Source: an uncultured Flavobacteriales bacterium
Lineage (GTDB): Bacteria; Bacteroidota; Bacteroidia; Flavobacteriales_D; Parvicellaceae
Assembly (NCBI GenBank): GCA_943788755.1
Contig: CALSRM010000003.1
Location: 1,054,001 to 1,118,000, forward strand
Length of the DNA stretch: 64,000 nucleotides
Direction of reading: 5' to 3'
Shown: in pieces, positions 1-64,000 of the stretch
Numbering within the stretch: the stretch's first letter is position 1
Layout: every line of letters begins with the position of its first letter
Translations under genes and position numbers: made by a program
The notes under the pieces: model-generated
The model's input: only the letters and a program-made list of their open reading frames with translations
What the model was told of the DNA's origin: nothing
The model's database searches: none

Positions 1-410
1 TTGAAAACAGCTATAAATATAAAGGCATGTTAGTTGAAAAAGACATTGAATTATATTCTGTATGTGAACACCATTTTGTTCCAATTGTAGGAAAAGTTCA
101 TGTAGCATATTTTGCAAATGAGAATGTAATTGGGCTGTCTAAAATTAATAGAATAGTTCAGCACTTTGCCAAAAGACCACAAGTTCAAGAAAGACTCACT
201 GTTCAAATTGTAGAAAAACTAAAAGAGGTTTTAAAAACAGATAATGTTGCGTGTGTGGTTGATGCTAAGCATTTATGCGTTAATATGAGAGGGGTCAGAG
301 ATACTAAAAGTAGTACCATTACTTCTCGTTATTCCGGTTTGTTTAATCAAAACGATAATAAATCTGAATTTTTAAAACACATTAGCTTAGATTCTAAGTT
401 AGATATCTGA
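1..410 (+). CDS. folE: GTP cyclohydrolase I, C-terminal part (5' end outside window)
   Basis: This is the C-terminal part of GTP cyclohydrolase I, which converts GTP to 7,8-dihydroneopterin triphosphate, the first step of folate and pterin synthesis. The frame is already open at base 3, before the first ATG at 27, so the true start lies upstream of the window. The conserved zinc-site sequence SVCEHHFVP is present, followed by the GLSKI and RPQVQERLT family signatures and the third zinc-ligand region ([10 protein letters not shown]), then the Thr-Ser segment near the C-terminus. All visible catalytic landmarks of the family are intact. The stop codon overlaps the cysS start by one base (TGATG), so the two genes are probably co-translated. 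Identification is firm; only the N-terminus is unseen. Confidence 0.95.
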
Positions 411-1909
411 TGAGTAAGTTTGAACAAAACGAAATATTTATTTACAACTCTTTAAAGGGTGTTAAAGAAAAGTTTGAACCAATAAACGCTCAAAATTTGG
501 GTATTTATGTTTGTGGGCCTACTGTATATAGCTATGTTCATTTGGGTAATTGCAGAACTTTTCTGTCATTTGATACCATAGTTAGATATTTTAAATTTCT
601 AGGGTATAATGTTCGGTATGTAAGAAATATTACTGATGCAGGACATTTAGAAAACGATTTAGACGAAGGAGAAGATAAAATATCAAAGAAAGCTAGGCTA
701 GAACAGGTTGAGCCGATGGAGATAGTTCAGAAATATACCGTAGATTTTCGTAAGGTAATGCAAAGCTTTAATGCTCTGCCTCCCAGTATTGAGCCAACTG
801 CCACTGGTCACATTGTTGAGCAAATTGAAATGGTCCAAATAATTTTAGATAAAGGGTTGGCTTATGAGTCGAACGGGTCGATATATTTTGATGTTCTTAA
901 ATACAAAGAAGAAGGGGGGGGGTATGGAGAGTTGTCCGGTAGAGATGTCGATGAGTTATTGTCAGGTACAAGAGAATTAGAAGGTCAGGGTGAAAAAAAG
1001 AATTCGTTTGATTTTGCGCTATGGAAAAAAGCATCGCCGGAACATATAATGAGATGGCCTTCGCCCTGGAGTGTTGGATTTCCAGGATGGCATTTAGAAT
1101 GTTCTGTTATGGGAACGAAATACCTTGGGGAGCAATTCGATATACATGGAGGTGGAATGGACTTGAAATTTCCCCATCATGAATGTGAAATTGCACAAGG
1201 AAAAGCAGCGAATGGCAAAGCTCCTGTCAACTATTGGATGCACGGCAATATGCTTACGCTCAATGGTCAGCGAATGAGTAAAACCACAGGGAACACATTA
1301 TTGCCGGCTGAATTGTTTTCTGGAGATAATGAATTATTGGATAAAGCATACTCACCTACAGTGGTTCGTTTTTTCATGCAACAGGCTCATTACAGAAGTA
1401 CATTGGATTTTTCGAGTGCTGCACTAAGTGCGTCTGAAAAAGGGTTCAATAAATTAATGGCTGCGTTAAAGCTGTTAGGCGGGGTTGAATATAAAGTAGG
1501 GACTTTAGATGAGAGTGAAGATTCAAAAGTTAATGCGTTGTGCCAGATGTGCTACAAGCATATGAACGACGATTTTAATTCTCCCAAAACTATTGCAACA
1601 CTCTTTGAATTAGTGTCAAAAATAAATACGTATTCTACCAATAATACAATTGGTAAAATATCGGAGAAAACGTTTAAATATTTAAAAGATACATTTGAAG
1701 GTTTCATTATTGATGTGTTTGGATTGGTACCGCTCATGGAAAATGATTCCGACAAACTAGATGGAACCGTTAACTTGTTGGTTCAAATGAGAGTCGAGGC
1801 CAAACAAAATAAAGATTATGCTTTGTCAGATAAAATTAGAGACAACCTAAGTGAAATAGGGATAAAATTAAAAGACAGTAAAGAAGGAACAACTTATATA
1901 ATAAAATAA
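410..1909 (+). CDS. cysS: Cysteinyl-tRNA synthetase
   Basis: Class I aminoacyl-tRNA synthetase that charges tRNA-Cys with cysteine in the cytoplasm. At 499 residues it is close to the usual length. The zinc-binding active site is visible: Cys35 in YVCGPTVY, Cys231 in WHLECSVMG, and the His256-His257/Cys259-Glu260 cluster in [10 protein letters not shown]. The HIGH-type motif is HLGN (44-47) and the KMSKS-type loop is RMSKT (288-292). The start overlaps the folE stop by one base, and only 3 bp separate the stop from the next gene, so folE, cysS and the C1 peptidase look like one transcription unit ending at the hairpin at 3146. The gene contains a run of nine G residues (914-922) coding for EEGGGY, an unusual slippage-prone tract in an essential gene. 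Confidence 0.97.
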
Positions 1910-1912
1910 AAG

Positions 1913-3139
1913 ATGAATAAAATGATAAAATCAGGAATAACGATTGTGTTAGTGGCAGCTAGTATGTTCAATTTTGCGCAAGAAGATACGTTTTCGAATA
2001 AAGAAGGAAGTGAATATAAATTCACTATGATAAAAGACATGGAAGCAACAGAAGTTCAGAATCAAGGTCGAACTGGAACGTGTTGGAGTTTTTCGTCACT
2101 TTCATTTTTTGAATCTGAACTAATAAGAAAAGGAAAAGGAAAGCATAACCTTTCTGAAATGTATATTGTAAGGAACGCCTATATTGGGAAAGCTGAAAAT
2201 TTCTTAAGAATGTATGGTACGTTTACTTTTGGAGCTGGCGGAGCATTTCATGATATTCCTTGGGTTATAGAAAGATTTGGAATTGTTCCGGAATCAGTAT
2301 ATAGTGGATTGCAATACGGTATGGATTCTCATTTACATTCAGAAATGGAAAATATTCTTTCAGCAATGATGAAAGAATTAGCTAAAAAACCACAACGAGG
2401 TACTTTAACTCCTGTTTGGAAAAATGCTTTCACGGGTGTCGTAGACGCTTATTTAGGAGACATACCAGATAATACAGAAGACTTTAAATTTACGCATGAA
2501 GGTAAAGAATATACTCCAAAATCTTATGCAGATGAATTAGAACTAAATATGGATGAGTATATATCAGTTACTTCATATACGCATCACCCTTTTTACAAAC
2601 CGTTTGTTCTTGAGGTGCAAGATAACTGGGCTTTGAAATCTTGTTACAATATTCCTTTAGATGAATTCATGGGGGTGATGGAAGATGCAATTATGAATGG
2701 ATATACTTTTGCCTGGGGTGCAGATGTTTCTGAAAAAGGATTTTCTCCTGCTGATGGACTTTGCATCTTACCGGAAGATGAATCAACTATTCAAAAGAAA
2801 GGAAAAGATGCTAAATATTTTAACGAAGTAGGAGCTGAGAAAATTAGTAATGCATTTGTTCAGCCAGTTAAGGAAAGAGACGTTTCGCAAGAAGAACGTC
2901 AAATTGCTTTTGACGCGCAAGAAACAACTGATGATCATGGGATGCACATAACAGGTTTGATTGAAGACCAAGAAGGAACAAAGTATTTCATAGTTAAGAA
3001 TTCTTGGGGAAAAGATGTAAATAAAGCCGATGGTTATTTCTATGCTTCGTTCCCTTATGTAAAGTATAAAACAATGAATATTTTAATTCATAAAGATGCT
3101 TTAACAAAAGAGATGAAAAAGAAATTAGGAATTAAGTAA
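1913..3139 (+). CDS. Exported C1-family aminopeptidase (bleomycin hydrolase/PepC-like)
   Basis: Papain-like cysteine peptidase of the bleomycin hydrolase/aminopeptidase C group (C1B). The catalytic set is visible: Gln51 (oxyanion) and Cys57 in QGRTGTCWSF, His342 in DDHGMHITG, and Asn363 in VKNSWGK. Residues 1-22 look like a cleavable signal peptide (hydrophobic stretch ending FNFAQ), which points to the periplasm or surface. Most PepC and bleomycin hydrolase enzymes are cytoplasmic, so export is a notable feature of this group in Bacteroidota. The protein (408 residues) is slightly shorter than classical PepC and ends in LGIK. A second ATG three codons downstream could be the start. It follows cysS by 3 bp and is followed by a strong terminator. 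Peptide trimming in the periplasm is an inference. Confidence 0.88.
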   Translation: MNKMIKSGITIVLVAASMFNFAQEDTFSNKEGSEYKFTMIKDMEATEVQNQGRTGTCWSFSSLSFFESELIRKGKGKHNLSEMYIVRNAYIGKAENFLRMYGTFTFGAGGAFHDIPWVIERFGIVPESVYSGLQYGMDSHLHSEMENILSAMMKELAKKPQRGTLTPVWKNAFTGVVDAYLGDIPDNTEDFKFTHEGKEYTPKSYADELELNMDEYISVTSYTHHPFYKPFVLEVQDNWALKSCYNIPLDEFMGVMEDAIMNGYTFAWGADVSEKGFSPADGLCILPEDESTIQKKGKDAKYFNEVGAEKISNAFVQPVKERDVSQEERQIAFDAQETTDDHGMHITGLIEDQEGTKYFIVKNSWGKDVNKADGYFYASFPYVKYKTMNILIHKDALTKEMKKKLGIK

Positions 3140-3145
3140 GTTAAT

Positions 3146-3174
3146 AGAGCCGTATTTGTACGGTTCTTTTTTTT
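3146..3174 (+). terminator. Rho-independent terminator after the C1 peptidase gene
   Basis: A 9-bp stem (3146-3154 with 3159-3167, one G-T pair) with a four-base loop TTTG is followed by eight T residues. It ends the folE-cysS-peptidase unit. The T tract finishes only two bases before the preferred yidD start codon at 3177, so yidD would need transcript read-through or a promoter hidden in this region. Confidence 0.85.
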
Positions 3175-3176
3175 GC

Positions 3177-3434
3177 ATGAAAAAAATCTTTATAGCCATA
3201 TTTATTTTTCCAATTAAACTGTATCAATGGTGCATTTCTCCTTTTTTTCCAGCAAGTTGCAGGCACGCACCAACATGCTCCGTATATACCGTAGATGCAA
3301 TGAATGAATGGGGAGTACTAAAAGGTTTTTGGTTAGGGATAAAAAGATTGAGCAAATGTCACCCTTGGGGAACATCTGGTCATGATCCGGTGCCGATGAA
3401 GGATCAAAATCAATACAAAATAGAAAGGATTTAG
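3177..3434 (+). CDS. yidD: Membrane protein insertion efficiency factor YidD
   Basis: Small (85-residue) member of the YidD/UPF0161 family, a membrane-associated protein thought to help YidC insert inner-membrane proteins. The family signature is clear: an amphipathic or hydrophobic N-terminus, then YQWCISPFFPASCRHAPTCS, then a central helix and the CHPWGTSGHDPVP end with conserved cysteines. I chose the ATG at 3177. The longer frame starts with TTG at 3156 inside the terminator hairpin and would add seven unlikely residues. In many bacteria yidD sits with rnpA and yidC; here it stands apart, 3 bp upstream of an ACMSD-like gene, so its location tells little about its role. Confidence 0.92.
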   Translation: MKKIFIAIFIFPIKLYQWCISPFFPASCRHAPTCSVYTVDAMNEWGVLKGFWLGIKRLSKCHPWGTSGHDPVPMKDQNQYKIERI

Positions 3435-3437
3435 ACA

Positions 3438-4448
3438 ATGTTGAAAATAGATATGCATTCTCATATTATGCCAAAGCACATTCCTCAATGGGCGGATAAA
3501 TTTGGCTACGATGGTTTTATACATTTAGATCATCACAAGCCAGGTTGGGCCAGAATGATGCAAGGAGAGAAGTTTTTTAGAGAGGTAAACGAAAATTGTT
3601 GGGATGGAGCGGTACGCATTACAGAGTATCAAAAATTTGAGACACAGGTTCAGGTAGTTTGTACCATTCCTGTGCTGTTTGCATATTTTGCTAAACCGAA
3701 AGATGGGCTAGCTATTTCACAATTCCTAAATGATGATCTTGCAAATTTAGTTGCTAAGCATCCTAAAAATTACATAGGATTAGGAACGATTCCTATGCAA
3801 GATCCAGGATTAGCTGTTCAGGAATTACATCGAATTAAAGAAATTGGATTGGTTGGGATTCAAATTGGTTCAAACATCAACGATGAGAACTTGAATGAAG
3901 AGAAATTCCACCCAATTTGGAAAGCATGCGAAGAGCTAGGCTTAGCTGTGTTCGTTCACCCTTGGAATATGATGGGGAAGAAGGATATGGAGAAATACTG
4001 GCTACCTTGGTTAGTAGGGATGCCTGCTGAAACTGCTAGAGCGATTGCTTCAATGATATTTGGTGGGGTTTTTGAAAAGTTTCCAAAACTTAGAGTGAAT
4101 TTTGGACATGCAAGTGGATCTTTTTTAGCTACTATTGGAAGAATAGAACATGGATTTAATTGTAGACCTGACCTTGTGGCTGTTGATAATAAAATAAGTC
4201 CAAGAGACTATTTAGGTAAATTTTGGGTGGATTGCATTACTCATGATCCATTGCTATTAGATTACACCTTGAAGTTGCAAGGTTCCAATAGGATTACCTT
4301 AGGAAGTGATTATCCTTTCCCGTTGGGGGATTTGGAGATTGGAAAATTTGTCACAGAAATGGGATTAACAAAAGAAACAGTAGATAATATTTTTTGTAAT
4401 TCAACACTTGAGTGGTTGGATTTAAAGAAAGAACAATTTATACTATAA
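3438..4448 (+). CDS. Aminocarboxymuconate-semialdehyde decarboxylase (ACMSD)-type amidohydrolase
   Basis: Metal-dependent decarboxylase of the amidohydrolase superfamily. The closest match I recognise is ACMSD, which decarboxylates 2-amino-3-carboxymuconate 6-semialdehyde in tryptophan (kynurenine) breakdown. The zinc-site pattern is present: His7-x-His9 at the N-terminus (HSHIMPKHIP), His174 in FVHPWN, His224 in NFGHASG and Asp291 in GSDYPFPLGD. The FRxVxENCWD-like segment around 47-56 is typical of true ACMSD rather than of the wider amidohydrolase_2 family. Length (336) fits. It lies 3 bp after yidD and 4 bp before an M1 peptidase gene; no other kynurenine-pathway gene is in the window, so the pathway assignment rests on sequence alone. 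Confidence 0.88.
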   Translation: MLKIDMHSHIMPKHIPQWADKFGYDGFIHLDHHKPGWARMMQGEKFFREVNENCWDGAVRITEYQKFETQVQVVCTIPVLFAYFAKPKDGLAISQFLNDDLANLVAKHPKNYIGLGTIPMQDPGLAVQELHRIKEIGLVGIQIGSNINDENLNEEKFHPIWKACEELGLAVFVHPWNMMGKKDMEKYWLPWLVGMPAETARAIASMIFGGVFEKFPKLRVNFGHASGSFLATIGRIEHGFNCRPDLVAVDNKISPRDYLGKFWVDCITHDPLLLDYTLKLQGSNRITLGSDYPFPLGDLEIGKFVTEMGLTKETVDNIFCNSTLEWLDLKKEQFIL

Positions 4449-4452
4449 AAAG

Positions 4453-6312
4453 ATGAAGGTAATTGGATTAGGAATTTTATTGATGTCAGTTTTTACTGGG
4501 GTGTCTCAAAAAGGGTATTGGCAGCAGCATGTCGATTACACTATGAATATTGATATGGATGTAAACACCAATCGATTTACTGGAGAGCAGGAGTTGGTTT
4601 ACAAAAACAATTCACCTGATACATTGACCAAAGTATTTTATCATTTGTATTACAATGCTTTTCAGCCTGGGAGTATGATGGATGCTAGGTCTAGAACAAT
4701 ACAAGATCCAGATCCCAGAGTAAAGGATCGTATTTTTCATTTAAATGAAGATGAGCAAGGATATCAAAAAGTAAATTCCCTTACTCAAAATGGGAAGGCA
4801 GTTAAATATGTAATGGAAGGAACTATTTTGGAAGTTACTTTAGATAAACCAATTTTGCCAGGAAAAACAACAACTTTTAATATGGCCTTTGAAGCACAGG
4901 TTCCAAAACAAATTAGAAGAACAGGAAGAGATAATTACGAAGGGATTCGTTATTCAATGACACAATGGTATCCAAAATTGGCCGAGTATGATAAAGATGG
5001 CTGGCATTCAAATCCATACATTGGGAGAGAGTTTCATGGTGTTTGGGGTGATTTTGATGTTAAAATTACAATTGATAAAAACTACATTCTAGGAGGTACT
5101 GGGTACGTCCAGAATCCGCAAGAAGTAGGTTTTGGATACCAAGATTCATCTAAGAAGATGGTTCCTCACAAAGGAGAGAAACTAACTTGGCACTTTAATG
5201 CACCACAAGTACATGACTTTGCTTGGGCTGCAGATCCAGATTTTACCCACGAAACAGCCAAATTAAATAACGGTACGGTTCTTCACTTTATCTATCAAGT
5301 GGATTCTACAGAAGAAAATTGGATAAAACTTCGTCCTTATGCAGTAAACAGCTTTGAGTATGTAAATGAAAACTTTGGTGTTTATCCGTATAAACAATAT
5401 TCAATTATTCAAGGAGGTGATGGAGGAATGGAATACCCAATGTGTACGCTAATAACCGGAGAAGGAAGTTTTGGAGGCCTAGTAAGTGTTACGGTTCATG
5501 AGTCTATACATAGCTGGTATCAGGGATTGTTAGCAACAAATGAATCTAAACATGAGTGGATGGATGAGGGCTTTTGTACGTTTGCTCAATACAAAACAAT
5601 GGATCACCTTTTCGAAAGAAAGGCTATGAATCCATTGGCTCGCCAATATGGAGGATACATAAGATTAGCAAAATCTGACAATGCAGAGCCTTTAACTACA
5701 CATGCTGATTTTTATAAGTTGAATGCAGTTTACGGAAGTAATGCTTACTCAAAAGGCGCAGTTTTAGTGCAGCAATTAGGGTATGTTATTGGCGACGATT
5801 ATCTAATGGAGGGAATGAAAGGTTATTATTATCAATGGCGATACAAACATCCAAATCCACAAGACTTTAAACGCGTGATGGAAAAAGTTTCTGGTATTGA
5901 ATTAGATTGGTATTTTGAGCAATTTGTTGGAACAATTAATACCATAGATTACGGTATTAAAGATGTGGTCGATATAGATGGTAAAACAAGTATTGTTTTA
6001 GAAAGAATTGGTGATATGCCGATGCCTATGGATGTAGTTGTTACCTTTAAAGATGGATCAAAAAAGTGGTACAATATTCCAATGAGAATTATGAGAGGAA
6101 GTAAAGGGAAGGATATGTATGGTATTGAGCGCATAAATAAAAAACCTTGGCCGTGGGTATACCCTGAATATAAATTGCTATTAGATGTTCCGATGAATCA
6201 AGTTGTTGAGGTTGAAATAGATCCTTCGACAAGATTAGCAGATGTGGATAGAGAAAATAATGTGTATCCAAACTTGTCAGATCAAAATCCGGTTTTATTT
6301 GACGGAAAATAA
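4453..6312 (+). CDS. Exported M1-family zinc metallopeptidase
   Basis: Gluzincin aminopeptidase-like protein of 619 residues. The zinc motif is HESIH (His349, Glu350, His353), with the third ligand Glu372 in EWMDEGF, at the normal spacing of family M1. The exopeptidase substrate motif is seen as GGMEYP (324-329). A short hydrophobic N-terminus (residues 1-19, ending GVSQ) looks like a signal peptide, so the enzyme should act in the periplasm or at the surface. The N-terminal 200 residues match the beta-sandwich domain of the family. Substrate is unknown. It follows the ACMSD-like gene by 4 bp and ends 1 bp before a convergent gene, so there is no room for a separate terminator. Confidence 0.9.
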   Translation: MKVIGLGILLMSVFTGVSQKGYWQQHVDYTMNIDMDVNTNRFTGEQELVYKNNSPDTLTKVFYHLYYNAFQPGSMMDARSRTIQDPDPRVKDRIFHLNEDEQGYQKVNSLTQNGKAVKYVMEGTILEVTLDKPILPGKTTTFNMAFEAQVPKQIRRTGRDNYEGIRYSMTQWYPKLAEYDKDGWHSNPYIGREFHGVWGDFDVKITIDKNYILGGTGYVQNPQEVGFGYQDSSKKMVPHKGEKLTWHFNAPQVHDFAWAADPDFTHETAKLNNGTVLHFIYQVDSTEENWIKLRPYAVNSFEYVNENFGVYPYKQYSIIQGGDGGMEYPMCTLITGEGSFGGLVSVTVHESIHSWYQGLLATNESKHEWMDEGFCTFAQYKTMDHLFERKAMNPLARQYGGYIRLAKSDNAEPLTTHADFYKLNAVYGSNAYSKGAVLVQQLGYVIGDDYLMEGMKGYYYQWRYKHPNPQDFKRVMEKVSGIELDWYFEQFVGTINTIDYGIKDVVDIDGKTSIVLERIGDMPMPMDVVVTFKDGSKKWYNIPMRIMRGSKGKDMYGIERINKKPWPWVYPEYKLLLDVPMNQVVEVEIDPSTRLADVDRENNVYPNLSDQNPVLFDGK

Positions 6313-6313
6313 A

Positions 6314-6943
6314 TTAACTGTTCCAAAGAAGGTATTTGAATGAAAGGCTTAGAAGTCTCGGGTAAATTAATCCAGGCCTGATGGTTTGTACGGCCATGTT
6401 TCCGGCATTTTTAAAATCTCTAAACAACCCAACGCCAACTTCTATTTCTATTCCAATAATCCAGTCTTTGTTGAGTTTGTAGTCTATTCCGCCAATAGGA
6501 GCAACACCAAAGCCAAAATCATCTCCTTGCCACATGCCGGTGCCTATTTGTGAACCTCCTCTTCCGGACATAGTATAAAATATATCGGCGCCATATATAA
6601 AATCAAATTTATTTAATGAAACTAATTTTTCAAATCCAAGATTGAAATTGAGTGGTACAAAATAGTACTCTCTTAGGTTTCCATTTTTCAAAGAAGAGAT
6701 TGCTGATGAAACACCAAAGCGAATATATAATTCAGTGCCAATTTCATGGTGATATTCAGCCATATATCGTATTGTTTTCGGGAAAGGATTGGAGTCATTC
6801 AAAATAACTCCGATAGTTTCAGCAATATTCGAAATACCAAAGCCAATTTTTTGTTTCGGATGAAAGATGGTGTCTGTATCACTTTGACTTTCTATTTGAA
6901 TAGAGAATCCAGAAAGAATCAAAATAAGAAGAAGAATTCTCAT
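6314..6943 (-). CDS. Hypothetical outer-membrane beta-barrel-like protein
   Basis: I do not recognise a named family. The 209-residue protein has an N-terminal signal peptide (about residues 1-19, ending IESQS). It then shows alternating polar/hydrophobic stretches rich in Gly, Tyr and Phe, such as LGFEKL and IGIEIEVGVGLF, typical of a small outer-membrane beta-barrel. The last residues contain aromatic positions (FKYLLWNS), as in barrel C-termini. Its ATG overlaps the stop of the upstream Rieske-like lipoprotein gene by one base (TAATG), so the two are probably translated together and may work together in the envelope. Function is unknown. Confidence 0.7.
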   Translation of the reverse strand: MRILLLILILSGFSIQIESQSDTDTIFHPKQKIGFGISNIAETIGVILNDSNPFPKTIRYMAEYHHEIGTELYIRFGVSSAISSLKNGNLREYYFVPLNFNLGFEKLVSLNKFDFIYGADIFYTMSGRGGSQIGTGMWQGDDFGFGVAPIGGIDYKLNKDWIIGIEIEVGVGLFRDFKNAGNMAVQTIRPGLIYPRLLSLSFKYLLWNS

Positions 6944-7368
6944 TAATTATAAATGTGTAATGTATTCGCTAGTCCATCATAAGTAGATTGGTATTGCTGA
7001 AGTGGCATGGTAGCTGGTCCATTGGTTATCGCGCCATCATACAGTTGATACTGACTTCCATCACAATCACAGCTTATTGCCAAATTCGTTGAGTCAACAG
7101 ATGCTGGAGTGCATGTAGCGTTTACATCATATGTACAGTGCCTATCATAAACCATAAAAGTTTCAGCCGTCTGTCGATAAACGATTAATCCTTTACTTCC
7201 ACCAGAAACATAAACCCATCCTCCGATTACATTTAGGGTATTATAAGAGGGTAATGTTATGTTAAGGTATAAGTCAACAGGGATATATGGGACTCTATTT
7301 TCATTTTTCCTACAGGAAAAAGAAAATAACAGCAGTATTATTAACGCAATAGATAATCGCTTTACCAT
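6943..7368 (-). CDS. Lipoprotein with a degenerate Rieske-type fold
   Basis: This 141-residue protein has a lipoprotein signal (hydrophobic stretch, then FSFSC with the lipid-attachment Cys19). Its C-terminal half follows the layout of Rieske [2Fe-2S] domains. Box I is at RHCTY (Cys78) with Cys86 nearby; box II is CDCDGSQY (Cys100, Cys102), followed by the typical GPATMPLQQY segment. In canonical Rieske proteins the iron ligands are C-x-H and C-x-x-H. Here the cysteines remain, but both histidines are replaced (Tyr80, Asp103), so a normal cluster is unlikely. The second cysteine of each box (86 and 102) could still form the family disulfide. It is co-transcribed with the beta-barrel-like gene downstream. 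Role unknown. Confidence 0.72.
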   Translation of the reverse strand: MVKRLSIALIILLLFSFSCRKNENRVPYIPVDLYLNITLPSYNTLNVIGGWVYVSGGSKGLIVYRQTAETFMVYDRHCTYDVNATCTPASVDSTNLAISCDCDGSQYQLYDGAITNGPATMPLQQYQSTYDGLANTLHIYN

Positions 7369-7380
7369 TAGGACTTATTT

Positions 7381-7410
7381 TTTGATTAGCGTTCAAATTT
7401 ACTAATTTTA
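7381..7410 (+). promoter_or_regulatory. Candidate promoter of the small basic protein gene
   Basis: TTTG (7381-7384), an 18-bp spacer and TAATTTTA (7403-7410) resemble the Bacteroidota promoter, with the last base of the -7 element off consensus. It lies immediately before the ATG at 7420 and would leave a very short leader. It overlaps the divergent candidate promoter. Confidence 0.35.
7388..7401 (-). promoter_or_regulatory. Candidate promoter of the Rieske-like lipoprotein gene
   Basis: Read on the minus strand, TAAATTTG (7401 to 7394) matches the Bacteroidota -7 consensus TAnnTTTG. It would start transcription about 20 bases before the ATG at 7368. I see no good upstream TTTG element, so this is a partial match only. 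Confidence 0.4.
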
Positions 7411-7419
7411 CTACTCATT

Positions 7420-7701
7420 ATGAATAGACTTATTAAAATAATAACGCTTATAACATTGTTTATGTTGCCTCAAGTAGGTTTTACTCAAAATGATGGGCCA
7501 AGGAATCGAACATTTGAAAGAGCAGAAAAGAAAAAGGAAAAGCAAAAGGGAAATGAGGATAAAATTGTAGAGAAACATCATAAGAGGATACAAGACAAGG
7601 ATACCCTAAAACGCATGAAGAAGACAAAGAAAAAAGCTAGACGTCATAAAAAAGGGAAATATGAAGATCCGTTTTATAAAAAGTGGTTTAGGAAAAAATA
7701 G
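7420..7701 (+). CDS. Small exported lysine/arginine-rich protein
   Basis: A 93-residue protein I cannot place in a family. Residues 1-22 form a signal peptide (hydrophobic core, ending GFTQ). The mature part is extremely basic, with many KK, KKK and RR runs, few hydrophobic residues and an end at KKWFRKK. This looks disordered and suited to binding an anionic partner such as lipopolysaccharide, nucleic acid or an acidic protein, but that is inference. The gene is monocistronic, divergent from the lipoprotein pair and followed by a 260-bp gap. It is probably a real gene because it has a clean signal peptide and a plausible promoter. Confidence 0.62.
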   Translation: MNRLIKIITLITLFMLPQVGFTQNDGPRNRTFERAEKKKEKQKGNEDKIVEKHHKRIQDKDTLKRMKKTKKKARRHKKGKYEDPFYKKWFRKK

Positions 7702-7961
7702 TAGAGGTTTACCGAAAAGTAGCTAGGATTAACCTTTAGTTCATTAAGTGTTTTTTTATCAAAATGCTTATCTTACATTTGATTTTAGACAAACTAAATT
7801 CGGTGTAATTTTATTTAGCTAAGAATTATTTGCTAAAAGATGTTAAAAATTGAGAAAGATTCGTTTCTTTGTCTGTTAGTTTAGGAGCCTTAACTTTCAA
7901 TCAAGCTGATTATAAGGGAGGTTTTCTAATAAAATTGAAGTGTTAAATTTAATTTAATCAT
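7702..7961. other. 260-bp intergenic region before the receptor cassette
   Basis: No ORF or clear hairpin is visible. The only promoter-like site is TACATTTG at 7774-7781 (fits TAnnTTTG on the + strand). It lacks a clear TTTG partner upstream and would give a leader of about 175 bases before the TonB-receptor ATG. Confidence 0.4.
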
Positions 7962-10900
7962 ATGTTAAAAAAAGTTACTTTATCATTCATTGCTTCTTTA
8001 TTCATTGCGTTTTCGGTATCAGCACAGGGAGCCACTGGAGCTAGTGTCAAAGGAAAAGTTGTTGATAAAAGTGGTGAGCCACTTCCGTTTGTGAATGTAG
8101 CAATATTGCAAAATGGAAATGTAAAGTCTGGTGCTACAACTGATTTTGATGGTAAATATAAAATTGCAAATATTGATGCTGGTAAATATGATTTAACAGT
8201 CAAGTTCGTGGGCTATAAGACGTATAAGATTGAAGGTGTTGTTGTTAAAGGTGGTCAGTTATTGCCGATGAAAGATATTGTTTTATCAGAGTCGAGTGAG
8301 TTACTCGAAGTGGTTGAGGTTGTTACCTATAAAGTACCTTTAATTGACAAAGACGGTGGAGCTTCTGGTGGAACTGTAACAAGAGAAGATTTGGCAAGAA
8401 TGCCCGGTAGGTCTGCAGCCTCTATTGCTACAACAGTTGGTGGTGTGCAATCAGATGCGAATGGTAATATTACCTCTATTCGTGGATCTCGTAGCGATGC
8501 AACTTATTACTATATAGATGGAATTAAGGTTAGAGGATCTTCTTCTTTACCTAAATCAGCAATTGAGGAAGTTTCCGTAATTACTGGTGGTCTTCCTGCT
8601 AATTTTGGTGATGCAACTGGAGGTATAATCTCCATTACAACTAGAGGGGCTTCAAGATTTTACTTTGGTGGAGTTGAAGTAGTGTCTTCTGGTTTTAAAT
8701 TGGGAGAAAAGACATATGGTTTGGATCATTACGGATACAATTTAATTGAAGGTATTGTAGCAGGACCTTTATTAATGAAGAAAGATAGTACTGGAAAGAA
8801 AACAGATCCTTTATTAGGTTTCTTTATTTCAGGAAACTTCACATCTGCTGTTGATTCAAGACCTCTTGGCTTAACGCAGTATAGAATTACAGACTCAGCA
8901 CGAGCTGAATTAACGGAAAATCCATTAAGACCAACTGGAACTGGTTTTGGAGCGTTTTACAATACAGATTTTTTAAATACTTCAGACTTTCAAGAAGTGA
9001 AATTCAGACAAAATGTTCCATCGAAAAATGCTTCTCTTGCCGGGAAAATTGATGTGAACGTTGGTCCAAATGTGAATTTAACATTTGGAGGTTCTGGAAG
9101 TTACAGTAATTATCTAGCCGGAAGTTGGGGTGGTTCTTTAATGAATTATGATAACTACCCATTAATCCAGTCTTTCAGTTGGAGAACCTATGGTAAGTTC
9201 ACGCAGCGTTTTCAATCTATAATGGAAGAAGGTGAGGAAAGTAAAGGTGGTGTCAAAAATGCTTTCTATACTATTATGGTGGATTATTCTAAAAATAATT
9301 CTAAGACACAAGATGCAAAACATAAGGACAATCTTTTTGGATATGGATACGTTGGTAAGTTTGAAGTAGAACAGGCTAAATCATATGAGTTCAGAGATTT
9401 TGATGGGGATGGACAGGTTGATCGAGTGCACAATGGATTAAATGATGTAGAGGTTACGTTTACACCTGACACCTCAGATTTGGCGAATGCTGAATTGGCG
9501 GCTATTACTAATCAATACTATACATTGTATGATGATGTTTTTGAGAACTATGAAAACTTTACGCAATTATTAGATGGTGGTGCTTTATTGAACGGTATGT
9601 TGCCCGCTAGTGTTTATGGTTTGTGGACAAATATGGGAACTCAATACAATGGGTATTCGAAAACAGATGCAACGCAATTTCGTGTTACTGCTCAAGGTTC
9701 TGCAGATATAGGGGATCACGCAATTGCAATTGGCTTTGAATACGAACAAAGGACGGATAGAAGTTTTTCCGTTAGTCCAGTAGGTCTTTGGACTCTTGGA
9801 AGATTATTAGCTAACAGTCATACGGATAATGGTAGAGCACTGGATGAAAGCGATTATTATGTTACTCAGTTTGGTACATTTTCACAATATGATTTCGCTA
9901 CTTTAAGTGGTGCAGGAGCTACTTATGAAGGAGGCGGTGAACAATCTTTTTTCGATTATAATGTCAGAAATGCACAAGGAATGAATCCTACAGGAAGCGA
10001 GTATTTAAATATTGATGAATTAGATCCAAGTACTTTCTCTTTAGATATGTTTAGTGCTGATGAGTTATTAAATCAGGGTTCCAATTATGTTTCTTATTAT
10101 GGTTATGATTACAAAGGAAATAAATCAAAAGATAATCCAACGTTTAACGATTTCTTCACTGAAACAGATGAGTTTGGGAATTTTACCCGTCCAATGGGGG
10201 CCTTCGAACCAATTTACATGTCTGGATACATAATGGATAAGTTTGCATTTGATGATTTAATTTTTAACGTTGGTCTTCGTGTAGATAGATTTGATGCAAA
10301 TCAACAAGTATTAAAGGATAAATATTTGTTATATAGTGCTAGAACAGTTGGTGAAGTATCGGATATTGACGGTGTTGAAATCATTCACCCAGAAAATATT
10401 CCTGATAATGCGATTGTATATGTAAATGATATCGATGATCCAACGGGAATTAATGGATATAGAGTTGAGGATACTTGGTATAATGCATTCGGTGCTGAAG
10501 TTACTGACCCGTCAGTATTGGAAACAAGTGCCGGAATAGCTCCTTATTTACAAGATGGTGTAAACCCCTCTGATAATATTTCACAAGATGTATTTGAAGA
10601 TTATACTCCTCAAATTGTTGTGATGCCCCGCATTGCATTTTCATTCCCAATTTCAGATGAAGCTTTATTCTTTGCGCATTATGATATCTTATCAAAAAGA
10701 CCAACTACAGGGAATCGTTTAAACCCTTTGGATTACTACTATATGAAAAACAGAAATGTTGTGGTTAATAATCCTGATTTAAGACCAGAAAAAACAATTG
10801 ATTATGAATTAGGCTTTCAGCAAGTATTAAGTAAAAGATCTTCTTTAAAGTTATCTGTATTCTACAGAGAGCAAAGAGATCAAGTGTCATTAATTAATGT

Positions 10901-11675
10901 TACTAATGCATACCCTCGTACATACAGAACATGGGGGAATATTGATTTTGGAACAATTAAAGGTATGACAGTAGCTTATGATTTAAGAAGATCCGGTAAT
11001 ATTACATTAAGAGCTGCTTATACGCTGCAGTTTGCTGAAGGTACTGGGTCAGATGCATCATCTTCATTGAACTTAATTAATTCAGGGCAACCTAACCTTA
11101 GAACTATTTTCCCTTACAGTTATGATCAAAGACATCAATTGACTGGAACAGTTGATTTTAGATATGGAGAAGGAAAAGATTATAATGGTCCGGTAATGGG
11201 AGGAAAGCAAATCTTGAAAAATACAGGTATCAATATGGTTATAAATGGTTCTTCTGGGACGCCATATAGTGCTCAGGAACAAATTAGTCCTGCCGCGCCA
11301 TTAAACCCAACTTCTGGAACACTTGATGGAACTGTAAATGGTTCACGTAAACCATGGCAAGTTAGATCGGACATGCAAATTGATAAAAACATAATTTTAA
11401 AATTTGGTAAAGGAGAGGAAAAAAAGAAATCTGCCAACTTAAATGTTTATTTATTGGTTAATAATGTTTTAAATACAATAAACATTACCAATGTTTATCG
11501 AGCTACGGGTAACCCTGATGATGATGGCTATTTGAATGCTGCGACCTATCAAGCAGGTATTCAAAGTCAAAACGATGAAGCATCTTTTAGATACTTATAT
11601 GCATTAAAAGCAAATAACCCATATAATTATGGAATACCAAGAACTATTCGTATAGGAGCAAAATTAGATTTTTAA
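7962..11675 (+). CDS. TonB-dependent receptor with N-terminal carboxypeptidase-regulatory-like domain
   Basis: Large (1237-residue) outer-membrane receptor. A signal peptide (1-21, ending VSAQ) is followed by a CarboxypepD_reg-like beta domain (about 28-108, with VKGKVVDKSGEPLPFVNV and FDGKYKI). Then comes the plug domain (about 130-230, with YYIDGIKVRG and ANFGDATGGIISI), and the rest is a beta-barrel ending in an aromatic residue (AKLDF). No SusD-like gene follows. Instead it is 19 bp upstream of a 1374-residue T9SS-like cargo and then a PorV/PorQ-family barrel, so it belongs to an export or surface cassette rather than a glycan-uptake locus. The ligand is unknown. Confidence 0.9.
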   Translation: MLKKVTLSFIASLFIAFSVSAQGATGASVKGKVVDKSGEPLPFVNVAILQNGNVKSGATTDFDGKYKIANIDAGKYDLTVKFVGYKTYKIEGVVVKGGQLLPMKDIVLSESSELLEVVEVVTYKVPLIDKDGGASGGTVTREDLARMPGRSAASIATTVGGVQSDANGNITSIRGSRSDATYYYIDGIKVRGSSSLPKSAIEEVSVITGGLPANFGDATGGIISITTRGASRFYFGGVEVVSSGFKLGEKTYGLDHYGYNLIEGIVAGPLLMKKDSTGKKTDPLLGFFISGNFTSAVDSRPLGLTQYRITDSARAELTENPLRPTGTGFGAFYNTDFLNTSDFQEVKFRQNVPSKNASLAGKIDVNVGPNVNLTFGGSGSYSNYLAGSWGGSLMNYDNYPLIQSFSWRTYGKFTQRFQSIMEEGEESKGGVKNAFYTIMVDYSKNNSKTQDAKHKDNLFGYGYVGKFEVEQAKSYEFRDFDGDGQVDRVHNGLNDVEVTFTPDTSDLANAELAAITNQYYTLYDDVFENYENFTQLLDGGALLNGMLPASVYGLWTNMGTQYNGYSKTDATQFRVTAQGSADIGDHAIAIGFEYEQRTDRSFSVSPVGLWTLGRLLANSHTDNGRALDESDYYVTQFGTFSQYDFATLSGAGATYEGGGEQSFFDYNVRNAQGMNPTGSEYLNIDELDPSTFSLDMFSADELLNQGSNYVSYYGYDYKGNKSKDNPTFNDFFTETDEFGNFTRPMGAFEPIYMSGYIMDKFAFDDLIFNVGLRVDRFDANQQVLKDKYLLYSARTVGEVSDIDGVEIIHPENIPDNAIVYVNDIDDPTGINGYRVEDTWYNAFGAEVTDPSVLETSAGIAPYLQDGVNPSDNISQDVFEDYTPQIVVMPRIAFSFPISDEALFFAHYDILSKRPTTGNRLNPLDYYYMKNRNVVVNNPDLRPEKTIDYELGFQQVLSKRSSLKLSVFYREQRDQVSLINVTNAYPRTYRTWGNIDFGTIKGMTVAYDLRRSGNITLRAAYTLQFAEGTGSDASSSLNLINSGQPNLRTIFPYSYDQRHQLTGTVDFRYGEGKDYNGPVMGGKQILKNTGINMVINGSSGTPYSAQEQISPAAPLNPTSGTLDGTVNGSRKPWQVRSDMQIDKNIILKFGKGEEKKKSANLNVYLLVNNVLNTINITNVYRATGNPDDDGYLNAATYQAGIQSQNDEASFRYLYALKANNPYNYGIPRTIRIGAKLDF

Positions 11676-11694
11676 GAATTTATTACATTATAAC

Positions 11695-14600
11695 ATGAAG
11701 ATTATGAATAAAATAACATTACTTCTAATAGCATTTGTTTTCTTTGGAAATCATGCAAGGGCTTGGTACGACCATGGCAAATCTGCAAATGGAGATGATG
11801 GTAGTAAACCAGTAAATTCATTTCAGTTGAAAGCTGCTAACTGTGCTCCAGCCTCAACATTTGGATATTTAGAGTTTAATAATGTTAAAGCATTAATAGA
11901 AACGGGTGGTAGTATGTATCAAAACCGATCTACCGGCTCCCCTTCTTATGAAGTGCCAGTTGGATCTGGAGAAACAGTTATTTATGCAGGTGCTTTATGG
12001 ATGGGTGGCCTGGATGTTAATAACCAGTTAAAATTAGCTGCTTTGACATTTCGGCAAGGAAATGATTTTTGGACAGGACCTTTGTCTGTTACTCCTGGAA
12101 CTGGTAATCCAGCTATTGCCATTAAAGATTATGGACCTGCAGCAGTTGAGCCTGAAACTTGTCTTGAATATGATAACTTTTATATTACCACAAAGCAAGA
12201 GGTAGCAGAATTTAATGGATGGTATGAATGTACACAAAATGAAGATTGTGATGAAACAATAGAATATGTAGGATATTCCATTCCGAATAGTATTTTGAAT
12301 TGGCCAGCTCATGGTGATATTAATAAATTTCAAGATTTTTATTTAGCTCCATTTTATGATAGAGATGGTGATGGACTCTACAATCCTGTTGGAGCGGGAG
12401 ATTATCCTTGGTATGATTTGGATAATTCTGTTGATTGTAGAACTAGTCGTCAGGTTACTTTATTTGGAGATTACAACATGTGGTGGGTGTTTAATGACAA
12501 AGGAAATATTCATACGGAGACAAATGGAGATCCCATTGGAATGGAAATTAGAGCACAAGCATTCGCATTTGCTACGAATGATGAAATTAATAACATGACA
12601 TTCTATAATTATGAGATGATTAATCGATCAACTCAAACGCTTACAGAGACATATTTCGCAGTATGGCTTGACCCAGATATTGGATGTAGTGAGGATGATT
12701 ACGTAGGTTGCGATGTTCAAAGAGGTCTAGGGTACCAATATAATGCGGATGCGATAGATAATGATGGATGCAATGGAACACAAGCAATTGGCGCAAATCC
12801 TCCAGCGATTGGAGTTGATTTCTTTGAGGGGCCTTACCAAGATAATGATGGTATTGATAATCCCCTTACAACTGATATTAGTTTAGCGAATGCGGATAAG
12901 GGAATTCCCTATGCTGGTTTAGGTATTGGTTATGGCGATGGTGTTATTGATAATGAACGTTTCGGAATGAGACGATTTGGGTATTTTGATAGAAACTTAC
13001 CTGCTAATATTTATGGAGATCCTAACTTAGCAATTGATTTTTACAATTATATGCTGGGAACTTGGTTAGATGGAACACCTTATACTTATGGTGGTGATGG
13101 CCATGGAGGAACACTGAGCACTGATTACTGTTTTCCAGGAGATACTGATCCTTATGGATGGGGACAAGATGGTACTGTAATGCCAGATTGGACGGAGGTT
13201 TCTGAAGGAAATATTAAGTTTGACAGAAGATTTTTCCAAGCTGCGGGTCCATTTACGTTGCAGCCAGGAGCATTAAATAACATTACATTTGGTATTGTAT
13301 ATGCTAAATCAACATCTGGAGATCCTTTTCAATCTGTTGAATTAGTTAGAAAAGCAGATGATAAAGCGCAAGCGTTGTTTGATAATTGTTTTCAAATTTT
13401 AGAGGGACCTCCTGCTCCTAATCTTGCGATTCAAGAATTAGAAAATGAATTAATTATTTTCTTAGAAGGAACACAAAAAATTGAGACTTATGAAACCGTC
13501 GATCCTTTAATTATTGCTTTAGGCGAAGGGTATGATAGTACATATGTGTTCCAAGGTTACATGGTTTATCAATTGATTGATGGAACGGTTAGTCCTTCTG
13601 AATTAACTGATGTGGATAGGGCTCGATTAGTAGCTCAATGTGACATCAAGGATGGAGTTGATCAATTAGTAAACTTTACGTTTAACGAAGACTTTGGAGC
13701 AAATGAAGCAGAAGAAATGGTTGACGGTGAAGATATTGGAGTGAGACATTCATTCCAGTTCTTGGAAGATGAGTTCGCATTGGGAGATAAAAAGTTAATA
13801 AATCATAAGAAATATTATTATATGGCTATTTCTTATGGATATAATAACTACAAGCAGTATGATGGGATTACTGGTCAAGAAAAACCTTACATCGGAAGTA
13901 GATTAAGTGTCTCAGGAACTCAAATTACAAGTTTTGTTGGTATTCCTCACTCTCCTTCACCCGAATATGGTGGAACCGTTCAGAATAGCGTATATGGAGA
14001 TGGGCCTGAAATTACGCGAATTGAAGGCCGTGGAAATGGAGGTAATGTACTTGAATTAACTGAAGAGTCAGAGGCAGATGTCATTGCTAATTATACGCCA
14101 AAGGAAGTAACTTATGCTGGTGGAGCAGGGCCAATTGATATTAAGGTTATTGATCCATTAAATGTTCAAGCAGGAGATTATATACTGACAATTCTTCCTG
14201 ATGGCAATCCACAAGGCAATTCTACGCAATTGGATAGTTCGAAATGGTATGTAATTAACACTTCCAATCCTTTAGATACGATTCATTCTGAACAAACCAT
14301 AGAACTTGGAAATGAGCAATTAATACCAGAATGGGGAATATCTATTAATATTCAGCAATATCAGTATGAAGAACTATCACCAAATGTATTTACAACAGAG
14401 TTGATCAGTTCAGAAATTGTATTTGCTGATTCATCAAAAAGATGGCTAACTGGTGTACAAGATGCAGATGGTAATACTTCTCAAAATTGGATTCGTTCAG
14501 GTACGTCAAGTGAAGATTGCGATGCGGACGCATATCCTGATGCATGTTGGTCTGAAGGTCCAACAGGTGAGGTTGGCGATCCTTGTATTTACAACGATTT

Positions 14601-15819
14601 TATAGGAGATGATGACCTTGAAGTTTGGGAGAAAGTAGTAGAAGGAACTTGGGCTCCATTTAAAATGGTCGCAAATCGTGATTGTAAAGATATGCCGGTT
14701 AGTAATGCAATGAATGGCGGACAGAACGCTACTAAACTTAGTCAATTAAGTAGTGTTGATATTGTAATAACTGCTGATAAATCAAAGTGGTCTAGAGTTG
14801 TAGTGCTAGAATCTCAAGATAATAGTAATTTATCTTGGAACGGGTCGACAGCTAAATTAATGCCGAAAAAGCGACCTTCAGTTGGGAAAAATGGATTACC
14901 GGATGGTGACGGTGTTGGGATGAGTTGGTTTCCTGGATATGCTATTGATTTAGAGTCAGGAGAACGTTTAAATATGGTTTTTTCCGAGGACTCTTGGTTA
15001 GGTAACGAAGGAGGAAAAGACATGATATTTAACCCTTCTGCAAATATGTTTGCAGGATTTGGATTCAATTCGCCAACATTATTTGGAGGGAAGCATTATG
15101 TGTATGTATTCAAAAATTACAGAAAGGAACAGCCTTCTAGTAGTCAGTTTTCTTCAAATATGCCCGCATATGATGAATGTGCATTTATTAGAAGTAAGAT
15201 AGTTGACAATACTAACCCTAATGCTGGAGATTTTTTAAAAGTATGGCGAGCTTGTATGTGGGTTGGTATACCTATGCTATCTGAAACTGCAGTGGGCTTG
15301 GCTGATGAGTCAGATCCTTTTTCTTATATAGAAACAGATGTTAGAATTAAAATTAGAGTTGCTAGTGCTTACGCGAAACATTCTATAAATGCGCAACACT
15401 TTTCTAATACTGGAGGAAGTGTTAATGATTGGTGTCCATTATATGAATTCAATATGGATAGTTTAGCGGTTAGCACAGAAACATTTGTTCCAGGTGATAG
15501 TATATTATCTCTTATCAATGTTGTTCCAAATCCGTATTACGCTTATTCTAACTATGAGGGTAATCGATTAGATAATTTAGTTAAAATAGTGAACCTACCT
15601 GATCAGTGTACGGTTAAAATATATACCGTAAATGGTATATTAGTTAGAACATTTAATAAGGACAACAGCGTAACTCATATAGAATGGAATTTAAAAAACT
15701 TTAAGAATATTCCTATTTCAAGTGGGTTGTATTTAATTCATGTAGATGTTCCTAACGTTGGTGAAAGAGTGTTGAAATGGTTTGGTGTGATTCGACCTCC
15801 AGATTTAGATAATTTCTAG
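11695..15819 (+). CDS. Large exported protein with T9SS type A-like C-terminal domain
   Basis: A 1374-residue secreted protein. A signal peptide (about 1-23, ending HARA) precedes a long beta-rich, Gly/Asn/Asp-rich body. A possible calcium-binding Asp-rich stretch (DRDGDGLYNP) is near residue 220. The last 90 residues resemble T9SS sorting domains: VVPNPYYAY, then VKIYTVNGILVRTF, SSGLYLIHVD and a GERVLKWFGVI end. This predicts export across the outer membrane by the type IX system, with surface attachment or release. No enzyme motif is seen. It sits between a TonB-dependent receptor (19 bp upstream) and a PorV/PorQ-like barrel (46 bp downstream), which suggests a functional trio. An internal ATG at codon 4 could also start translation. 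Confidence 0.8.
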   Translation: MKIMNKITLLLIAFVFFGNHARAWYDHGKSANGDDGSKPVNSFQLKAANCAPASTFGYLEFNNVKALIETGGSMYQNRSTGSPSYEVPVGSGETVIYAGALWMGGLDVNNQLKLAALTFRQGNDFWTGPLSVTPGTGNPAIAIKDYGPAAVEPETCLEYDNFYITTKQEVAEFNGWYECTQNEDCDETIEYVGYSIPNSILNWPAHGDINKFQDFYLAPFYDRDGDGLYNPVGAGDYPWYDLDNSVDCRTSRQVTLFGDYNMWWVFNDKGNIHTETNGDPIGMEIRAQAFAFATNDEINNMTFYNYEMINRSTQTLTETYFAVWLDPDIGCSEDDYVGCDVQRGLGYQYNADAIDNDGCNGTQAIGANPPAIGVDFFEGPYQDNDGIDNPLTTDISLANADKGIPYAGLGIGYGDGVIDNERFGMRRFGYFDRNLPANIYGDPNLAIDFYNYMLGTWLDGTPYTYGGDGHGGTLSTDYCFPGDTDPYGWGQDGTVMPDWTEVSEGNIKFDRRFFQAAGPFTLQPGALNNITFGIVYAKSTSGDPFQSVELVRKADDKAQALFDNCFQILEGPPAPNLAIQELENELIIFLEGTQKIETYETVDPLIIALGEGYDSTYVFQGYMVYQLIDGTVSPSELTDVDRARLVAQCDIKDGVDQLVNFTFNEDFGANEAEEMVDGEDIGVRHSFQFLEDEFALGDKKLINHKKYYYMAISYGYNNYKQYDGITGQEKPYIGSRLSVSGTQITSFVGIPHSPSPEYGGTVQNSVYGDGPEITRIEGRGNGGNVLELTEESEADVIANYTPKEVTYAGGAGPIDIKVIDPLNVQAGDYILTILPDGNPQGNSTQLDSSKWYVINTSNPLDTIHSEQTIELGNEQLIPEWGISINIQQYQYEELSPNVFTTELISSEIVFADSSKRWLTGVQDADGNTSQNWIRSGTSSEDCDADAYPDACWSEGPTGEVGDPCIYNDFIGDDDLEVWEKVVEGTWAPFKMVANRDCKDMPVSNAMNGGQNATKLSQLSSVDIVITADKSKWSRVVVLESQDNSNLSWNGSTAKLMPKKRPSVGKNGLPDGDGVGMSWFPGYAIDLESGERLNMVFSEDSWLGNEGGKDMIFNPSANMFAGFGFNSPTLFGGKHYVYVFKNYRKEQPSSSQFSSNMPAYDECAFIRSKIVDNTNPNAGDFLKVWRACMWVGIPMLSETAVGLADESDPFSYIETDVRIKIRVASAYAKHSINAQHFSNTGGSVNDWCPLYEFNMDSLAVSTETFVPGDSILSLINVVPNPYYAYSNYEGNRLDNLVKIVNLPDQCTVKIYTVNGILVRTFNKDNSVTHIEWNLKNFKNIPISSGLYLIHVDVPNVGERVLKWFGVIRPPDLDNF

Positions 15820-15865
15820 GAGAGTTGATTAGATTGAAACGAATTTTTGTTAAATAAGAATAGAT

Positions 15866-16933
15866 ATGAAATTAAGTAAAAGTATTAGAATTAGTTTAGT
15901 AATAGCAGGAATGCTTGTCGCTTCACTTCCTACATTTGCTGGTAATGAAGATAGAGCTGGATCGGCTGGCGCTACTGAGTTATTAATAAACCCATGGTCA
16001 CGTAGTTCATCTTGGGGAGGTGCTGGAGTTTCTTCAATTAAAGGTTTGGAGGCACTATTTTCAAATGTTGCAGGCTTGGCTTATGCAGATAAAACAGAAA
16101 TTATATTTGCTAGAACTAACTGGTTAGGTGGTATTTCAGATATCGCGTTAAATGGATTTGGTTTGGCACAACGGGTTGGGGAAACTGGTGTTATCGGGGT
16201 TTCGATAATGTCAATGAATTTTGGAGATATTCCAATTACTACTACCGAATTGCCAGAAGGGAATATTGGTACATTTAAACCAGTTTTTACTAATATTAAT
16301 TTGGCGTATGCAAGACAGTTCTCTTCTTCTATCTCAGGGGGGTTAAATTTAAAGGTAGTTTCTGAGGCAATTTCTAATGTTAAAGCTTCGGGTGTTGCTA
16401 TTGACATAGGAATTAGATACGCAACAGGAGAAAATGATCAAATTAAATTTGCAATTAGCTTAAAAAATGTTGGAGCTCCGCTGGAATATAGTGGTGATGG
16501 CATCTCACTAGAAATGTTAAATCCGAATACGGGTATTCTTATTACTTCGGAACAGCGTGTTTCTTCTTTTGAATTACCCTCTTTACTGCATATAGCAGCT
16601 TCTTATGACTTCTTATTTGATGAATCAAATAAATTAACTATGGGATTTGTTTATACTTCGAATTCATTTTCTAAAGATCAATATAGATTAGGTGGAGAAT
16701 ACACTTTTAGTGGTATGAAGCAAGCTTACTTTATTGCAAGAGCTGGATACGTATATGAAAATGGGATATTTGATAATGTAAATCGAACGAATTCTTTAAC
16801 GGGTTTATCTGCTGGGTTATCAGTTGATTTTCCAGTTGGAAAGAATGAAACCATGATTGGAATTGACTATGGTTATAGAAACTCAACTTTAGGCGGAATC
16901 CACTCTATTGGAGGTCGTATCAACTTAAAATAA
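15866..16933 (+). CDS. PorV/PorQ-family outer-membrane protein
   Basis: A 355-residue member of the PorV/PorQ (FadL-like barrel) family. The N-terminus is a signal peptide (1-25, ending PTFAG). Next comes the family hallmark GSAGATELLINPWSRSSSWGG, continuing into a SNVAGLAY segment where the family begins its barrel. The remainder alternates beta strands and ends GIHSIGGRINLK. PorV in known T9SS systems shuttles cargo from the SprA translocon to the sortase. This copy lies directly behind a large T9SS-like cargo and may serve that cargo only, which is inference. It is probably a paralogue rather than the core porV, since no other core T9SS gene is adjacent. A terminator follows at 16961. Confidence 0.85.
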   Translation: MKLSKSIRISLVIAGMLVASLPTFAGNEDRAGSAGATELLINPWSRSSSWGGAGVSSIKGLEALFSNVAGLAYADKTEIIFARTNWLGGISDIALNGFGLAQRVGETGVIGVSIMSMNFGDIPITTTELPEGNIGTFKPVFTNINLAYARQFSSSISGGLNLKVVSEAISNVKASGVAIDIGIRYATGENDQIKFAISLKNVGAPLEYSGDGISLEMLNPNTGILITSEQRVSSFELPSLLHIAASYDFLFDESNKLTMGFVYTSNSFSKDQYRLGGEYTFSGMKQAYFIARAGYVYENGIFDNVNRTNSLTGLSAGLSVDFPVGKNETMIGIDYGYRNSTLGGIHSIGGRINLK

Positions 16934-16960
16934 GAGACTAAATTATATAAGTATTAGTAA

Positions 16961-16986
16961 AGAGAGTCCTATAGGAATTCTCTTTT
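16961..16986 (+). terminator. Terminator after the receptor-cargo-PorV cassette
   Basis: AGAGAGTCC (16961-16969) pairs with GGAATTCTCT (16974-16983) around a TATA loop, with one bulged A and one G-T pair. The stem runs into four T residues. It separates the 9-kb cassette from greA, 26 bp further on. Confidence 0.6.
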
Positions 16987-17011
16987 CTGGTTTAAAGAAC
17001 TCACCTCTATC

Positions 17012-17485
17012 ATGTCAAAAATTAATTACTATACTGAAGAAGGTCTTCAAGATCTGAAAGACGAAATTGAACAATTGGAAAGAATAGAGCGGCCAAAGTT
17101 GTCCGCGCTAATTGGTGCAGCAATCGACCTGGGAGATCTTTCGGAAAATGCGGAATACCATGCTGCTAAAGAATCACAGGGGCTTATGGAAGCGCGTATT
17201 TCAAAATTGAAAAATGAGTTATCAATCGCACGTTTAATCGATGATTCAAAATTGGATACGTCGAAAGCTTTAATCTTGTCTAAAGTAAAGATTAAGAATA
17301 TTAAGAACGGAATGGAGGTGGAATATACATTAGTCGCTGGTAATGAAGCAGATATAAAGCTTGGTAAAATATCTATAGATTCACCAATAGGGAAGGGGTT
17401 GTTAGGTAAATCGGTTGGAGATATAGCTCCAGTTGAAACACCTAATGGCATCATGGAGTTTGAAATTATCTCCATTTCCCGATAA
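17012..17485 (+). CDS. greA: Transcription elongation factor GreA
   Basis: A 157-residue GreA, which rescues backtracked RNA polymerase by stimulating cleavage of the nascent RNA. The N-terminal coiled-coil with acidic tip is clear (GDLSENAEYHAAKESQG, the conserved family segment), and the C-terminal FKBP-like domain ends with the typical PIGKGLLGKSVGD region. Length is standard. Start ATG at 17012 follows the terminator of the previous cassette. The HIT-family gene begins 10 bp after its stop, so the two likely form an operon. Confidence 0.96.
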   Translation: MSKINYYTEEGLQDLKDEIEQLERIERPKLSALIGAAIDLGDLSENAEYHAAKESQGLMEARISKLKNELSIARLIDDSKLDTSKALILSKVKIKNIKNGMEVEYTLVAGNEADIKLGKISIDSPIGKGLLGKSVGDIAPVETPNGIMEFEIISISR

Positions 17486-17495
17486 ATAAATTACC

Positions 17496-17885
17496 ATGAG
17501 TTCTATTTTTTCGAAAATTGTAAATGGTGAAATTCCAAGTAACAAAGTTGCAGAAGATGAAAATTTTCTGGCCTTCCTGGATGTAAACCCTTTGGTAAAA
17601 GGTCATGTTTTGGTAATACCTAAGCAAGAGGTTGATTATATCTTTGATTTAGAAGATGATTTACTTGCAGGATTAAACCTATTTGCAAAAAAAGTGGCTA
17701 TTAAGATGAAAAGGATTCTGCCTTGCGAACGGATTGGTGTTACCGTTATTGGACTTGAAGTACCGCACGCACACATTCATTTAATCCCTATAAATAGCAT
17801 TGCGGATATGGATTTTTCTAAACCTAAAAAGAAATTTGATAGCTTAGAATTAGAGAACATCGCTAAAAGTATTTCAGAAGCTTAA
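17496..17885 (+). CDS. HIT-family (histidine triad) nucleotide-binding protein
   Basis: A 129-residue HIT-domain protein. The triad is HAHIHL (His91, His93, His95) in the C-terminal half, preceded by the family start (IFSKIVNGEIPSNKV) and the VKGHVLVIPK strand. HIT proteins hydrolyse nucleoside phosphoramidates or related nucleotides; the exact substrate cannot be read from sequence. It lies 10 bp downstream of greA, a pairing I have seen in other Bacteroidota, and is probably co-transcribed with it. Confidence 0.93.
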   Translation: MSSIFSKIVNGEIPSNKVAEDENFLAFLDVNPLVKGHVLVIPKQEVDYIFDLEDDLLAGLNLFAKKVAIKMKRILPCERIGVTVIGLEVPHAHIHLIPINSIADMDFSKPKKKFDSLELENIAKSISEA

Positions 17886-17921
17886 TTTTTATGCTTTCAT
17901 TTTATAAAATAGTGAAAAAAA

Positions 17922-19871
17922 ATGGTTGAAATATTCTTTGAATTTCTTTCTTGCAATTTAATTAGTTTATTAATAATTCTATTTATTGGAAAAATAGTTA
18001 CTTCATGTTTAAATATTAAAGCTAATAGTTCTAAGTTTTTTGATATTTTCATCCAATTTTCTATTGGGTTATTATTTATAGTGCTCTTTTCATCTTTAAT
18101 TGTAACGAAGGGACTAACTATTTTTATTTTTGTAATCCCTTTAATTTTCTATTTGTGCTATCTAAACAAAGTAACTCTTATAAAACCTTCAATTAATTTT
18201 TCATTATTCACGACGGTATTTTCTAATTTTTTAATTTGTATAATAGTTATTTTGCCTTTTTTCATATTAGAATTTATTTTTATAGTAGATACTAATGAAT
18301 TTCACTTTATTACTCCATATTATGACCTTAGGTTTTACGCTGACTTAAGCAGTTCATTATTTCTATACGGAAAAGAAAATACATCTCTTCATTTAAATTA
18401 TATTTCCCCTGTTTACAATGCTGAAATTGTGCCCTATCATTATTTCGAATTATGGTTGAATGGGTTCTTTTCTATGCTCTTCAAAACAAGCCCTATTAAA
18501 ACTTTAATGCTTATTACTTATCCTCTCTTAAAAGCAGGTACATTTATAGGGGTATTATCTCTAATTAGCATTAAGCATTCTATCAAGATTAAACAAATTA
18601 TTTTTGCCGTATTGTTAATCTTTATTGCTGGAATTTACTTTCCGTTTTATGATGATTATTTACTAACTAAATATCATAGTTCAATTACGCAAAGTGGTGT
18701 ATTTTCATTTCTAAGGAAGCTTCTGCCATTATATCTTGTCGGCATAGTTTCCTTATGTTTTTTCTTTAATAAGAACTACAAAAGTGCAATTGTATCTATT
18801 TTATTTTTTGCTATTTTTTCTATTGGAACTGCCCCAGCTATGTTATCACTATCATTTTTATGTGCTTTATATTTTGTATATAAAACAAAATCATATCAAA
18901 TTTTTATTTTCATTTTATTGTTTATTCTCAGTTTTTCTGGATTCTTTTTTGGTTTTTCAATAAATAATCCAATTCAACCTGAATCATTTGATTATTTAGC
19001 TGCAGAATTAATAAAAGAACCATTTGATATTTTAATTCTTAAATCATTGATGTTTAAATTTGTTTTTCCATTAATTAGAGTTACAATTTGTTACAGTCCG
19101 TATATACTGTTTCTAGTAATTCTTGTTTTGAGGTTTAAAAAAATAAATAGATCCGAATTCAAAACCTTTTTTATTATTGCCTTTTTAATTTGCCTTTTAG
19201 GTGGGTTTTTCTGCACGATGATGACAGGTAATTATAATGCATCTCAACTTTTACATAACAATTTGCCATTTTTTAATTGTATATTAATTTCGTGTTTCAT
19301 TGTTTTATTTCAATATGAAAAAACTAGAAAATGGATTATTATTTTCTTAGGAGTTCTAGCAATATTTAGCTTTTACAATACTTATAATGTAATAAAGTCA
19401 CATGAATCTTCATCAGAAAAAATTTATTCTTTAAATTTTAAAAATCAGTGTATAGAAGAGTTAGAATTAAATGACCAAAAAGAAATAGTGGGCTATTCGT
19501 TAAATAAAAATGTATACCAGTTAGGTGCTGAAAATATGCGTTATCAAGGTAATTTTGGGTTTCTTGAGCTAAATAGGTTTGGATCATCATTAATAGAAAT
19601 CAATCCATTCGCATACAGTATGTTTTATCATACTCAAGACAAATTTAATATCAATTATGCTGAAAATCTTGCGTTAAATGTCTTTAAAAGATTAAATCCA
19701 ACAGAATTATCTAATCAAGACCTACAATTAAAATTCATTTCTGATTATGATATTCGTCATATATATATTCAAAATAATTCAGCTATTTCGGATTCACTAA
19801 TTAATAATCTTGAAATTAAAAAAACAATTATAGACAAAAATACAGGGGATCAATTTTTAATCCTTAAATAA
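17922..19871 (+). CDS. Large multi-pass membrane protein, family not recognised
   Basis: A 649-residue integral membrane protein with roughly a dozen hydrophobic helices and a C-terminal soluble part of about 150 residues (from about residue 500). The first extracytoplasmic loop (about 120-160) contains acidic and aromatic residues (ITPYYDLRFYADLS and PYHYFELW). This layout recalls GT-C-type glycosyltransferases or polysaccharide/oligosaccharide membrane proteins, but I see no diagnostic motif and do not assign a function. The gene is markedly richer in A and T than its neighbours and uses many TTT, ATT and TTA codons, partly because of its hydrophobicity. It begins 36 bp after the HIT gene and converges on ruvC. 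No other polysaccharide genes are immediately adjacent. Confidence 0.75.
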   Translation: MVEIFFEFLSCNLISLLIILFIGKIVTSCLNIKANSSKFFDIFIQFSIGLLFIVLFSSLIVTKGLTIFIFVIPLIFYLCYLNKVTLIKPSINFSLFTTVFSNFLICIIVILPFFILEFIFIVDTNEFHFITPYYDLRFYADLSSSLFLYGKENTSLHLNYISPVYNAEIVPYHYFELWLNGFFSMLFKTSPIKTLMLITYPLLKAGTFIGVLSLISIKHSIKIKQIIFAVLLIFIAGIYFPFYDDYLLTKYHSSITQSGVFSFLRKLLPLYLVGIVSLCFFFNKNYKSAIVSILFFAIFSIGTAPAMLSLSFLCALYFVYKTKSYQIFIFILLFILSFSGFFFGFSINNPIQPESFDYLAAELIKEPFDILILKSLMFKFVFPLIRVTICYSPYILFLVILVLRFKKINRSEFKTFFIIAFLICLLGGFFCTMMTGNYNASQLLHNNLPFFNCILISCFIVLFQYEKTRKWIIIFLGVLAIFSFYNTYNVIKSHESSSEKIYSLNFKNQCIEELELNDQKEIVGYSLNKNVYQLGAENMRYQGNFGFLELNRFGSSLIEINPFAYSMFYHTQDKFNINYAENLALNVFKRLNPTELSNQDLQLKFISDYDIRHIYIQNNSAISDSLINNLEIKKTIIDKNTGDQFLILK

Positions 19872-19952
19872 ACAATGCTATTAGGTTGTATGAAAAATAA
19901 ATTTTTTGTGATCTATTATATTATTTGAAAATGATAGAACTCCCCTTAAATC

Positions 19953-20510
19953 TTATTTTGTTCTATCTGGGTTATCCTTAACAAAAGAACCCCAGCCCGA
20001 ATAGTTCTTTTTTCCAGAGTCTAGTTTTCCTGCTTGAAAGTGGTGGCATACAGCTGCTGCTAGTCCATCGGTAGCATCTAGTTTTTTTGGTAACTCTTGG
20101 AGTTTTAATAACGATTGTAGCATTTTAGCCACTTGTTCTTTACTAGCATTTCCGTTACCAGTTATGGCTTGTTTAATTTTCCGGGGCGCATATTCTTGAA
20201 TTGGCAAATCTCTTGTAAGAACGGCTGCCATAGCAACTCCTTGTGCTCTTCCTAATTTAAGCATGGATTGAACGTTTTTCCCAAAAAAAGGAGCTTCAAT
20301 AGCAACTTCGTCTGGTAGGTATTCATCAACTAAAAAACTTACTTTTTCAAATATCTTTTTCAGCTTTAACTCATGGTTTTCGAGTTTATGTAAATGAATT
20401 ACACCTGTGCTGATCATTTCCATTTTATTTTTACGAATACGAATAATTCCGTATCCCATTGTTGTGGTCCCAGGATCTAAGCCTAAAATTATTTTGTCGG
20501 AAACTATCAT
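19953..20510 (-). CDS. ruvC: Holliday junction resolvase RuvC
   Basis: Crossover junction endodeoxyribonuclease, which cuts Holliday junctions in recombination and repair. The RNase H-like acidic active site is present: Asp12 in [12 protein letters not shown], the Glu in [11 protein letters not shown], and the C-terminal pair in [15 protein letters not shown] start it at the ATG at 20510 (185 residues). The open frame extends 22 codons further, but those residues do not resemble RuvC and overlap the divergent gene's promoter. The C-terminus carries a short extension ([16 protein letters not shown]). It is divergent from the flippase-like gene; ruvA and ruvB are not nearby. Confidence 0.95.
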
Positions 20511-20526
20511 CAAAAGTTTAAATTTG
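20493..20526 (+). promoter_or_regulatory. Promoter of the flippase-like membrane protein gene
   Basis: TTTG (20493-20496), a 22-bp spacer and TAAATTTG (20519-20526) match the Bacteroidota promoter (TTTG, 17-23 bp, TAnnTTTG) exactly at the defined bases. The site overlaps the 5' end of ruvC on the other strand, so polymerase binding here could interfere with ruvC expression. Confidence 0.6.
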
Positions 20527-20546
20527 CACCTATCGAACAAGTAAAA

Positions 20547-21515
20547 ATAAATAAGATTCTCATACGTATACTCCAAATTTTAATATTTGTTGGAGCTGGG
20601 TACGTTATCTATTCGGAATTGCAGAAAAATAAAGAGAGTTTAAATTTCGATGGAGTATTAAAAGGCCTACTGACGTTTAACGGAATTATGATTCTAATAA
20701 TTGTTTTTATTGGGCAGTTTCTAAATTGGTGGTTAGAATCCTTAAAATTTCGAGCGCTAATTTCAAAAACAGAAGCAATCAATAAATGGGATGCTATAAA
20801 ATCCGTATATGCTGGTAATGCTATTGGAGTTTTAACACCAAATAAAGTAGGAACATTTATCGGTAGGGCTTTGTACTTAAAAGAGAAAGACACAGTTTCT
20901 GTTATCTCTTCAACCATGCTGGGAAACGTTGCTCAATTAACAACGACTGCTTTATTTGGCTTTGTGGGGTTTTTAATTATTGTTTCTTTTGGAACACAGC
21001 TTAATTTTATCAACCAAGGGTTCCCCATATATGCATTGTTGATCTCTTTTATACTACTTCTTTTGTTTGGGATTTTATTTTTTTATCCTTCGTTTCTCTA
21101 TAAACTTTCCTTAAAGCTGCCTTTCATTAGTCGGTTTGCTGAACGAATTAGTTATTTTAAATATTTTAGTACGAAAGAATTATTAACTGTTCTAGCTTTT
21201 TCTTTTCTTAGGTATATTGTTTTTGCATTTCAATTTATCTTATTATTGAAGCTTCTTAATGTAAACATCACAATCATCTCTCTTTGTGCATTTATTTGTG
21301 TGTTATATATGATAGTTACCTTTATTCCATCTCCTTTTATGGGAAATTTAGGAACAAGAGAAGCTGTTGTACTTCTTCTCTTGGCAAACTATAACAGTGC
21401 CGCGGAGGTATTATCAGCATCAATTATTCTTTGGGGAATAAATGTTGCTTTTCCTGCTATTTTGGGAAGTTTAATATTCCTGTTTGATAAAGTCAAATTA
21501 AAAACGCGTCTATAG
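20547..21515 (+). CDS. Lysylphosphatidylglycerol synthase-type flippase-like membrane protein (UPF0104)
   Basis: Multi-pass inner-membrane protein of the LPG_synthase_TM/UPF0104 family, often linked to lipid or glycan-lipid handling. Conserved segments include [12 protein letters not shown] near the second helix, the [18 protein letters not shown] region and the C-terminal [16 protein letters not shown]. The first ATG-like start in frame is TTG at 20619, but upstream codons from about 20547 encode the expected first membrane helix ([20 protein letters not shown]). The true start is therefore probably upstream at a non-ATG codon (ATA 20547 or ATT 20556), just after the promoter at 20493-20526. 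The stop overlaps the GTG start of the next gene by one base, so it is translationally coupled to the glycosyltransferase. Confidence 0.75.
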
Positions 21516-22627
21516 TGATATATATTCATGGGATATTGATAGTTATATTTTCGATCTATACAGGTTGGATGCTTGCTTTAATTTTCGGATGGCTAAGGCG
21601 GAATAACAAAAAGATCATTTCCTCAATTACATCTAATAGTTTATCTGTCTTAATTCCATATAGAAATGAACAAGAGAATATTCCATTATTGCTCAAGTCT
21701 TTGTCCGATTTACAATATAGCACAGAAGCAGTTGAGTTTATCTTTATTAATGATCATTCATTAGATAATAGCGTTGATACATTAATGCTAGGGTTGGTGA
21801 ATTTCCCCTTTTCGCATAAATCAATTTCGCTAGAGGAAAAAACTTTTGGCAAAAAAAGAGCGATTGAAGCTGGAGTTATGGGAGCAGCTCATTCTGTAAT
21901 TGTTACAACGGATGTAGATTGTATCCATTCCAAAAATTGGTTGCAAGAAATTAATAGATTGATCGACTCAGAAAGTGAGTTTATTATTGGACCAGTAATA
22001 AATAAAAAAAAGCCTGGCCTATTAGCCAATTTACAACAAATAGAAACGCTCTTACTTGCTGGGGTTACAGTTGGTTCTGCTAAGTTGAAAATACCTTTAT
22101 TGTGCAGTGGCGCTAACCTCAGTTACACAAAATCATTGTTCAATAAACTACAACCTTACAAGAATAATTACAACATATTGTCAGGGGATGATATGTTTTT
22201 TCTTGAAAAAATAATTAAGAATAATGATATGGTTCATGTTGAAATAAATTCAAATTCTATTGTGGAAACAGAGGGGGCGAAATCATTTACTGAAATGTTA
22301 TCTAGATCCGTGAGATGGGCTTCAAAATCAAGTAAATTGGCAATCTCTTTATCTACTTTTTTTGGAGCTATTGTTTTGATTATTAATTGTTCTATCCTAT
22401 TTATGACAGCACTTGTAATTTTGGATAACGATAGCATTGTTTTTTTCATTAAATTGTGTGCTGTTAAAACAATTGTGGATGTATTGTTTTTAGTTTTATT
22501 AGCAAACAGATATAACAGATTTCAAACGATAATCTACTTCCCAATTATGGTTGTGTTTTATCCTTTTTATTTGTTCATAGTATCTTTAGCCACAGTTTTT
22601 TCTTCTCCAAGTTGGAAAGGAAGATGA
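21515..22627 (+). CDS. Membrane-bound family 2 glycosyltransferase
   Basis: GT-A fold glycosyltransferase of family 2, 370 residues. It has an N-terminal membrane helix (about 5-25), a catalytic domain with IPYRNEQENIP (47-57), metal-binding DVD (133-135), SGDD (223-226) and the acceptor motif RSVRW (264-268), then two or three C-terminal helices. Such enzymes transfer sugars to lipid carriers or make membrane polysaccharide; acceptor and donor are unknown. GTG start at 21515 overlaps the stop of the flippase-like gene (TAGTG). This coupling suggests a joint role in building or moving a glycolipid. Confidence 0.88.
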   Translation: MIYIHGILIVIFSIYTGWMLALIFGWLRRNNKKIISSITSNSLSVLIPYRNEQENIPLLLKSLSDLQYSTEAVEFIFINDHSLDNSVDTLMLGLVNFPFSHKSISLEEKTFGKKRAIEAGVMGAAHSVIVTTDVDCIHSKNWLQEINRLIDSESEFIIGPVINKKKPGLLANLQQIETLLLAGVTVGSAKLKIPLLCSGANLSYTKSLFNKLQPYKNNYNILSGDDMFFLEKIIKNNDMVHVEINSNSIVETEGAKSFTEMLSRSVRWASKSSKLAISLSTFFGAIVLIINCSILFMTALVILDNDSIVFFIKLCAVKTIVDVLFLVLLANRYNRFQTIIYFPIMVVFYPFYLFIVSLATVFSSPSWKGR

Positions 22628-22634
22628 AAAGTAA

Positions 22635-23903
22635 ATGAAAGAGATAGAGGAATATAAAAGAAAAGATTCAATGTATTTTGAAGCTTGGAGAAAGCTTAAA
22701 AAGAACCGAACAGCTATGTTGGGGCTACTCATCATCTGTATTGCTATTTTCATATCTGTTTTAGGAGCTAATATAAGACCTGATTCTACAGAAGATGCTA
22801 ATAATCAGAATTCACCAATATCGAGAAAAGCGCCAGGGTTTAAAGTTACTCAACTACTAGCAAGGAAAAATAGGGAATTTGAAGGTGTTGGTTTTTTTGG
22901 CAAATTATTTTTTGGATATGAAGAAGCAATATATAAAAATTATCCAATGTATGGATACAAATTTGAGGGCGGAGATATAATTATTGAAGAATATACAGGC
23001 TTTGAAAATGAAAAAGAATATTCCCCTCAATATCAGAGCTACCCTTTAGCAGAAGTTTTATATCCACTTTCTATTTCTAAAGAGGAAAAGTTTAGATTAA
23101 ACCTTAATGGAACAGTAACCATATATTTAATAGACGGTTCTGAAATAATCAAAGACGTCTCTGAAATGAGAGATGAAATTGTTGCAAATAATATCGTTGA
23201 GCAAACATTTTATTTGGGAACAGATAAATTAGGAAGAGATATGTTAAGTCGGCTAATGTCTGGAACTATTATTTCACTCTCTGTTGGGTTGATTGCAGTT
23301 ATTATTTCCTTGATAATTGGATTGTTACTAGGTTCTTTAGCTGGATTTTATCGTGGTTGGGTAGATGATTTGATTATGTGGTTTATTAATATGGTCTGGT
23401 CTATTCCTGGTCTTTTACTTATTATATCCCTTACATTAATTTTAGGCAAGGGATTTACCACTGTTTTTATTGCTGTTGGATTAATAATGTGGGTTGAATT
23501 AGCTAGAGTTGTAAGAGGTCAAATATTGAGTATCAGAGAACAAGAATATGTTGAAGCAGGCAGGGCCCTGGGTTATTCCAATGCGCGAATAATTTGGAAG
23601 CATGTATTGCCAAATATTATGGGACCAGTGATTGTAATTAGTTCTGCGAATTTTGCTTCTGCTATTCTGATTGAAGCAGGATTAAGTTTTTTGGGTATAG
23701 GAGCTCAAATACCAATGGCGTCATGGGGAGCAATGCTTGAACAACATAAATCTTATATTATGACTACAAGTAACGAAAGTGCTTTTTTAGCAATATTACC
23801 AGGAATTAGTATAATAATCCTCGTGTTCGCATTTATGCTTCTTGGAAATGGTTTAAGAGATGCTTTGGATACAAAATCTGTTGATAGTGTTACAGGAACT
23901 TAA
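22635..23903 (+). CDS. OppC/DppC-type ABC transporter permease
   Basis: Inner-membrane permease of the dipeptide/oligopeptide ABC family, 422 residues. An OppC_N-type first helix (about 30-47, GLLIICIAIFISVLG) is followed by a long soluble insert (about 50-190), absent from the short E. coli OppC. Then comes the core permease domain starting at FYLGTDKLGRDMLSRL, with the EAA cytoplasmic loop (EAGRALGYSNARIIWKHVLPN, from about residue 307) that docks the ATPase. No ATPase, OppB or binding-protein gene is adjacent, so its partners lie elsewhere. It starts 7 bp after the glycosyltransferase and its 3' end overlaps convergent murB by 4 bp. Confidence 0.9.
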   Translation: MKEIEEYKRKDSMYFEAWRKLKKNRTAMLGLLIICIAIFISVLGANIRPDSTEDANNQNSPISRKAPGFKVTQLLARKNREFEGVGFFGKLFFGYEEAIYKNYPMYGYKFEGGDIIIEEYTGFENEKEYSPQYQSYPLAEVLYPLSISKEEKFRLNLNGTVTIYLIDGSEIIKDVSEMRDEIVANNIVEQTFYLGTDKLGRDMLSRLMSGTIISLSVGLIAVIISLIIGLLLGSLAGFYRGWVDDLIMWFINMVWSIPGLLLIISLTLILGKGFTTVFIAVGLIMWVELARVVRGQILSIREQEYVEAGRALGYSNARIIWKHVLPNIMGPVIVISSANFASAILIEAGLSFLGIGAQIPMASWGAMLEQHKSYIMTTSNESAFLAILPGISIIILVFAFMLLGNGLRDALDTKSVDSVTGT

Positions 23904-24919
23904 AGTATGTTAACTTCTCGTTCCAAATTTATTCCATACACTTCTTTAATAGACTGTATTATTTCCTCACTAAGTTTATAGATATCACTTCCTGAAGAAC
24001 CTCCATAATTTACTAACACTAAAGCCTGATTTTTATGGACACCATAACTCCCTATAGTTTTTCCTTTCCAGCCAGCTTGATCGATTAACCATCCAGCTGC
24101 AATTTTCATTTTTCCGTTACCTGCAGGATAAGAAACTATTTTTGGGAACTTAGCCTTTATACCTTCAAATAAAGCATTATCAATTACAGGGTTCTTAAAA
24201 AAGCTACCACTATTTCCAATCTTTATTGGATCAGGTAATTTACTCTCTCTAATTTTTATAACGGCATTACTAACATCTTTTATAGTTGGCTCAGTAATGT
24301 TTAATGTTTCCAATTCCTGTTCAATTACCCCGTAAGAGGTGTTCAGTTGATGCTGTTTTGTTAAACGAAAAGCGACTTTAGTAATGACGTATTGCCCTTT
24401 GTTTTTTCGTTTAAAAATACTTTCTCTATAACCAAATTCACACGCAGCATTGTTAAATCGATGAATTTCACCAGATTCAATATGATAGGCTTCCAGCCAT
24501 TCAAAGCTATTCTTTACTTCAACGCCATAAGCACCAATATTTTGCATTGGGCTGGCTCCTAGACTTCCTGGAATTAAACTCATGTTTTCTATTCCTCCAA
24601 GATTAAGGTTTATTGCATGTAAAACAAAGTCATGCCAAACTATACCGCTACCTCCTGCTAATACAACAGAATTGTCATCTTCTTCAACTGCCTCTATACC
24701 TGTAATTTGATTATGTAAGGCAAGACCATCTAAGTTTTTAGTGAATAGAATGTTACTTCCACCACCAAGAATAAGTAGCTTTTCCTGAATGTATTTTTGA
24801 TCGGTAATAATATTTTGTAGTTCCTCCACATTGGTAAACTGTCCAAATAGTTTTACGCTGACGTCTATACCAAAAGTATTGTAATTTTTTAAGGAAATAT
24901 TTTGCCGAATGATACTCAC
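23900..24919 (-). CDS. murB: UDP-N-acetylenolpyruvoylglucosamine reductase MurB
   Basis: FAD-dependent reductase that makes UDP-N-acetylmuramic acid in cytoplasmic peptidoglycan synthesis. At 339 residues it is the E. coli-like type I form. The FAD-binding segments LGGGSNILF (51-59) and IPGSLGASPMQNIGAYG (116-132) are present, as is the catalytic serine (Ser239) in GNSGSFFKNP and the C-terminal Glu335 in LEREVNIL. Converges with the OppC-type gene with a 4-bp overlap of the 3' ends. The region upstream (24920-25063) is AT-rich and unremarkable. Confidence 0.95.
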   Translation of the reverse strand: MSIIRQNISLKNYNTFGIDVSVKLFGQFTNVEELQNIITDQKYIQEKLLILGGGSNILFTKNLDGLALHNQITGIEAVEEDDNSVVLAGGSGIVWHDFVLHAINLNLGGIENMSLIPGSLGASPMQNIGAYGVEVKNSFEWLEAYHIESGEIHRFNNAACEFGYRESIFKRKNKGQYVITKVAFRLTKQHQLNTSYGVIEQELETLNITEPTIKDVSNAVIKIRESKLPDPIKIGNSGSFFKNPVIDNALFEGIKAKFPKIVSYPAGNGKMKIAAGWLIDQAGWKGKTIGSYGVHKNQALVLVNYGGSSGSDIYKLSEEIIQSIKEVYGINLEREVNIL

Positions 24920-25063
24920 AAAACAAACCTAATTGTTATTTATCTTCTGTATTCAAAATAAATTAATCTTTATTCACTATACATGTTTCAAATCTCTATA
25001 ATAATAGTTTCTATTTAGCGTTTCAAAAGTATTTACTTTGAAGTCGTACAAAATATTTAGTAT

Positions 25064-26173
25064 TTGAAAAGAGTAGTAGTATCCGTAACAAATGATTTAT
25101 CTTTCGATCAACGAGTCGATAAGGTCTGTTCTACATTAACCAATAATGGTTTTGCTGTTTTGTTAATAGGGAGAAAGCTCAAAGGAAGTGCAGCTATATC
25201 AAGGGGTTATCAAACTTCCCGAATGAACTTACTGTTTACAAAAGGAGCTTTGTTTTATGCTTTCTTTAACCTCCGCTTATTATTTAAGTTACTATTTGTT
25301 AAAGCTGATATTTTTCATGCAAACGATTTAGATACATTACTCGCAAATAGGTGGGCAAGCAAATTGCGTAGAAAGCCTCTAATTTATGACAGCCATGAAT
25401 ATTTTACGGGTGTTCCCGAAATTCAGGACAGACCCAAAGTTAAAAAGGCTTGGGAGAAAATCGAAAAATCTATTTTCCCAAAATTAAAACACATATTTAC
25501 GGTTAATCAATCAATTGCAGACTTGTATAGAAACCAATATAATAAAGAAATTCGGGTACTTCGAAATGTTCCCACAAGTAATGACTTAATAAAGACTAAA
25601 TCGCGAGCTGATTTGGGAATCCCATTAGATAAAAAAATTGTACTTGTACAAGGGATGGGAATTAATTTAGATAGGGGAATTGAAGAGTTATTAGAAGCAA
25701 TTGCTATAATGGACAATACGGTTTTGTATATTGTTGGAAGTGGGGATGTTTTAAATCATTTAAAAGAACGGAGTGAGGGCCAAGATTTAAATAATAAAGT
25801 TGTTTTTGTTGATAAATTACCATACAATGAAATGATGCAATATACTTTTAACGCAGATGTTGGAATTACTTTAGATAAAGACACAAACATCAATTATCGC
25901 TTTAGTTTACCCAATAAAATATTCGATTATATTAAAGCTGGATTGCCGGTTTTGTCAAGTGATTTGGTAGAGTTAAAGAAAATTATTAATCAATATGAAA
26001 TTGGAGTTATAACGGCGGATCACTCTCCGGAAGAAATTAAGAAAAGCCTATTAGCTATATGGGATAACAAGCATATATTTTCACAATACCAAGAAAACAC
26101 AAAAAAAGCAGCGCTAGAATTAACTTGGGAAAAAGAAGTAGAAATTTTAATGGATGTTTACAGGAAATTGTAA
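25064..26173 (+). CDS. Family 4-type glycosyltransferase
   Basis: GT-B fold glycosyltransferase, 369 residues. The N-terminal domain has FHANDLDTLLANRWASK and YDSHEYFTG. The C-terminal donor-binding domain includes VLVQGMGINLDRGIEELLEA and the E-x7-E-like region around FDYIKAGLPVLSSDLVELKK. Donor and acceptor sugars cannot be read from sequence; a role in cell-surface glycan assembly is likely. The start is TTG at 25064, the only plausible start since the sequence KRVVVSVTNDLSFDQRV is the expected N-terminus of the family and no ATG occurs before it. It is transcribed away from murB and followed by a 586-bp gap. Confidence 0.88.
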   Translation: MKRVVVSVTNDLSFDQRVDKVCSTLTNNGFAVLLIGRKLKGSAAISRGYQTSRMNLLFTKGALFYAFFNLRLLFKLLFVKADIFHANDLDTLLANRWASKLRRKPLIYDSHEYFTGVPEIQDRPKVKKAWEKIEKSIFPKLKHIFTVNQSIADLYRNQYNKEIRVLRNVPTSNDLIKTKSRADLGIPLDKKIVLVQGMGINLDRGIEELLEAIAIMDNTVLYIVGSGDVLNHLKERSEGQDLNNKVVFVDKLPYNEMMQYTFNADVGITLDKDTNINYRFSLPNKIFDYIKAGLPVLSSDLVELKKIINQYEIGVITADHSPEEIKKSLLAIWDNKHIFSQYQENTKKAALELTWEKEVEILMDVYRKL

Positions 26174-26759
26174 ACGAAAACTAAATGACCTATTGGCGTT
26201 TTACTATTTTTGATGAAAGTGCAGGGTGAACAGAATTGCGTTCAAATGAAAATTTATTGTAGTTTGAAAAGAGCATGAAGTAACGAGAATATCCTTTGCG
26301 GAGCAATCTCCTTTTAAGTCTCTTGATTTTTTTTCATTGTTTTTGTATCAAGACAAAAATAATGTGCTTCCGTTTCTTCCTGTATTAGTAGTGTAAACTA
26401 CTTATCCTAAAGAGTAACTTGATGAGCCTCCGCTGCCTGTTGCATCACCACCTGTGCCTGGTACTGTTTCTTGGGCGTGCAAGCCTCCGAGTCCAAGTAG
26501 GAGAAAAGCAACACTCATAAATGTTTTTTTGTGTTTTATAGTTGGTTTTTTATTGTTTGTTCGTGTAAAGATATTATTATGCGGTTTTTTTATTGGTTTT
26601 GGAATGTTGGGTAACAAGCAGATAAAACACATATGTGTGTTATCCATAATATGGCTTTACCGTAAATTTAGAGAATCTATTGATATTAATTTGATAAACG
26701 AAATTAGTTGATTTCTAGAATAAAGTCGAGTGCTTGATTGTTTACGTTTCTTTTTTAAA
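26174..26759. other. 586-bp intergenic region with a gene remnant
   Basis: Apart from the pseudogene piece at 26366-26539 (minus strand) there is no credible gene. Around 26275-26325 there is a short sequence with GGAG and CTCC arms (26299-26312) reminiscent of dispersed intergenic repeats in Bacteroidota, but only one copy is in the window, so I cannot call it a repeat. The rest is AT-rich without clear promoters or terminators. Confidence 0.4.
26366..26539 (-). pseudogene. Remnant of a secreted T9SS-type protein gene (N-terminus only)
   Basis: Read on the minus strand, 26518 to 26405 encodes a signal peptide and mature start (MSVAFLLLGLGGLHAQE, then a GGDATGSGGSSSYSLG stretch). This is the hallmark start of a common family of Bacteroidota exported proteins that normally continues GQVVYTTNTG-NGS. 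Here the Gln codon after SYSLG is TAA (26404-26402), and the very next codons still read VVYTTNTGRNGS (26401-26366). After that the similarity stops and another stop follows. The expected ATG seven codons further upstream (26539) reads ATA. This is a decayed gene fragment: a nonsense change plus loss of the rest of the body and the C-terminal sorting domain. Confidence 0.7.
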
Positions 26760-27473
26760 TTAAAACCTATTAATTTTAAATTCAGGCGCTTCTGCTAAAT
26801 TAATTTCAGTAATAGCTTCGTCCTCGCAACGTAAGGTTCGGGATGGGAAACGTTGCATCATATCGTAATCATGTGTAGCCATCAATATTGTTTTGCCTGT
26901 ACCACTTATTTCGAAAAGCAAACGCATAATTTCCTCAGTTGTCTCTGGGTCTAAGTTTCCAGTTGGTTCATCCGCCAGAATAATTTCAGGATCATTTATT
27001 AAAGCTCTTGCAATGGCAATTCTTTGTTGTTCACCACCAGATAGCTGATGCGGGAACTTAAAGCCCTTTTCTGCCATTCCAACTTTTTCCAATAATTCAG
27101 AGGTTCGCGCTTTCACTTTCTTTTTGTCTTTCCAGCCGGTAGCGCGCATTACGAACTTTAAATTTTCTTCAACAGTTCGGTCGGTAAGCAGTTGGAAGTC
27201 TTGAAAAACAATTCCTAACTTTCTTCTTAAGGCTAGAATTTTTCTTTTTCGGAGTTTGATTAAATTAAAACCAGCCACAGTAGCATTGCCTTCTTTTAGT
27301 CTTAACTCCCCATATAGTATTTTAAGCAAACTACTTTTTCCACTTCCGGTTTTTCCGATTAGGTAAACAAACTCTCCTTTTAGGATGGTTAATTCTACGT
27401 TTTTGAGTACCAATAATTCCCGTTGAGAGACATTGATATTATTGATAGAAATGCTGCTCTCTGCTAAAGTCAA
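26760..27473 (-). CDS. ftsE: FtsE-like cell-division ABC ATPase
   Basis: ABC ATPase of 237 residues, close to FtsE, which with FtsX controls peptidoglycan hydrolases at the septum. Walker A is GKTGSGKSS (40-48), the Q-loop is at Gln92 in VFQDFQLL, the signature is LSGGEQ (145-150), Walker B is ILADE (166-170) and the H-loop is His202. Gln-Asp-Phe after the Q-loop and the overall length fit FtsE better than LolD. ftsX is not adjacent, unlike in E. coli. The only start is TTG at 27473. A -7-like TACATTTG lies a few bases upstream, which would give an almost leaderless message. A close relative such as an uncharacterised lipoprotein-export ATPase cannot be excluded. Confidence 0.85.
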   Translation of the reverse strand: MTLAESSISINNINVSQRELLVLKNVELTILKGEFVYLIGKTGSGKSSLLKILYGELRLKEGNATVAGFNLIKLRKRKILALRRKLGIVFQDFQLLTDRTVEENLKFVMRATGWKDKKKVKARTSELLEKVGMAEKGFKFPHQLSGGEQQRIAIARALINDPEIILADEPTGNLDPETTEEIMRLLFEISGTGKTILMATHDYDMMQRFPSRTLRCEDEAITEINLAEAPEFKINRF

Positions 27474-27477
27474 AATT

Positions 27478-27485
27478 CAAATGTA
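27478..27485 (-). promoter_or_regulatory. Candidate -7 element of ftsE
   Basis: On the minus strand, TACATTTG (27485 to 27478) fits TAnnTTTG. Transcription would begin at or next to the TTG start codon at 27473. No convincing TTTG partner is found upstream. Confidence 0.35.
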
Positions 27486-27667
27486 TTGTGTTTATAGCGG
27501 ATAAAGATGACAATTTATTTTTCTTCGATGTTGATTTATATGCAATAGTTTTAACAGAAACGCGTTAACAATTAATCAAATCAACGCAAACAGCACCCCT
27601 ACACCTTACTATCTTTAACCATTAAATTATGATGGGCAAGTTATGTCCTGTTAGAAAATAAATTCTT

Positions 27668-30600
27668 ATGATAGGGATTCGAAAAAGTCTAATTGTGCTA
27701 CTGTTATTTAGTGCTGTCAGTTCCTTTGGACAAAAAACGGCTATTTATACAGATGCGTATAGAGCATATAATGATGGCCAAGATCTTTACGATAAAGAGA
27801 AATACAGTGCAGCTCAGGATAAATTTGCAGAAGTGGCAATGCATATTGAAAATAATCAAGATGAAATGCGCATCAATGCTGAATACTATTTTGCGATCTG
27901 TGCATTGGAGCTATTCCATAAAGATGCGGAGTTTTTATTGAATCGTTTTGTAACTGAACATCCAGACCATCCAAAAGGAAAATCTGTGTTTTTTCAATTA
28001 GGGAAGCACAATTATCGTTTAAAGAAATCAAAAAAGGTAATTGAGTATTTAACTAAAATTGACCCTTATGACCTATCTAAGGATGAAAGAATCGAGTATT
28101 ACTTCAAGTTAGGGTATAGTTATTTCAAACAAAAAGATTTTATTAAGGCGAAAGGCTACTTCTATGAGATTTTGGAAAAAGAGACTGAATATAAAGTCCC
28201 AGCAGTTTATTATTATAGTCACATTGCATATGCAGCTAAGAACTATCAAACGGCATTAGAAGGCTTTCAAACAATTTCTTGCGAGTCAATGTTTAAATCT
28301 ATTGCGCCATACTACATTACACAAATTTATTATAAACAAGAAAAGTATAAAAAGGTGATTGAATATGCTCCGGTTTATATGGATTCGATTAGTTCGAAAA
28401 GAAAATCAGAATTCGCTAAACTAATCGGAGACGCTTATTATTATGAGAAAAAATATAATGAAGCTATTCCCTATTTAATAGAATTCAGAAAAGGTGTAAA
28501 GGCCACTCGAGTTGATAATTATCAAATTGGGTTTGCCTACTTCGGAATTAAAAGTTATGAAAATGCAGTTAAATATCTCGCTAGAGCATCTACAAAGAAA
28601 GATGCTTTATCGCAATCAGCATATTACCACATGGCAGAATCGTATTTAAAACTAGAAGAAAAAGATTATGCAAGTAACGCTTTTAGAGCAGCGAGTAAAC
28701 TGAATTTTAACCCTGAGATATCAGAGAATTCACTCTTTAATTATGCAAAACTGGCTTACGAATTATCTTATAACCCTTATGATGAAGCAATAGAAGCTTT
28801 TCATGAGTACATTGAAATATACCCAAATTCACCTCAGGTTGAAGAAGCTTATGAGTTTTTGATACGGGTTTATATGACGACAAAGAATTATGAAGATGCT
28901 TTGGCGTCGTTAGAAAGAGTAAAAAATAAGGATGATCGGATGAAGGTTGCCTATCAAACGGTAAGTTTTAACAGAGCTGTTCAATTATTTCATAACGGAG
29001 AATATGATAAAGCGCTGAATCGATTCAAAGATGTTAAAAGGTATCCCGTTGATAAAAAATTGAACGCAGAAAGCCTGTTTTGGATTGCTGAATGCAAATA
29101 TCATAAAGGAGAGTTGGATGAGGCTATTTCGCAGTATAAAGAATTCCGAATGGAACCAGGAGCTGCTCTTACATCCGTTTTTCGTCAGGCAGATTATAAT
29201 ATAGGATATGCTTATTTTTTGAAATCTAAACCGTTTACTTATAATAGAAAAAAGACGATTACCTCCACCGAGAGAAGTGCTCATTTGCGTAGTAGCATTA
29301 CTGCATTTAGAAATTTCGTTTTATTAGAGGAGAGCGTAAAGAATAAACCTTTGATTGATGCATTCTTAAGATTAGCAGATTGTTATTTTTTGTTGTCAGA
29401 CGATGTAAAAGCGATTGAATATTTCGATAGGGTTATTGAAAAAGGAGAAGGCGATTTATCCTACGCTTACTTTAAAAAAGCAACATCTCAAGGCTATACC
29501 GAAGATCATGAAGGGAAGGCTAAAACGCTGCAAGAGTTAACCGAAAGGTATCCAAACTCTAGCTACCAAATTTTATCTATTCGGGAATTAGCAGATACCT
29601 ATAAAACGCAAGGAGAAAATCAAAAAGCCATAGCCACGTACGAACAGTTTATTCGTGACTACCCACAAAATAAATATGTGCCAAGAGCCATTGTAAACGT
29701 AGGGAGCGTTTATTTAAGTACACAAGATTATGATAAAGCAGAAAAGTATTTGGAAAAAGTGCTGCTAGAATATCCCAATGCAACTTCCGAAAATGAATCT
29801 GCAGTCTTATTAATGAAAGACATTTATAAAGGAAGAAATGATTTAGCGGGCTATTATGATTGGCTAGTAGAGCAAGGAAGAGAAGTAGCTCAATCCGAAT
29901 TGGATTCGGTTTTTTGGGAACCTGTTCAAGATGCTTGGGATCGTGGAGATTGTGCCAATATTATCCTAAAAGGAAAGGAATATAATATGAAAGTTGAAAA
30001 TGGAAGGCACAACGCGGATGCGTATTACTATATGGCTCGGTGTATTCATCAAGAAGAAAACCTAGAAGAAGCGCTTTCACATTATAACAGTGTTATTGAT
30101 AAGGTTAACAATAATAATTATGAAAATGCCTTAAAATATGCAGGTAATATTAGTTATTTCCTAGAGGACTATCACCAAGCAATTGGCCATTATTCAACAC
30201 TTGAGAAATTAGCTGCAGCAGAGGAGAATATTAGAGCTTCTATTATTGGTCAGATGCGCGGGTTTTGGAACTTAAACAATTATCAGTCGGCAATTTCGTA
30301 TTCTAATAAGACCCTATTGTTAAGCAATATTGATGAACCTTTAGAAATTGAAGCTTCACTAATACATGGGCTTTCTTTAAAAGAAACGGATAGACTGGAT
30401 GAGGCTTATATTATCCTTATTGCTTTAAGCGAAAATACAAAAAGTATTAAAGGTGCAGAAGCCAAGTATAATGCAGCGGAAATACTATTCGAGCAAGAAA
30501 AGAATGATGAGTGCGAAATTACTATTATGGAGTTGGTAAAGCAGAAACCGTCTTACGATTATTGGATAGCTAGTGCAATTATTTTGCTAGGGGATAATTT

Positions 30601-30865
30601 CATTGTAAAAGAAGATTATTTCAACGCAAAAAGTAGTCTGCAAAGTGTTATTGATAACTATGAAGGAAAAGATCAAGCAGAGATTGTGGCGTTGGCTCAA
30701 TCAAAAATTGATTATATACTTGATTTGGAAAGTCAAAGTGAAAAATTAATAGAAAAAGACGATGTGGAAATTGATTTTGAAGGTCTAGATGAAAAAGATA
30801 AAAAGCTTTTCGAGGATGAATTGGAAGAGGAGAAGGAGAAACAAAACAAAGAACCAAATAACTAG
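27668..30865 (+). CDS. Exported tetratricopeptide-repeat protein
   Basis: A 1065-residue protein with a signal peptide (about 1-22, ending SSFGQ) and many TPR-type helix pairs along its length (for example FKLGYSYFKQKDFIKAKGYF, and repeated A/Y-x-x-A-I-x-x-Y patterns). The last 50 residues are very acidic and probably coiled or disordered (EEEKEKQNKEPNN end). TPR scaffolds mediate protein-protein contacts; here they would act in the periplasm. The next gene, an outer-membrane protein, begins directly after the stop codon with no spacing. This two-gene order recurs in Bacteroidota, so the pair may form an envelope complex. Function is unknown. Confidence 0.82.
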   Translation: MIGIRKSLIVLLLFSAVSSFGQKTAIYTDAYRAYNDGQDLYDKEKYSAAQDKFAEVAMHIENNQDEMRINAEYYFAICALELFHKDAEFLLNRFVTEHPDHPKGKSVFFQLGKHNYRLKKSKKVIEYLTKIDPYDLSKDERIEYYFKLGYSYFKQKDFIKAKGYFYEILEKETEYKVPAVYYYSHIAYAAKNYQTALEGFQTISCESMFKSIAPYYITQIYYKQEKYKKVIEYAPVYMDSISSKRKSEFAKLIGDAYYYEKKYNEAIPYLIEFRKGVKATRVDNYQIGFAYFGIKSYENAVKYLARASTKKDALSQSAYYHMAESYLKLEEKDYASNAFRAASKLNFNPEISENSLFNYAKLAYELSYNPYDEAIEAFHEYIEIYPNSPQVEEAYEFLIRVYMTTKNYEDALASLERVKNKDDRMKVAYQTVSFNRAVQLFHNGEYDKALNRFKDVKRYPVDKKLNAESLFWIAECKYHKGELDEAISQYKEFRMEPGAALTSVFRQADYNIGYAYFLKSKPFTYNRKKTITSTERSAHLRSSITAFRNFVLLEESVKNKPLIDAFLRLADCYFLLSDDVKAIEYFDRVIEKGEGDLSYAYFKKATSQGYTEDHEGKAKTLQELTERYPNSSYQILSIRELADTYKTQGENQKAIATYEQFIRDYPQNKYVPRAIVNVGSVYLSTQDYDKAEKYLEKVLLEYPNATSENESAVLLMKDIYKGRNDLAGYYDWLVEQGREVAQSELDSVFWEPVQDAWDRGDCANIILKGKEYNMKVENGRHNADAYYYMARCIHQEENLEEALSHYNSVIDKVNNNNYENALKYAGNISYFLEDYHQAIGHYSTLEKLAAAEENIRASIIGQMRGFWNLNNYQSAISYSNKTLLLSNIDEPLEIEASLIHGLSLKETDRLDEAYIILIALSENTKSIKGAEAKYNAAEILFEQEKNDECEITIMELVKQKPSYDYWIASAIILLGDNFIVKEDYFNAKSSLQSVIDNYEGKDQAEIVALAQSKIDYILDLESQSEKLIEKDDVEIDFEGLDEKDKKLFEDELEEEKEKQNKEPNN

Positions 30866-32587
30866 ATGATGAAAATAGCATATACATTAATCGTTGTACT
30901 TTTCTCAATTGGCATACAAGATGGAGTTTCTCAAGATGGTGATTCTGATGTTTATAGCGGCACCGATTCAGCTGCACGTACAACTGTAAAGTCGAAAAAG
31001 ATAAGCATAATGCCGCAATCGAAGGATTCGGTAATGGAGATTCCTAAGCTTCAGTATTACTTGGAACCTGTTCAGCACAATGTGTCATTTGAGGTGCAAC
31101 AAATTAAGCCGGCAAGATTGAAAATTATTGAGCCTTTAGACAAATTATATTCAGGATATGTTAAGGCGGCATTAGGTATGTATACTACTACTTATTTAGA
31201 AGGATATTACAATTCTACACGTTCTAAAAAACGCGCTTGGGGAACGAACATACTCCATCATAGCTCTTTAGGAAATATAAAAGACCTTGGCGTCAATAAG
31301 TTTAATGACAATCATTTAGGGGGATATTACAAACACTTTTTTAAAGAACACACGCTTAAAACATCTTTAAATTATGGTAGGAATAGTTTTCATTATTATG
31401 GGTTTGATGCAACGAACACCTTAATTCCAGAAATATATAGAACTACTGCAGATACGATAAAGCAAGTTTATAATTTAGTTTCGCTTCATTCTGAGCTTAA
31501 TAGTATGCTAAAAGATAGTGCCAAGCTTAATCATCACATTGGCGTAGATTATGATTTTTTAAATGGTTTATCTAAAACAAACGAACACAATTTAAAGATT
31601 GGAGCAAATTTGTTTAAATATATGGGCAAAGAAGAAATTGGAGCCGATGTGGTGTTAGATTTTAATGCATTACAACAAAGTACACTTTTAATGACTTCCG
31701 ATTCAATAGGTGATTCCCTTTTGTCTCTAAATACAAATAATACTATATTCAAACTAACTCCTTATATTTTCTCAAGAGGTGATAATTGGTCTGTTAAAGC
31801 AGGATTAGGTATTTATGCAAATATTGGGAATACTGCTAAGTTTCACTTTTATCCATGTTTAGAGGGTAATTATAGCCTGTTTAATGATATTTTTATACCA
31901 TACATCGGCTTGAGTGGAGGTATTAAAAGACACACTTTTAATTCTATGCGTTTAGAGAATTCATTTATTCTTGAAAATACCAATATTCAAAACTCTAATC
32001 AAAAGCTAAAATTATATGGTGGTATTCGCGGTTCTGTTAGCTCAACAATATCATTCAATGTAGCTTTTACACATGAAGAGGTAGAAGGGTTGCCAATTTT
32101 TGGAATGGATTCTACTTATTCTTACGGAAATAAGTTTACGGTGTTATATGATACCTTATCAATAACCACCATTAGTGGTCAATTAGCCTATCAGAAACTA
32201 GAAAAGCTAAAGATTTATGGTAAGGGAGAGTTCTTCGCTTATGGTTCTGGGAGAAAAGAGTTTGCATGGCATAAACCTGACTTTCAACTTACACTTTCAG
32301 GAACTTATGATTTAGCTGATAAGATATTGGTTAAAGCAAATGTATTTGTTATAGGCAATAGAAAAACATATAGTTATTCTCCGATTGAAGGAGTAGAAGC
32401 AACTAATGATAAGTACATTTACAACCTGAAACCATTTGTAGATGCTAATTTAGGTTTTGAATATAGGTATAATAAAAAACTATCAGCATATATCAACTTC
32501 AATAACTTTGCGGGTAAATACTATAAATGGACGGCTTACCCTGTTCAAGGACTTAACTTGTTAGGGGGAGTTACTTTAGCTTTTTAG
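30866..32587 (+). CDS. Outer-membrane beta-barrel protein paired with the TPR protein
   Basis: A 573-residue protein with a signal peptide (about 1-22, ending GVSQ). A periplasmic N-terminal segment of about 100 residues (rich in Ser, Thr and Lys) precedes a long beta-strand region resembling the barrel of a TonB-dependent receptor without its plug: repeated Y-x-x-F and G-x-x-x-Y strands, end at LLGGVTLAF. Starts at the base after the TPR gene's stop (ATGATG, either codon possible), so expression is coupled. The protein is much shorter than true TonB receptors, and I see no TonB box or plug motif. Probably an outer-membrane partner of the TPR scaffold. Confidence 0.75.
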   Translation: MMKIAYTLIVVLFSIGIQDGVSQDGDSDVYSGTDSAARTTVKSKKISIMPQSKDSVMEIPKLQYYLEPVQHNVSFEVQQIKPARLKIIEPLDKLYSGYVKAALGMYTTTYLEGYYNSTRSKKRAWGTNILHHSSLGNIKDLGVNKFNDNHLGGYYKHFFKEHTLKTSLNYGRNSFHYYGFDATNTLIPEIYRTTADTIKQVYNLVSLHSELNSMLKDSAKLNHHIGVDYDFLNGLSKTNEHNLKIGANLFKYMGKEEIGADVVLDFNALQQSTLLMTSDSIGDSLLSLNTNNTIFKLTPYIFSRGDNWSVKAGLGIYANIGNTAKFHFYPCLEGNYSLFNDIFIPYIGLSGGIKRHTFNSMRLENSFILENTNIQNSNQKLKLYGGIRGSVSSTISFNVAFTHEEVEGLPIFGMDSTYSYGNKFTVLYDTLSITTISGQLAYQKLEKLKIYGKGEFFAYGSGRKEFAWHKPDFQLTLSGTYDLADKILVKANVFVIGNRKTYSYSPIEGVEATNDKYIYNLKPFVDANLGFEYRYNKKLSAYINFNNFAGKYYKWTAYPVQGLNLLGGVTLAF

Positions 32588-32659
32588 TCTGCATCAACAA
32601 GATAGACTTTGACATCTTCTTTAAAATTTTGAATTTTATTACAAATAAAAGTGTATCAT

Positions 32660-33394
32660 TTACTCCGCAATTAGTTCGCCCGTTCCATTTCCTGTCAAGC
32701 TAACAGATAAATTATCTAATTTTTCATAATAGACATTACCGGAGCTATGAATTTCAACCTCTAAATTTTCTTTTGCACTCATTATACAATCCTGGATAGA
32801 CCGGCTATGAAGAAAGCAATTTTTTGCTTCTAGTCCTGAATAGTCTGTGTATCCAGTGCCAATTTGATATGCATAGGACTGATTCACTAATCCTGTTATT
32901 AATACATTACTGGTCCCCGAATGAAATAGTGTTGTTAAATAATTGCCCTCAAAATCGATTGAAACATCTCCGTGGCCATCAAAACTTTCTATTGATAACA
33001 TGTCTCCTTTTAGCGTATTGTTGGAACTAATCCCTTTTGTTCCGTAGTGAATTATTTTTTGAATATTTAAAACATTGACAGTGACAATAACTTCTTTTTT
33101 TCTGGATCTTAAATTATTGCACTTATTTTGATTACTAATGTAAAGTGTGTCTCCACTTACTTTTGTTTGGATAAAGTTAATTAAGTTGTTTCCTGCAGTT
33201 ATGGTTGCACTATTTTCAATGCTTTGGTGCAGTTTTAGCGCAATATTATCCGTCAAGACAAGAACCGTGAAATTTTCAAGAGATCTTAATTCGCTTATTG
33301 TTTTACCAGTTGATTTATAGCATATTCGATCTTCTGATTTTTGACAAGAAATCAGAAATACAATAAAACAAAGTATGTAAATTAATTTTTTCAT
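32660..33394 (-). CDS. GIN-domain (DUF2807) lipoprotein
   Basis: A 244-residue lipoprotein. The signal ends at LISC with lipid-attachment Cys17 (counted from the ATG at 33394). The body has the repetitive short beta-strand pattern of the GIN/DUF2807 domain, called 'putative auto-transporter adhesin head'. Examples are ISELRSLENFTVLVL near the start and later SFDGHGDVSIDFEGNYLTTL and LTGNGTGEL. This predicts a right-handed beta-helix-like surface protein. I start it at ATG 33394; a TTG codon lies just before. The start overlaps the upstream PagL-like gene's stop by one base (TGATG), so the two are co-translated. Function unknown. Confidence 0.82.
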   Translation of the reverse strand: MKKLIYILCFIVFLISCQKSEDRICYKSTGKTISELRSLENFTVLVLTDNIALKLHQSIENSATITAGNNLINFIQTKVSGDTLYISNQNKCNNLRSRKKEVIVTVNVLNIQKIIHYGTKGISSNNTLKGDMLSIESFDGHGDVSIDFEGNYLTTLFHSGTSNVLITGLVNQSYAYQIGTGYTDYSGLEAKNCFLHSRSIQDCIMSAKENLEVEIHSSGNVYYEKLDNLSVSLTGNGTGELIAE

Positions 33395-34482
33395 CAAAAA
33401 CGATAACCAATCCCAATTTCTAAATATTCAGCTACTGCAGAATGACTTTTTAATCCAATGTTAATAATCAATTTATCGTTGAATATTTTTCTGAGGCCAA
33501 TTCTTTGATAGAGCATTCCTCTGTCTTTGTATTGGTTGTAAGTATATACTCCAAGTTGAATAAGTAATTCAATGTCTTTAAAACATAGTCCGTATCCCGT
33601 AAATATTCCAGATTGAAAGTTACTGTCCTTTTTTAAATAATCTGTGTAATCTTTCAAATGTTCTAATTCGTCAGTATGTTCAACACTTGAATTGTAAATA
33701 AAATCAACTCCAAATAACCAATTTCCTTTTTGATTAATTTGTTTAGAAAATTCTAGGGAAACAACTCCTATAGCATGTTTTGTTGGTTTATGAATTGAAT
33801 TTTCGCGCCATCCGCCGTAAATCATAGGAGTGAATCGAATGGATTTATCAAAGGATTGCTTTTCGGATAGAATAATTTCCTTTTTCTTTTTTAATCCATA
33901 GCTAATACCGATATTAAAAGTAATAGTATTTAATCCTAAGTTGGGAAGTGTTGAAGCTCCGTTCGAAAAGTGAATCATTGAAACACTATAGTACATTTTT
34001 AATTTTTCGAATAGTTGAAATGATTTCTCTAATTCAAGCAAAACTGCAGCATTCAAATGGCTTCCTATGGCAATGTTCCTGTAGCTTCCATTAGTTCCAA
34101 AAGGCTTGCTAACTATTCCTAATCCTATACCAAGCTTTAATTGGGGTAGATACTTGTTCATTGAAAACGGAGCAGAAATTGTGGGAGTAAAGGCATATGT
34201 TAAACCAATGTCCTTCTGATTTCCTAGGTCGTATATTCCTGCGGCTATACCTAGCTGAGGATAATTGTAGATCGAATGAAATGGGTTTTTACCATAAGTG
34301 TTAAAATTGTATGATATTTCAAATGATTTGGCATGTCCTGTGTGCAAGTGTTGCATTAAAGAACGGTGGGGTATGAGCGTTCCAAAACCACCTTTTATTT
34401 TGAGTTCACTTTCATGAACTGATGATTGAGCGCATCCACAAATACTAGCTAGTATGAAAATATGAAGAAAAATTCCGCGCAT
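33394..34482 (-). CDS. PagL-like lipid A deacylase (acyloxyacyl hydrolase family)
   Basis: A 362-residue outer-membrane protein. After a signal peptide (MRGIFLHIFILASICGC) comes a beta-barrel with the PagL signature His-x-Ser in IHFSNGAS (His171 and Ser173), followed by PNLGLN, matching the catalytic region of lipid A 3-O-deacylase. It is about twice the length of PagL from Pseudomonas and carries an extra C-terminal barrel-like half (about 210-362), so the exact activity is uncertain. I start at the ATG at 34482 rather than TTG 34506, because TAATTTTG (a TAnnTTTG element) occupies 34502 to 34495. Co-translated with the GIN lipoprotein downstream. Confidence 0.8.
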   Translation of the reverse strand: MRGIFLHIFILASICGCAQSSVHESELKIKGGFGTLIPHRSLMQHLHTGHAKSFEISYNFNTYGKNPFHSIYNYPQLGIAAGIYDLGNQKDIGLTYAFTPTISAPFSMNKYLPQLKLGIGLGIVSKPFGTNGSYRNIAIGSHLNAAVLLELEKSFQLFEKLKMYYSVSMIHFSNGASTLPNLGLNTITFNIGISYGLKKKKEIILSEKQSFDKSIRFTPMIYGGWRENSIHKPTKHAIGVVSLEFSKQINQKGNWLFGVDFIYNSSVEHTDELEHLKDYTDYLKKDSNFQSGIFTGYGLCFKDIELLIQLGVYTYNQYKDRGMLYQRIGLRKIFNDKLIINIGLKSHSAVAEYLEIGIGYRF

Positions 34483-34494
34483 TTTTACAATAGT

Positions 34495-34502
34495 CAAAAT
34501 TA
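34495..34502 (-). promoter_or_regulatory. -7 element of the PagL-like/GIN operon
   Basis: TAATTTTG (minus strand, 34502 to 34495) fits TAnnTTTG. It places the transcript start about 8 bases before the ATG at 34482, which supports that start over the upstream TTG. A weak upstream element only. Confidence 0.45.
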
Positions 34503-34506
34503 CCAA

Positions 34507-35141
34507 AAAATAAACATAAACTGGTTAACTAATCTTGCTAGTCTATATTTGGATTCTTGCTATAAGTAATCTTGAAAGAAGGATTATTGTATAGTTGATT
34601 CGTACTTATTGTTCCCAAAAGTTTTAAATAGACAGATAGATAGTGTGAATTATGAAAATAATTTGTTTCATGAAGTCACTTGTTATAAAGGAGAGTTATT
34701 TAAAATTTATGATGTATTTCCTGAGAGTAAGTCTGTTGTGCAATAAGTTTTTGAATAGGCTTTTCAAGTCATGGTGAAAAATATTGGTTTCAAAAGTAAA
34801 ATTGCTCTGAGATGAAAGTTACTTTTTCTTATTATGTAAATATATAAATTATTGGGCAATGGTTTGTCAGTTTACCCAAGAATGGAAGCAAAATGAGATT
34901 GGTCCCTCTTATTTCAATAATTATTTGGCTTTTTTTAGCTATGTAATCTGGCTAAGCAGTTCTTATGAATACATTAAAAATAATTAAGAAAGCATGAATA
35001 AAAGGAAGGTCTATCGGCTTGAACGAAAGCATAAATATTACACAAAAGTTATCTAAACTGAGGTTTCATCCGATAAAAACAGATTTTACTCTTTATAACA
35101 TTCTTAAATGTTAATAAGTAGCAAATAATCGACTTCTAAAT
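34507..35141. other. 0.6-kb gap before gyrB with two weak ORF traces
   Basis: No recognisable gene, RNA or repeat. Two short open stretches look more protein-like than chance. One is 34576-34746 (+, 56 codons, no ATG, contains VTCYKGELFKIYDVFPES). The other is 34859-34987 (+, 42 codons from ATG, MVCQFTQEWKQNEIGPSYF). They may be remnants of decayed genes or chance in AT-rich DNA. I see no DnaA-box cluster, so there is no evidence for an origin despite the neighbouring gyrB. Confidence 0.3.
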
Positions 35142-35175
35142 TTTGTGTTTTACAGTGAGCGAAATCTTATATTTG
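35142..35175 (+). promoter_or_regulatory. Promoter of gyrB
   Basis: TTTG (35142-35145), a 22-bp spacer and TATATTTG (35168-35175) match the Bacteroidota consensus TTTG/TAnnTTTG exactly. The transcript would start about 5 bases downstream, giving a leader of roughly 22 bases before the ATG at 35203. Confidence 0.75.
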
Positions 35176-35199
35176 GACTTGTCAAAAAAGCGAGATTAA

Positions 35200-37161
<1,962 letters not shown>

Positions 37162-37178
37162 TTAGATAAGCTTTATAG

Positions 37179-37213
37179 AAAAAAAGGGTATCCATTTGAA
37201 TACCCTTTTTTTC
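37179..37213. terminator. Bidirectional terminator between gyrB and the CHU_C gene
   Basis: AAAAAGGGTAT and ATACCCTTTTT form an 11-bp perfect stem around the loop CCATTTGA. It is flanked by A residues on the left and T residues on the right, so it can stop transcription from gyrB (+) and from the converging surface-protein operon (-). Confidence 0.9.
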
Positions 37214-37231
37214 TGCTTGTTATTATTTTTC

Positions 37232-40081
37232 TTATCTAAACAATGTGACATTACCGCTCTCAAACAGAGTTTCTCCATTCTTTAAAGTGGCATCCATTCG
37301 ATAAACAAATACTCCTGTATTTAGTAACTTTCCTTTATAGGTTCCATCCCATCCATTTTTCATGTCAAATGATTCAAACACTATGTTTCCCCACTTGTCA
37401 AAAACTCGAAATTGGATAGATGAAACCCCACCGCCACGAACATATAACACATCATTATTGTTGTCATTGTTTGGAGAAAAACCATTAGGAATAAAGAGGG
37501 GGTTGTACTCTACGGTAATATTTATAGTATCCATAGTCATACAACCTAATGAGTCATAGACTTCTATGTAATAAGTGATGTCCTCACCTGGTGTAGAAAT
37601 CACAGAGTTAGAAAAAGTGTTGTCTAAATAAATACTGGGAGTCCATATGTACGATTCCCCTCCAGAAGACCATAATTGAATTTGTTGGTCAACCGTTATG
37701 GAAGTGTCGTTTGATGAGACAGGAACTGGAATCGACCCATATATCATTACCGTTGCGGTGTCTATACATCCTTGGTCTCCAATGATATAATAAAATGTAT
37801 CAGCGACCAAATTGGATGGGTCTAAAATATTTGTGATGACTGTTGTCCCATCGTACCAGGTTCCTCCAGAATCTAAAGTGCCTCCAAGATATTCATAAAG
37901 ATCTAGTCCAGTACCCGATTGGCAAACAGTTGCGGTTGAATCTTGCCCCGCAGAGGGGTCATTTATGTTAACTGTAATCGTATCTGTCGTCACGCACAAT
38001 GGATGCCCTGTTGGAAAAACACTTAAAACGTATGTGGTTTGTCCGCTAATAGATGAGATAGGATCAATAATAGTTGCATCCGTTAATCCAGTCACAGGGT
38101 CCCAACCATAGGTATAGCTCACTGGGTTTCCATAGGTAGAGGTAAAAGCAGGACCAGTCAAGGGGTTTGGGCCATCTGTGAATATTTGATTTCCGTTACA
38201 ATCCGTAAAAGTGTAAATAATTTCGTTATCAAATGTTCCAGAAGTGAATACAATCTCCCAAGAATCACCATCATTCAAAGTAAATGTATAGGAAGCGTTA
38301 GAACCGGCTGCCATTCCATAGTTTGTTATTGCTCCATTAATGATTACATCAATAGACGCTCCGTTCCAACCATCTCCAAAAGTATCTAACATGTCTATTG
38401 TAAATAAACAAGGAGGAGAGGGGGGGGGAGTGTTTAATATTTCTCCGGTTAATTGAACTTGTTGCCCAGTGCAAGCGCTTGTATCATTTCCCGCAAAAAC
38501 TTCTGGACCTGGATCCACAACTAATGTGATGGTCGTATCTGAAACACATCCATGGTCACTGGTAATAGAGAATGTATAATCATAGCTACCTGGAATAGTA
38601 TGAGCAACTGTAATTTCGTTACCATTAGCAGACTCATTTACAATATTAGTTCCACTCCAACTGGAGGAATCTTGTTGCGCTCCGATTCCAGGAGTGAAAG
38701 AAGTTAAAGGAGGGAATAAGCTTGGGTCAAAATTAATTCCCCAACTAAAAACAAAACCATCATCAGATCCCCATAAATCGCAGAATTCAATTTCCCAAGT
38801 TCCATTAAGATCACATCCGATTAATGCATTCATTGAATTAATACTTTCATATATCCCAGGGACTAAGGATGTCGATCCACTACTATTTGTCATAGTGCTA
38901 GTCGCAGAGTTATCTTCCCAACTTCCGTTTGTAGCAGCTGGGCTCCAACAGTAGTCCCAACCTTCACCAGGAAATTCCGGCCCATCAGCTTGATCAGGGT
39001 CACCTAGATTTGTTCCACCACCACCTTGCTGGTGCAGCAAGACACTTTGGCCTGTAGGGCAGGTTAACGAAATGACTAAATCTCCCATATAGGAATGTTC
39101 AAAATTTATACATACATCTATTAAATCATTAATGTTTATAAGGTTTTGTCCCGGAGAAAATGCTGTAAAATCTAAAGTAGTCGTAAAACATTGTCCTACT
39201 TCATCTGGAACATATTGAGGTCCTCCTAAATTTCCATCTGGAACAGCGGTCCAAGTTTGCGAATATTGATCAGGGTGAGCAGTAAATGTAACGGTTTCCC
39301 CTATGCACATGCTCGTGTCATATTCAATTGGGTTAAATATAGGAGGCGGTGCAACCCATATACTTAAGTCGGTTAAATTAGAGTTAATACATCCATTATC
39401 ATCTATTACGCGAAGTTGCACATTAAATACACCTGGATTATCAAAAGTATAACTTGCAATTGCGCCGCTTAAACTATCAATTATGCCGTCATCAAAATCC
39501 CAATGGTAATCGACAATGTTAAACCCGGCTTGAGCAAAGGATGAAGATCCGTCAAAGCTAACGGATTCCCCAATACAAATTTTAGCGATTGTATCAGGGT
39601 TTGCTGTGGCTTGCGCAAATGGCCTTTGGCACGGAGTAGCGCACGTAATTGTAGCAGCAAATACACCAGTTCCAGTATCATTTGAAGTAAATACAAGGGT
39701 TAAACACCCACTAATATTAAGTGAAGTACAAGTAACAATTGTTCCTTGCAGTTGATTTCCTGTGTATGTTCCTAATGTTGTAGTACTTGTATTATCACCA
39801 TCGTAAATAATTATATTGTCTATGTTATTTGCAGGTGAAGCAGCTGTATTTGTGTTGTCCAGTGTGAAATTGATAAAATCTAGCGTAATTACATCATTGG
39901 CATTATCAGGGCAAATTGTAACGGTATAGCTTTCACTATTTGAATATCCAGCACCTCCAGCACCTCCAGAATCAAATAAAGTTCCTAAACAAGTTGAAAT
40001 ATTTCCATCCGTAATAGAAAAGTCTTGGGCATACAATTGCCATGGAAATAGTAATAGCAGAAATAGCAGTGCGTTTCTCAT
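37232..40081 (-). CDS. T9SS type B cargo with CUB-, PKD- and P-domain-like modules
   Basis: A 949-residue exported multidomain protein. The signal peptide (1-19, ending LYAQ) is followed by a CUB-like domain (about 20-150), a PKD domain (about 155-245, with YHWDFDDG), a proprotein-convertase P-domain-like module (about 310-455, with SYMGDLVISLTCPTG and GTWEIEFCDLWG), further Ig/PKD-like modules, and a final CHU_C domain. The last is marked by IPNGFSPNNDNNNDVLYV, FDKWGNIVFES, WDGTYKGK and an end at GNVTLFR, as in gliding-motility and T9SS type B cargo. No enzyme motif is seen; an adhesive or binding surface protein is likely. A nine-G run (38420-38428, plus strand) codes for consecutive prolines. 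Starts at the base after the upstream small gene's stop codon, as last gene of a five-gene operon. Confidence 0.85.
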   Translation of the reverse strand: MRNALLFLLLLFPWQLYAQDFSITDGNISTCLGTLFDSGGAGGAGYSNSESYTVTICPDNANDVITLDFINFTLDNTNTAASPANNIDNIIIYDGDNTSTTTLGTYTGNQLQGTIVTCTSLNISGCLTLVFTSNDTGTGVFAATITCATPCQRPFAQATANPDTIAKICIGESVSFDGSSSFAQAGFNIVDYHWDFDDGIIDSLSGAIASYTFDNPGVFNVQLRVIDDNGCINSNLTDLSIWVAPPPIFNPIEYDTSMCIGETVTFTAHPDQYSQTWTAVPDGNLGGPQYVPDEVGQCFTTTLDFTAFSPGQNLININDLIDVCINFEHSYMGDLVISLTCPTGQSVLLHQQGGGGTNLGDPDQADGPEFPGEGWDYCWSPAATNGSWEDNSATSTMTNSSGSTSLVPGIYESINSMNALIGCDLNGTWEIEFCDLWGSDDGFVFSWGINFDPSLFPPLTSFTPGIGAQQDSSSWSGTNIVNESANGNEITVAHTIPGSYDYTFSITSDHGCVSDTTITLVVDPGPEVFAGNDTSACTGQQVQLTGEILNTPPPSPPCLFTIDMLDTFGDGWNGASIDVIINGAITNYGMAAGSNASYTFTLNDGDSWEIVFTSGTFDNEIIYTFTDCNGNQIFTDGPNPLTGPAFTSTYGNPVSYTYGWDPVTGLTDATIIDPISSISGQTTYVLSVFPTGHPLCVTTDTITVNINDPSAGQDSTATVCQSGTGLDLYEYLGGTLDSGGTWYDGTTVITNILDPSNLVADTFYYIIGDQGCIDTATVMIYGSIPVPVSSNDTSITVDQQIQLWSSGGESYIWTPSIYLDNTFSNSVISTPGEDITYYIEVYDSLGCMTMDTINITVEYNPLFIPNGFSPNNDNNNDVLYVRGGGVSSIQFRVFDKWGNIVFESFDMKNGWDGTYKGKLLNTGVFVYRMDATLKNGETLFESGNVTLFR

Positions 40082-40495
40082 TTAGTTTTCTTTAGCTTTT
40101 TCAATGAAATACTCTCTTGAATAGAAAACAATTATTTTTCCAGTTTCACCTAGTTTATAAATCGTTGGATATTTATCTTGAATTTTAATATCATAAAGAA
40201 GTGGATTGAAATTTTCTATTCGGAAATTTTGCCCATCATCAAATAAATTAGCACCGATAGCTTTAAAGTTAACTGTTCTAAAATCTTTTAAATTCGATAA
40301 GTCTTTAAAAGAAACATCTTGCACATACCATGAGTTATTGATAAAGTTCAACAAATGGTTGTATTTTTCCACGTTATTTGAAAATAATTCATTGGCTGTT
40401 TCAGTGCCTAAATATTCAATGACCTTAGCGTTTATATTTTGACCCATAGAATTGAATCCAATAATTATCGCGGAACCTAATATAACTAACTTCAT
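40082..40495 (-). CDS. Small exported protein upstream of a T9SS cargo gene
   Basis: A 137-residue protein of unknown family. The N-terminus is a signal peptide (MKLVILGSAIIIGFNSMGQ). The mature part is a mixed alpha/beta domain without cysteines (VEKYNHLLNFINNSWYV and TGKIIVFYSREYF). I use the ATG at 40495; the open frame includes a TTG one codon earlier. It sits 3 bp after the PorP/SprF gene and directly touches the 949-residue cargo gene. The same position, immediately before a CHU_C cargo, is taken by other small exported proteins at 43374 and 62473. A dedicated accessory or chaperone role is possible but unproven. Confidence 0.65.
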   Translation of the reverse strand: MKLVILGSAIIIGFNSMGQNINAKVIEYLGTETANELFSNNVEKYNHLLNFINNSWYVQDVSFKDLSNLKDFRTVNFKAIGANLFDDGQNFRIENFNPLLYDIKIQDKYPTIYKLGETGKIIVFYSREYFIEKAKEN

Positions 40496-40498
40496 CAA

Positions 40499-41566
40499 TT
40501 ATAATTTTCTAGAGTTTTGAGCACCATTTGTTACGTGCATATTCCCCTGATTAAATAAGGTTCCATAAGTGTCATTAAACTGAAGAGAAAATTCAAAACC
40601 ACCCATTCCTCCATTAAACTGTTGCAGCTTACCAATACTATAGTCATATGACATGCCTATAATAATATTAGAAATCTTTATAATTATTCCAGGGATAATT
40701 GCATCCGTATGTCTATAATGCATACTCATACCGACATATGCTTCCTTTATAAATCCTGTATATTTTGTGTCAGATTTAAGATAAAAGAGAAAAGCACTCC
40801 CTATTGAATACTCAATATGTGGTCCCTGCATTAAAAACATTCCTGAAGGTGCAATACCTATGTGCTTTTCGCCAATTGCAAATAGACTTTTAAAATGTAT
40901 ATTTTGCTTAAAGTACTGTTTGTCGGAATTATTAATTAAAGACAAAGAGGGTTTAGTAATATTAAATAAACTGTACCCAATTTGAAAACTTCCTTTATCA
41001 ATGCCTGATAGATTTTCTTCTCTAGAAAAATGTTTCCATAAAAGTCCAACTCCCAAATTCAAAAAAACATTACTATTTCCATTAAAATTTTCATTCGAAG
41101 GTAAAGTAGGATCGTAGGAAACTCCATTATATTGACTGTCCCATTGGATCGCATTTATATTGTAAGATTGCTGGTTATAAGTTCCTTGGATTCCAACACT
41201 TCCTTTATTGTAATAGTCTAAGTCGACATGTCCAGCAATAGATAGCCCTACATTAAGTGTGCTTAGTTTGGCATCACCTTCAGTGTTATTATAGAAATGC
41301 AACCCAGTAGCAAATAATCCACTTGCTCTTTGCATTTTATGGGAAAATATTGGGGCGTCCGCAGATGCGTACATGGTGGAATAAACATTCCCCATTGTAG
41401 TATGCTGCGAGTGATATAATAAATTTGCTCTATTATATCCTCTCCCCATACCAGTGTTAGCAGGGTTTTGCAACAATGGTGTGCTGTTAAATTGAGAAAA
41501 CTCAATATCCTGCGCATGCGTTGTAAATATTACTAAAATCGATATTAAAAGTATGTATATTCTCAT
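40499..41566 (-). CDS. PorP/SprF-family type IX secretion membrane protein
   Basis: A 355-residue outer-membrane barrel of the PorP/SprF family. Signal peptide 1-18 (ending THAQ) is followed by the family start DIEFSQFNSTPLLQNPANTGM. The final part contains GMSYDYSIGKLQQFNGGMGGFEFSL, typical of the family, here extended by a short variable tail. SprF-type proteins are needed for surface display of specific adhesins such as SprB. It lies between two CHU_C cargo genes whose C-termini nearly match, 2 bp from the first, so it is probably their dedicated partner. This specific pairing is inference. Confidence 0.9.
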   Translation of the reverse strand: MRIYILLISILVIFTTHAQDIEFSQFNSTPLLQNPANTGMGRGYNRANLLYHSQHTTMGNVYSTMYASADAPIFSHKMQRASGLFATGLHFYNNTEGDAKLSTLNVGLSIAGHVDLDYYNKGSVGIQGTYNQQSYNINAIQWDSQYNGVSYDPTLPSNENFNGNSNVFLNLGVGLLWKHFSREENLSGIDKGSFQIGYSLFNITKPSLSLINNSDKQYFKQNIHFKSLFAIGEKHIGIAPSGMFLMQGPHIEYSIGSAFLFYLKSDTKYTGFIKEAYVGMSMHYRHTDAIIPGIIIKISNIIIGMSYDYSIGKLQQFNGGMGGFEFSLQFNDTYGTLFNQGNMHVTNGAQNSRKL

Positions 41567-41568
41567 AT

Positions 41569-43371
41569 CTACCTAAACAATGTTATGTTCCCTGATTCCA
41601 TTAGTGTTTCTCCATTTTTCAATGTAGCGTCCATTCGGTATACGTAAACACCAGTATTTACAGGTTTTCCTTTAAACGTTCCATTCCAGCCTGTATCTGG
41701 ATCTAATATCTCAAAAACCAAATTCCCCCATTTATCAAAAATATGCATTTGAATAGAGGCAATACCTGCACCTCTAACATATAGAATGTCATTTTCATTA
41801 TCGTTATTTGGTGAAAACCCATTCGGAATAAATAATGGATAGTAAATAACAGTAATCACTATTGTATCTTCAATACTACAACCTAAAGAATCTGTTACTT
41901 CGATAAAGTAGGTGACGTCATCTCCGGGTGTGGAAATAGGGCTCTCACAATCTGAACAATCTAAGTACGTATCAGGATACCATATATAGCTGGATCCACC
42001 TGATGACCATAACTGTAATTCTTGATCAATAGAAATTGCTGTGTCATTAGAGGAAATCGCTGTTGGTAATTGTAGGCTCATGCCAACAGTTGCTGTATCT
42101 CTTTTCATACAAACAATATCAGAAACTTCGACATAGTAGGTGCCTGTGCACACGGAAAATAGCGTGTCGTTAAAAGCACCAATAATTGGGTTGTTGTTTT
42201 CATCGAACCATTGAATAGTTACAGGGGGATGGGAGTTTAATGTGTCAACTACTGCAATCCCTGAACAATCCGCTTCACAATTAACCACATCTCCAGTGGT
42301 TGATATGGTTATATCACAACACAAAGGGCCTGGATTGACAGTGACCATTATCTGATCAGAACAACCCGTATCATCTGTAATGTCAACTGTATAATTTCCA
42401 GAAGGTAAATTTGAAAAAACTCCATTGGTATTATTACTTGATGTTGGGCCAGTTAACGCAAAAGAAAATGGTGCTGTACCACCAGGTGTGACAACGGTAA
42501 TAGTTGCAGTTTCATCTCCATTACATTGATCTTCAACAACTGTTGAAGTAGCGTTGATTGCTGGAATAACAGTAACAACAGCAGTATCGTTAGCAGATGT
42601 GCCATCAGAAAATGTAATTACTACAGGATAGTTTGTTGTTATAGATGGATTAACAAAAGCAGTGTCTCCAGCAGTGTTGGTTGTGATAAACCCAAAAGTT
42701 GCTGTTTCCCACACATAAGTTACTCCATCGAGAGCAGAGATTGTCGCTGTATCTCCTTCGCATATTGTTGCATCAATTGCACCACCACAAGTTGTTCCTG
42801 CGCTTCCAAAGAAGTTAAGAGGAACGTTGTTGTTTGCACCACCGTAGTTCGATAAACAAATCATATATTGATCTCCTGCATTAACGGTCAATTCATTTTC
42901 AAAATCTGATTGACTTGCACCAACAGGTAGAGTATTTGCCATTCCAGTTAGTCCACTGCAGGCACCATTCCAATTACATGCAATTGGAGGAAGTAAATTA
43001 TTAAAAATATCGTCACATGTATTAGCATCGTAAGGCCACATGATCCAGTCAAAACATCCAGGCGAAGCTAAATCTCCCATGCTAAACTCTAATGTTCCAT
43101 TGCTGGTTACTGTAATTAAAAGCCACGTACTATTTAATTCTCCAGAAAGTAAACATCCGCTGTTTCCAGGAATTGCATTTGGATTTGAACTCGGGTTTGT
43201 AATTGTTCCAGATTGAAACTCTTCGATAGCACCAAAATTATTAGGAGTTACAGCAAATGATGGATTAGTGCATGCCTCAATTGAAACGCCACAATCTCCC
43301 CATTGAGAATAGCTAACATTAGCAATAGATGAAGCGGCGAATATAGCTAAGGTATGTATATAATATCTCAT
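41569..43371 (-). CDS. T9SS type B cargo with SprB- and CHU_C-type domains
   Basis: A 600-residue exported protein. A signal peptide (about 1-22, ending VSYSQ) is followed by an N-terminal beta domain (about 23-200), Ig/PKD-like modules with ICEGDTATISA, an SprB-type repeat (about 275-350, with GGTAPFSFALTGPTSS and PSGNYTVDITDDTGCSD) and a final CHU_C domain (IPNGFSPNNDNENDILYV, FDKWGNLVFEI, end GNITLFR). From the SSNDTAI segment onward (about the last 160 residues) it is nearly the same as the 949-residue cargo at the far end of the operon. Likely a surface adhesin or binding protein. Only 2 bp separate it from each neighbouring gene. Confidence 0.85.
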   Translation of the reverse strand: MRYYIHTLAIFAASSIANVSYSQWGDCGVSIEACTNPSFAVTPNNFGAIEEFQSGTITNPSSNPNAIPGNSGCLLSGELNSTWLLITVTSNGTLEFSMGDLASPGCFDWIMWPYDANTCDDIFNNLLPPIACNWNGACSGLTGMANTLPVGASQSDFENELTVNAGDQYMICLSNYGGANNNVPLNFFGSAGTTCGGAIDATICEGDTATISALDGVTYVWETATFGFITTNTAGDTAFVNPSITTNYPVVITFSDGTSANDTAVVTVIPAINATSTVVEDQCNGDETATITVVTPGGTAPFSFALTGPTSSNNTNGVFSNLPSGNYTVDITDDTGCSDQIMVTVNPGPLCCDITISTTGDVVNCEADCSGIAVVDTLNSHPPVTIQWFDENNNPIIGAFNDTLFSVCTGTYYVEVSDIVCMKRDTATVGMSLQLPTAISSNDTAISIDQELQLWSSGGSSYIWYPDTYLDCSDCESPISTPGDDVTYFIEVTDSLGCSIEDTIVITVIYYPLFIPNGFSPNNDNENDILYVRGAGIASIQMHIFDKWGNLVFEILDPDTGWNGTFKGKPVNTGVYVYRMDATLKNGETLMESGNITLFR

Positions 43372-43373
43372 AA

Positions 43374-43718
43374 CTATTCGCAGTCCAATTTTTGGTCAAT
43401 TATCTTTTCTGTTCCGAATATACCTTCTCTAAAACATTTGATTTCAACTCCTAATTCTTGCATCCATGTTTCAAACTTCACTCGATTTAAACCGCTTTCA
43501 GGCTCATAGATGCATAAATATTTTTTACTAACAAAGTCTGCTCTAGAAATTTCAACACCTTGTTGATTGCGCACAAACTGATCTATTTCCAATACTTTTT
43601 CCCTTGAATCGACATTTGTCATCATGAACTGAACAAATTTACTGTCAGGTGTTTGTGCTGAAAAATCAGTTATAAATAAAGAGAATAAGAGTAGCAATGT
43701 AGAGTATAATATATTCAT
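43374..43718 (-). CDS. Small exported protein at the head of the PorP/CHU_C operon
   Basis: A 114-residue protein of unknown family. Signal peptide 1-21 (ending FSAQ). The mature domain has an alternating beta/alpha pattern (FVQFMMTNVDSREKVLEI, then SKKYLCIYEP, then RVKFETWMQELGVEIKCF) like a ferredoxin-type fold or heavy-metal-associated domain, but without a CxxC metal motif. It is the first gene of a tight five-gene operon and ends 2 bp before a CHU_C cargo gene. The position matches the small exported proteins at 40082 and 62473, although the sequences are not obviously related. Role unknown. Confidence 0.62.
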   Translation of the reverse strand: MNILYSTLLLLFSLFITDFSAQTPDSKFVQFMMTNVDSREKVLEIDQFVRNQQGVEISRADFVSKKYLCIYEPESGLNRVKFETWMQELGVEIKCFREGIFGTEKIIDQKLDCE

Positions 43719-43895
43719 ATCACGTAAATGTATTTAATTTTTTATTAACTCTTGGTGTCCAGTTTCATATATTAATTAGATGTTGCAAATTAAAGTTTGT
43801 TGGACCTTATTTTCCGACATAGACTAAAATAATACTTTAAAATATAGTTTAAGGTTACAATGTTCGGGTCTTATTTTAAGACGCGACATAGTAAT

Positions 43896-43932
43896 AAAAA
43901 AGGCAGTGCAAATGTTTACCACTGCCTTTTTT
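43896..43932 (-). terminator. Terminator after the giant adhesin gene
   Basis: GGCAGTG (43902-43908) pairs with CACTGCC (43920-43926), with six A residues on one side and six T residues on the other, around an 11-base loop. It lies 23 bp after the adhesin stop codon (minus strand) and separates the two surface-protein operons; the A/T arms also allow function on the other strand. Confidence 0.85.
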
Positions 43933-43954
43933 AGTTTCACTTCTTTCTAGTTGG

Positions 43955-46900
43955 TTATCTAACCACAGTTACATGCCCAATGTATTCATGTGGTTTCCCC
44001 TTGTTATCCAGCGTTCTGACTAACCAAACGTAAGCATCAACTTGCACTGGAGTTCCTTTATGTTTTCCATCCCAACCGATGTCTTTATTGTGTGCTTCGA
44101 AAATTTGTTCTCCCCAACGATTAAATACATAGAAATCATATGTCATTGCATCAATGCCGATTCCTTTTGGTATGAAAACATCATTTTTTCCATCACCATT
44201 TGGCGTAAATGCACTTGGCGCAAAGAAGATATAATCACCTTCAATATGGATGGTTTGTGTGTATATACTCTCACAAGTATCTGCGCCATTGATGCTGAAT
44301 ATCGTAAGTGTAATATCATAGTATCCAGTATCAGAATACAAGTGAGTTGGATCGCTCATAAGTCCAGTATTAGTTGAATCAACTAAGACACTATCTCCGT
44401 TTCCTGTAATCGATGTCCCATCTCCAAAGTCCCAAGAATATATTGATCCTCCAATAGAATAATCAATCATCTCAATTACTGGATTGAGTATAGAAGTTTC
44501 TGCAGGTGAAACACCAAAATTGGCTACAGGTAAATCATGAACAGTAATCATTGCAGGAGAATTTATAGTTGTAAAACATCCGTCTGCGCTGGTCACAGTT
44601 AAACATACATCATATATTCCTGGAGTTGTATATGCATAATTAAATGTATTATTTGGACCGGAGTACTCAGGTGTGCTATCACAGTCAACATCAAAATCGA
44701 AGTTAACTCCTATATCTGAGTTGGCAACAAACTGTGCTGTAAATGGAGCACACCCTGAAGAATCAAAAGCCGCAATAAATGCTTGCGGATTTGGATTAAT
44801 TGAAACAGTAGTTGACACTGTATCATTAGTGCTACATCCATCACTAAGTACCGCATAGTAAGTTGTTGGTTCACTTGGGTTCACACTCACGGTAGAAACA
44901 TTTCCAGATTGTGAGCTTGGAACAACATTTGTTAAACCTGCATCATCATACCATATAAATGTATAAGGATTTATAAGTGTATCACCTCCTGTTGCAGTGG
45001 CAACTATATCTACAGCACCTCCAGCACACATATCAATTGGAGGAGTAATTGCTAAAGTAAGTGCTGGAGTAACCGTAATCGTTACACATGAACTCACCGG
45101 CAAACAACCATTTGCATCTGACACAGAAGCACAGTATAAGGTTGTTGTAAGTGGAGAGACTGTTACAGGAGCTGAGCCAGTATTAGGTAAGTTGTCCCAA
45201 GTGACGGTATAAGTGCCATCTAAGAAAGGAGTTCCTCCTTGACCACTTGCCCATATTTGTGTTGATTCACCATAACAGATAGTTCTTTCTATATCTGCAA
45301 TAGCATTTAATGGTGATGGCTCTGTGATGTTTACCAAATCAAAAGCTATACATCCATTTCCATCTGTTACTTGCACGCCATACAAACCGTCTTCCAATGC
45401 AACCGCTGTTTGTGCTGTTTGTGCTGAAGGATCATCCCATAGGTAAGTATATGGAGCTGTTCCAGCGGAAGCATACACCGATGCATTGCCAGTGCTATAA
45501 CCATTACATAATGGCTCAACAAAAAGAATACTATCAATTACCGGAGCTGCTTCATCAATTACATTAGTTGTACTGCTAATAAGACATCCATTTGCATCGG
45601 TTACTTCGAAAGTAACAAGACCTGGGCATAGTCCAGTGTTATTACTATTGCCAGGAGAGTTTCCTAATCCGAACCAGTTATAAGCGTAAGGTGCTGTTCC
45701 ACCAGATGCAGTTATACTTCCCTCTCCATTGCAATCAGAACAAGTTGCATTTACTGTACTTGCTGATTGCACTAATTGAGTTGGCTCCATTATCGTAATA
45801 TCCATTTCTTCAGCACATCCGTTCGCATCTGTGATACGAACTGTGTAAGTTCCGGCACAAAGTCCAGCCACACCTGGAGTCGTTAATCCAATTGGAAACC
45901 AATCATATAGGTAAGGTGCTGTTCCTCCCGTAACGGAAATTTGTATCTCTCCATCACATTCCCCAAAACATGAAACATTAACGACATTATCAGCTGTAAT
46001 AACAATCGGTGTCGGTTCTCCAATTGTAACAGAACTTGAAGTAACACAATTGTTATCATCGTTTACAGTAACCGTATAATCTCCAGCACATAAACCTGTT
46101 GCTTGTTGAGTTGTCTGACCATCATTCCAGCTATATCCATAACCTGAAGCAACCAATCCTCCACTTACATCTACGGTTGCATCACCATCGCATCCTGTAT
46201 TGCAAGTCACATCGTTGAAATTAAAGATAGCAGAGTTAATCTGGGTTGGTTCAGCAATGCAAGATGATTCAGAACTTATGCAACCAGCCGCATCTGTGGC
46301 GATTAAAGAGTAACAACCTCCATCTAATCCAATTAATGTATTTAAATTACTTCCTGCTGGGATAGAGTTCCCAACATCATCAATCCATTCCAAATTAGCA
46401 GATCCTGTTCCCCCTGTAACTGCATATTGCATTGAACCATCTTGATCACCAAAACACGTTACATCTGAAGATGTGACAAAAGTAACAGTTGGCCCTTCAA
46501 TGTCATCTAAGCAAATTACGCTGTCTTCAAAACATCCGTTACCATCTGTTACCGTAAGGGTATAACAATTAGCATTTAGATTAAATGCAAAAGCAGTGGT
46601 TTGGGTCAATGCATCATTCCATTGATACACGAAAGGTAATGTTCCCCCAAAAACATTAACACCGGCAGATCCATTAAAAAGACCACAATTAGCATCCGTA
46701 ATCGATACACTCATTCCTATTTGAGTTGGCTGTGTAATGTTTACCGTTTTTGAAATTTCACATCCATTTACGTCGGTAACGAGGCAAGTATAAGTTCCTG
46801 CACACAAGTTATTGACTGTAGCAGTAGTTGCAAATGTTGGATTATTCCACTGGTAGGCATTACCACCAGAACCACCACTCACAATTACACTAGCAGAACC

Positions 46901-49900
46901 ATTGCAATTACCAAAGCAATCTACATCCATAAATGTTGGTGTAGCCCCTAATGGTGTTGGCTGCGTAATTGTTGTCGTAGCTGTTGTAACACATCCATTT
47001 GCATCCGTTACCGTTACGGTATAAGTTCCAGCTGATAAGTTAGTTGCTGTAATTAATGACCCTCCACTGTTATCCCATTGATAAGTATAAGGTGATGTTC
47101 CTCCCAAAGGGCTAACCTCTGCCCAACCATCGCTGTAACCATTACAACTTACATTTCCTATTAAATTAATTGTAGCAGTCAAGAGTGTCGGTTGCGAAAT
47201 AGTTGCAGAAACGATAGTTTGGCAACCATCAGAATCTGTTATAGTGCAACTATAATTACCGGGACACAAGCCAGATGCTGTTGCTCCAGTTTGATTTCCT
47301 GCTGCAGCTCCCCATTGGTAACTAAATGGCGTCATTCCAACTATTCCAATTGCAGTAGCAGTTCCATCGCATTCGTCAAAGCAAGAGATGCCTGTTGGAC
47401 TAGCAGATCCTGTTACTTGGTTAGGCTCTTGTATTGTATAATTAATTATATCAGTACATCCTTGATCATCAACTATAGATAATACATAATCTCCTGCACA
47501 TAAATCTCCAATTGAGTCTGTGATTCCAATAGTCATGTTATTCTCATCTAACCAGTTGTAGGAATAAGGTTGTGTTCCTCCAATTGTGGCAAGTGAGGCA
47601 ATACCGTCACATGATTCAAAACAATTTGTATTGTAAGATGTTTGAATTGAAAATAGTACATCTGGCTCAGTAACTTCAATAGAAACTGAAGCATTACATC
47701 CAATAGCATCTGTAATGGTTACTCCGTAAAATCCTGCAGCTAAGTTAGAAGCTGTTGGTGTTATTTGACTTCCTGCATTAGCATCCCACAGAGCTGTAAA
47801 GACACCATTACCTCCGATCATATCTACAGTTGCTGAGCCATCAGTAAATCCACTACAGCTAACCATAGATGTATCTAGAATCATTGCTGAAGGTCCATTT
47901 AGATCTTGGATCTCAATACAAATTGTAGCAGTACACCCATTTGCATCTGTTACTTCTACACAATAGGTTCCTGCAAAAAGAGCAGTTGCACAAGAGTTAG
48001 TAAATCCATCTGGCCACAGATAAGTATATGGTCCCGTTCCACCTATCGCTAGTACACAAGCACTACCATCAGGTAAACCACAGTTTGCATTCACTACCGT
48101 AGAATCTAAGCTTAGTCCTGTAGGTTCAGATATGTCAACCGGTGCAGTTGCTGAACATCCATTTGCATCCGTAATAGTTACATTATAAGTTTGTGCACAA
48201 AGGTTAAATGCAGATATAGTTGTTTGTAACAATGCATCATCCCATTGATAGGTGAATGGAAAAGTTCCTCCTTGAACAGTAGACGTGGCCTGTCCATCAC
48301 AATTCCCAGAACAAGATGCATCGAGATCCGACAAAAGGTTCCCGCTATCATAACCGCTGGCTGATCCAATGTTTTCTGCGTCGCTAGTAGATTCACATCC
48401 ATTTGCATCGGTGACGGTTACATAGTAATCTCCAGCTGCAAGACCTGTAGCAGTAATATTATCTTGACCTTGCGATACATTTAATAAATTAAACCATTCA
48501 TACGAATAAGGAGCGGTTCCTGTTCCACTAACAGAGGCTGTAGCAGTTCCATTTGCATCTCCAAAACACAATGGATCTGTAGTAGCAGCTATTATCACAT
48601 CACTTGGTAATATGTTGCCTACTATTACATCAGCACCTTGTGTACATCCATTTGCATCCTCAACCGTCACATTATAAGTACCTGGCATTAGGTTAATAGC
48701 TGTAGCAGTTGTCTGACCAATTGGATCATTATTTATGTCATACCAAGTATAGGTAGGTGAACCTATTCCTCCTGAAGTAATAGCTACTGTAGCTGTTCCA
48801 GTTGGAGTTTCACAAAATGCTGACACTGAACTTGTCGAAAGAACAATAACTTCTGGCTCAAATATAGTTGCGTCAATAGTAAGCTCACAACCAAGACCAT
48901 CTGTAATAGTTACAGACAAATTCCCAGGAAATAATGTCGAGGTAGTTATCGCAGTTGTTTGGTTTGCAGGATCATTCCACGCATACGAATAAGGAGCTGT
49001 TCCTCCCGAAGCAAGCACAGTTGCGTTTCCATCTTGGACACCAAAACAAGTAACGTCTGTTGTTGCAGAAATAGTCGCATTAAGTGCTGACGGTTCTGTA
49101 ATCGTAACGTTTACTGTAGCTTGACATCCAACATTATCAATCATTTCACCTGTATAGGTTCCAGCACACAAGTTCAATGCACTTGCGGTTGTTTGACCAA
49201 TTGGGTCGTTGTTAGCATCATACCAGTTATAATTCAATGGCGGTGTTCCTCCTTGAACATCAATCTGAGCAAATCCATCACATCCCACAGTACCATTGCA
49301 ACTTACATTCGTTTGTGTGAAGATAGTTGCTGTAGGAGCTCCTAAATCCTGAACACATATATTCAACGTATCACTGCATCCGTTACCATCAGTAACTGCT
49401 ACATTATAACATCCAGCAAATAAATTCTCAGCTGTAACTGAGGTTTGGTCAACCATAATACTATCCAGACCATTAATGTCTTTGCCTATCCATTGGTAAC
49501 TATAGCTCGCAACTCCTGCTAAAACGGTAACGGTAGCTGTACCATCAGCTTGGTTACAGTTAGAACCCGTCATTGATCCCGCAAGTTCCAATGCTACTGG
49601 CTCTGTAATTTCTTGCGTTTCTGTTATGTTACATCCATTTTGATCTGTTATAACAACATCATATGAATCAGCGCATAATTCAATTACTTCATTAGTTGTA
49701 GACAAAGCTGGATCATTCCAGAGATACGTATAAACTCCAGTTCCTCCGGCTGGAGTAGATGTAATGGTCCCATCGCATACAGCATTACAATTTAAATCAA
49801 CCGATGCGAATGAATTAGAAAGTACTGGCGGAGCTGACAATGTTATTTCAAATGTTTGAAAACATCCATTTAAATCCGTTACTACTACATCATAACTTCC

Positions 49901-51763
49901 TGCACAAAGGTTGGAAGCAATATTTAGAGTTTGATTATCTGCATTTGCATCCCATGCATATGTGTAAGGTTCTGTACCTCCAGTTGGAGTTATTTCAGCA
50001 GAACCATCACACTCAGCTGTACAGGAAATATCAAACCCGTTATAATCTGATATAACAGCTATTGTTCCAGTCAAAGGAGTTGGTTCATTAATTGTTATGG
50101 GGCCACTATCATAAGAAACCAAATTCGCATCTGTAACAATAACATAATAATCTCCAGCGCATAAATTTGTTGCTGTTATTAAGGTTTGACTCGGGTTAAG
50201 AGGAGCATTAGTAGAAGCATTCATCCATTGATATGTATAACCTCCTACACCTCCACTAGAGGTTGCAGTTGCCGATCCATCGCATAACCCATTACAACTT
50301 AGATCGGTTCCTACTAATGTAGTGTTAATTACGCCTGGTTCTATTATTGTAATACATAATGTATCTGCACATCCGAGCACATCTGTTGAAACAACAGCGT
50401 ATTCACCTGCGCACAACCCACTAACTGAAGATCCTGATAAAGAAGAAACCCCAGCAGCTGGACAATTAACATACCAATCGTAGGTAATAGCTCCAGGATT
50501 TCCTCCAGTTGCAATTACTTCTGCCGTTCCATCACAAATTCCAGATCCGCTAGCGGCCGCTGCAGTCATAATTGTAGTTGCCACTGGTAATGGTTCTTCA
50601 ATATCTTCTGTATAGCTAGCAACACATCCATTTGCATCGGTTACTGTGATTGAATAATTGCCCGCACAAAGTCCAGAAATATCCTCTGTCCCTGGATTAA
50701 CAAATGCTGGATCGGTTGAAGTCCAAACAATAGTGTAGGGTGGTGCTCCTCCTGCAATACTAACATCTAATTCCCCATCGCAATACTCAAAGCAACTAAC
50801 AGGAACATTTGTTCCTTTTGTTATACTTGGTCCCGTTAAATCCGAAATCGTTGCAATACCAACTCCAGAGCAACCTGCATCGTCTGTTACAGTTATTTCA
50901 TAAGTGCCTGCTGGAAGAGAAGATACTGCAGGAGTTGCACCAACACTGATGGTTGGCGCATCCTGGTTAACCCAATTATAGATATTGTAAACCCCTGAAC
51001 CGCCTATTATTGTTGAAATGTCAACCTGAACCGTACCATCAGGATCACCACAGGTAGAATTAGTAAAATCAGTTGAAAAATCTATTTCATCTGGCTCTGT
51101 AATAGTAACACAAGATTGTGCAGTAGGACAGTTGAGATCATCAGTAGCCATAACGCAATATTCACCAACACTAAGAGCAGTTACTGTGGATGTGGTACCA
51201 ACATTGCTTAAGTCAGATTGATCAATCCAATTATAAGAATAATTTCCAACTGCTGAGGTTCCACCTGTTACAACAGTAGACACTGAACCATCTGTACCGC
51301 CAAAACAAGTAGCAGGTAAAAATGAACTATTTATTACAAGAGCAACAGGATCTACAATTGTCGCATCAGTATTTATGATACAACCATCATTATCTGTTAT
51401 TACTATACTTACCAGCCCAGCGCATAAACCTGTATTAGAAAAACTTCCTGTATTATTATTACCAGTTGGCACATCACCACCATTCCATACAAAAGTAGCC
51501 GGTAAAGAAACCCCCGTTAAGGTTACAGTAGCTTCTCCATCACAAGTACCAATACACGAATTATCATTATCAACTGTCATTGAGGCAGTACCACTTGTTA
51601 AATCACCAACCGTTACTGTAAGTGAAGCAGGGCAATTAGAAGCATCTGTAACATCTACAGTATAAGGGCCTCCAGCAGATGAAACAAGGCCAGTACATAA
51701 TACCGTCGGACCATTGCTCCACAACTGGGTATAACTTGCATCATCTACCGCCTGATATCGCAA
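43955..51763 (-). CDS. C-terminal part of giant SprB-like T9SS adhesin (third frame)
   Basis: An open frame of 2602 residues with no signal peptide. It is the C-terminal half of the adhesin that begins at 62439, separated by an apparent frameshift at 51748-51752. It holds about 26 SprB-type repeats of roughly 75 residues (pattern C-x-G-x-C-D-G-x-A, then GGT-x-PY-x-Y-x-W, then LCAG-x-Y-x-V-x-VTD-x-NGC), covering about residues 60-2100. Ig- and PKD-like modules follow (for example SIYSWDFGDGTS), then a CHU_C sorting domain (FAPSAFTPNGDGKNDVF, FNRWGEQIFEA, end GHVTVVR). SprB-type repeats are known from the SprB gliding adhesin. Translation from the internal ATG at 51763 would give an unexported protein, so this piece is functional only if the frames are joined. 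Confidence 0.85.
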   Translation of the reverse strand: MRYQAVDDASYTQLWSNGPTVLCTGLVSSAGGPYTVDVTDASNCPASLTVTVGDLTSGTASMTVDNDNSCIGTCDGEATVTLTGVSLPATFVWNGGDVPTGNNNTGSFSNTGLCAGLVSIVITDNDGCIINTDATIVDPVALVINSSFLPATCFGGTDGSVSTVVTGGTSAVGNYSYNWIDQSDLSNVGTTSTVTALSVGEYCVMATDDLNCPTAQSCVTITEPDEIDFSTDFTNSTCGDPDGTVQVDISTIIGGSGVYNIYNWVNQDAPTISVGATPAVSSLPAGTYEITVTDDAGCSGVGIATISDLTGPSITKGTNVPVSCFEYCDGELDVSIAGGAPPYTIVWTSTDPAFVNPGTEDISGLCAGNYSITVTDANGCVASYTEDIEEPLPVATTIMTAAAASGSGICDGTAEVIATGGNPGAITYDWYVNCPAAGVSSLSGSSVSGLCAGEYAVVSTDVLGCADTLCITIIEPGVINTTLVGTDLSCNGLCDGSATATSSGGVGGYTYQWMNASTNAPLNPSQTLITATNLCAGDYYVIVTDANLVSYDSGPITINEPTPLTGTIAVISDYNGFDISCTAECDGSAEITPTGGTEPYTYAWDANADNQTLNIASNLCAGSYDVVVTDLNGCFQTFEITLSAPPVLSNSFASVDLNCNAVCDGTITSTPAGGTGVYTYLWNDPALSTTNEVIELCADSYDVVITDQNGCNITETQEITEPVALELAGSMTGSNCNQADGTATVTVLAGVASYSYQWIGKDINGLDSIMVDQTSVTAENLFAGCYNVAVTDGNGCSDTLNICVQDLGAPTATIFTQTNVSCNGTVGCDGFAQIDVQGGTPPLNYNWYDANNDPIGQTTASALNLCAGTYTGEMIDNVGCQATVNVTITEPSALNATISATTDVTCFGVQDGNATVLASGGTAPYSYAWNDPANQTTAITTSTLFPGNLSVTITDGLGCELTIDATIFEPEVIVLSTSSVSAFCETPTGTATVAITSGGIGSPTYTWYDINNDPIGQTTATAINLMPGTYNVTVEDANGCTQGADVIVGNILPSDVIIAATTDPLCFGDANGTATASVSGTGTAPYSYEWFNLLNVSQGQDNITATGLAAGDYYVTVTDANGCESTSDAENIGSASGYDSGNLLSDLDASCSGNCDGQATSTVQGGTFPFTYQWDDALLQTTISAFNLCAQTYNVTITDANGCSATAPVDISEPTGLSLDSTVVNANCGLPDGSACVLAIGGTGPYTYLWPDGFTNSCATALFAGTYCVEVTDANGCTATICIEIQDLNGPSAMILDTSMVSCSGFTDGSATVDMIGGNGVFTALWDANAGSQITPTASNLAAGFYGVTITDAIGCNASVSIEVTEPDVLFSIQTSYNTNCFESCDGIASLATIGGTQPYSYNWLDENNMTIGITDSIGDLCAGDYVLSIVDDQGCTDIINYTIQEPNQVTGSASPTGISCFDECDGTATAIGIVGMTPFSYQWGAAAGNQTGATASGLCPGNYSCTITDSDGCQTIVSATISQPTLLTATINLIGNVSCNGYSDGWAEVSPLGGTSPYTYQWDNSGGSLITATNLSAGTYTVTVTDANGCVTTATTTITQPTPLGATPTFMDVDCFGNCNGSASVIVSGGSGGNAYQWNNPTFATTATVNNLCAGTYTCLVTDVNGCEISKTVNITQPTQIGMSVSITDANCGLFNGSAGVNVFGGTLPFVYQWNDALTQTTAFAFNLNANCYTLTVTDGNGCFEDSVICLDDIEGPTVTFVTSSDVTCFGDQDGSMQYAVTGGTGSANLEWIDDVGNSIPAGSNLNTLIGLDGGCYSLIATDAAGCISSESSCIAEPTQINSAIFNFNDVTCNTGCDGDATVDVSGGLVASGYGYSWNDGQTTQQATGLCAGDYTVTVNDDNNCVTSSSVTIGEPTPIVITADNVVNVSCFGECDGEIQISVTGGTAPYLYDWFPIGLTTPGVAGLCAGTYTVRITDANGCAEEMDITIMEPTQLVQSASTVNATCSDCNGEGSITASGGTAPYAYNWFGLGNSPGNSNNTGLCPGLVTFEVTDANGCLISSTTNVIDEAAPVIDSILFVEPLCNGYSTGNASVYASAGTAPYTYLWDDPSAQTAQTAVALEDGLYGVQVTDGNGCIAFDLVNITEPSPLNAIADIERTICYGESTQIWASGQGGTPFLDGTYTVTWDNLPNTGSAPVTVSPLTTTLYCASVSDANGCLPVSSCVTITVTPALTLAITPPIDMCAGGAVDIVATATGGDTLINPYTFIWYDDAGLTNVVPSSQSGNVSTVSVNPSEPTTYYAVLSDGCSTNDTVSTTVSINPNPQAFIAAFDSSGCAPFTAQFVANSDIGVNFDFDVDCDSTPEYSGPNNTFNYAYTTPGIYDVCLTVTSADGCFTTINSPAMITVHDLPVANFGVSPAETSILNPVIEMIDYSIGGSIYSWDFGDGTSITGNGDSVLVDSTNTGLMSDPTHLYSDTGYYDITLTIFSINGADTCESIYTQTIHIEGDYIFFAPSAFTPNGDGKNDVFIPKGIGIDAMTYDFYVFNRWGEQIFEAHNKDIGWDGKHKGTPVQVDAYVWLVRTLDNKGKPHEYIGHVTVVR

Positions 51764-52079
51764 TACAAACTTGTCCGTTTATTTGTCCACAATTTGAAGG
51801 TGTTACCGTCTCCTCAATAACTATAAGAGGGTTCTCGGTAAGCGTAACCGAAAGCGAACCAGTACACGAATTATCATCTAATACGGATAATTCATAGGTC
51901 CCTGCTTCTAAAGAAGTCAAATCTCCAGCAATGCTTGTAAACCCATTAGGACCTGTCCAACTATAAACATAATCTGAAAGAGGATCAACGGTACCTCCAA
52001 TTGTGGTAATCTCAATTGCTCCAGTATTACCCCCATTGCAAAGTATATCAGTAGGTGACAAACGATATATCAATTGCAT
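51741..52079 (-). CDS. Middle fragment of the giant adhesin (second frame)
   Basis: A 112-codon open frame that bridges the N- and C-terminal pieces of the adhesin. It encodes the end of an inter-repeat linker, one SprB-type repeat ([19 protein letters not shown] through LDDNSCTGSL) and the first half of another (NCGQINGQVCIAISGG), whose second half (YTQLWSNG and following) is in the next frame. Its ends overlap both neighbours by 23-32 bases. It is not a separate gene: it has no signal peptide, and the repeats only make sense when the three frames are joined. Confidence 0.8.
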   Translation of the reverse strand: MQLIYRLSPTDILCNGGNTGAIEITTIGGTVDPLSDYVYSWTGPNGFTSIAGDLTSLEAGTYELSVLDDNSCTGSLSVTLTENPLIVIEETVTPSNCGQINGQVCIAISGGR

Positions 52080-55000
52080 TTGGTTGCGTTACCTCTATTG
52101 TAGCAGAGGTTGCTCCGCAAGTTTCGTCATCTGTAACAACTACATAGTAAAATCCAGCAGATAAACCTGTAGCAGTTTGTGTATTTTGTCCAATTGCACC
52201 TGAGCCATCGGCGTTATACCAAGTATAGTTGTAAGTTCCAAACAAAGATATTCCTCCTGTTACATCAACTGTAACACTCCCTTGATTTTCTCCATTACAA
52301 TTTACATTTGTAACTACGGAAGGAGTAAGGTTCATTGGATTAACGGTTACAGTAGCTGTAGCAGTATTGACACATCCATTGGCATCAGTACCTGTAACAA
52401 CATAACTAGTAGTAACAGCAGGAGAAACACTTTCCGTGTCACCAGTAGTACCAGTATCCCAAGAATATGAAACACCACCTGCTGCAGTTAAAGTTGCTGT
52501 TTCACCATCACAAATAGTAGGCGAGTTAACAGTAATCGTTGGTAGTGGATTAACGGTTACAGTAGCTGTAGCAGTATTAACACATCCATTGGCATCAGTA
52601 CCTGTAACAACATAACTAGTAGTAACAGCAGGAGAAACACTTTCAGGGTTTCCTGTATTACCAGTATCCCAAGAATATGAAACACCACCTGCTGCAGTTA
52701 AGGTTGCTGTTTCACCATCACAAATAGTAGGCGAGTTAACAGTAATCGTTGGTAGTGGGTTAACGGTTACAGTAGCTGTAGCAGTATTAACACATCCGTT
52801 AGCATCAGTACCTGTAACAACATAGCTAGTAGTAACAGTAGGAGAAACACTTTCAGGATTTCCTGTATTACCAGTATCCCAAGAATATGAAACACCACCT
52901 GCTGCAGTTAAAGTTGCTGTTTCACCATCACAAATAGTAGGCGAGTTAACAGTAATCGTTGGTAGTGGATTAACGGTTACAGTAGCTGTAGCAGTATTAA
53001 CACATCCATTAGCATCAGTACCTGTAACAACATAACTAGTAGTAACAGTAGGAGAAACACTTTCAGGGTTTCCTGTATTACCAGTATCCCAAGAATATGA
53101 AACACCACCTGCTGCAGTTAAAGTTGCTGTTTCACCATCACAAATAGTAGGCGAGTTAACAGTAATCGTTGGTAGTGGATTAACGGTTACAGTAGCTGTA
53201 GCAGTATTAACACATCCATTAGCATCAGTACCTGTAACAACATAACTAGTAGTAACAGCAGGAGAAACACTTTCAGGATTTCCTGTATTACCAGTATCCC
53301 AAGAATATGAAACACCACCTGCTGCAGTTAAAGTTGCTGTTTCACCATCACAAATAGTAGGCGAGTTAACAGTAATCGTTGGTAATGGATTAACGGTTAC
53401 AGTAGCTGTAGCAGTATTAACACATCCATTAACATCAGTACCTGTAACAACATAACTAGTAGTAACAGCAGGAGAAACACTTTCCGTGTCACCATTAGTA
53501 CCAGTATCCCAAGAATATGAAACACCACCTGCTGCAGTTAAAGTTGCTGTTTCACCATCACAAATAGTAGGCGAGTTAACAGTAATCGTTGGTAGTGGGT
53601 TAACGGTTACAGTAGCTGTAGCAGTATTAACACATCCATTAGCATCAGTACCTGTAACAACATAACTAGTAGTAACAGCAGGAGAAACACTTTCAGGGTC
53701 ACCATTAGTGCCAGTATCCCAAGAATATGAAACACCACCTGCTGCAGTTAAGGTTGCTGTTTCACCATCACAAATAGTAGGCGAGTTAACAGTAATCGTT
53801 GGTAGTGGGTTAACGGTTACAGTAGCTGTAGCAGTATTAACACATCCGTTAGCATCAGTACCTGTAACAACATAGCTAGTAGTAACAGTAGGAGAAACAC
53901 TTTCAGGATTTCCTGTATTACCAGTATCCCAAGAATATGAAGCACCACCTGCTGCAGTTAAGGTTGCTGTTTCACCATCACAAATAGTAGGCGAGTTAAC
54001 AGTAATCGTTGGTAATGGATTAACGGTTACAGTAGCTGTAGCAGTATTAACACATCCATTAACATCAGTACCTGTAACAACATAACTAGTAGTAACAGCA
54101 GGAGAAACACTTTCCGTGTCACCATTAGTGCCAGTATCCCAAGAATATGAAACACCACCTGTTGCAGTTAAAGTTGCTGTTTCACCATCACAAATAGTAG
54201 GCGAGTTAACAGTAATCGTTGGTAGTGGATTAACGGTTACAGTAGCTGTAGCAGTATTAACACATCCATTAGCATCAGTACCTGTAACAACATAACTAGT
54301 AGTAAGAGTAGGAGAAACACTTTCAGGATTTCCTGTATTACCAGTATCCCAAGAATATGAAACACCACCTGTTGCAGTTAAAGTTGCTGTTTCACCATCA
54401 CAAATAGTTACTGGATTTACACCTATCGTTGGTAATGGATTAACGGTTACGGTAGCTGTAGCAGTATTAACACATCCATTAGCATCAGTACCTGTAACAA
54501 CATAACTAGTAGTAAGAGTAGGAGAAACACTTTCAGGGTTTCCTGTATTACCAGTATCCCAAGAATATGAAACACCACCTGCTGCAGTTAAAGTTGCTGT
54601 TTCACCATCACAAATAGTAGGCGAGTTAACAGTAATCGTTGGTAGTGGATTAAGGGTTACATTAGCTGTAGCAGTATTAACACATCCATTAGCATCAGTA
54701 CCTGTAACAACATAACTAGTAGTAACAGTAGGAGAAACACTTTCAGGGTTTCCTGTATTACCAGTATCCCAAGAATATGAAACACCACCTGCTGCAGTTA
54801 AAGTTGCTGTTTCACCATCACAAATAGTAGGCGAGTTAACAGTAATCGTTGGTAGTGGATTAACGGTTACAGTAGCTGTAGCAGTATTAACACATCCATT
54901 AGCATCAGTACCTGTAACAACATAACTAGTAGTAAGAGTAGGAGAAACACTTTCAGGATTTCCTGTATTACCAGTATCCCAAGAATATGAAACACCACCT

Positions 55001-58000
55001 GCTGCAGTTAAAGTTGCTGTTTCACCATTACAAATAGTAGGCGAGTTAACAGTAATCGTTGGTAGTGGATTAACGGTTACAGTAGCTGTAGCAGTATTAA
55101 CACATCCATTAGCATCAGTACCTGTAACAACATAACTAGTAGTAACAGTAGGAGAAACACTTTCAGGGTTTCCTGTATTACCAGTATCCCAAGAATATGA
55201 AACACCACCTGTTGCAGTTAAAGTTGCTGTTTCACCATCACAAATAGTAGGCGAGTTAACAGTAATCGTTGGTAGTGGGTTAACGGTTACAGTAGCTGTA
55301 GCAGTATTAACACATCCATTAGCATCAGTACCTGTAACAACATAGCTAGTAGTAAGAGCAGGAGAAACACTTTCAGGATTTCCTGTATTACCAGTATCCC
55401 AAGAATATGAAACACCACCTGTTGCAGTTAAAGTTGCTGTTTCACCATCACAAATAGTAGGCGAGTTAACAGTAATCGTTGGTAGTGGGTTAACGGTTAC
55501 GGTAGCTGTAGCAGTATTAACACATCCATTAGCATCAGTACCTGTAACAACATAACTAGTAGTAACAGCAGGAGAAACACTTTCCGTGTCACCATTAGTA
55601 CCAGTATCCCAAGAATATGAAACACCACCTGCTGCAGTTAAAGTTGCTGTTTCACCATCACAAATAGTAGGCGAGTTAACAGTAATCGTTGGTAGTGGGT
55701 TAACGGTTACAGTAGCTGTAGCAGTATTAACACATCCATTAGCATCAGTACCTGTAACAACATAACTAGTAGTAAGAGTAGGAGAAACACTTTCAGGATT
55801 TCCTGTATTACCAGTATCCCAAGAATATGAAACACCACCTGTTGCAGTTAAGGTTGCTGTTTCACCATCACAAATGGTTACTGGATTTACACCTATATTT
55901 GGTAAACTAGGAGGTTGTATGATTTCAAAATTGACAGGGTAAGGGCAGTTATTATTATCTTTTACAATAATCTCATAATCGCCTGCAATTAGATCGGAAA
56001 AAACAGGGTCAGATTCCCAAGTAATTCCTCCATCAATTGAATATTGATAAGGCAAAGAGCCTCCAGTTGCAGTAATTGTAGCTTGGCCATTATTCCCCGC
56101 GAAACATGTAACATGTACCAGCGCCTCCGAAGCAGTGAGTCCACTTAAATCTCCAACTGTAGCTTGAACACTATTTTCACACCCATTATCATCTTCAATT
56201 ATTATTGTATACACTCCGGGTAATAGTGTACCAAAAAGACCAGTGGGTTGGAAATTAGCTCCACCATCTATCGAAAATTCAAGCCCGCCAGATCCGCCAG
56301 ATCCACTAACATTAATCTCACCATTATTAATTCCACAAGAAGCACCTGTAATAAGTCCAAGAGTAATCGTTGGTAATGGATTAACGGTTACGGTAGCTGT
56401 AGCAGTATTAACACATCCATTGGCATCAGTACCTGTAACAACATAACTAGTAGTAACAGCAGGAGAAACACTTTCAGTGTTTCCTGTATTACCAGTATCC
56501 CAAGAATATGAAACACCACCTGCTGCAGTTAAAGTTGCTGTTTCACCATCACAAATAGTAGGCGAGTTAACAGTAATCGTTGGTAGTGGATTAACGGTTA
56601 CAGTAGCTGTAGCAGTATTAACACATCCATTAGCATCAGTACCTGTAACAACATAACTAGTAGTAACAGCAGGAGAAACACTTTCCGTGTTTCCTGTATT
56701 ACCAGTATCCCAAGAATATGAAACACCACCTGCTGCAGTTAAAGTTGCTGTTTCACCATCACAAATAGTAGGCGAGTTAACAGTAATCGTTGGTAGTGGA
56801 TTAACGGTTACAGTAGCTGTAGCAGTATTAACACATCCATTAGCATCAGTACCTGTAACAACATAACTAGTAGTAACAGTAGGAGAAACACTTTCAGGGT
56901 TTCCTGTATTACCAGTATCCCAAGAATATGAAACACCACCTGCTGCAGTTAAAGTTGCTGTTTCACCATCACAAATAGTAGGCGAGTTAACAGTAATCGT
57001 TGGTAGTGGATTAACGGTTACAGTAGCTGTAGCAGTATTAACACATCCATTAGCATCAGTACCTGTAACAACATAACTAGTAGTAAGAGCAGGAGAAACA
57101 CTTTCAGGATTTCCTGTATTACCAGTATCCCAAGAATATGAAACACCACCTGCTGCAGTTAAAGTTGCTGTTTCACCATCACAAATAGTAGGCGAGTTAA
57201 CAGTAATCGTTGGTAGTGGATTAACGGTTACAGTAGCTGTAGCAGTATTAACACATCCATTAGCATCAGTACCTGTAACAACATAACTAGTAGTAACAGT
57301 AGGAGAAACACTTTCAGGGTTTCCTGTATTACCAGTATCCCAAGAATATGAAACACCACCTGCTGCAGTTAAAGTTGCTGTTTCACCATCACAAATAGTA
57401 GGCGAGTTAACAGTAATCGTTGGTAGTGGATTAACGGTTACAGTAGCTGTAGCAGTATTAACACATCCATTAGCATCAGTACCTGTAACAACATAACTAG
57501 TAGTAACAGCAGGAGAAACACTTTCAGGGTTTCCTGTATTACCAGTATCCCAAGAATATGAAACACCACCTGCTGCAGTTAAAGTTGCTGTTTCACCATC
57601 ACAAATAGTAGGCGAGTTAACAGTAATCGTTGGTAGTGGGTTAACGGTTACAGTAGCTGTAGCAGTATTAACACATCCATTAGCATCAGTACCTGTAACA
57701 ACATAGCTAGTAGTAACAGTAGGAGAAACACTTTCAGGATTTCCTGTATTACCAGTATCCCAAGAATATGAAACACCACCTGCTGCAGTTAAGGTTGCTG
57801 TTTCACCATCACAAATAGTAGGCGAGTTAACAGTAATCGTTGGTAGTGGATTAACGGTTACAGTAGCTGTAGCAGTATTAACACATCCATTAGCATCAGT
57901 ACCTGTAACAACATAACTAGTAGTAACAGCAGGAGAAACACTTTCCGTGTCACCATTAGTGCCAGTATCCCAAGAATATGAAACACCACCTGTTGCAGTT

Positions 58001-61000
58001 AAAGTTGCTGTTTCACCATCACAAATAGTAGGCGAGTTAACAGTAATCGTTGGTAGTGGATTAACGGTTACAGTAGCTGTAGCAGTATTAACACATCCAT
58101 TAGCATCAGTACCTGTAACAACATAACTAGTAGTAAGAGTAGGAGAAACACTTTCAGGATTTCCTGTATTACCAGTATCCCAAGAATATGAAACACCACC
58201 TGTTGCAGTTAAAGTTGCTGTTTCACCATCACAAATAGTTACTGGATTTACACCTATCGTTGGTAATGGATTAACGGTTACGGTAGCTGTAGCAGTATTA
58301 ACACATCCATTAGCATCAGTACCTGTAACAACATAACTAGTAGTAAGAGTAGGAGAAACACTTTCAGGGTTTCCTGTATTACCAGTATCCCAAGAATATG
58401 AAACACCACCTGCTGCAGTTAAAGTTGCTGTTTCACCATCACAAATAGTAGGCGAGTTAACAGTAATCGTTGGTAGTGGATTAACGGTTACAGTAGCTGT
58501 AGCAGTATTAACACATCCATTAGCATCAGTACCTGTAACAACATAACTAGTAGTAACAGTAGGAGAAACACTTTCAGGATTTCCTGTATTACCAGTATCC
58601 CAAGAATATGAAACACCACCTGCTGCAGTTAAGGTTGCTGTTTCACCATCACAAATAGTAGGCGAGTTAACAGTAATCGTTGGTAATGGATTAACGGTTA
58701 CAGTAGCTGTAGCAGTATTAACACATCCATTAACATCAGTACCTGTAACAACATAACTAGTAGTAACAGCAGGAGAAACACTTTCAGGGTTTCCTGTATT
58801 ACCAGTATCCCAAGAATATGAAACACCACCTGCTGCAGTTAAAGTTGCTGTTTCACCATCACAAATAGTAGGCGAGTTAACAGTAATCGTTGGTAGTGGA
58901 TTAACGGTTACGGTAGCTGTAGCAGTATTAACACATCCATTAGCATCAGTACCTGTAACAACATAACTAGTAGTAAGAGCAGGAGAAACACTTTCAGGAT
59001 TTCCTGTATTACCAGTATCCCAAGAATATGAAACACCACCTGCTGCAGTTAAAGTTGCTGTTTCACCATCACAAATAGTAGGCGAGTTAACAGTAATCGT
59101 TGGTAGTGGATTAACGGTTACAGTAGCTGTAGCAGTATTAACACATCCATTAGCATCAGTACCTGTAACAACATAACTAGTAGTAACAGTAGGAGAAACA
59201 CTTTCAGGGTTTCCTGTATTACCAGTATCCCAAGAATATGAAACACCACCTGCTGCAGTTAAGGTTGCTGTTTCACCATCACAAATAGTAGGCGAGTTAA
59301 CAGTAATCGTTGGTAGTGGATTAACGGTTACAGTAGCTGTAGCAGTATTAACACATCCATTAGCATCAGTACCTGTAACAACATAACTAGTAGTAAGAGT
59401 AGGAGAAACACTTTCAGGATTTCCTGTATTACCAGTATCCCAAGAATATGAAACACCACCTGCTGCAGTTAAAGTTGCTGTTTCACCATCACAAATAGTA
59501 GGCGAGTTAACAGTAATCGTTGGTAGTGGGTTAACGGTTACGGTAGCTGTAGCAGTATTAACACATCCATTAGCATCAGTACCTGTAACAACATAACTAG
59601 TAGTAAGAGTAGGAGAAACACTTTCAGGGTTTCCTGTATTACCAGTATCCCAAGAATATGAAACACCACCTGCTGCAGTTAAGGTTGCTGTTTCACCATC
59701 ACAAATAGTAGGCGAGTTAACAGTAATCGTTGGTAGTGGATTAACGGTTACGGTAGCTGTAGCAGTATTAACACATCCATTAGCATCAGTACCTGTAACA
59801 ACATAACTAGTAGTAACAGCAGGAGAAACACTTTCCGTGTCACCATTAGTACCAGTATCCCAAGAATATGAAACACCACCTGCTGCAGTTAAGGTTGCTG
59901 TTTCACCATCACAAATAGTAGGCGAGTTAACAGTAATCGTTGGTAGTGGATTAACGGTTACAGTAGCTGTAGCAGTATTAACACATCCATTAGCACCAGT
60001 ACCTGTAACAACATAACTAGTAGTAACAGCAGGAGAAACACTTTCAGGATTTCCTGTATTACCAGTATCCCAAGAATAAAAAACACCTCCACTAGCATTT
60101 AAAAAGGCAGTTTGTCCCGCACATATTGTAGGAGAATTAACTGTAACAGTTGGGTTAGCTACTATTGTGATTGAAGTTGTTGCAGTCTCTGTACACCCTC
60201 CATTCGTTAAAGTAAGAGTAACATCATATTCTCCAATAGCTCCCCAACTAATACTACTTGGATCTTGTGAAGAACTTGTTCCAGTTGTTGCGTTTTCAAA
60301 ATCCCAACTATAGGTTGATGAACCTGTATTACCTGTAGTGTTTTCAAAATCCAGACTATTAGTTGCTAAACAGAAATCACCTGTTATAGCAAAGCTTGGT
60401 GTGAATGCACTAACCAAAGTTACCGTTGCAGTTGCTTGAGCATTGGGACAACCTGGTGTACTTCCTGTAACTGTATAAACAGTTGTTTCAGTAGGACTAG
60501 CTTCAACGGTAGAACCTGTAGTCTGATTAAGTCCCGTAGAAGGACTCCACGTGTAAGTTGAAGCACCGGAAGCTGTTAAGTCTACACTTTCTCCATTACA
60601 AATTGTTTCGCTATTGACTGTAACTATTGGAGGGGGGTCTACTTGAACGGTAATTGTGGCAGTTCCAATACATCCATTTCCATCATCAACCGTTACTGTA
60701 TAGGTTGTTGTAGATGTTGGAGTAGCGACAGGAGTAGCGGAAGTACCTGAACTGAGACCTGTTGTTGGAGACCATGAATAGGTGCCTCCTCCAGTTGCCG
60801 TCAAATTGGCACTCCCACCATCACAAATAACAACTGTTTGCCCTGTTCCTGGTCCAACAGTTCCAGACAATACACTAGTCCCAGTAATAGTTGGAGCAGT
60901 TCCTGCTGAGACCGTTACAACAACGTCATCCACAGTTATTCCACCTCCACACAAGGGGTTCCCAATATTTGAAGAAACCGAGTAAGTTGCTGTAGATCCT

Positions 61001-62439
61001 GGCGAAACAGTTATTGATGATGTAGTTTCCCCACCTGGCGACCAGGTATATGTACCATCACCACCAGTAGCTGTAAGTGTAGTGCTCCCACCGGGGCATA
61101 TAGAAACATCAGATCCAGCATTAGCGGGCAACAGAACACCGTTATTCACAACGATTTGATATTCACAAACATCACCATTGTAGCCATCAATCATAAGGTA
61201 ATATTCATTCCCAGGAGTTAAGCCTGTCGCGCCTATCGTATTCGTTCCAGGGGGCATGAGACTCCCGTTTGCTCCAGCAAAACAACCCGTGAAATCAGTT
61301 ACAGGTCCAGAACCACAAGTTCCTTCGAAAACCATCATTTGTATTCCAGAGATACCATTACAACAACAATTCGAAACAATTACATCGAAAGAAACAGAAG
61401 GGGCATCAGCAATAAATGATATGAACGAATTATTTTCAATCGAACCGCAAAACTCATTAGCTAACCCATTTGCATTAGCTCCATTTCCATTAGTCCAAGC
61501 TTCGCTCGTATAGGCATTACTCGTGTTCCCGCAATAACCTGTTAAATCACAAATTGGCGTTGCGGTAGCACATGTGTTTCCAGCAGGCGGATTACTTCCA
61601 CAACCAGGAGGAGGAACTTCTTCGTTAATAAACAAATCAAATGGGGTACAGTTTGGTAATGACCATGTTGATATTACAATGTAATAAGTTTGTCCACCAG
61701 TTAAATTAAGGTTTTGAATATTGGGTAGACCTCCAGATTGAGTATCCGACCCAATGCAATTGGTCCCTCCTGAATCAGGGCATCCGTCCAAAACAAAAAT
61801 CCCAGTAAACGTTGTTGTTCCGTTTGTAATAAATTCAAACGGACCTGTAGCCGATGGGGTAAATGACAATACATAGTCCTCACCAGTCATATATAAAGAG
61901 CCACAAGCACTAGCTGAGCTATAGCAATCTCCAGCTCCACATGTAGTTAATCCAGTAACTTGATATGGCAAACTATTTACCACTAATGCATTTGCACAGT
62001 TTCCTCCTACTATACCATCACCGCAGCCACCGCCACCGCCAGAAATGTATGCAATTGTGCTTGTGTTTCCTGAAGTAGCTGTAGCACACCCAGGCCCACA
62101 ATCCAATGTGTAATGCACATAATATGTTCCACTTGTAGCAGCTGTCCATTGCAAAGGCGATGGACCAAAAACAACAACCGGCCCTGCAGATGAACCACTC
62201 GTTATCGTAATACAACCACCAGCACCATATGCAGATTCATATGTTGTACCAGCAATAACGCTGTTAATCGTACTATATTCAGTCTGATATTGGATTGAGC
62301 TAATGGTAACAGAACCAGATGTCGGAGCTGTAGCGGTACCATAAGAAGTTGTGTTAATACATTGAGCGGAAACGTTATTGCTAAACAAGTTTAAACAAAC
62401 TATAGTTATAATTGAAAAATTTCTTTTTAATAAAGTCAT
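52048..62439 (-). CDS. N-terminal part of giant SprB-like adhesin with Ig-like repeat array
   Basis: A 3463-residue open frame with a signal peptide (1-26, ending VSAQ). Residues about 27-440 form cysteine-rich beta domains, resembling pre-peptidase C-terminal or GEVED-like modules. About 450-765 are Ig/PKD-like modules. About 766-2026 are 18 Ig-like repeats of 70 residues, 2027-2181 are two SprB-type repeats, 2182-3372 are 17 more Ig-like repeats, and the last 90 residues are an SprB-type repeat. The frame ends at TGA (52048-52050) inside a linker where the next frame continues the expected sequence. Each Ig-like repeat carries two cysteines (in TIC and NGC), so an internal disulfide is likely. 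With the two downstream frames joined, the product is about 6160 residues and ends in a CHU_C domain, predicting a T9SS-exported surface adhesin. Confidence 0.88.
52322..55892 (-). repeat. Second block of 17 tandem 210-bp Ig-like repeats
   Basis: Seventeen copies at exactly 210-bp spacing, each coding for a 70-residue Ig-like unit ([17 protein letters not shown] at one end, [10 protein letters not shown] at the other). DNA identity is very high. Copies vary mainly at a few places: GNTGNPE or TNGDTE, SPTV/SPTL/SPAV/SPAL, TAAGG or TATGG, TDANGC or TDVNGC. One copy has TICNGET, one ANVTLN, and two carry the IGVNPVT variant. Confidence 0.95.
55893..56361 (-). repeat. Two SprB-type repeats interrupting the Ig-like array
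   Basis: A 469-bp stretch coding for two SprB-type repeats ([18 protein letters not shown] and [19 protein letters not shown]). They differ from the surrounding array and resemble the repeats in the C-terminal half of the protein. They split the 210-bp array into blocks of 18 and 17. Confidence 0.85.
56362..60142 (-). repeat. First block of 18 tandem 210-bp Ig-like repeats
   Basis: Eighteen copies at 210-bp spacing. The outermost copy (about 59940-60140, N-terminal) is divergent ([15 protein letters not shown]), as expected of an edge unit escaping homogenisation. The inner copies are almost identical in DNA. One copy has the IGVNPVT variant also seen twice in the other block. Confidence 0.95.
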
Positions 62440-62472
62440 TGTAAATTATTTTATAAATAGGTAAAGGACAGT

Positions 62473-62988
62473 TTAATCAACTATTATATAACGATGTGCA
62501 TTATCAAGAACATATTGCTTTTTTTCTGCAGGCAGTTGGTCATATTCTTCTCTTGGCATTCTAATAGCGTTTAAATCATTCTTTGGGGCTTTGAAACTAA
62601 CATTTTCAGAAAGTGCATAAACCGCTTTCCACTCGACGAAATTACCTCCGTTTCTATATACAATATATTTTAAATCATCCACCGTGACAAAACCATGAGC
62701 AATAATTACAGTATTAAAAACTCCATTTACTTCGGAAGTAGCGCAAGACTTTATTTTCAATTGATTATTCTTTAATAAAAGATGGTCAAAACTTTCGGAT
62801 TGTGAGCGTTTTTCTATGTTAATGTTTTTAAAAGAATAGACTACGTATATCCCTTCAAATTCCTGTATTTGCAATTTTTGATTTTGTCCCATTCGATGCT
62901 CCACATCTTTATGGACAATTTGCGTTTGGGAGTAAAATACATTTGTTAATAGCAACAAAATGAGGGTAATAGGTGTAATTTTCATCAT
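62473..62988 (-). CDS. Small exported protein upstream of the giant adhesin
   Basis: A 171-residue protein of unknown family. Signal peptide about 1-20 (ATGATG start, ending VFYSQ). The mature part is mixed alpha/beta and ends with a helix-rich motif (MPREEYDQLPAEKKQYVLD, then HRYIIVD). The gene lies 33 bp upstream of the giant adhesin and 13 bp downstream of a partial CHU_C cargo gene, so all three appear co-transcribed. It is the third instance in this window of a small exported protein directly before a type B T9SS cargo. A role in secretion, folding or anchoring of the adhesin is inferred from position only. Confidence 0.65.
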   Translation of the reverse strand: MMKITPITLILLLLTNVFYSQTQIVHKDVEHRMGQNQKLQIQEFEGIYVVYSFKNINIEKRSQSESFDHLLLKNNQLKIKSCATSEVNGVFNTVIIAHGFVTVDDLKYIVYRNGGNFVEWKAVYALSENVSFKAPKNDLNAIRMPREEYDQLPAEKKQYVLDNAHRYIIVD

Positions 62989-63001
62989 AACGTAAAGTTT
63001 T

Positions 63002-64000
63002 TTATTTCAATAACAGCACAGCTCCTTTGTATTGTTCTGTTATTCCTTTTTCATTTGTTAGTTTAACAACCCAAACATAACTTCCTTCGGTACATTTTGT
63101 TCCGGCTTTTTGATTTGTTCCATCCCAAGGTTGGTTAACGTTTTTAGTTTCATATACTAGGCCTTCATTAGGACTGTAAACGGTCATTGTAAATGTTCCG
63201 TCCAATCGGTTAATTGCCGCAGGTAAAAAGTGATCATTTATTCCATCCCCATTTGGGGTAAATGAGTTAGGAGCTAATAAGTTGTAATCCTGATTAACAA
63301 ATATACTTTTATTTATGGAACTTATACAACCTTCAATGTTAGAAACTTCTAGAGAGATTAAAAACTGTCCTTTCTTTCGGTAAGTATAATTTGGGTCTTT
63401 CTCAATTGAGAGAGATCCATCACCGAAATTCCAATTCCATGAAGTTCCTTTGTCGGTAAGATTTATAAATGAAGTGTAAGGAATTCCGTTTTCTTCATTC
63501 ATTTCCCAATCGAATTGTACGTTTGGTTTTGCATGAACAATTAATAGTTGGTCATTAGATCGAGTCATAATTGAATTATCAATTTTAGACCTTACTATTA
63601 AGCTAATATTATAACTGCCTGGGCTTGTAAATAAATGTGAAGGCGTTTCGTTTTTGCTGTAATTACCATCATCAAAACTCCATAGATAGTCAATGTTGTT
63701 TTGTTTTTCGGCTACAAAATCAATAGTTGTTCCTTCACAGCATTCAAAAGTGTTCATATGAAATGCTGCTTTTTCCAGGATTATAATTTCCTCAGTAATA
63801 ATATTGTCTTCCTTTGAAGCTTCATCATCAGAAGGTGTAAACCCGTTCTCTTCGGAAATGGTGGTTTCTTCAGAATTTTGGGGTTTAACCTCTTTGTTGT
63901 CTGATGTTATGGTTTCACTCTTATTATTTTTATTTTCTTCATTAAAGTTAGTTTCTTCTTTATTACTAATTTCTTTTTCAGCATTAATAAAAACCTCTTT
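63002..64000 (-). CDS. T9SS type B cargo with PKD domains (5' end outside window)
   Basis: C-terminal 332 codons of a gene that continues past the window edge; the frame is open from base 64000. An ATG at 63757 is internal, since the upstream frame is a plausible low-complexity linker of about 80 residues rich in Glu, Asn, Lys and Ser. Two PKD domains follow (IDYLWSFDDGNYS and SWNWNFGDGSLS), then a CHU_C sorting domain (LAPNSFTPNGDGINDHFLPA, WDGTNQKAGTKCTEGSYVW, end YKGAVLLLK). The product should be exported by the type IX system. Thirteen bases separate it from the small exported-protein gene downstream. Confidence 0.82.
   Translation of the reverse strand, partial: KEVFINAEKEISNKEETNFNEENKNNKSETITSDNKEVKPQNSEETTISEENGFTPSDDEASKEDNIITEEIIILEKAAFHMNTFECCEGTTIDFVAEKQNNIDYLWSFDDGNYSKNETPSHLFTSPGSYNISLIVRSKIDNSIMTRSNDQLLIVHAKPNVQFDWEMNEENGIPYTSFINLTDKGTSWNWNFGDGSLSIEKDPNYTYRKKGQFLISLEVSNIEGCISSINKSIFVNQDYNLLAPNSFTPNGDGINDHFLPAAINRLDGTFTMTVYSPNEGLVYETKNVNQPWDGTNQKAGTKCTEGSYVWVVKLTNEKGITEQYKGAVLLLK

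Follow-up and report, generated by a model that had tools for sequence, protein, structure and literature searches.

Three adjacent genes for a TonB-dependent receptor, a very large protein with a T9SS-type tail and a PorV/PorQ-family barrel raise the question of what these products do together, and whether the unit that they might form takes up a ligand or exports a protein. The genes lie in a contig of an uncultured Flavobacteriales bacterium, in the 64,000-nucleotide stretch of DNA analysed here (the window), where we refer to them as R, C and V. The locus comprises the following features:

7962..11675, + strand: R, TonB-dependent receptor of 1237 aa, with CarboxypepD_reg (residues 28-108), Plug (138-222) and a C-terminal barrel
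11695..15819, + strand: C, surface protein of 1374 aa (ORF, domain searches, predicted models)
11833..13404, + strand: predicted beta-supersandwich domain of C, residues about 47-570 (AlphaFold2 and VIA)
15487..15798, + strand: predicted Ig-fold T9SS tail of C, residues about 1265-1368, closest to the PorZ and PorU tails
15866..16933, + strand: V, PorV/PorQ-family barrel of 355 aa (NF033709, tree)
16953..16991, + strand: hairpin 3' of V, possible weak terminator (fold; absent from the terminator scan list)
17012..17485, + strand: greA, conserved neighbour of the cassette (NCBIfam and synteny)
17496..17885, + strand: HIT-type gene, conserved neighbour of the cassette (matches below NCBIfam cut-offs; synteny)

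The open reading frames bear out the original prediction of a three-gene cassette, with gaps of 19 bp between R and C and 46 bp between C and V. Its claim that the genes share one terminator is less secure. Neither inner gap (folds of 0.0 and -1.9 kcal/mol) has a terminator-like site in the scan output, but the hairpin after V (fold of 16934-17011, -14.0 kcal/mol) has a short T run and is likewise missing from the listing. Upstream of R, no Bacteroidota-type -33/-7 promoter pattern was found; there is one -7-like TACATTTG at 7774 without a -33 element, and two matches to the full pattern fall within genes. A sigma-70 scan returned 42 sites, fewer than in shuffled sequence (52.6), and Rfam and tRNA searches of the window gave no match. 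No carbohydrate genes lie directly beside the cassette, its downstream neighbours being greA and the HIT-type gene.

In R, the CarboxypepD_reg, Plug and TonB barrel domains all exceed their Pfam cut-offs. The protein is thereby a TonB-dependent channel with a plug and barrel, as expected of the receptor in a SusCD pair, and it also has the Oar-type architecture. The SusC/RagA-family receptor model of NCBIfam, TIGR04056, is absent among the NCBIfam matches of R at E<=0.01. The original prediction that no SusD gene accompanies the receptor extends to the whole genome (97.4% complete, 5 contigs), where PF07980 (SusD/RagB) has 0 matches at E<=1e-5.

C begins with a Sec-type signal peptide, judged by eye, and has no Pfam match at E<=0.01, nor any match in a sequence search of the PDB or in plasmid records. 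An AlphaFold2 model of residues 24-775 (pLDDT 88.2, pTM 0.84) predicts that its N-domain is a beta-supersandwich as in the N-domains of glycoside phosphorylases, GH116 and glucodextranase. Realignment with VIA matched this domain to 9ju0 with Z 18.5 (254 aligned residues, 3.2 A), and it is this realignment that provides the good figures, the Foldseek TM-scores being low (best 0.25). It should be noted that a supersandwich fold is by itself no proof of sugar binding. FN3-like and middle parts separate the N-domain from the tail. No SusD-like fold was found among the Foldseek matches listed for the C models, which barely cover residues ~755-1264.

The C-terminus is an Ig-like beta-sandwich tail, as judged from a predicted model matched to solved tails. 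The best fold matches are PorZ (Z 11.7) and PorU (9.7), followed by mirolase (8.6), NucA (7.6), RemA (7.1) and RemZ (6.9), and unrelated Ig-like domains also reach Z 7-8.6. In the models, the tail is thus nearer to the PorZ and PorU tails, which are retained on a barrel, than to the tails of cleaved cargo, and this tail type, which the original prediction had left out, suggests retention rather than removal. The type A tail model TIGR04183 scores 18.8 bits on the protein against a cut-off of 23, and 23.0 in a six-frame search, where it is flagged as over the cut-off. Since the tail lies below or just at this cut-off, cleavage by PorU may still occur. The type B model TIGR04131 has no match on C at E<=0.01. 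The PorZ model NF052228 matches the tail only, at 30.6 bits against a cut-off of 260. Across 25 C proteins, the PorZ model matches 21, and a profile built from them finds in the PDB only a weak match to the PorZ tail (E 0.37); Pfam at E<=0.1 yields FlgD_ig in 9, a T9SS tail in 5, DUF4073 in 2 and gpD in 1. In four shorter homologues of C (573-643 aa), the tail is an ordinary type A one (38-52 bits) and the PorZ model has no match. Full-length C found outside a cassette (L102, and the tail ends of orphan copies) retains the PorZ-like tail, which indicates that the type of tail is independent of a neighbouring V.

V belongs to the broad PorV/PorQ family (NF033709, 136.3 bits against a cut-off of 90) and falls short of the thresholds for PorV, PorQ and PorV2. 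It scores 67.9 bits against 250 for PorV (NF033710), 66.9 against 220 for PorQ (NF033711) and 35.3 against 325 for PorV2, or PorVQ2 (NF052325), and the genome encodes all three elsewhere, at 477.2, 335.7 and 497.2 bits, respectively. Two of these are found in gene pairs, PorV beside PorU and PorV2 beside PorU2, and of the five PorV/PorQ-family barrels in the genome, the window's V is the only one around which an R-C-V trio was seen. The PorP/SprF model TIGR03519 has no match on V at E<=0.01; it matches 5 of the 24 V orthologues (best E 4.9e-6). Because three of the 24 match the BamG model weakly, BamG was considered as an identity for V and rejected (NF053685, 17.2 bits against 250). In a phylogenetic tree, the V rows form a single clade separate from PorV and PorQ (support 100/98). 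This holds for 39 rows, four identical pairs among them and most picked by cassette position and V-model score, with the PorV and PorQ rows drawn solely from the window's taxonomic order. The placement of the long-branched L004 and L005 is unsure, and the tree leaves out the diverged V of multi-copy genomes (L264-L303) as well as L250 and L260.

The original prediction would have failed had the three genes been separated in most relatives. This does not apply, as the same-order search in Bacteroidota found R-C-V to be widespread. In a set of 60 genomes that counts the window's own, there are 46 strong V matches (E<=1e-80), each of which has a C match 16-107 bp upstream. The other 14 genomes have no strong V match; several of them have contig ends near tandem copies of C, and true absence is possible. 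The order was also kept in 30/30 loci selected for having R, C and V matches on a single contig, a rate biased by that selection, so the 46/46 is the fairer figure. Among the 81 C genes of 80 named loci (the best 80 of at least 576), 53 have both R and V as immediate neighbours and 15 have neither. Outside the window's taxonomic order, R-C-V is kept in 16 of 20 loci, which were hand-picked from C matches, mostly with N-domain matches. Since the order is conserved, we conclude that the adjacency is not due to chance, and on this sequence record the R-C-V order is ancient and found across much of Bacteroidota.

The trio is present in many copies in some more distant genomes, a feature absent from the original prediction. 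Three distant genomes hold 28 R-C-V trios among 38 placed barrels, two of which follow R without C between, and up to 14 trios were found per genome looked at. The C proteins of these genomes are homologous to those of the window's taxonomic order (probability 100, E 8.7e-64, 850 columns). Glucoamylase, CBM9 or sugar-ABC genes occur near some distant trios in a pooled scan of the neighbours of the 28 trios (25 of 107 families listed); as the pool had no control set, we do not claim enrichment.

Genomes with C tend towards few SusD, an anticorrelation that tracks phylogeny. SusD matches are absent from three barrel-rich genomes, and the genomes with none include G000, G004, G123, G300 and G324, while the trio-bearing G062 and G089 have six each. 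At least one SusD is present in 42 of 96 C-bearing genomes, and five have at least seven, the top value scored. SprA is present in 96/96 C-bearing genomes vs 131/200 others in a sample of 296. Many of the 96 match mainly at the C tail; a listed N-domain match is found in 42 of them, and SprA in 42/42. The window's genome itself encodes SprA, and the type A tail model exceeds its cut-off there 125 times. Given these three observations, C is most likely exported through the common T9SS. The dedicated element looks to be the barrel on which C is received or kept, rather than an export route.

We therefore suggest that the trio is probably a TonB uptake unit that works without SusD, in which a T9SS-exported capture subunit, C, is kept on a dedicated barrel. 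Sec would carry C over the inner membrane, and SprA, the translocon common to the genome's T9SS cargo, would take it across the outer one. The Ig-fold tail of C would then be handed to V, the barrel encoded directly downstream, and would remain bound there uncut by PorU, in the way that PorQ holds the tail of PorZ; it is the tail type together with the gene pairing that points to such surface anchoring. If the three products form a complex, C would be positioned over or beside R, its beta-supersandwich would capture the ligand (a glycan or glycoconjugate, probably) and pass it to R for import with TonB energy. The outcome would be that of SusCD, with lipidated SusD replaced by a T9SS-exported, barrel-anchored protein. 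Of the two readings originally put forward, capture and import is the one favoured, on account of a trio in an alginate locus, the predicted carbohydrate-enzyme-type fold of the N-domain and the tendency of C-bearing genomes to be poor in SusD.

That alginate locus, tonB-hypA-hypB of Rhodothermus marinus, encodes a TBDR, a T9SS-tail protein and a PorV/PorQ protein in the same order as R-C-V, by annotation (PMC9530828). In the R. marinus xylan locus Rmar_1070-1072, the TBDR gene precedes those of a tail protein and a hypothetical protein, and a SusCD pair is present besides (PMC6987092). The proteins of both loci are smaller and are likened to R-C-V by annotation alone, and the available parts of the two papers do not discuss the trio as a unit. 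As in SusCD systems (PMC6987092), the trio combines a TonB channel bearing an N-terminal carboxypeptidase-like domain with a presumed capture protein, is multi-copy in some lineages and is sited in polysaccharide loci. It differs in that R has no SusC-family match, its partner is a T9SS-type tail protein instead of SusD, and a third subunit, V, is encoded alongside. In the PorZ-PorQ and PorU-PorV pairs, a PorV/PorQ-type barrel holds on to a tail that is left unprocessed (PMC5562754, PMC10202324), and it is these tails that C's resembles most; however, V forms a separate clade, C resembles PorZ in the tail alone, and the unit includes a TonB receptor. A dedicated barrel directly downstream of one tail protein is also known for type B tails and their PorP/SprF shuttles (PMC12618676), whereas in R-C-V the tail is type A-like with an Ig fold and the barrel is of the PorV/PorQ type.

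A different role for the C-V pair is unlikely but deserves weight. The two could form an attachment or envelope-biogenesis module, a fixed pair like PorU-PorV and PorZ-PorQ that serves the maturation of surface proteins or a surface glycolipid, with R as a docking site or energised gate. The closeness of the C tail to PorZ and PorU fits this idea, as do the PorU-PorV and PorU2-PorV2 gene pairs of the window's genome and the sugar or A-LPS binding proposed for PorZ (PMC5562754). The presence of C matches in 34/34 good genomes of the relatives set, together with the greA neighbourhood, likewise suggests a housekeeping role. Yet the genome already possesses PorU-PorV, PorQ and PorU2-PorV2, trios reach 14 copies elsewhere, some lie near the carbohydrate genes mentioned above (without a control set), and the Rhodothermus locus concerns alginate (PMC9530828). 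The same locus and the N-domain fold speak against import of peptides, lipids or a cofactor, with the supersandwich as a generic binding scaffold. We regard this compatible variant of the uptake reading as somewhat doubtful, its support being the near-universality of C in the relatives set and the lack of a carbohydrate enzyme gene directly beside the window copy.

A strict version of the dedicated export unit put forward originally, in which R and V would export C without SprA and R would act outward in the manner of Oar and PopC in Myxococcus, is very improbable. R does have the Oar domain architecture, PopC secretion requires Oar (PMC6434023), and C adjoins both R and V. That architecture is nevertheless dominant among Bacteroidota TBDTs and so is not specific, and the available text links Oar to PopC secretion with no mention of a T9SS-tail partner or PorV-type barrel (PMC6434023). 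Moreover, C carries a T9SS-type tail and, in the sample of 296 genomes, is found solely where SprA is found, and its shorter homologues have ordinary T9SS tails. We give equally little credence to the idea that three outer-membrane genes with no shared complex are merely co-located in a housekeeping neighbourhood. The greA-hit linkage, overlooked in the original prediction, is itself conserved downstream of the cassette in most near relatives, which suggests order conservation of the entire block. Most distant loci, however, keep R-C-V without greA-hit, many copies can occur per genome, second copies of C adjoin V, and the R, C and V distances remain correlated when greA and hit are partialled out (partial r 0.755-0.797 over 39 cassettes, with 0/1000 permutations as high).

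Returning to the SusD-independent uptake unit, we tentatively propose, as something that may be true though we would not yet count on it, that the trios form a distinct phylum-wide class of TonB importer that joins the T9SS to uptake. Such a class would combine the C superfamily, its own V and an Oar-type R, and would replace SusCD in SusD-poor lineages, with up to 14 trios per genome and one near-universal greA-hit cassette in the window's order. In the open-licence PMC literature, as far as its text was available, we found no work that considers the three genes together as one unit. Type A tails are all described as recognised by PorV, a single shuttle serving every type A cargo, and this model would need revision if one widespread surface protein had a PorV/PorQ-type barrel of its own (PMC12618676). 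Should the trio be an importer of ligands, the T9SS would build uptake machines besides secreting, and polymer uptake in lineages lacking SusD would be explained. The R-C-V order is also present in cultured relatives, among them Crocinitomix catalasitica and Brumimicrobium oceani.

Three adjacent genes on one strand, separated by 19 bp (R to C) and 46 bp (C to V), make up the cassette that the original prediction had proposed for the window:

7962-11675, + strand: R, a TonB-dependent receptor (N-terminal CarboxypepD_reg, Plug and barrel)
11695-15819, + strand: C, a surface protein with a T9SS-type tail (ORF call and tail models)
15866-16933, + strand: V, a PorV/PorQ-family barrel (136.3 bits, family cut-off 90)

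At E<=0.01, R has no SusC-family match in NCBIfam and C has no match in Pfam, while V scores far under the cut-offs of the PorV, PorQ and PorV2 models. Against the type A tail model (TIGR04183) the tail of C reaches 18.8 bits on the protein (cut-off 23) and 23.0 in a six-frame search, and the PorZ model, in its tail portion, is the closer fit (E 1.2e-7). V is followed by a hairpin, which was found by folding and is absent from the list of a consensus terminator scan, then by greA and a HIT-type gene (hit). Upstream of R are genes for a small Rieske-like protein (6943-7368, - strand, opposite to R) and a very basic, secreted-looking 93-aa protein (7420-7701, + strand); in many relatives, homologues are likewise found upstream of R.

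The block is conserved within the order. Among 60 genomes (the window's own and relatives up to order), 57 have a C match, the 34 good genomes all included, and 58 a V match (both at E<=1e-5); R is matched in 52 (E<=1e-60). Of the V matches, 46 are strong (E<=1e-80), and each of these lies on the same strand as a C match, 16-107 bp downstream of it. In a sample of 30 loci, picked since R, C and V shared one contig, the order R-C-V is kept in 30, greA-hit comes next in 24, and a second C lies between V and greA in 4. Among the best 80 of 576 stretches from a C-profile search, in which C genes above 1000 bits were placed, R and V are direct neighbours of 53 of the 81 C genes, 42 of these in the full order R-C-V-greA-hit; 15 have neither adjacent, and the remaining 13 are partial, at an edge or in tandem. 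Median gaps in these best 80 stretches, with mechanically called starts, are 23 bp for R-C (n=57), 21 bp for C-V (n=56) and 82 bp for V-greA (n=47). Distances of R, C and V are correlated with one another across 39 complete named cassettes with greA and hit removed (partial r 0.755, 0.782 and 0.797), values as high being reached in 0 of 1000 permutations. Crocinitomix catalasitica and Brumimicrobium oceani are among the cultured carriers. A second C follows V directly in six loci (L070, L074, L075, L095, L127 and L159) and lies after hit in L078; at L095:2192-5907, in the relative G036, the receptor gene reads as several broken pieces and C is fragmented too, reflecting either a pseudogene or sequencing errors.

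The genome carrying the window (3.17 Mb) has five PorV/PorQ-family barrels at E<=0.001, namely PorV beside PorU, PorQ, PorV2 beside PorU2, the cassette V and one short barrel under the family cut-off. V is thus an additional barrel alongside the shared PorV. In a tree, the sampled V rows form one clade (39 rows including four identical pairs, support 100/98), separate from 12 PorV and 9 PorQ rows, both drawn from the window's order only. The short barrel (L005:1438-2250, 271 aa) adjoins a protein of at least 494 aa without an NCBIfam match. SprA, the common T9SS translocon, is found at 2515 bits, and 125 of 128 matches to TIGR04183 in the six-frame search of the genome, C included, are marked over the cut-off, so that export of C via the T9SS is plausible. 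A SusD gene had been predicted to be missing, and the genome search indeed returned no SusD match.

What emerged exceeds the original prediction, since the cassette is a conserved block and also belongs to a phylum-wide class. The C profile matches 96 of 296 good genomes of the phylum at E<=1e-20, with an N-domain match listed for 42 of the 96; SprA is present in all 96, versus 131 of the remaining 200. Among 20 loci hand-picked from these matches (2 of the same class, 18 of other classes), the order R-C-V is present in 16, in one of which a 133-aa ORF separates C from V; contig ends truncate 2, and the other 2 have C without V. Eight genomes of other classes hold 6 to 24 PorV/PorQ-family barrels each at E<=1e-8. 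We inspected the surroundings of 40 barrels in three of them (20 of 24 in G324, 14 of 14 in G062 and 6 of 16 in G089), and 28 of the 38 that could be placed have before them an R-type receptor and a protein whose tail is of the C type (14/20, 9/13 and 5/5, respectively). Among the remaining 10, two come after a protein of 1329 or 1347 aa (probably a PorU-PorV pair), two directly follow R, and six show neither arrangement. The 28 C proteins of the trios give a profile that aligns, over 850 columns, with the profile of the order's C (probability 100, E 8.7e-64), which places C, as judged by sequence, in one superfamily.

SusD matches are absent from G324, G300 and G123 (24, 24 and 18 barrels), and number 1 each in G311 and G240, 3 in G130, and 6 each in G062 and G089; comparison genomes have 0 (G000, G004), 1 (G054), 13 (G121) and 37 (G080). 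In the phylum sample, counting up to 7 per genome, and with related genomes not independent, at least 7 are found in 5 of 96 genomes with C versus 62 of 131 with SprA and without C, and one or more in 42 of 96 versus 108 of 131.

The tail of C matches the structure of PorZ best (Z 11.7, 2.5 A, 93 aligned), followed by PorU (Z 9.7). Tails of cleaved cargo rank lower (mirolase 8.6, NucA 7.6, RemA 7.1, RemZ 6.9), interleaved with unrelated Ig-like domains (Vpr, Z 8.6; DUF3244, Z 8.1). The PorZ model is matched by 21 of 25 C proteins and the type A model by 16 of 25 (E<=0.01); among the 28 trio C proteins the figures are 12 and 5 (E<=0.001). Conservation is high in the last 14 residues of C, whose mean majority-residue fraction of 0.72 compares with 0.70 for the N-domain core and 0.49 for the middle part. 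Four shorter homologues (573-643 aa), one of which belongs to the window's genome, carry ordinary type A tails (42.6, 38.2, 51.9 and 38.1 bits), none matching the PorZ model, but L102, a full-length C (1396 aa) that is not part of a cassette, retains a PorZ-like tail, to which the tail ends of other orphan C genes also point. On these model matches, tail type therefore appears to track the full-length C family and not strictly an adjacent V; orphan C proteins could use the cassette V in trans. Elsewhere in the window's genome, L104:4347-6104 encodes a 586-aa homologue of the C N-domain with an ordinary type A tail, beside which no receptor or PorV-type barrel was matched.

AlphaFold2 models of C residues 24-775 (pLDDT 88.2, pTM 0.84) and 575-1374 (pLDDT 88.0, pTM 0.85) overlap, and both are confident. 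For the N-domain model, the top Foldseek rows are glycoside phosphorylases, dextran dextrinase and GH116 glucosidases, at a low TM-score (0.25 at best); the top 15 VIA-align rows have Z 18.5-17.2 over 230-273 residues at 2.9-3.7 A. The matched region is the beta-supersandwich N-domain of those enzymes and not their helical catalytic domain, so the modelled domain is more likely to bind than to hydrolyse.

PorV is described as recognising all type A tails, and for type B tails a link to the genes of cognate PorP/SprF barrels is said to be frequent (PMC12618676); in the cassette, a tail resembling type A is accompanied by a separate PorV/PorQ-type barrel of its own. PorZ and PorU tails are described as escaping processing and remaining on PorQ and PorV (PMC10202324, PMC5562754). 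A Rhodothermus marinus alginate locus that includes alginate lyases is reported to encode a TonB receptor, then a T9SS type A sorting protein and then a protein of the PorV/PorQ family, with neither SusC nor SusD named in the text (PMC9530828). For a xylan locus, a TonB receptor is listed together with two hypothetical proteins, the first of them bearing a tail, and a SusCD pair comes further on (PMC6987092, Table 1). The likeness to the trio is at the level of annotation; the relevant passages of the two papers do not take the trio as a topic, and our literature search found it nowhere treated as a unit.

Of the two roles originally suggested, capture and import is favoured, and dedicated export survives only in the form of a dedicated barrel. 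The mechanism probably runs from Sec/SprA export to import by R, and the steps that data support are the existence of a gene unit, the class of the tail, a barrel distinct from the others, the fold as predicted and the association with T9SS. C would cross the inner membrane by Sec and leave through SprA; its tail would be retained on V, so holding a binding domain above R in a putative complex, and R would import the captured ligand, probably a glycan or glycoconjugate. By analogy with the lids of SusCD complexes, C could close over R. A surface-biogenesis role resembling PorZ-PorQ is the main rival; it suits the single cassette of the window's genome well but is a poor match for the alginate locus and for trios in many copies.

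Elsewhere in the window, a 3463-aa ORF (52048-62439, - strand) has no NCBIfam match at E<=1e-4. A 1065-aa TPR-type protein (27668-30865, + strand) matches tol-pal YbgF at 137 bits and the PorW/SprE model at 73 bits, under its cut-off of 250. A 2602-aa protein (43955-51763, - strand) carries a type B T9SS tail (TIGR04131, 52.7 bits, cut-off 35).
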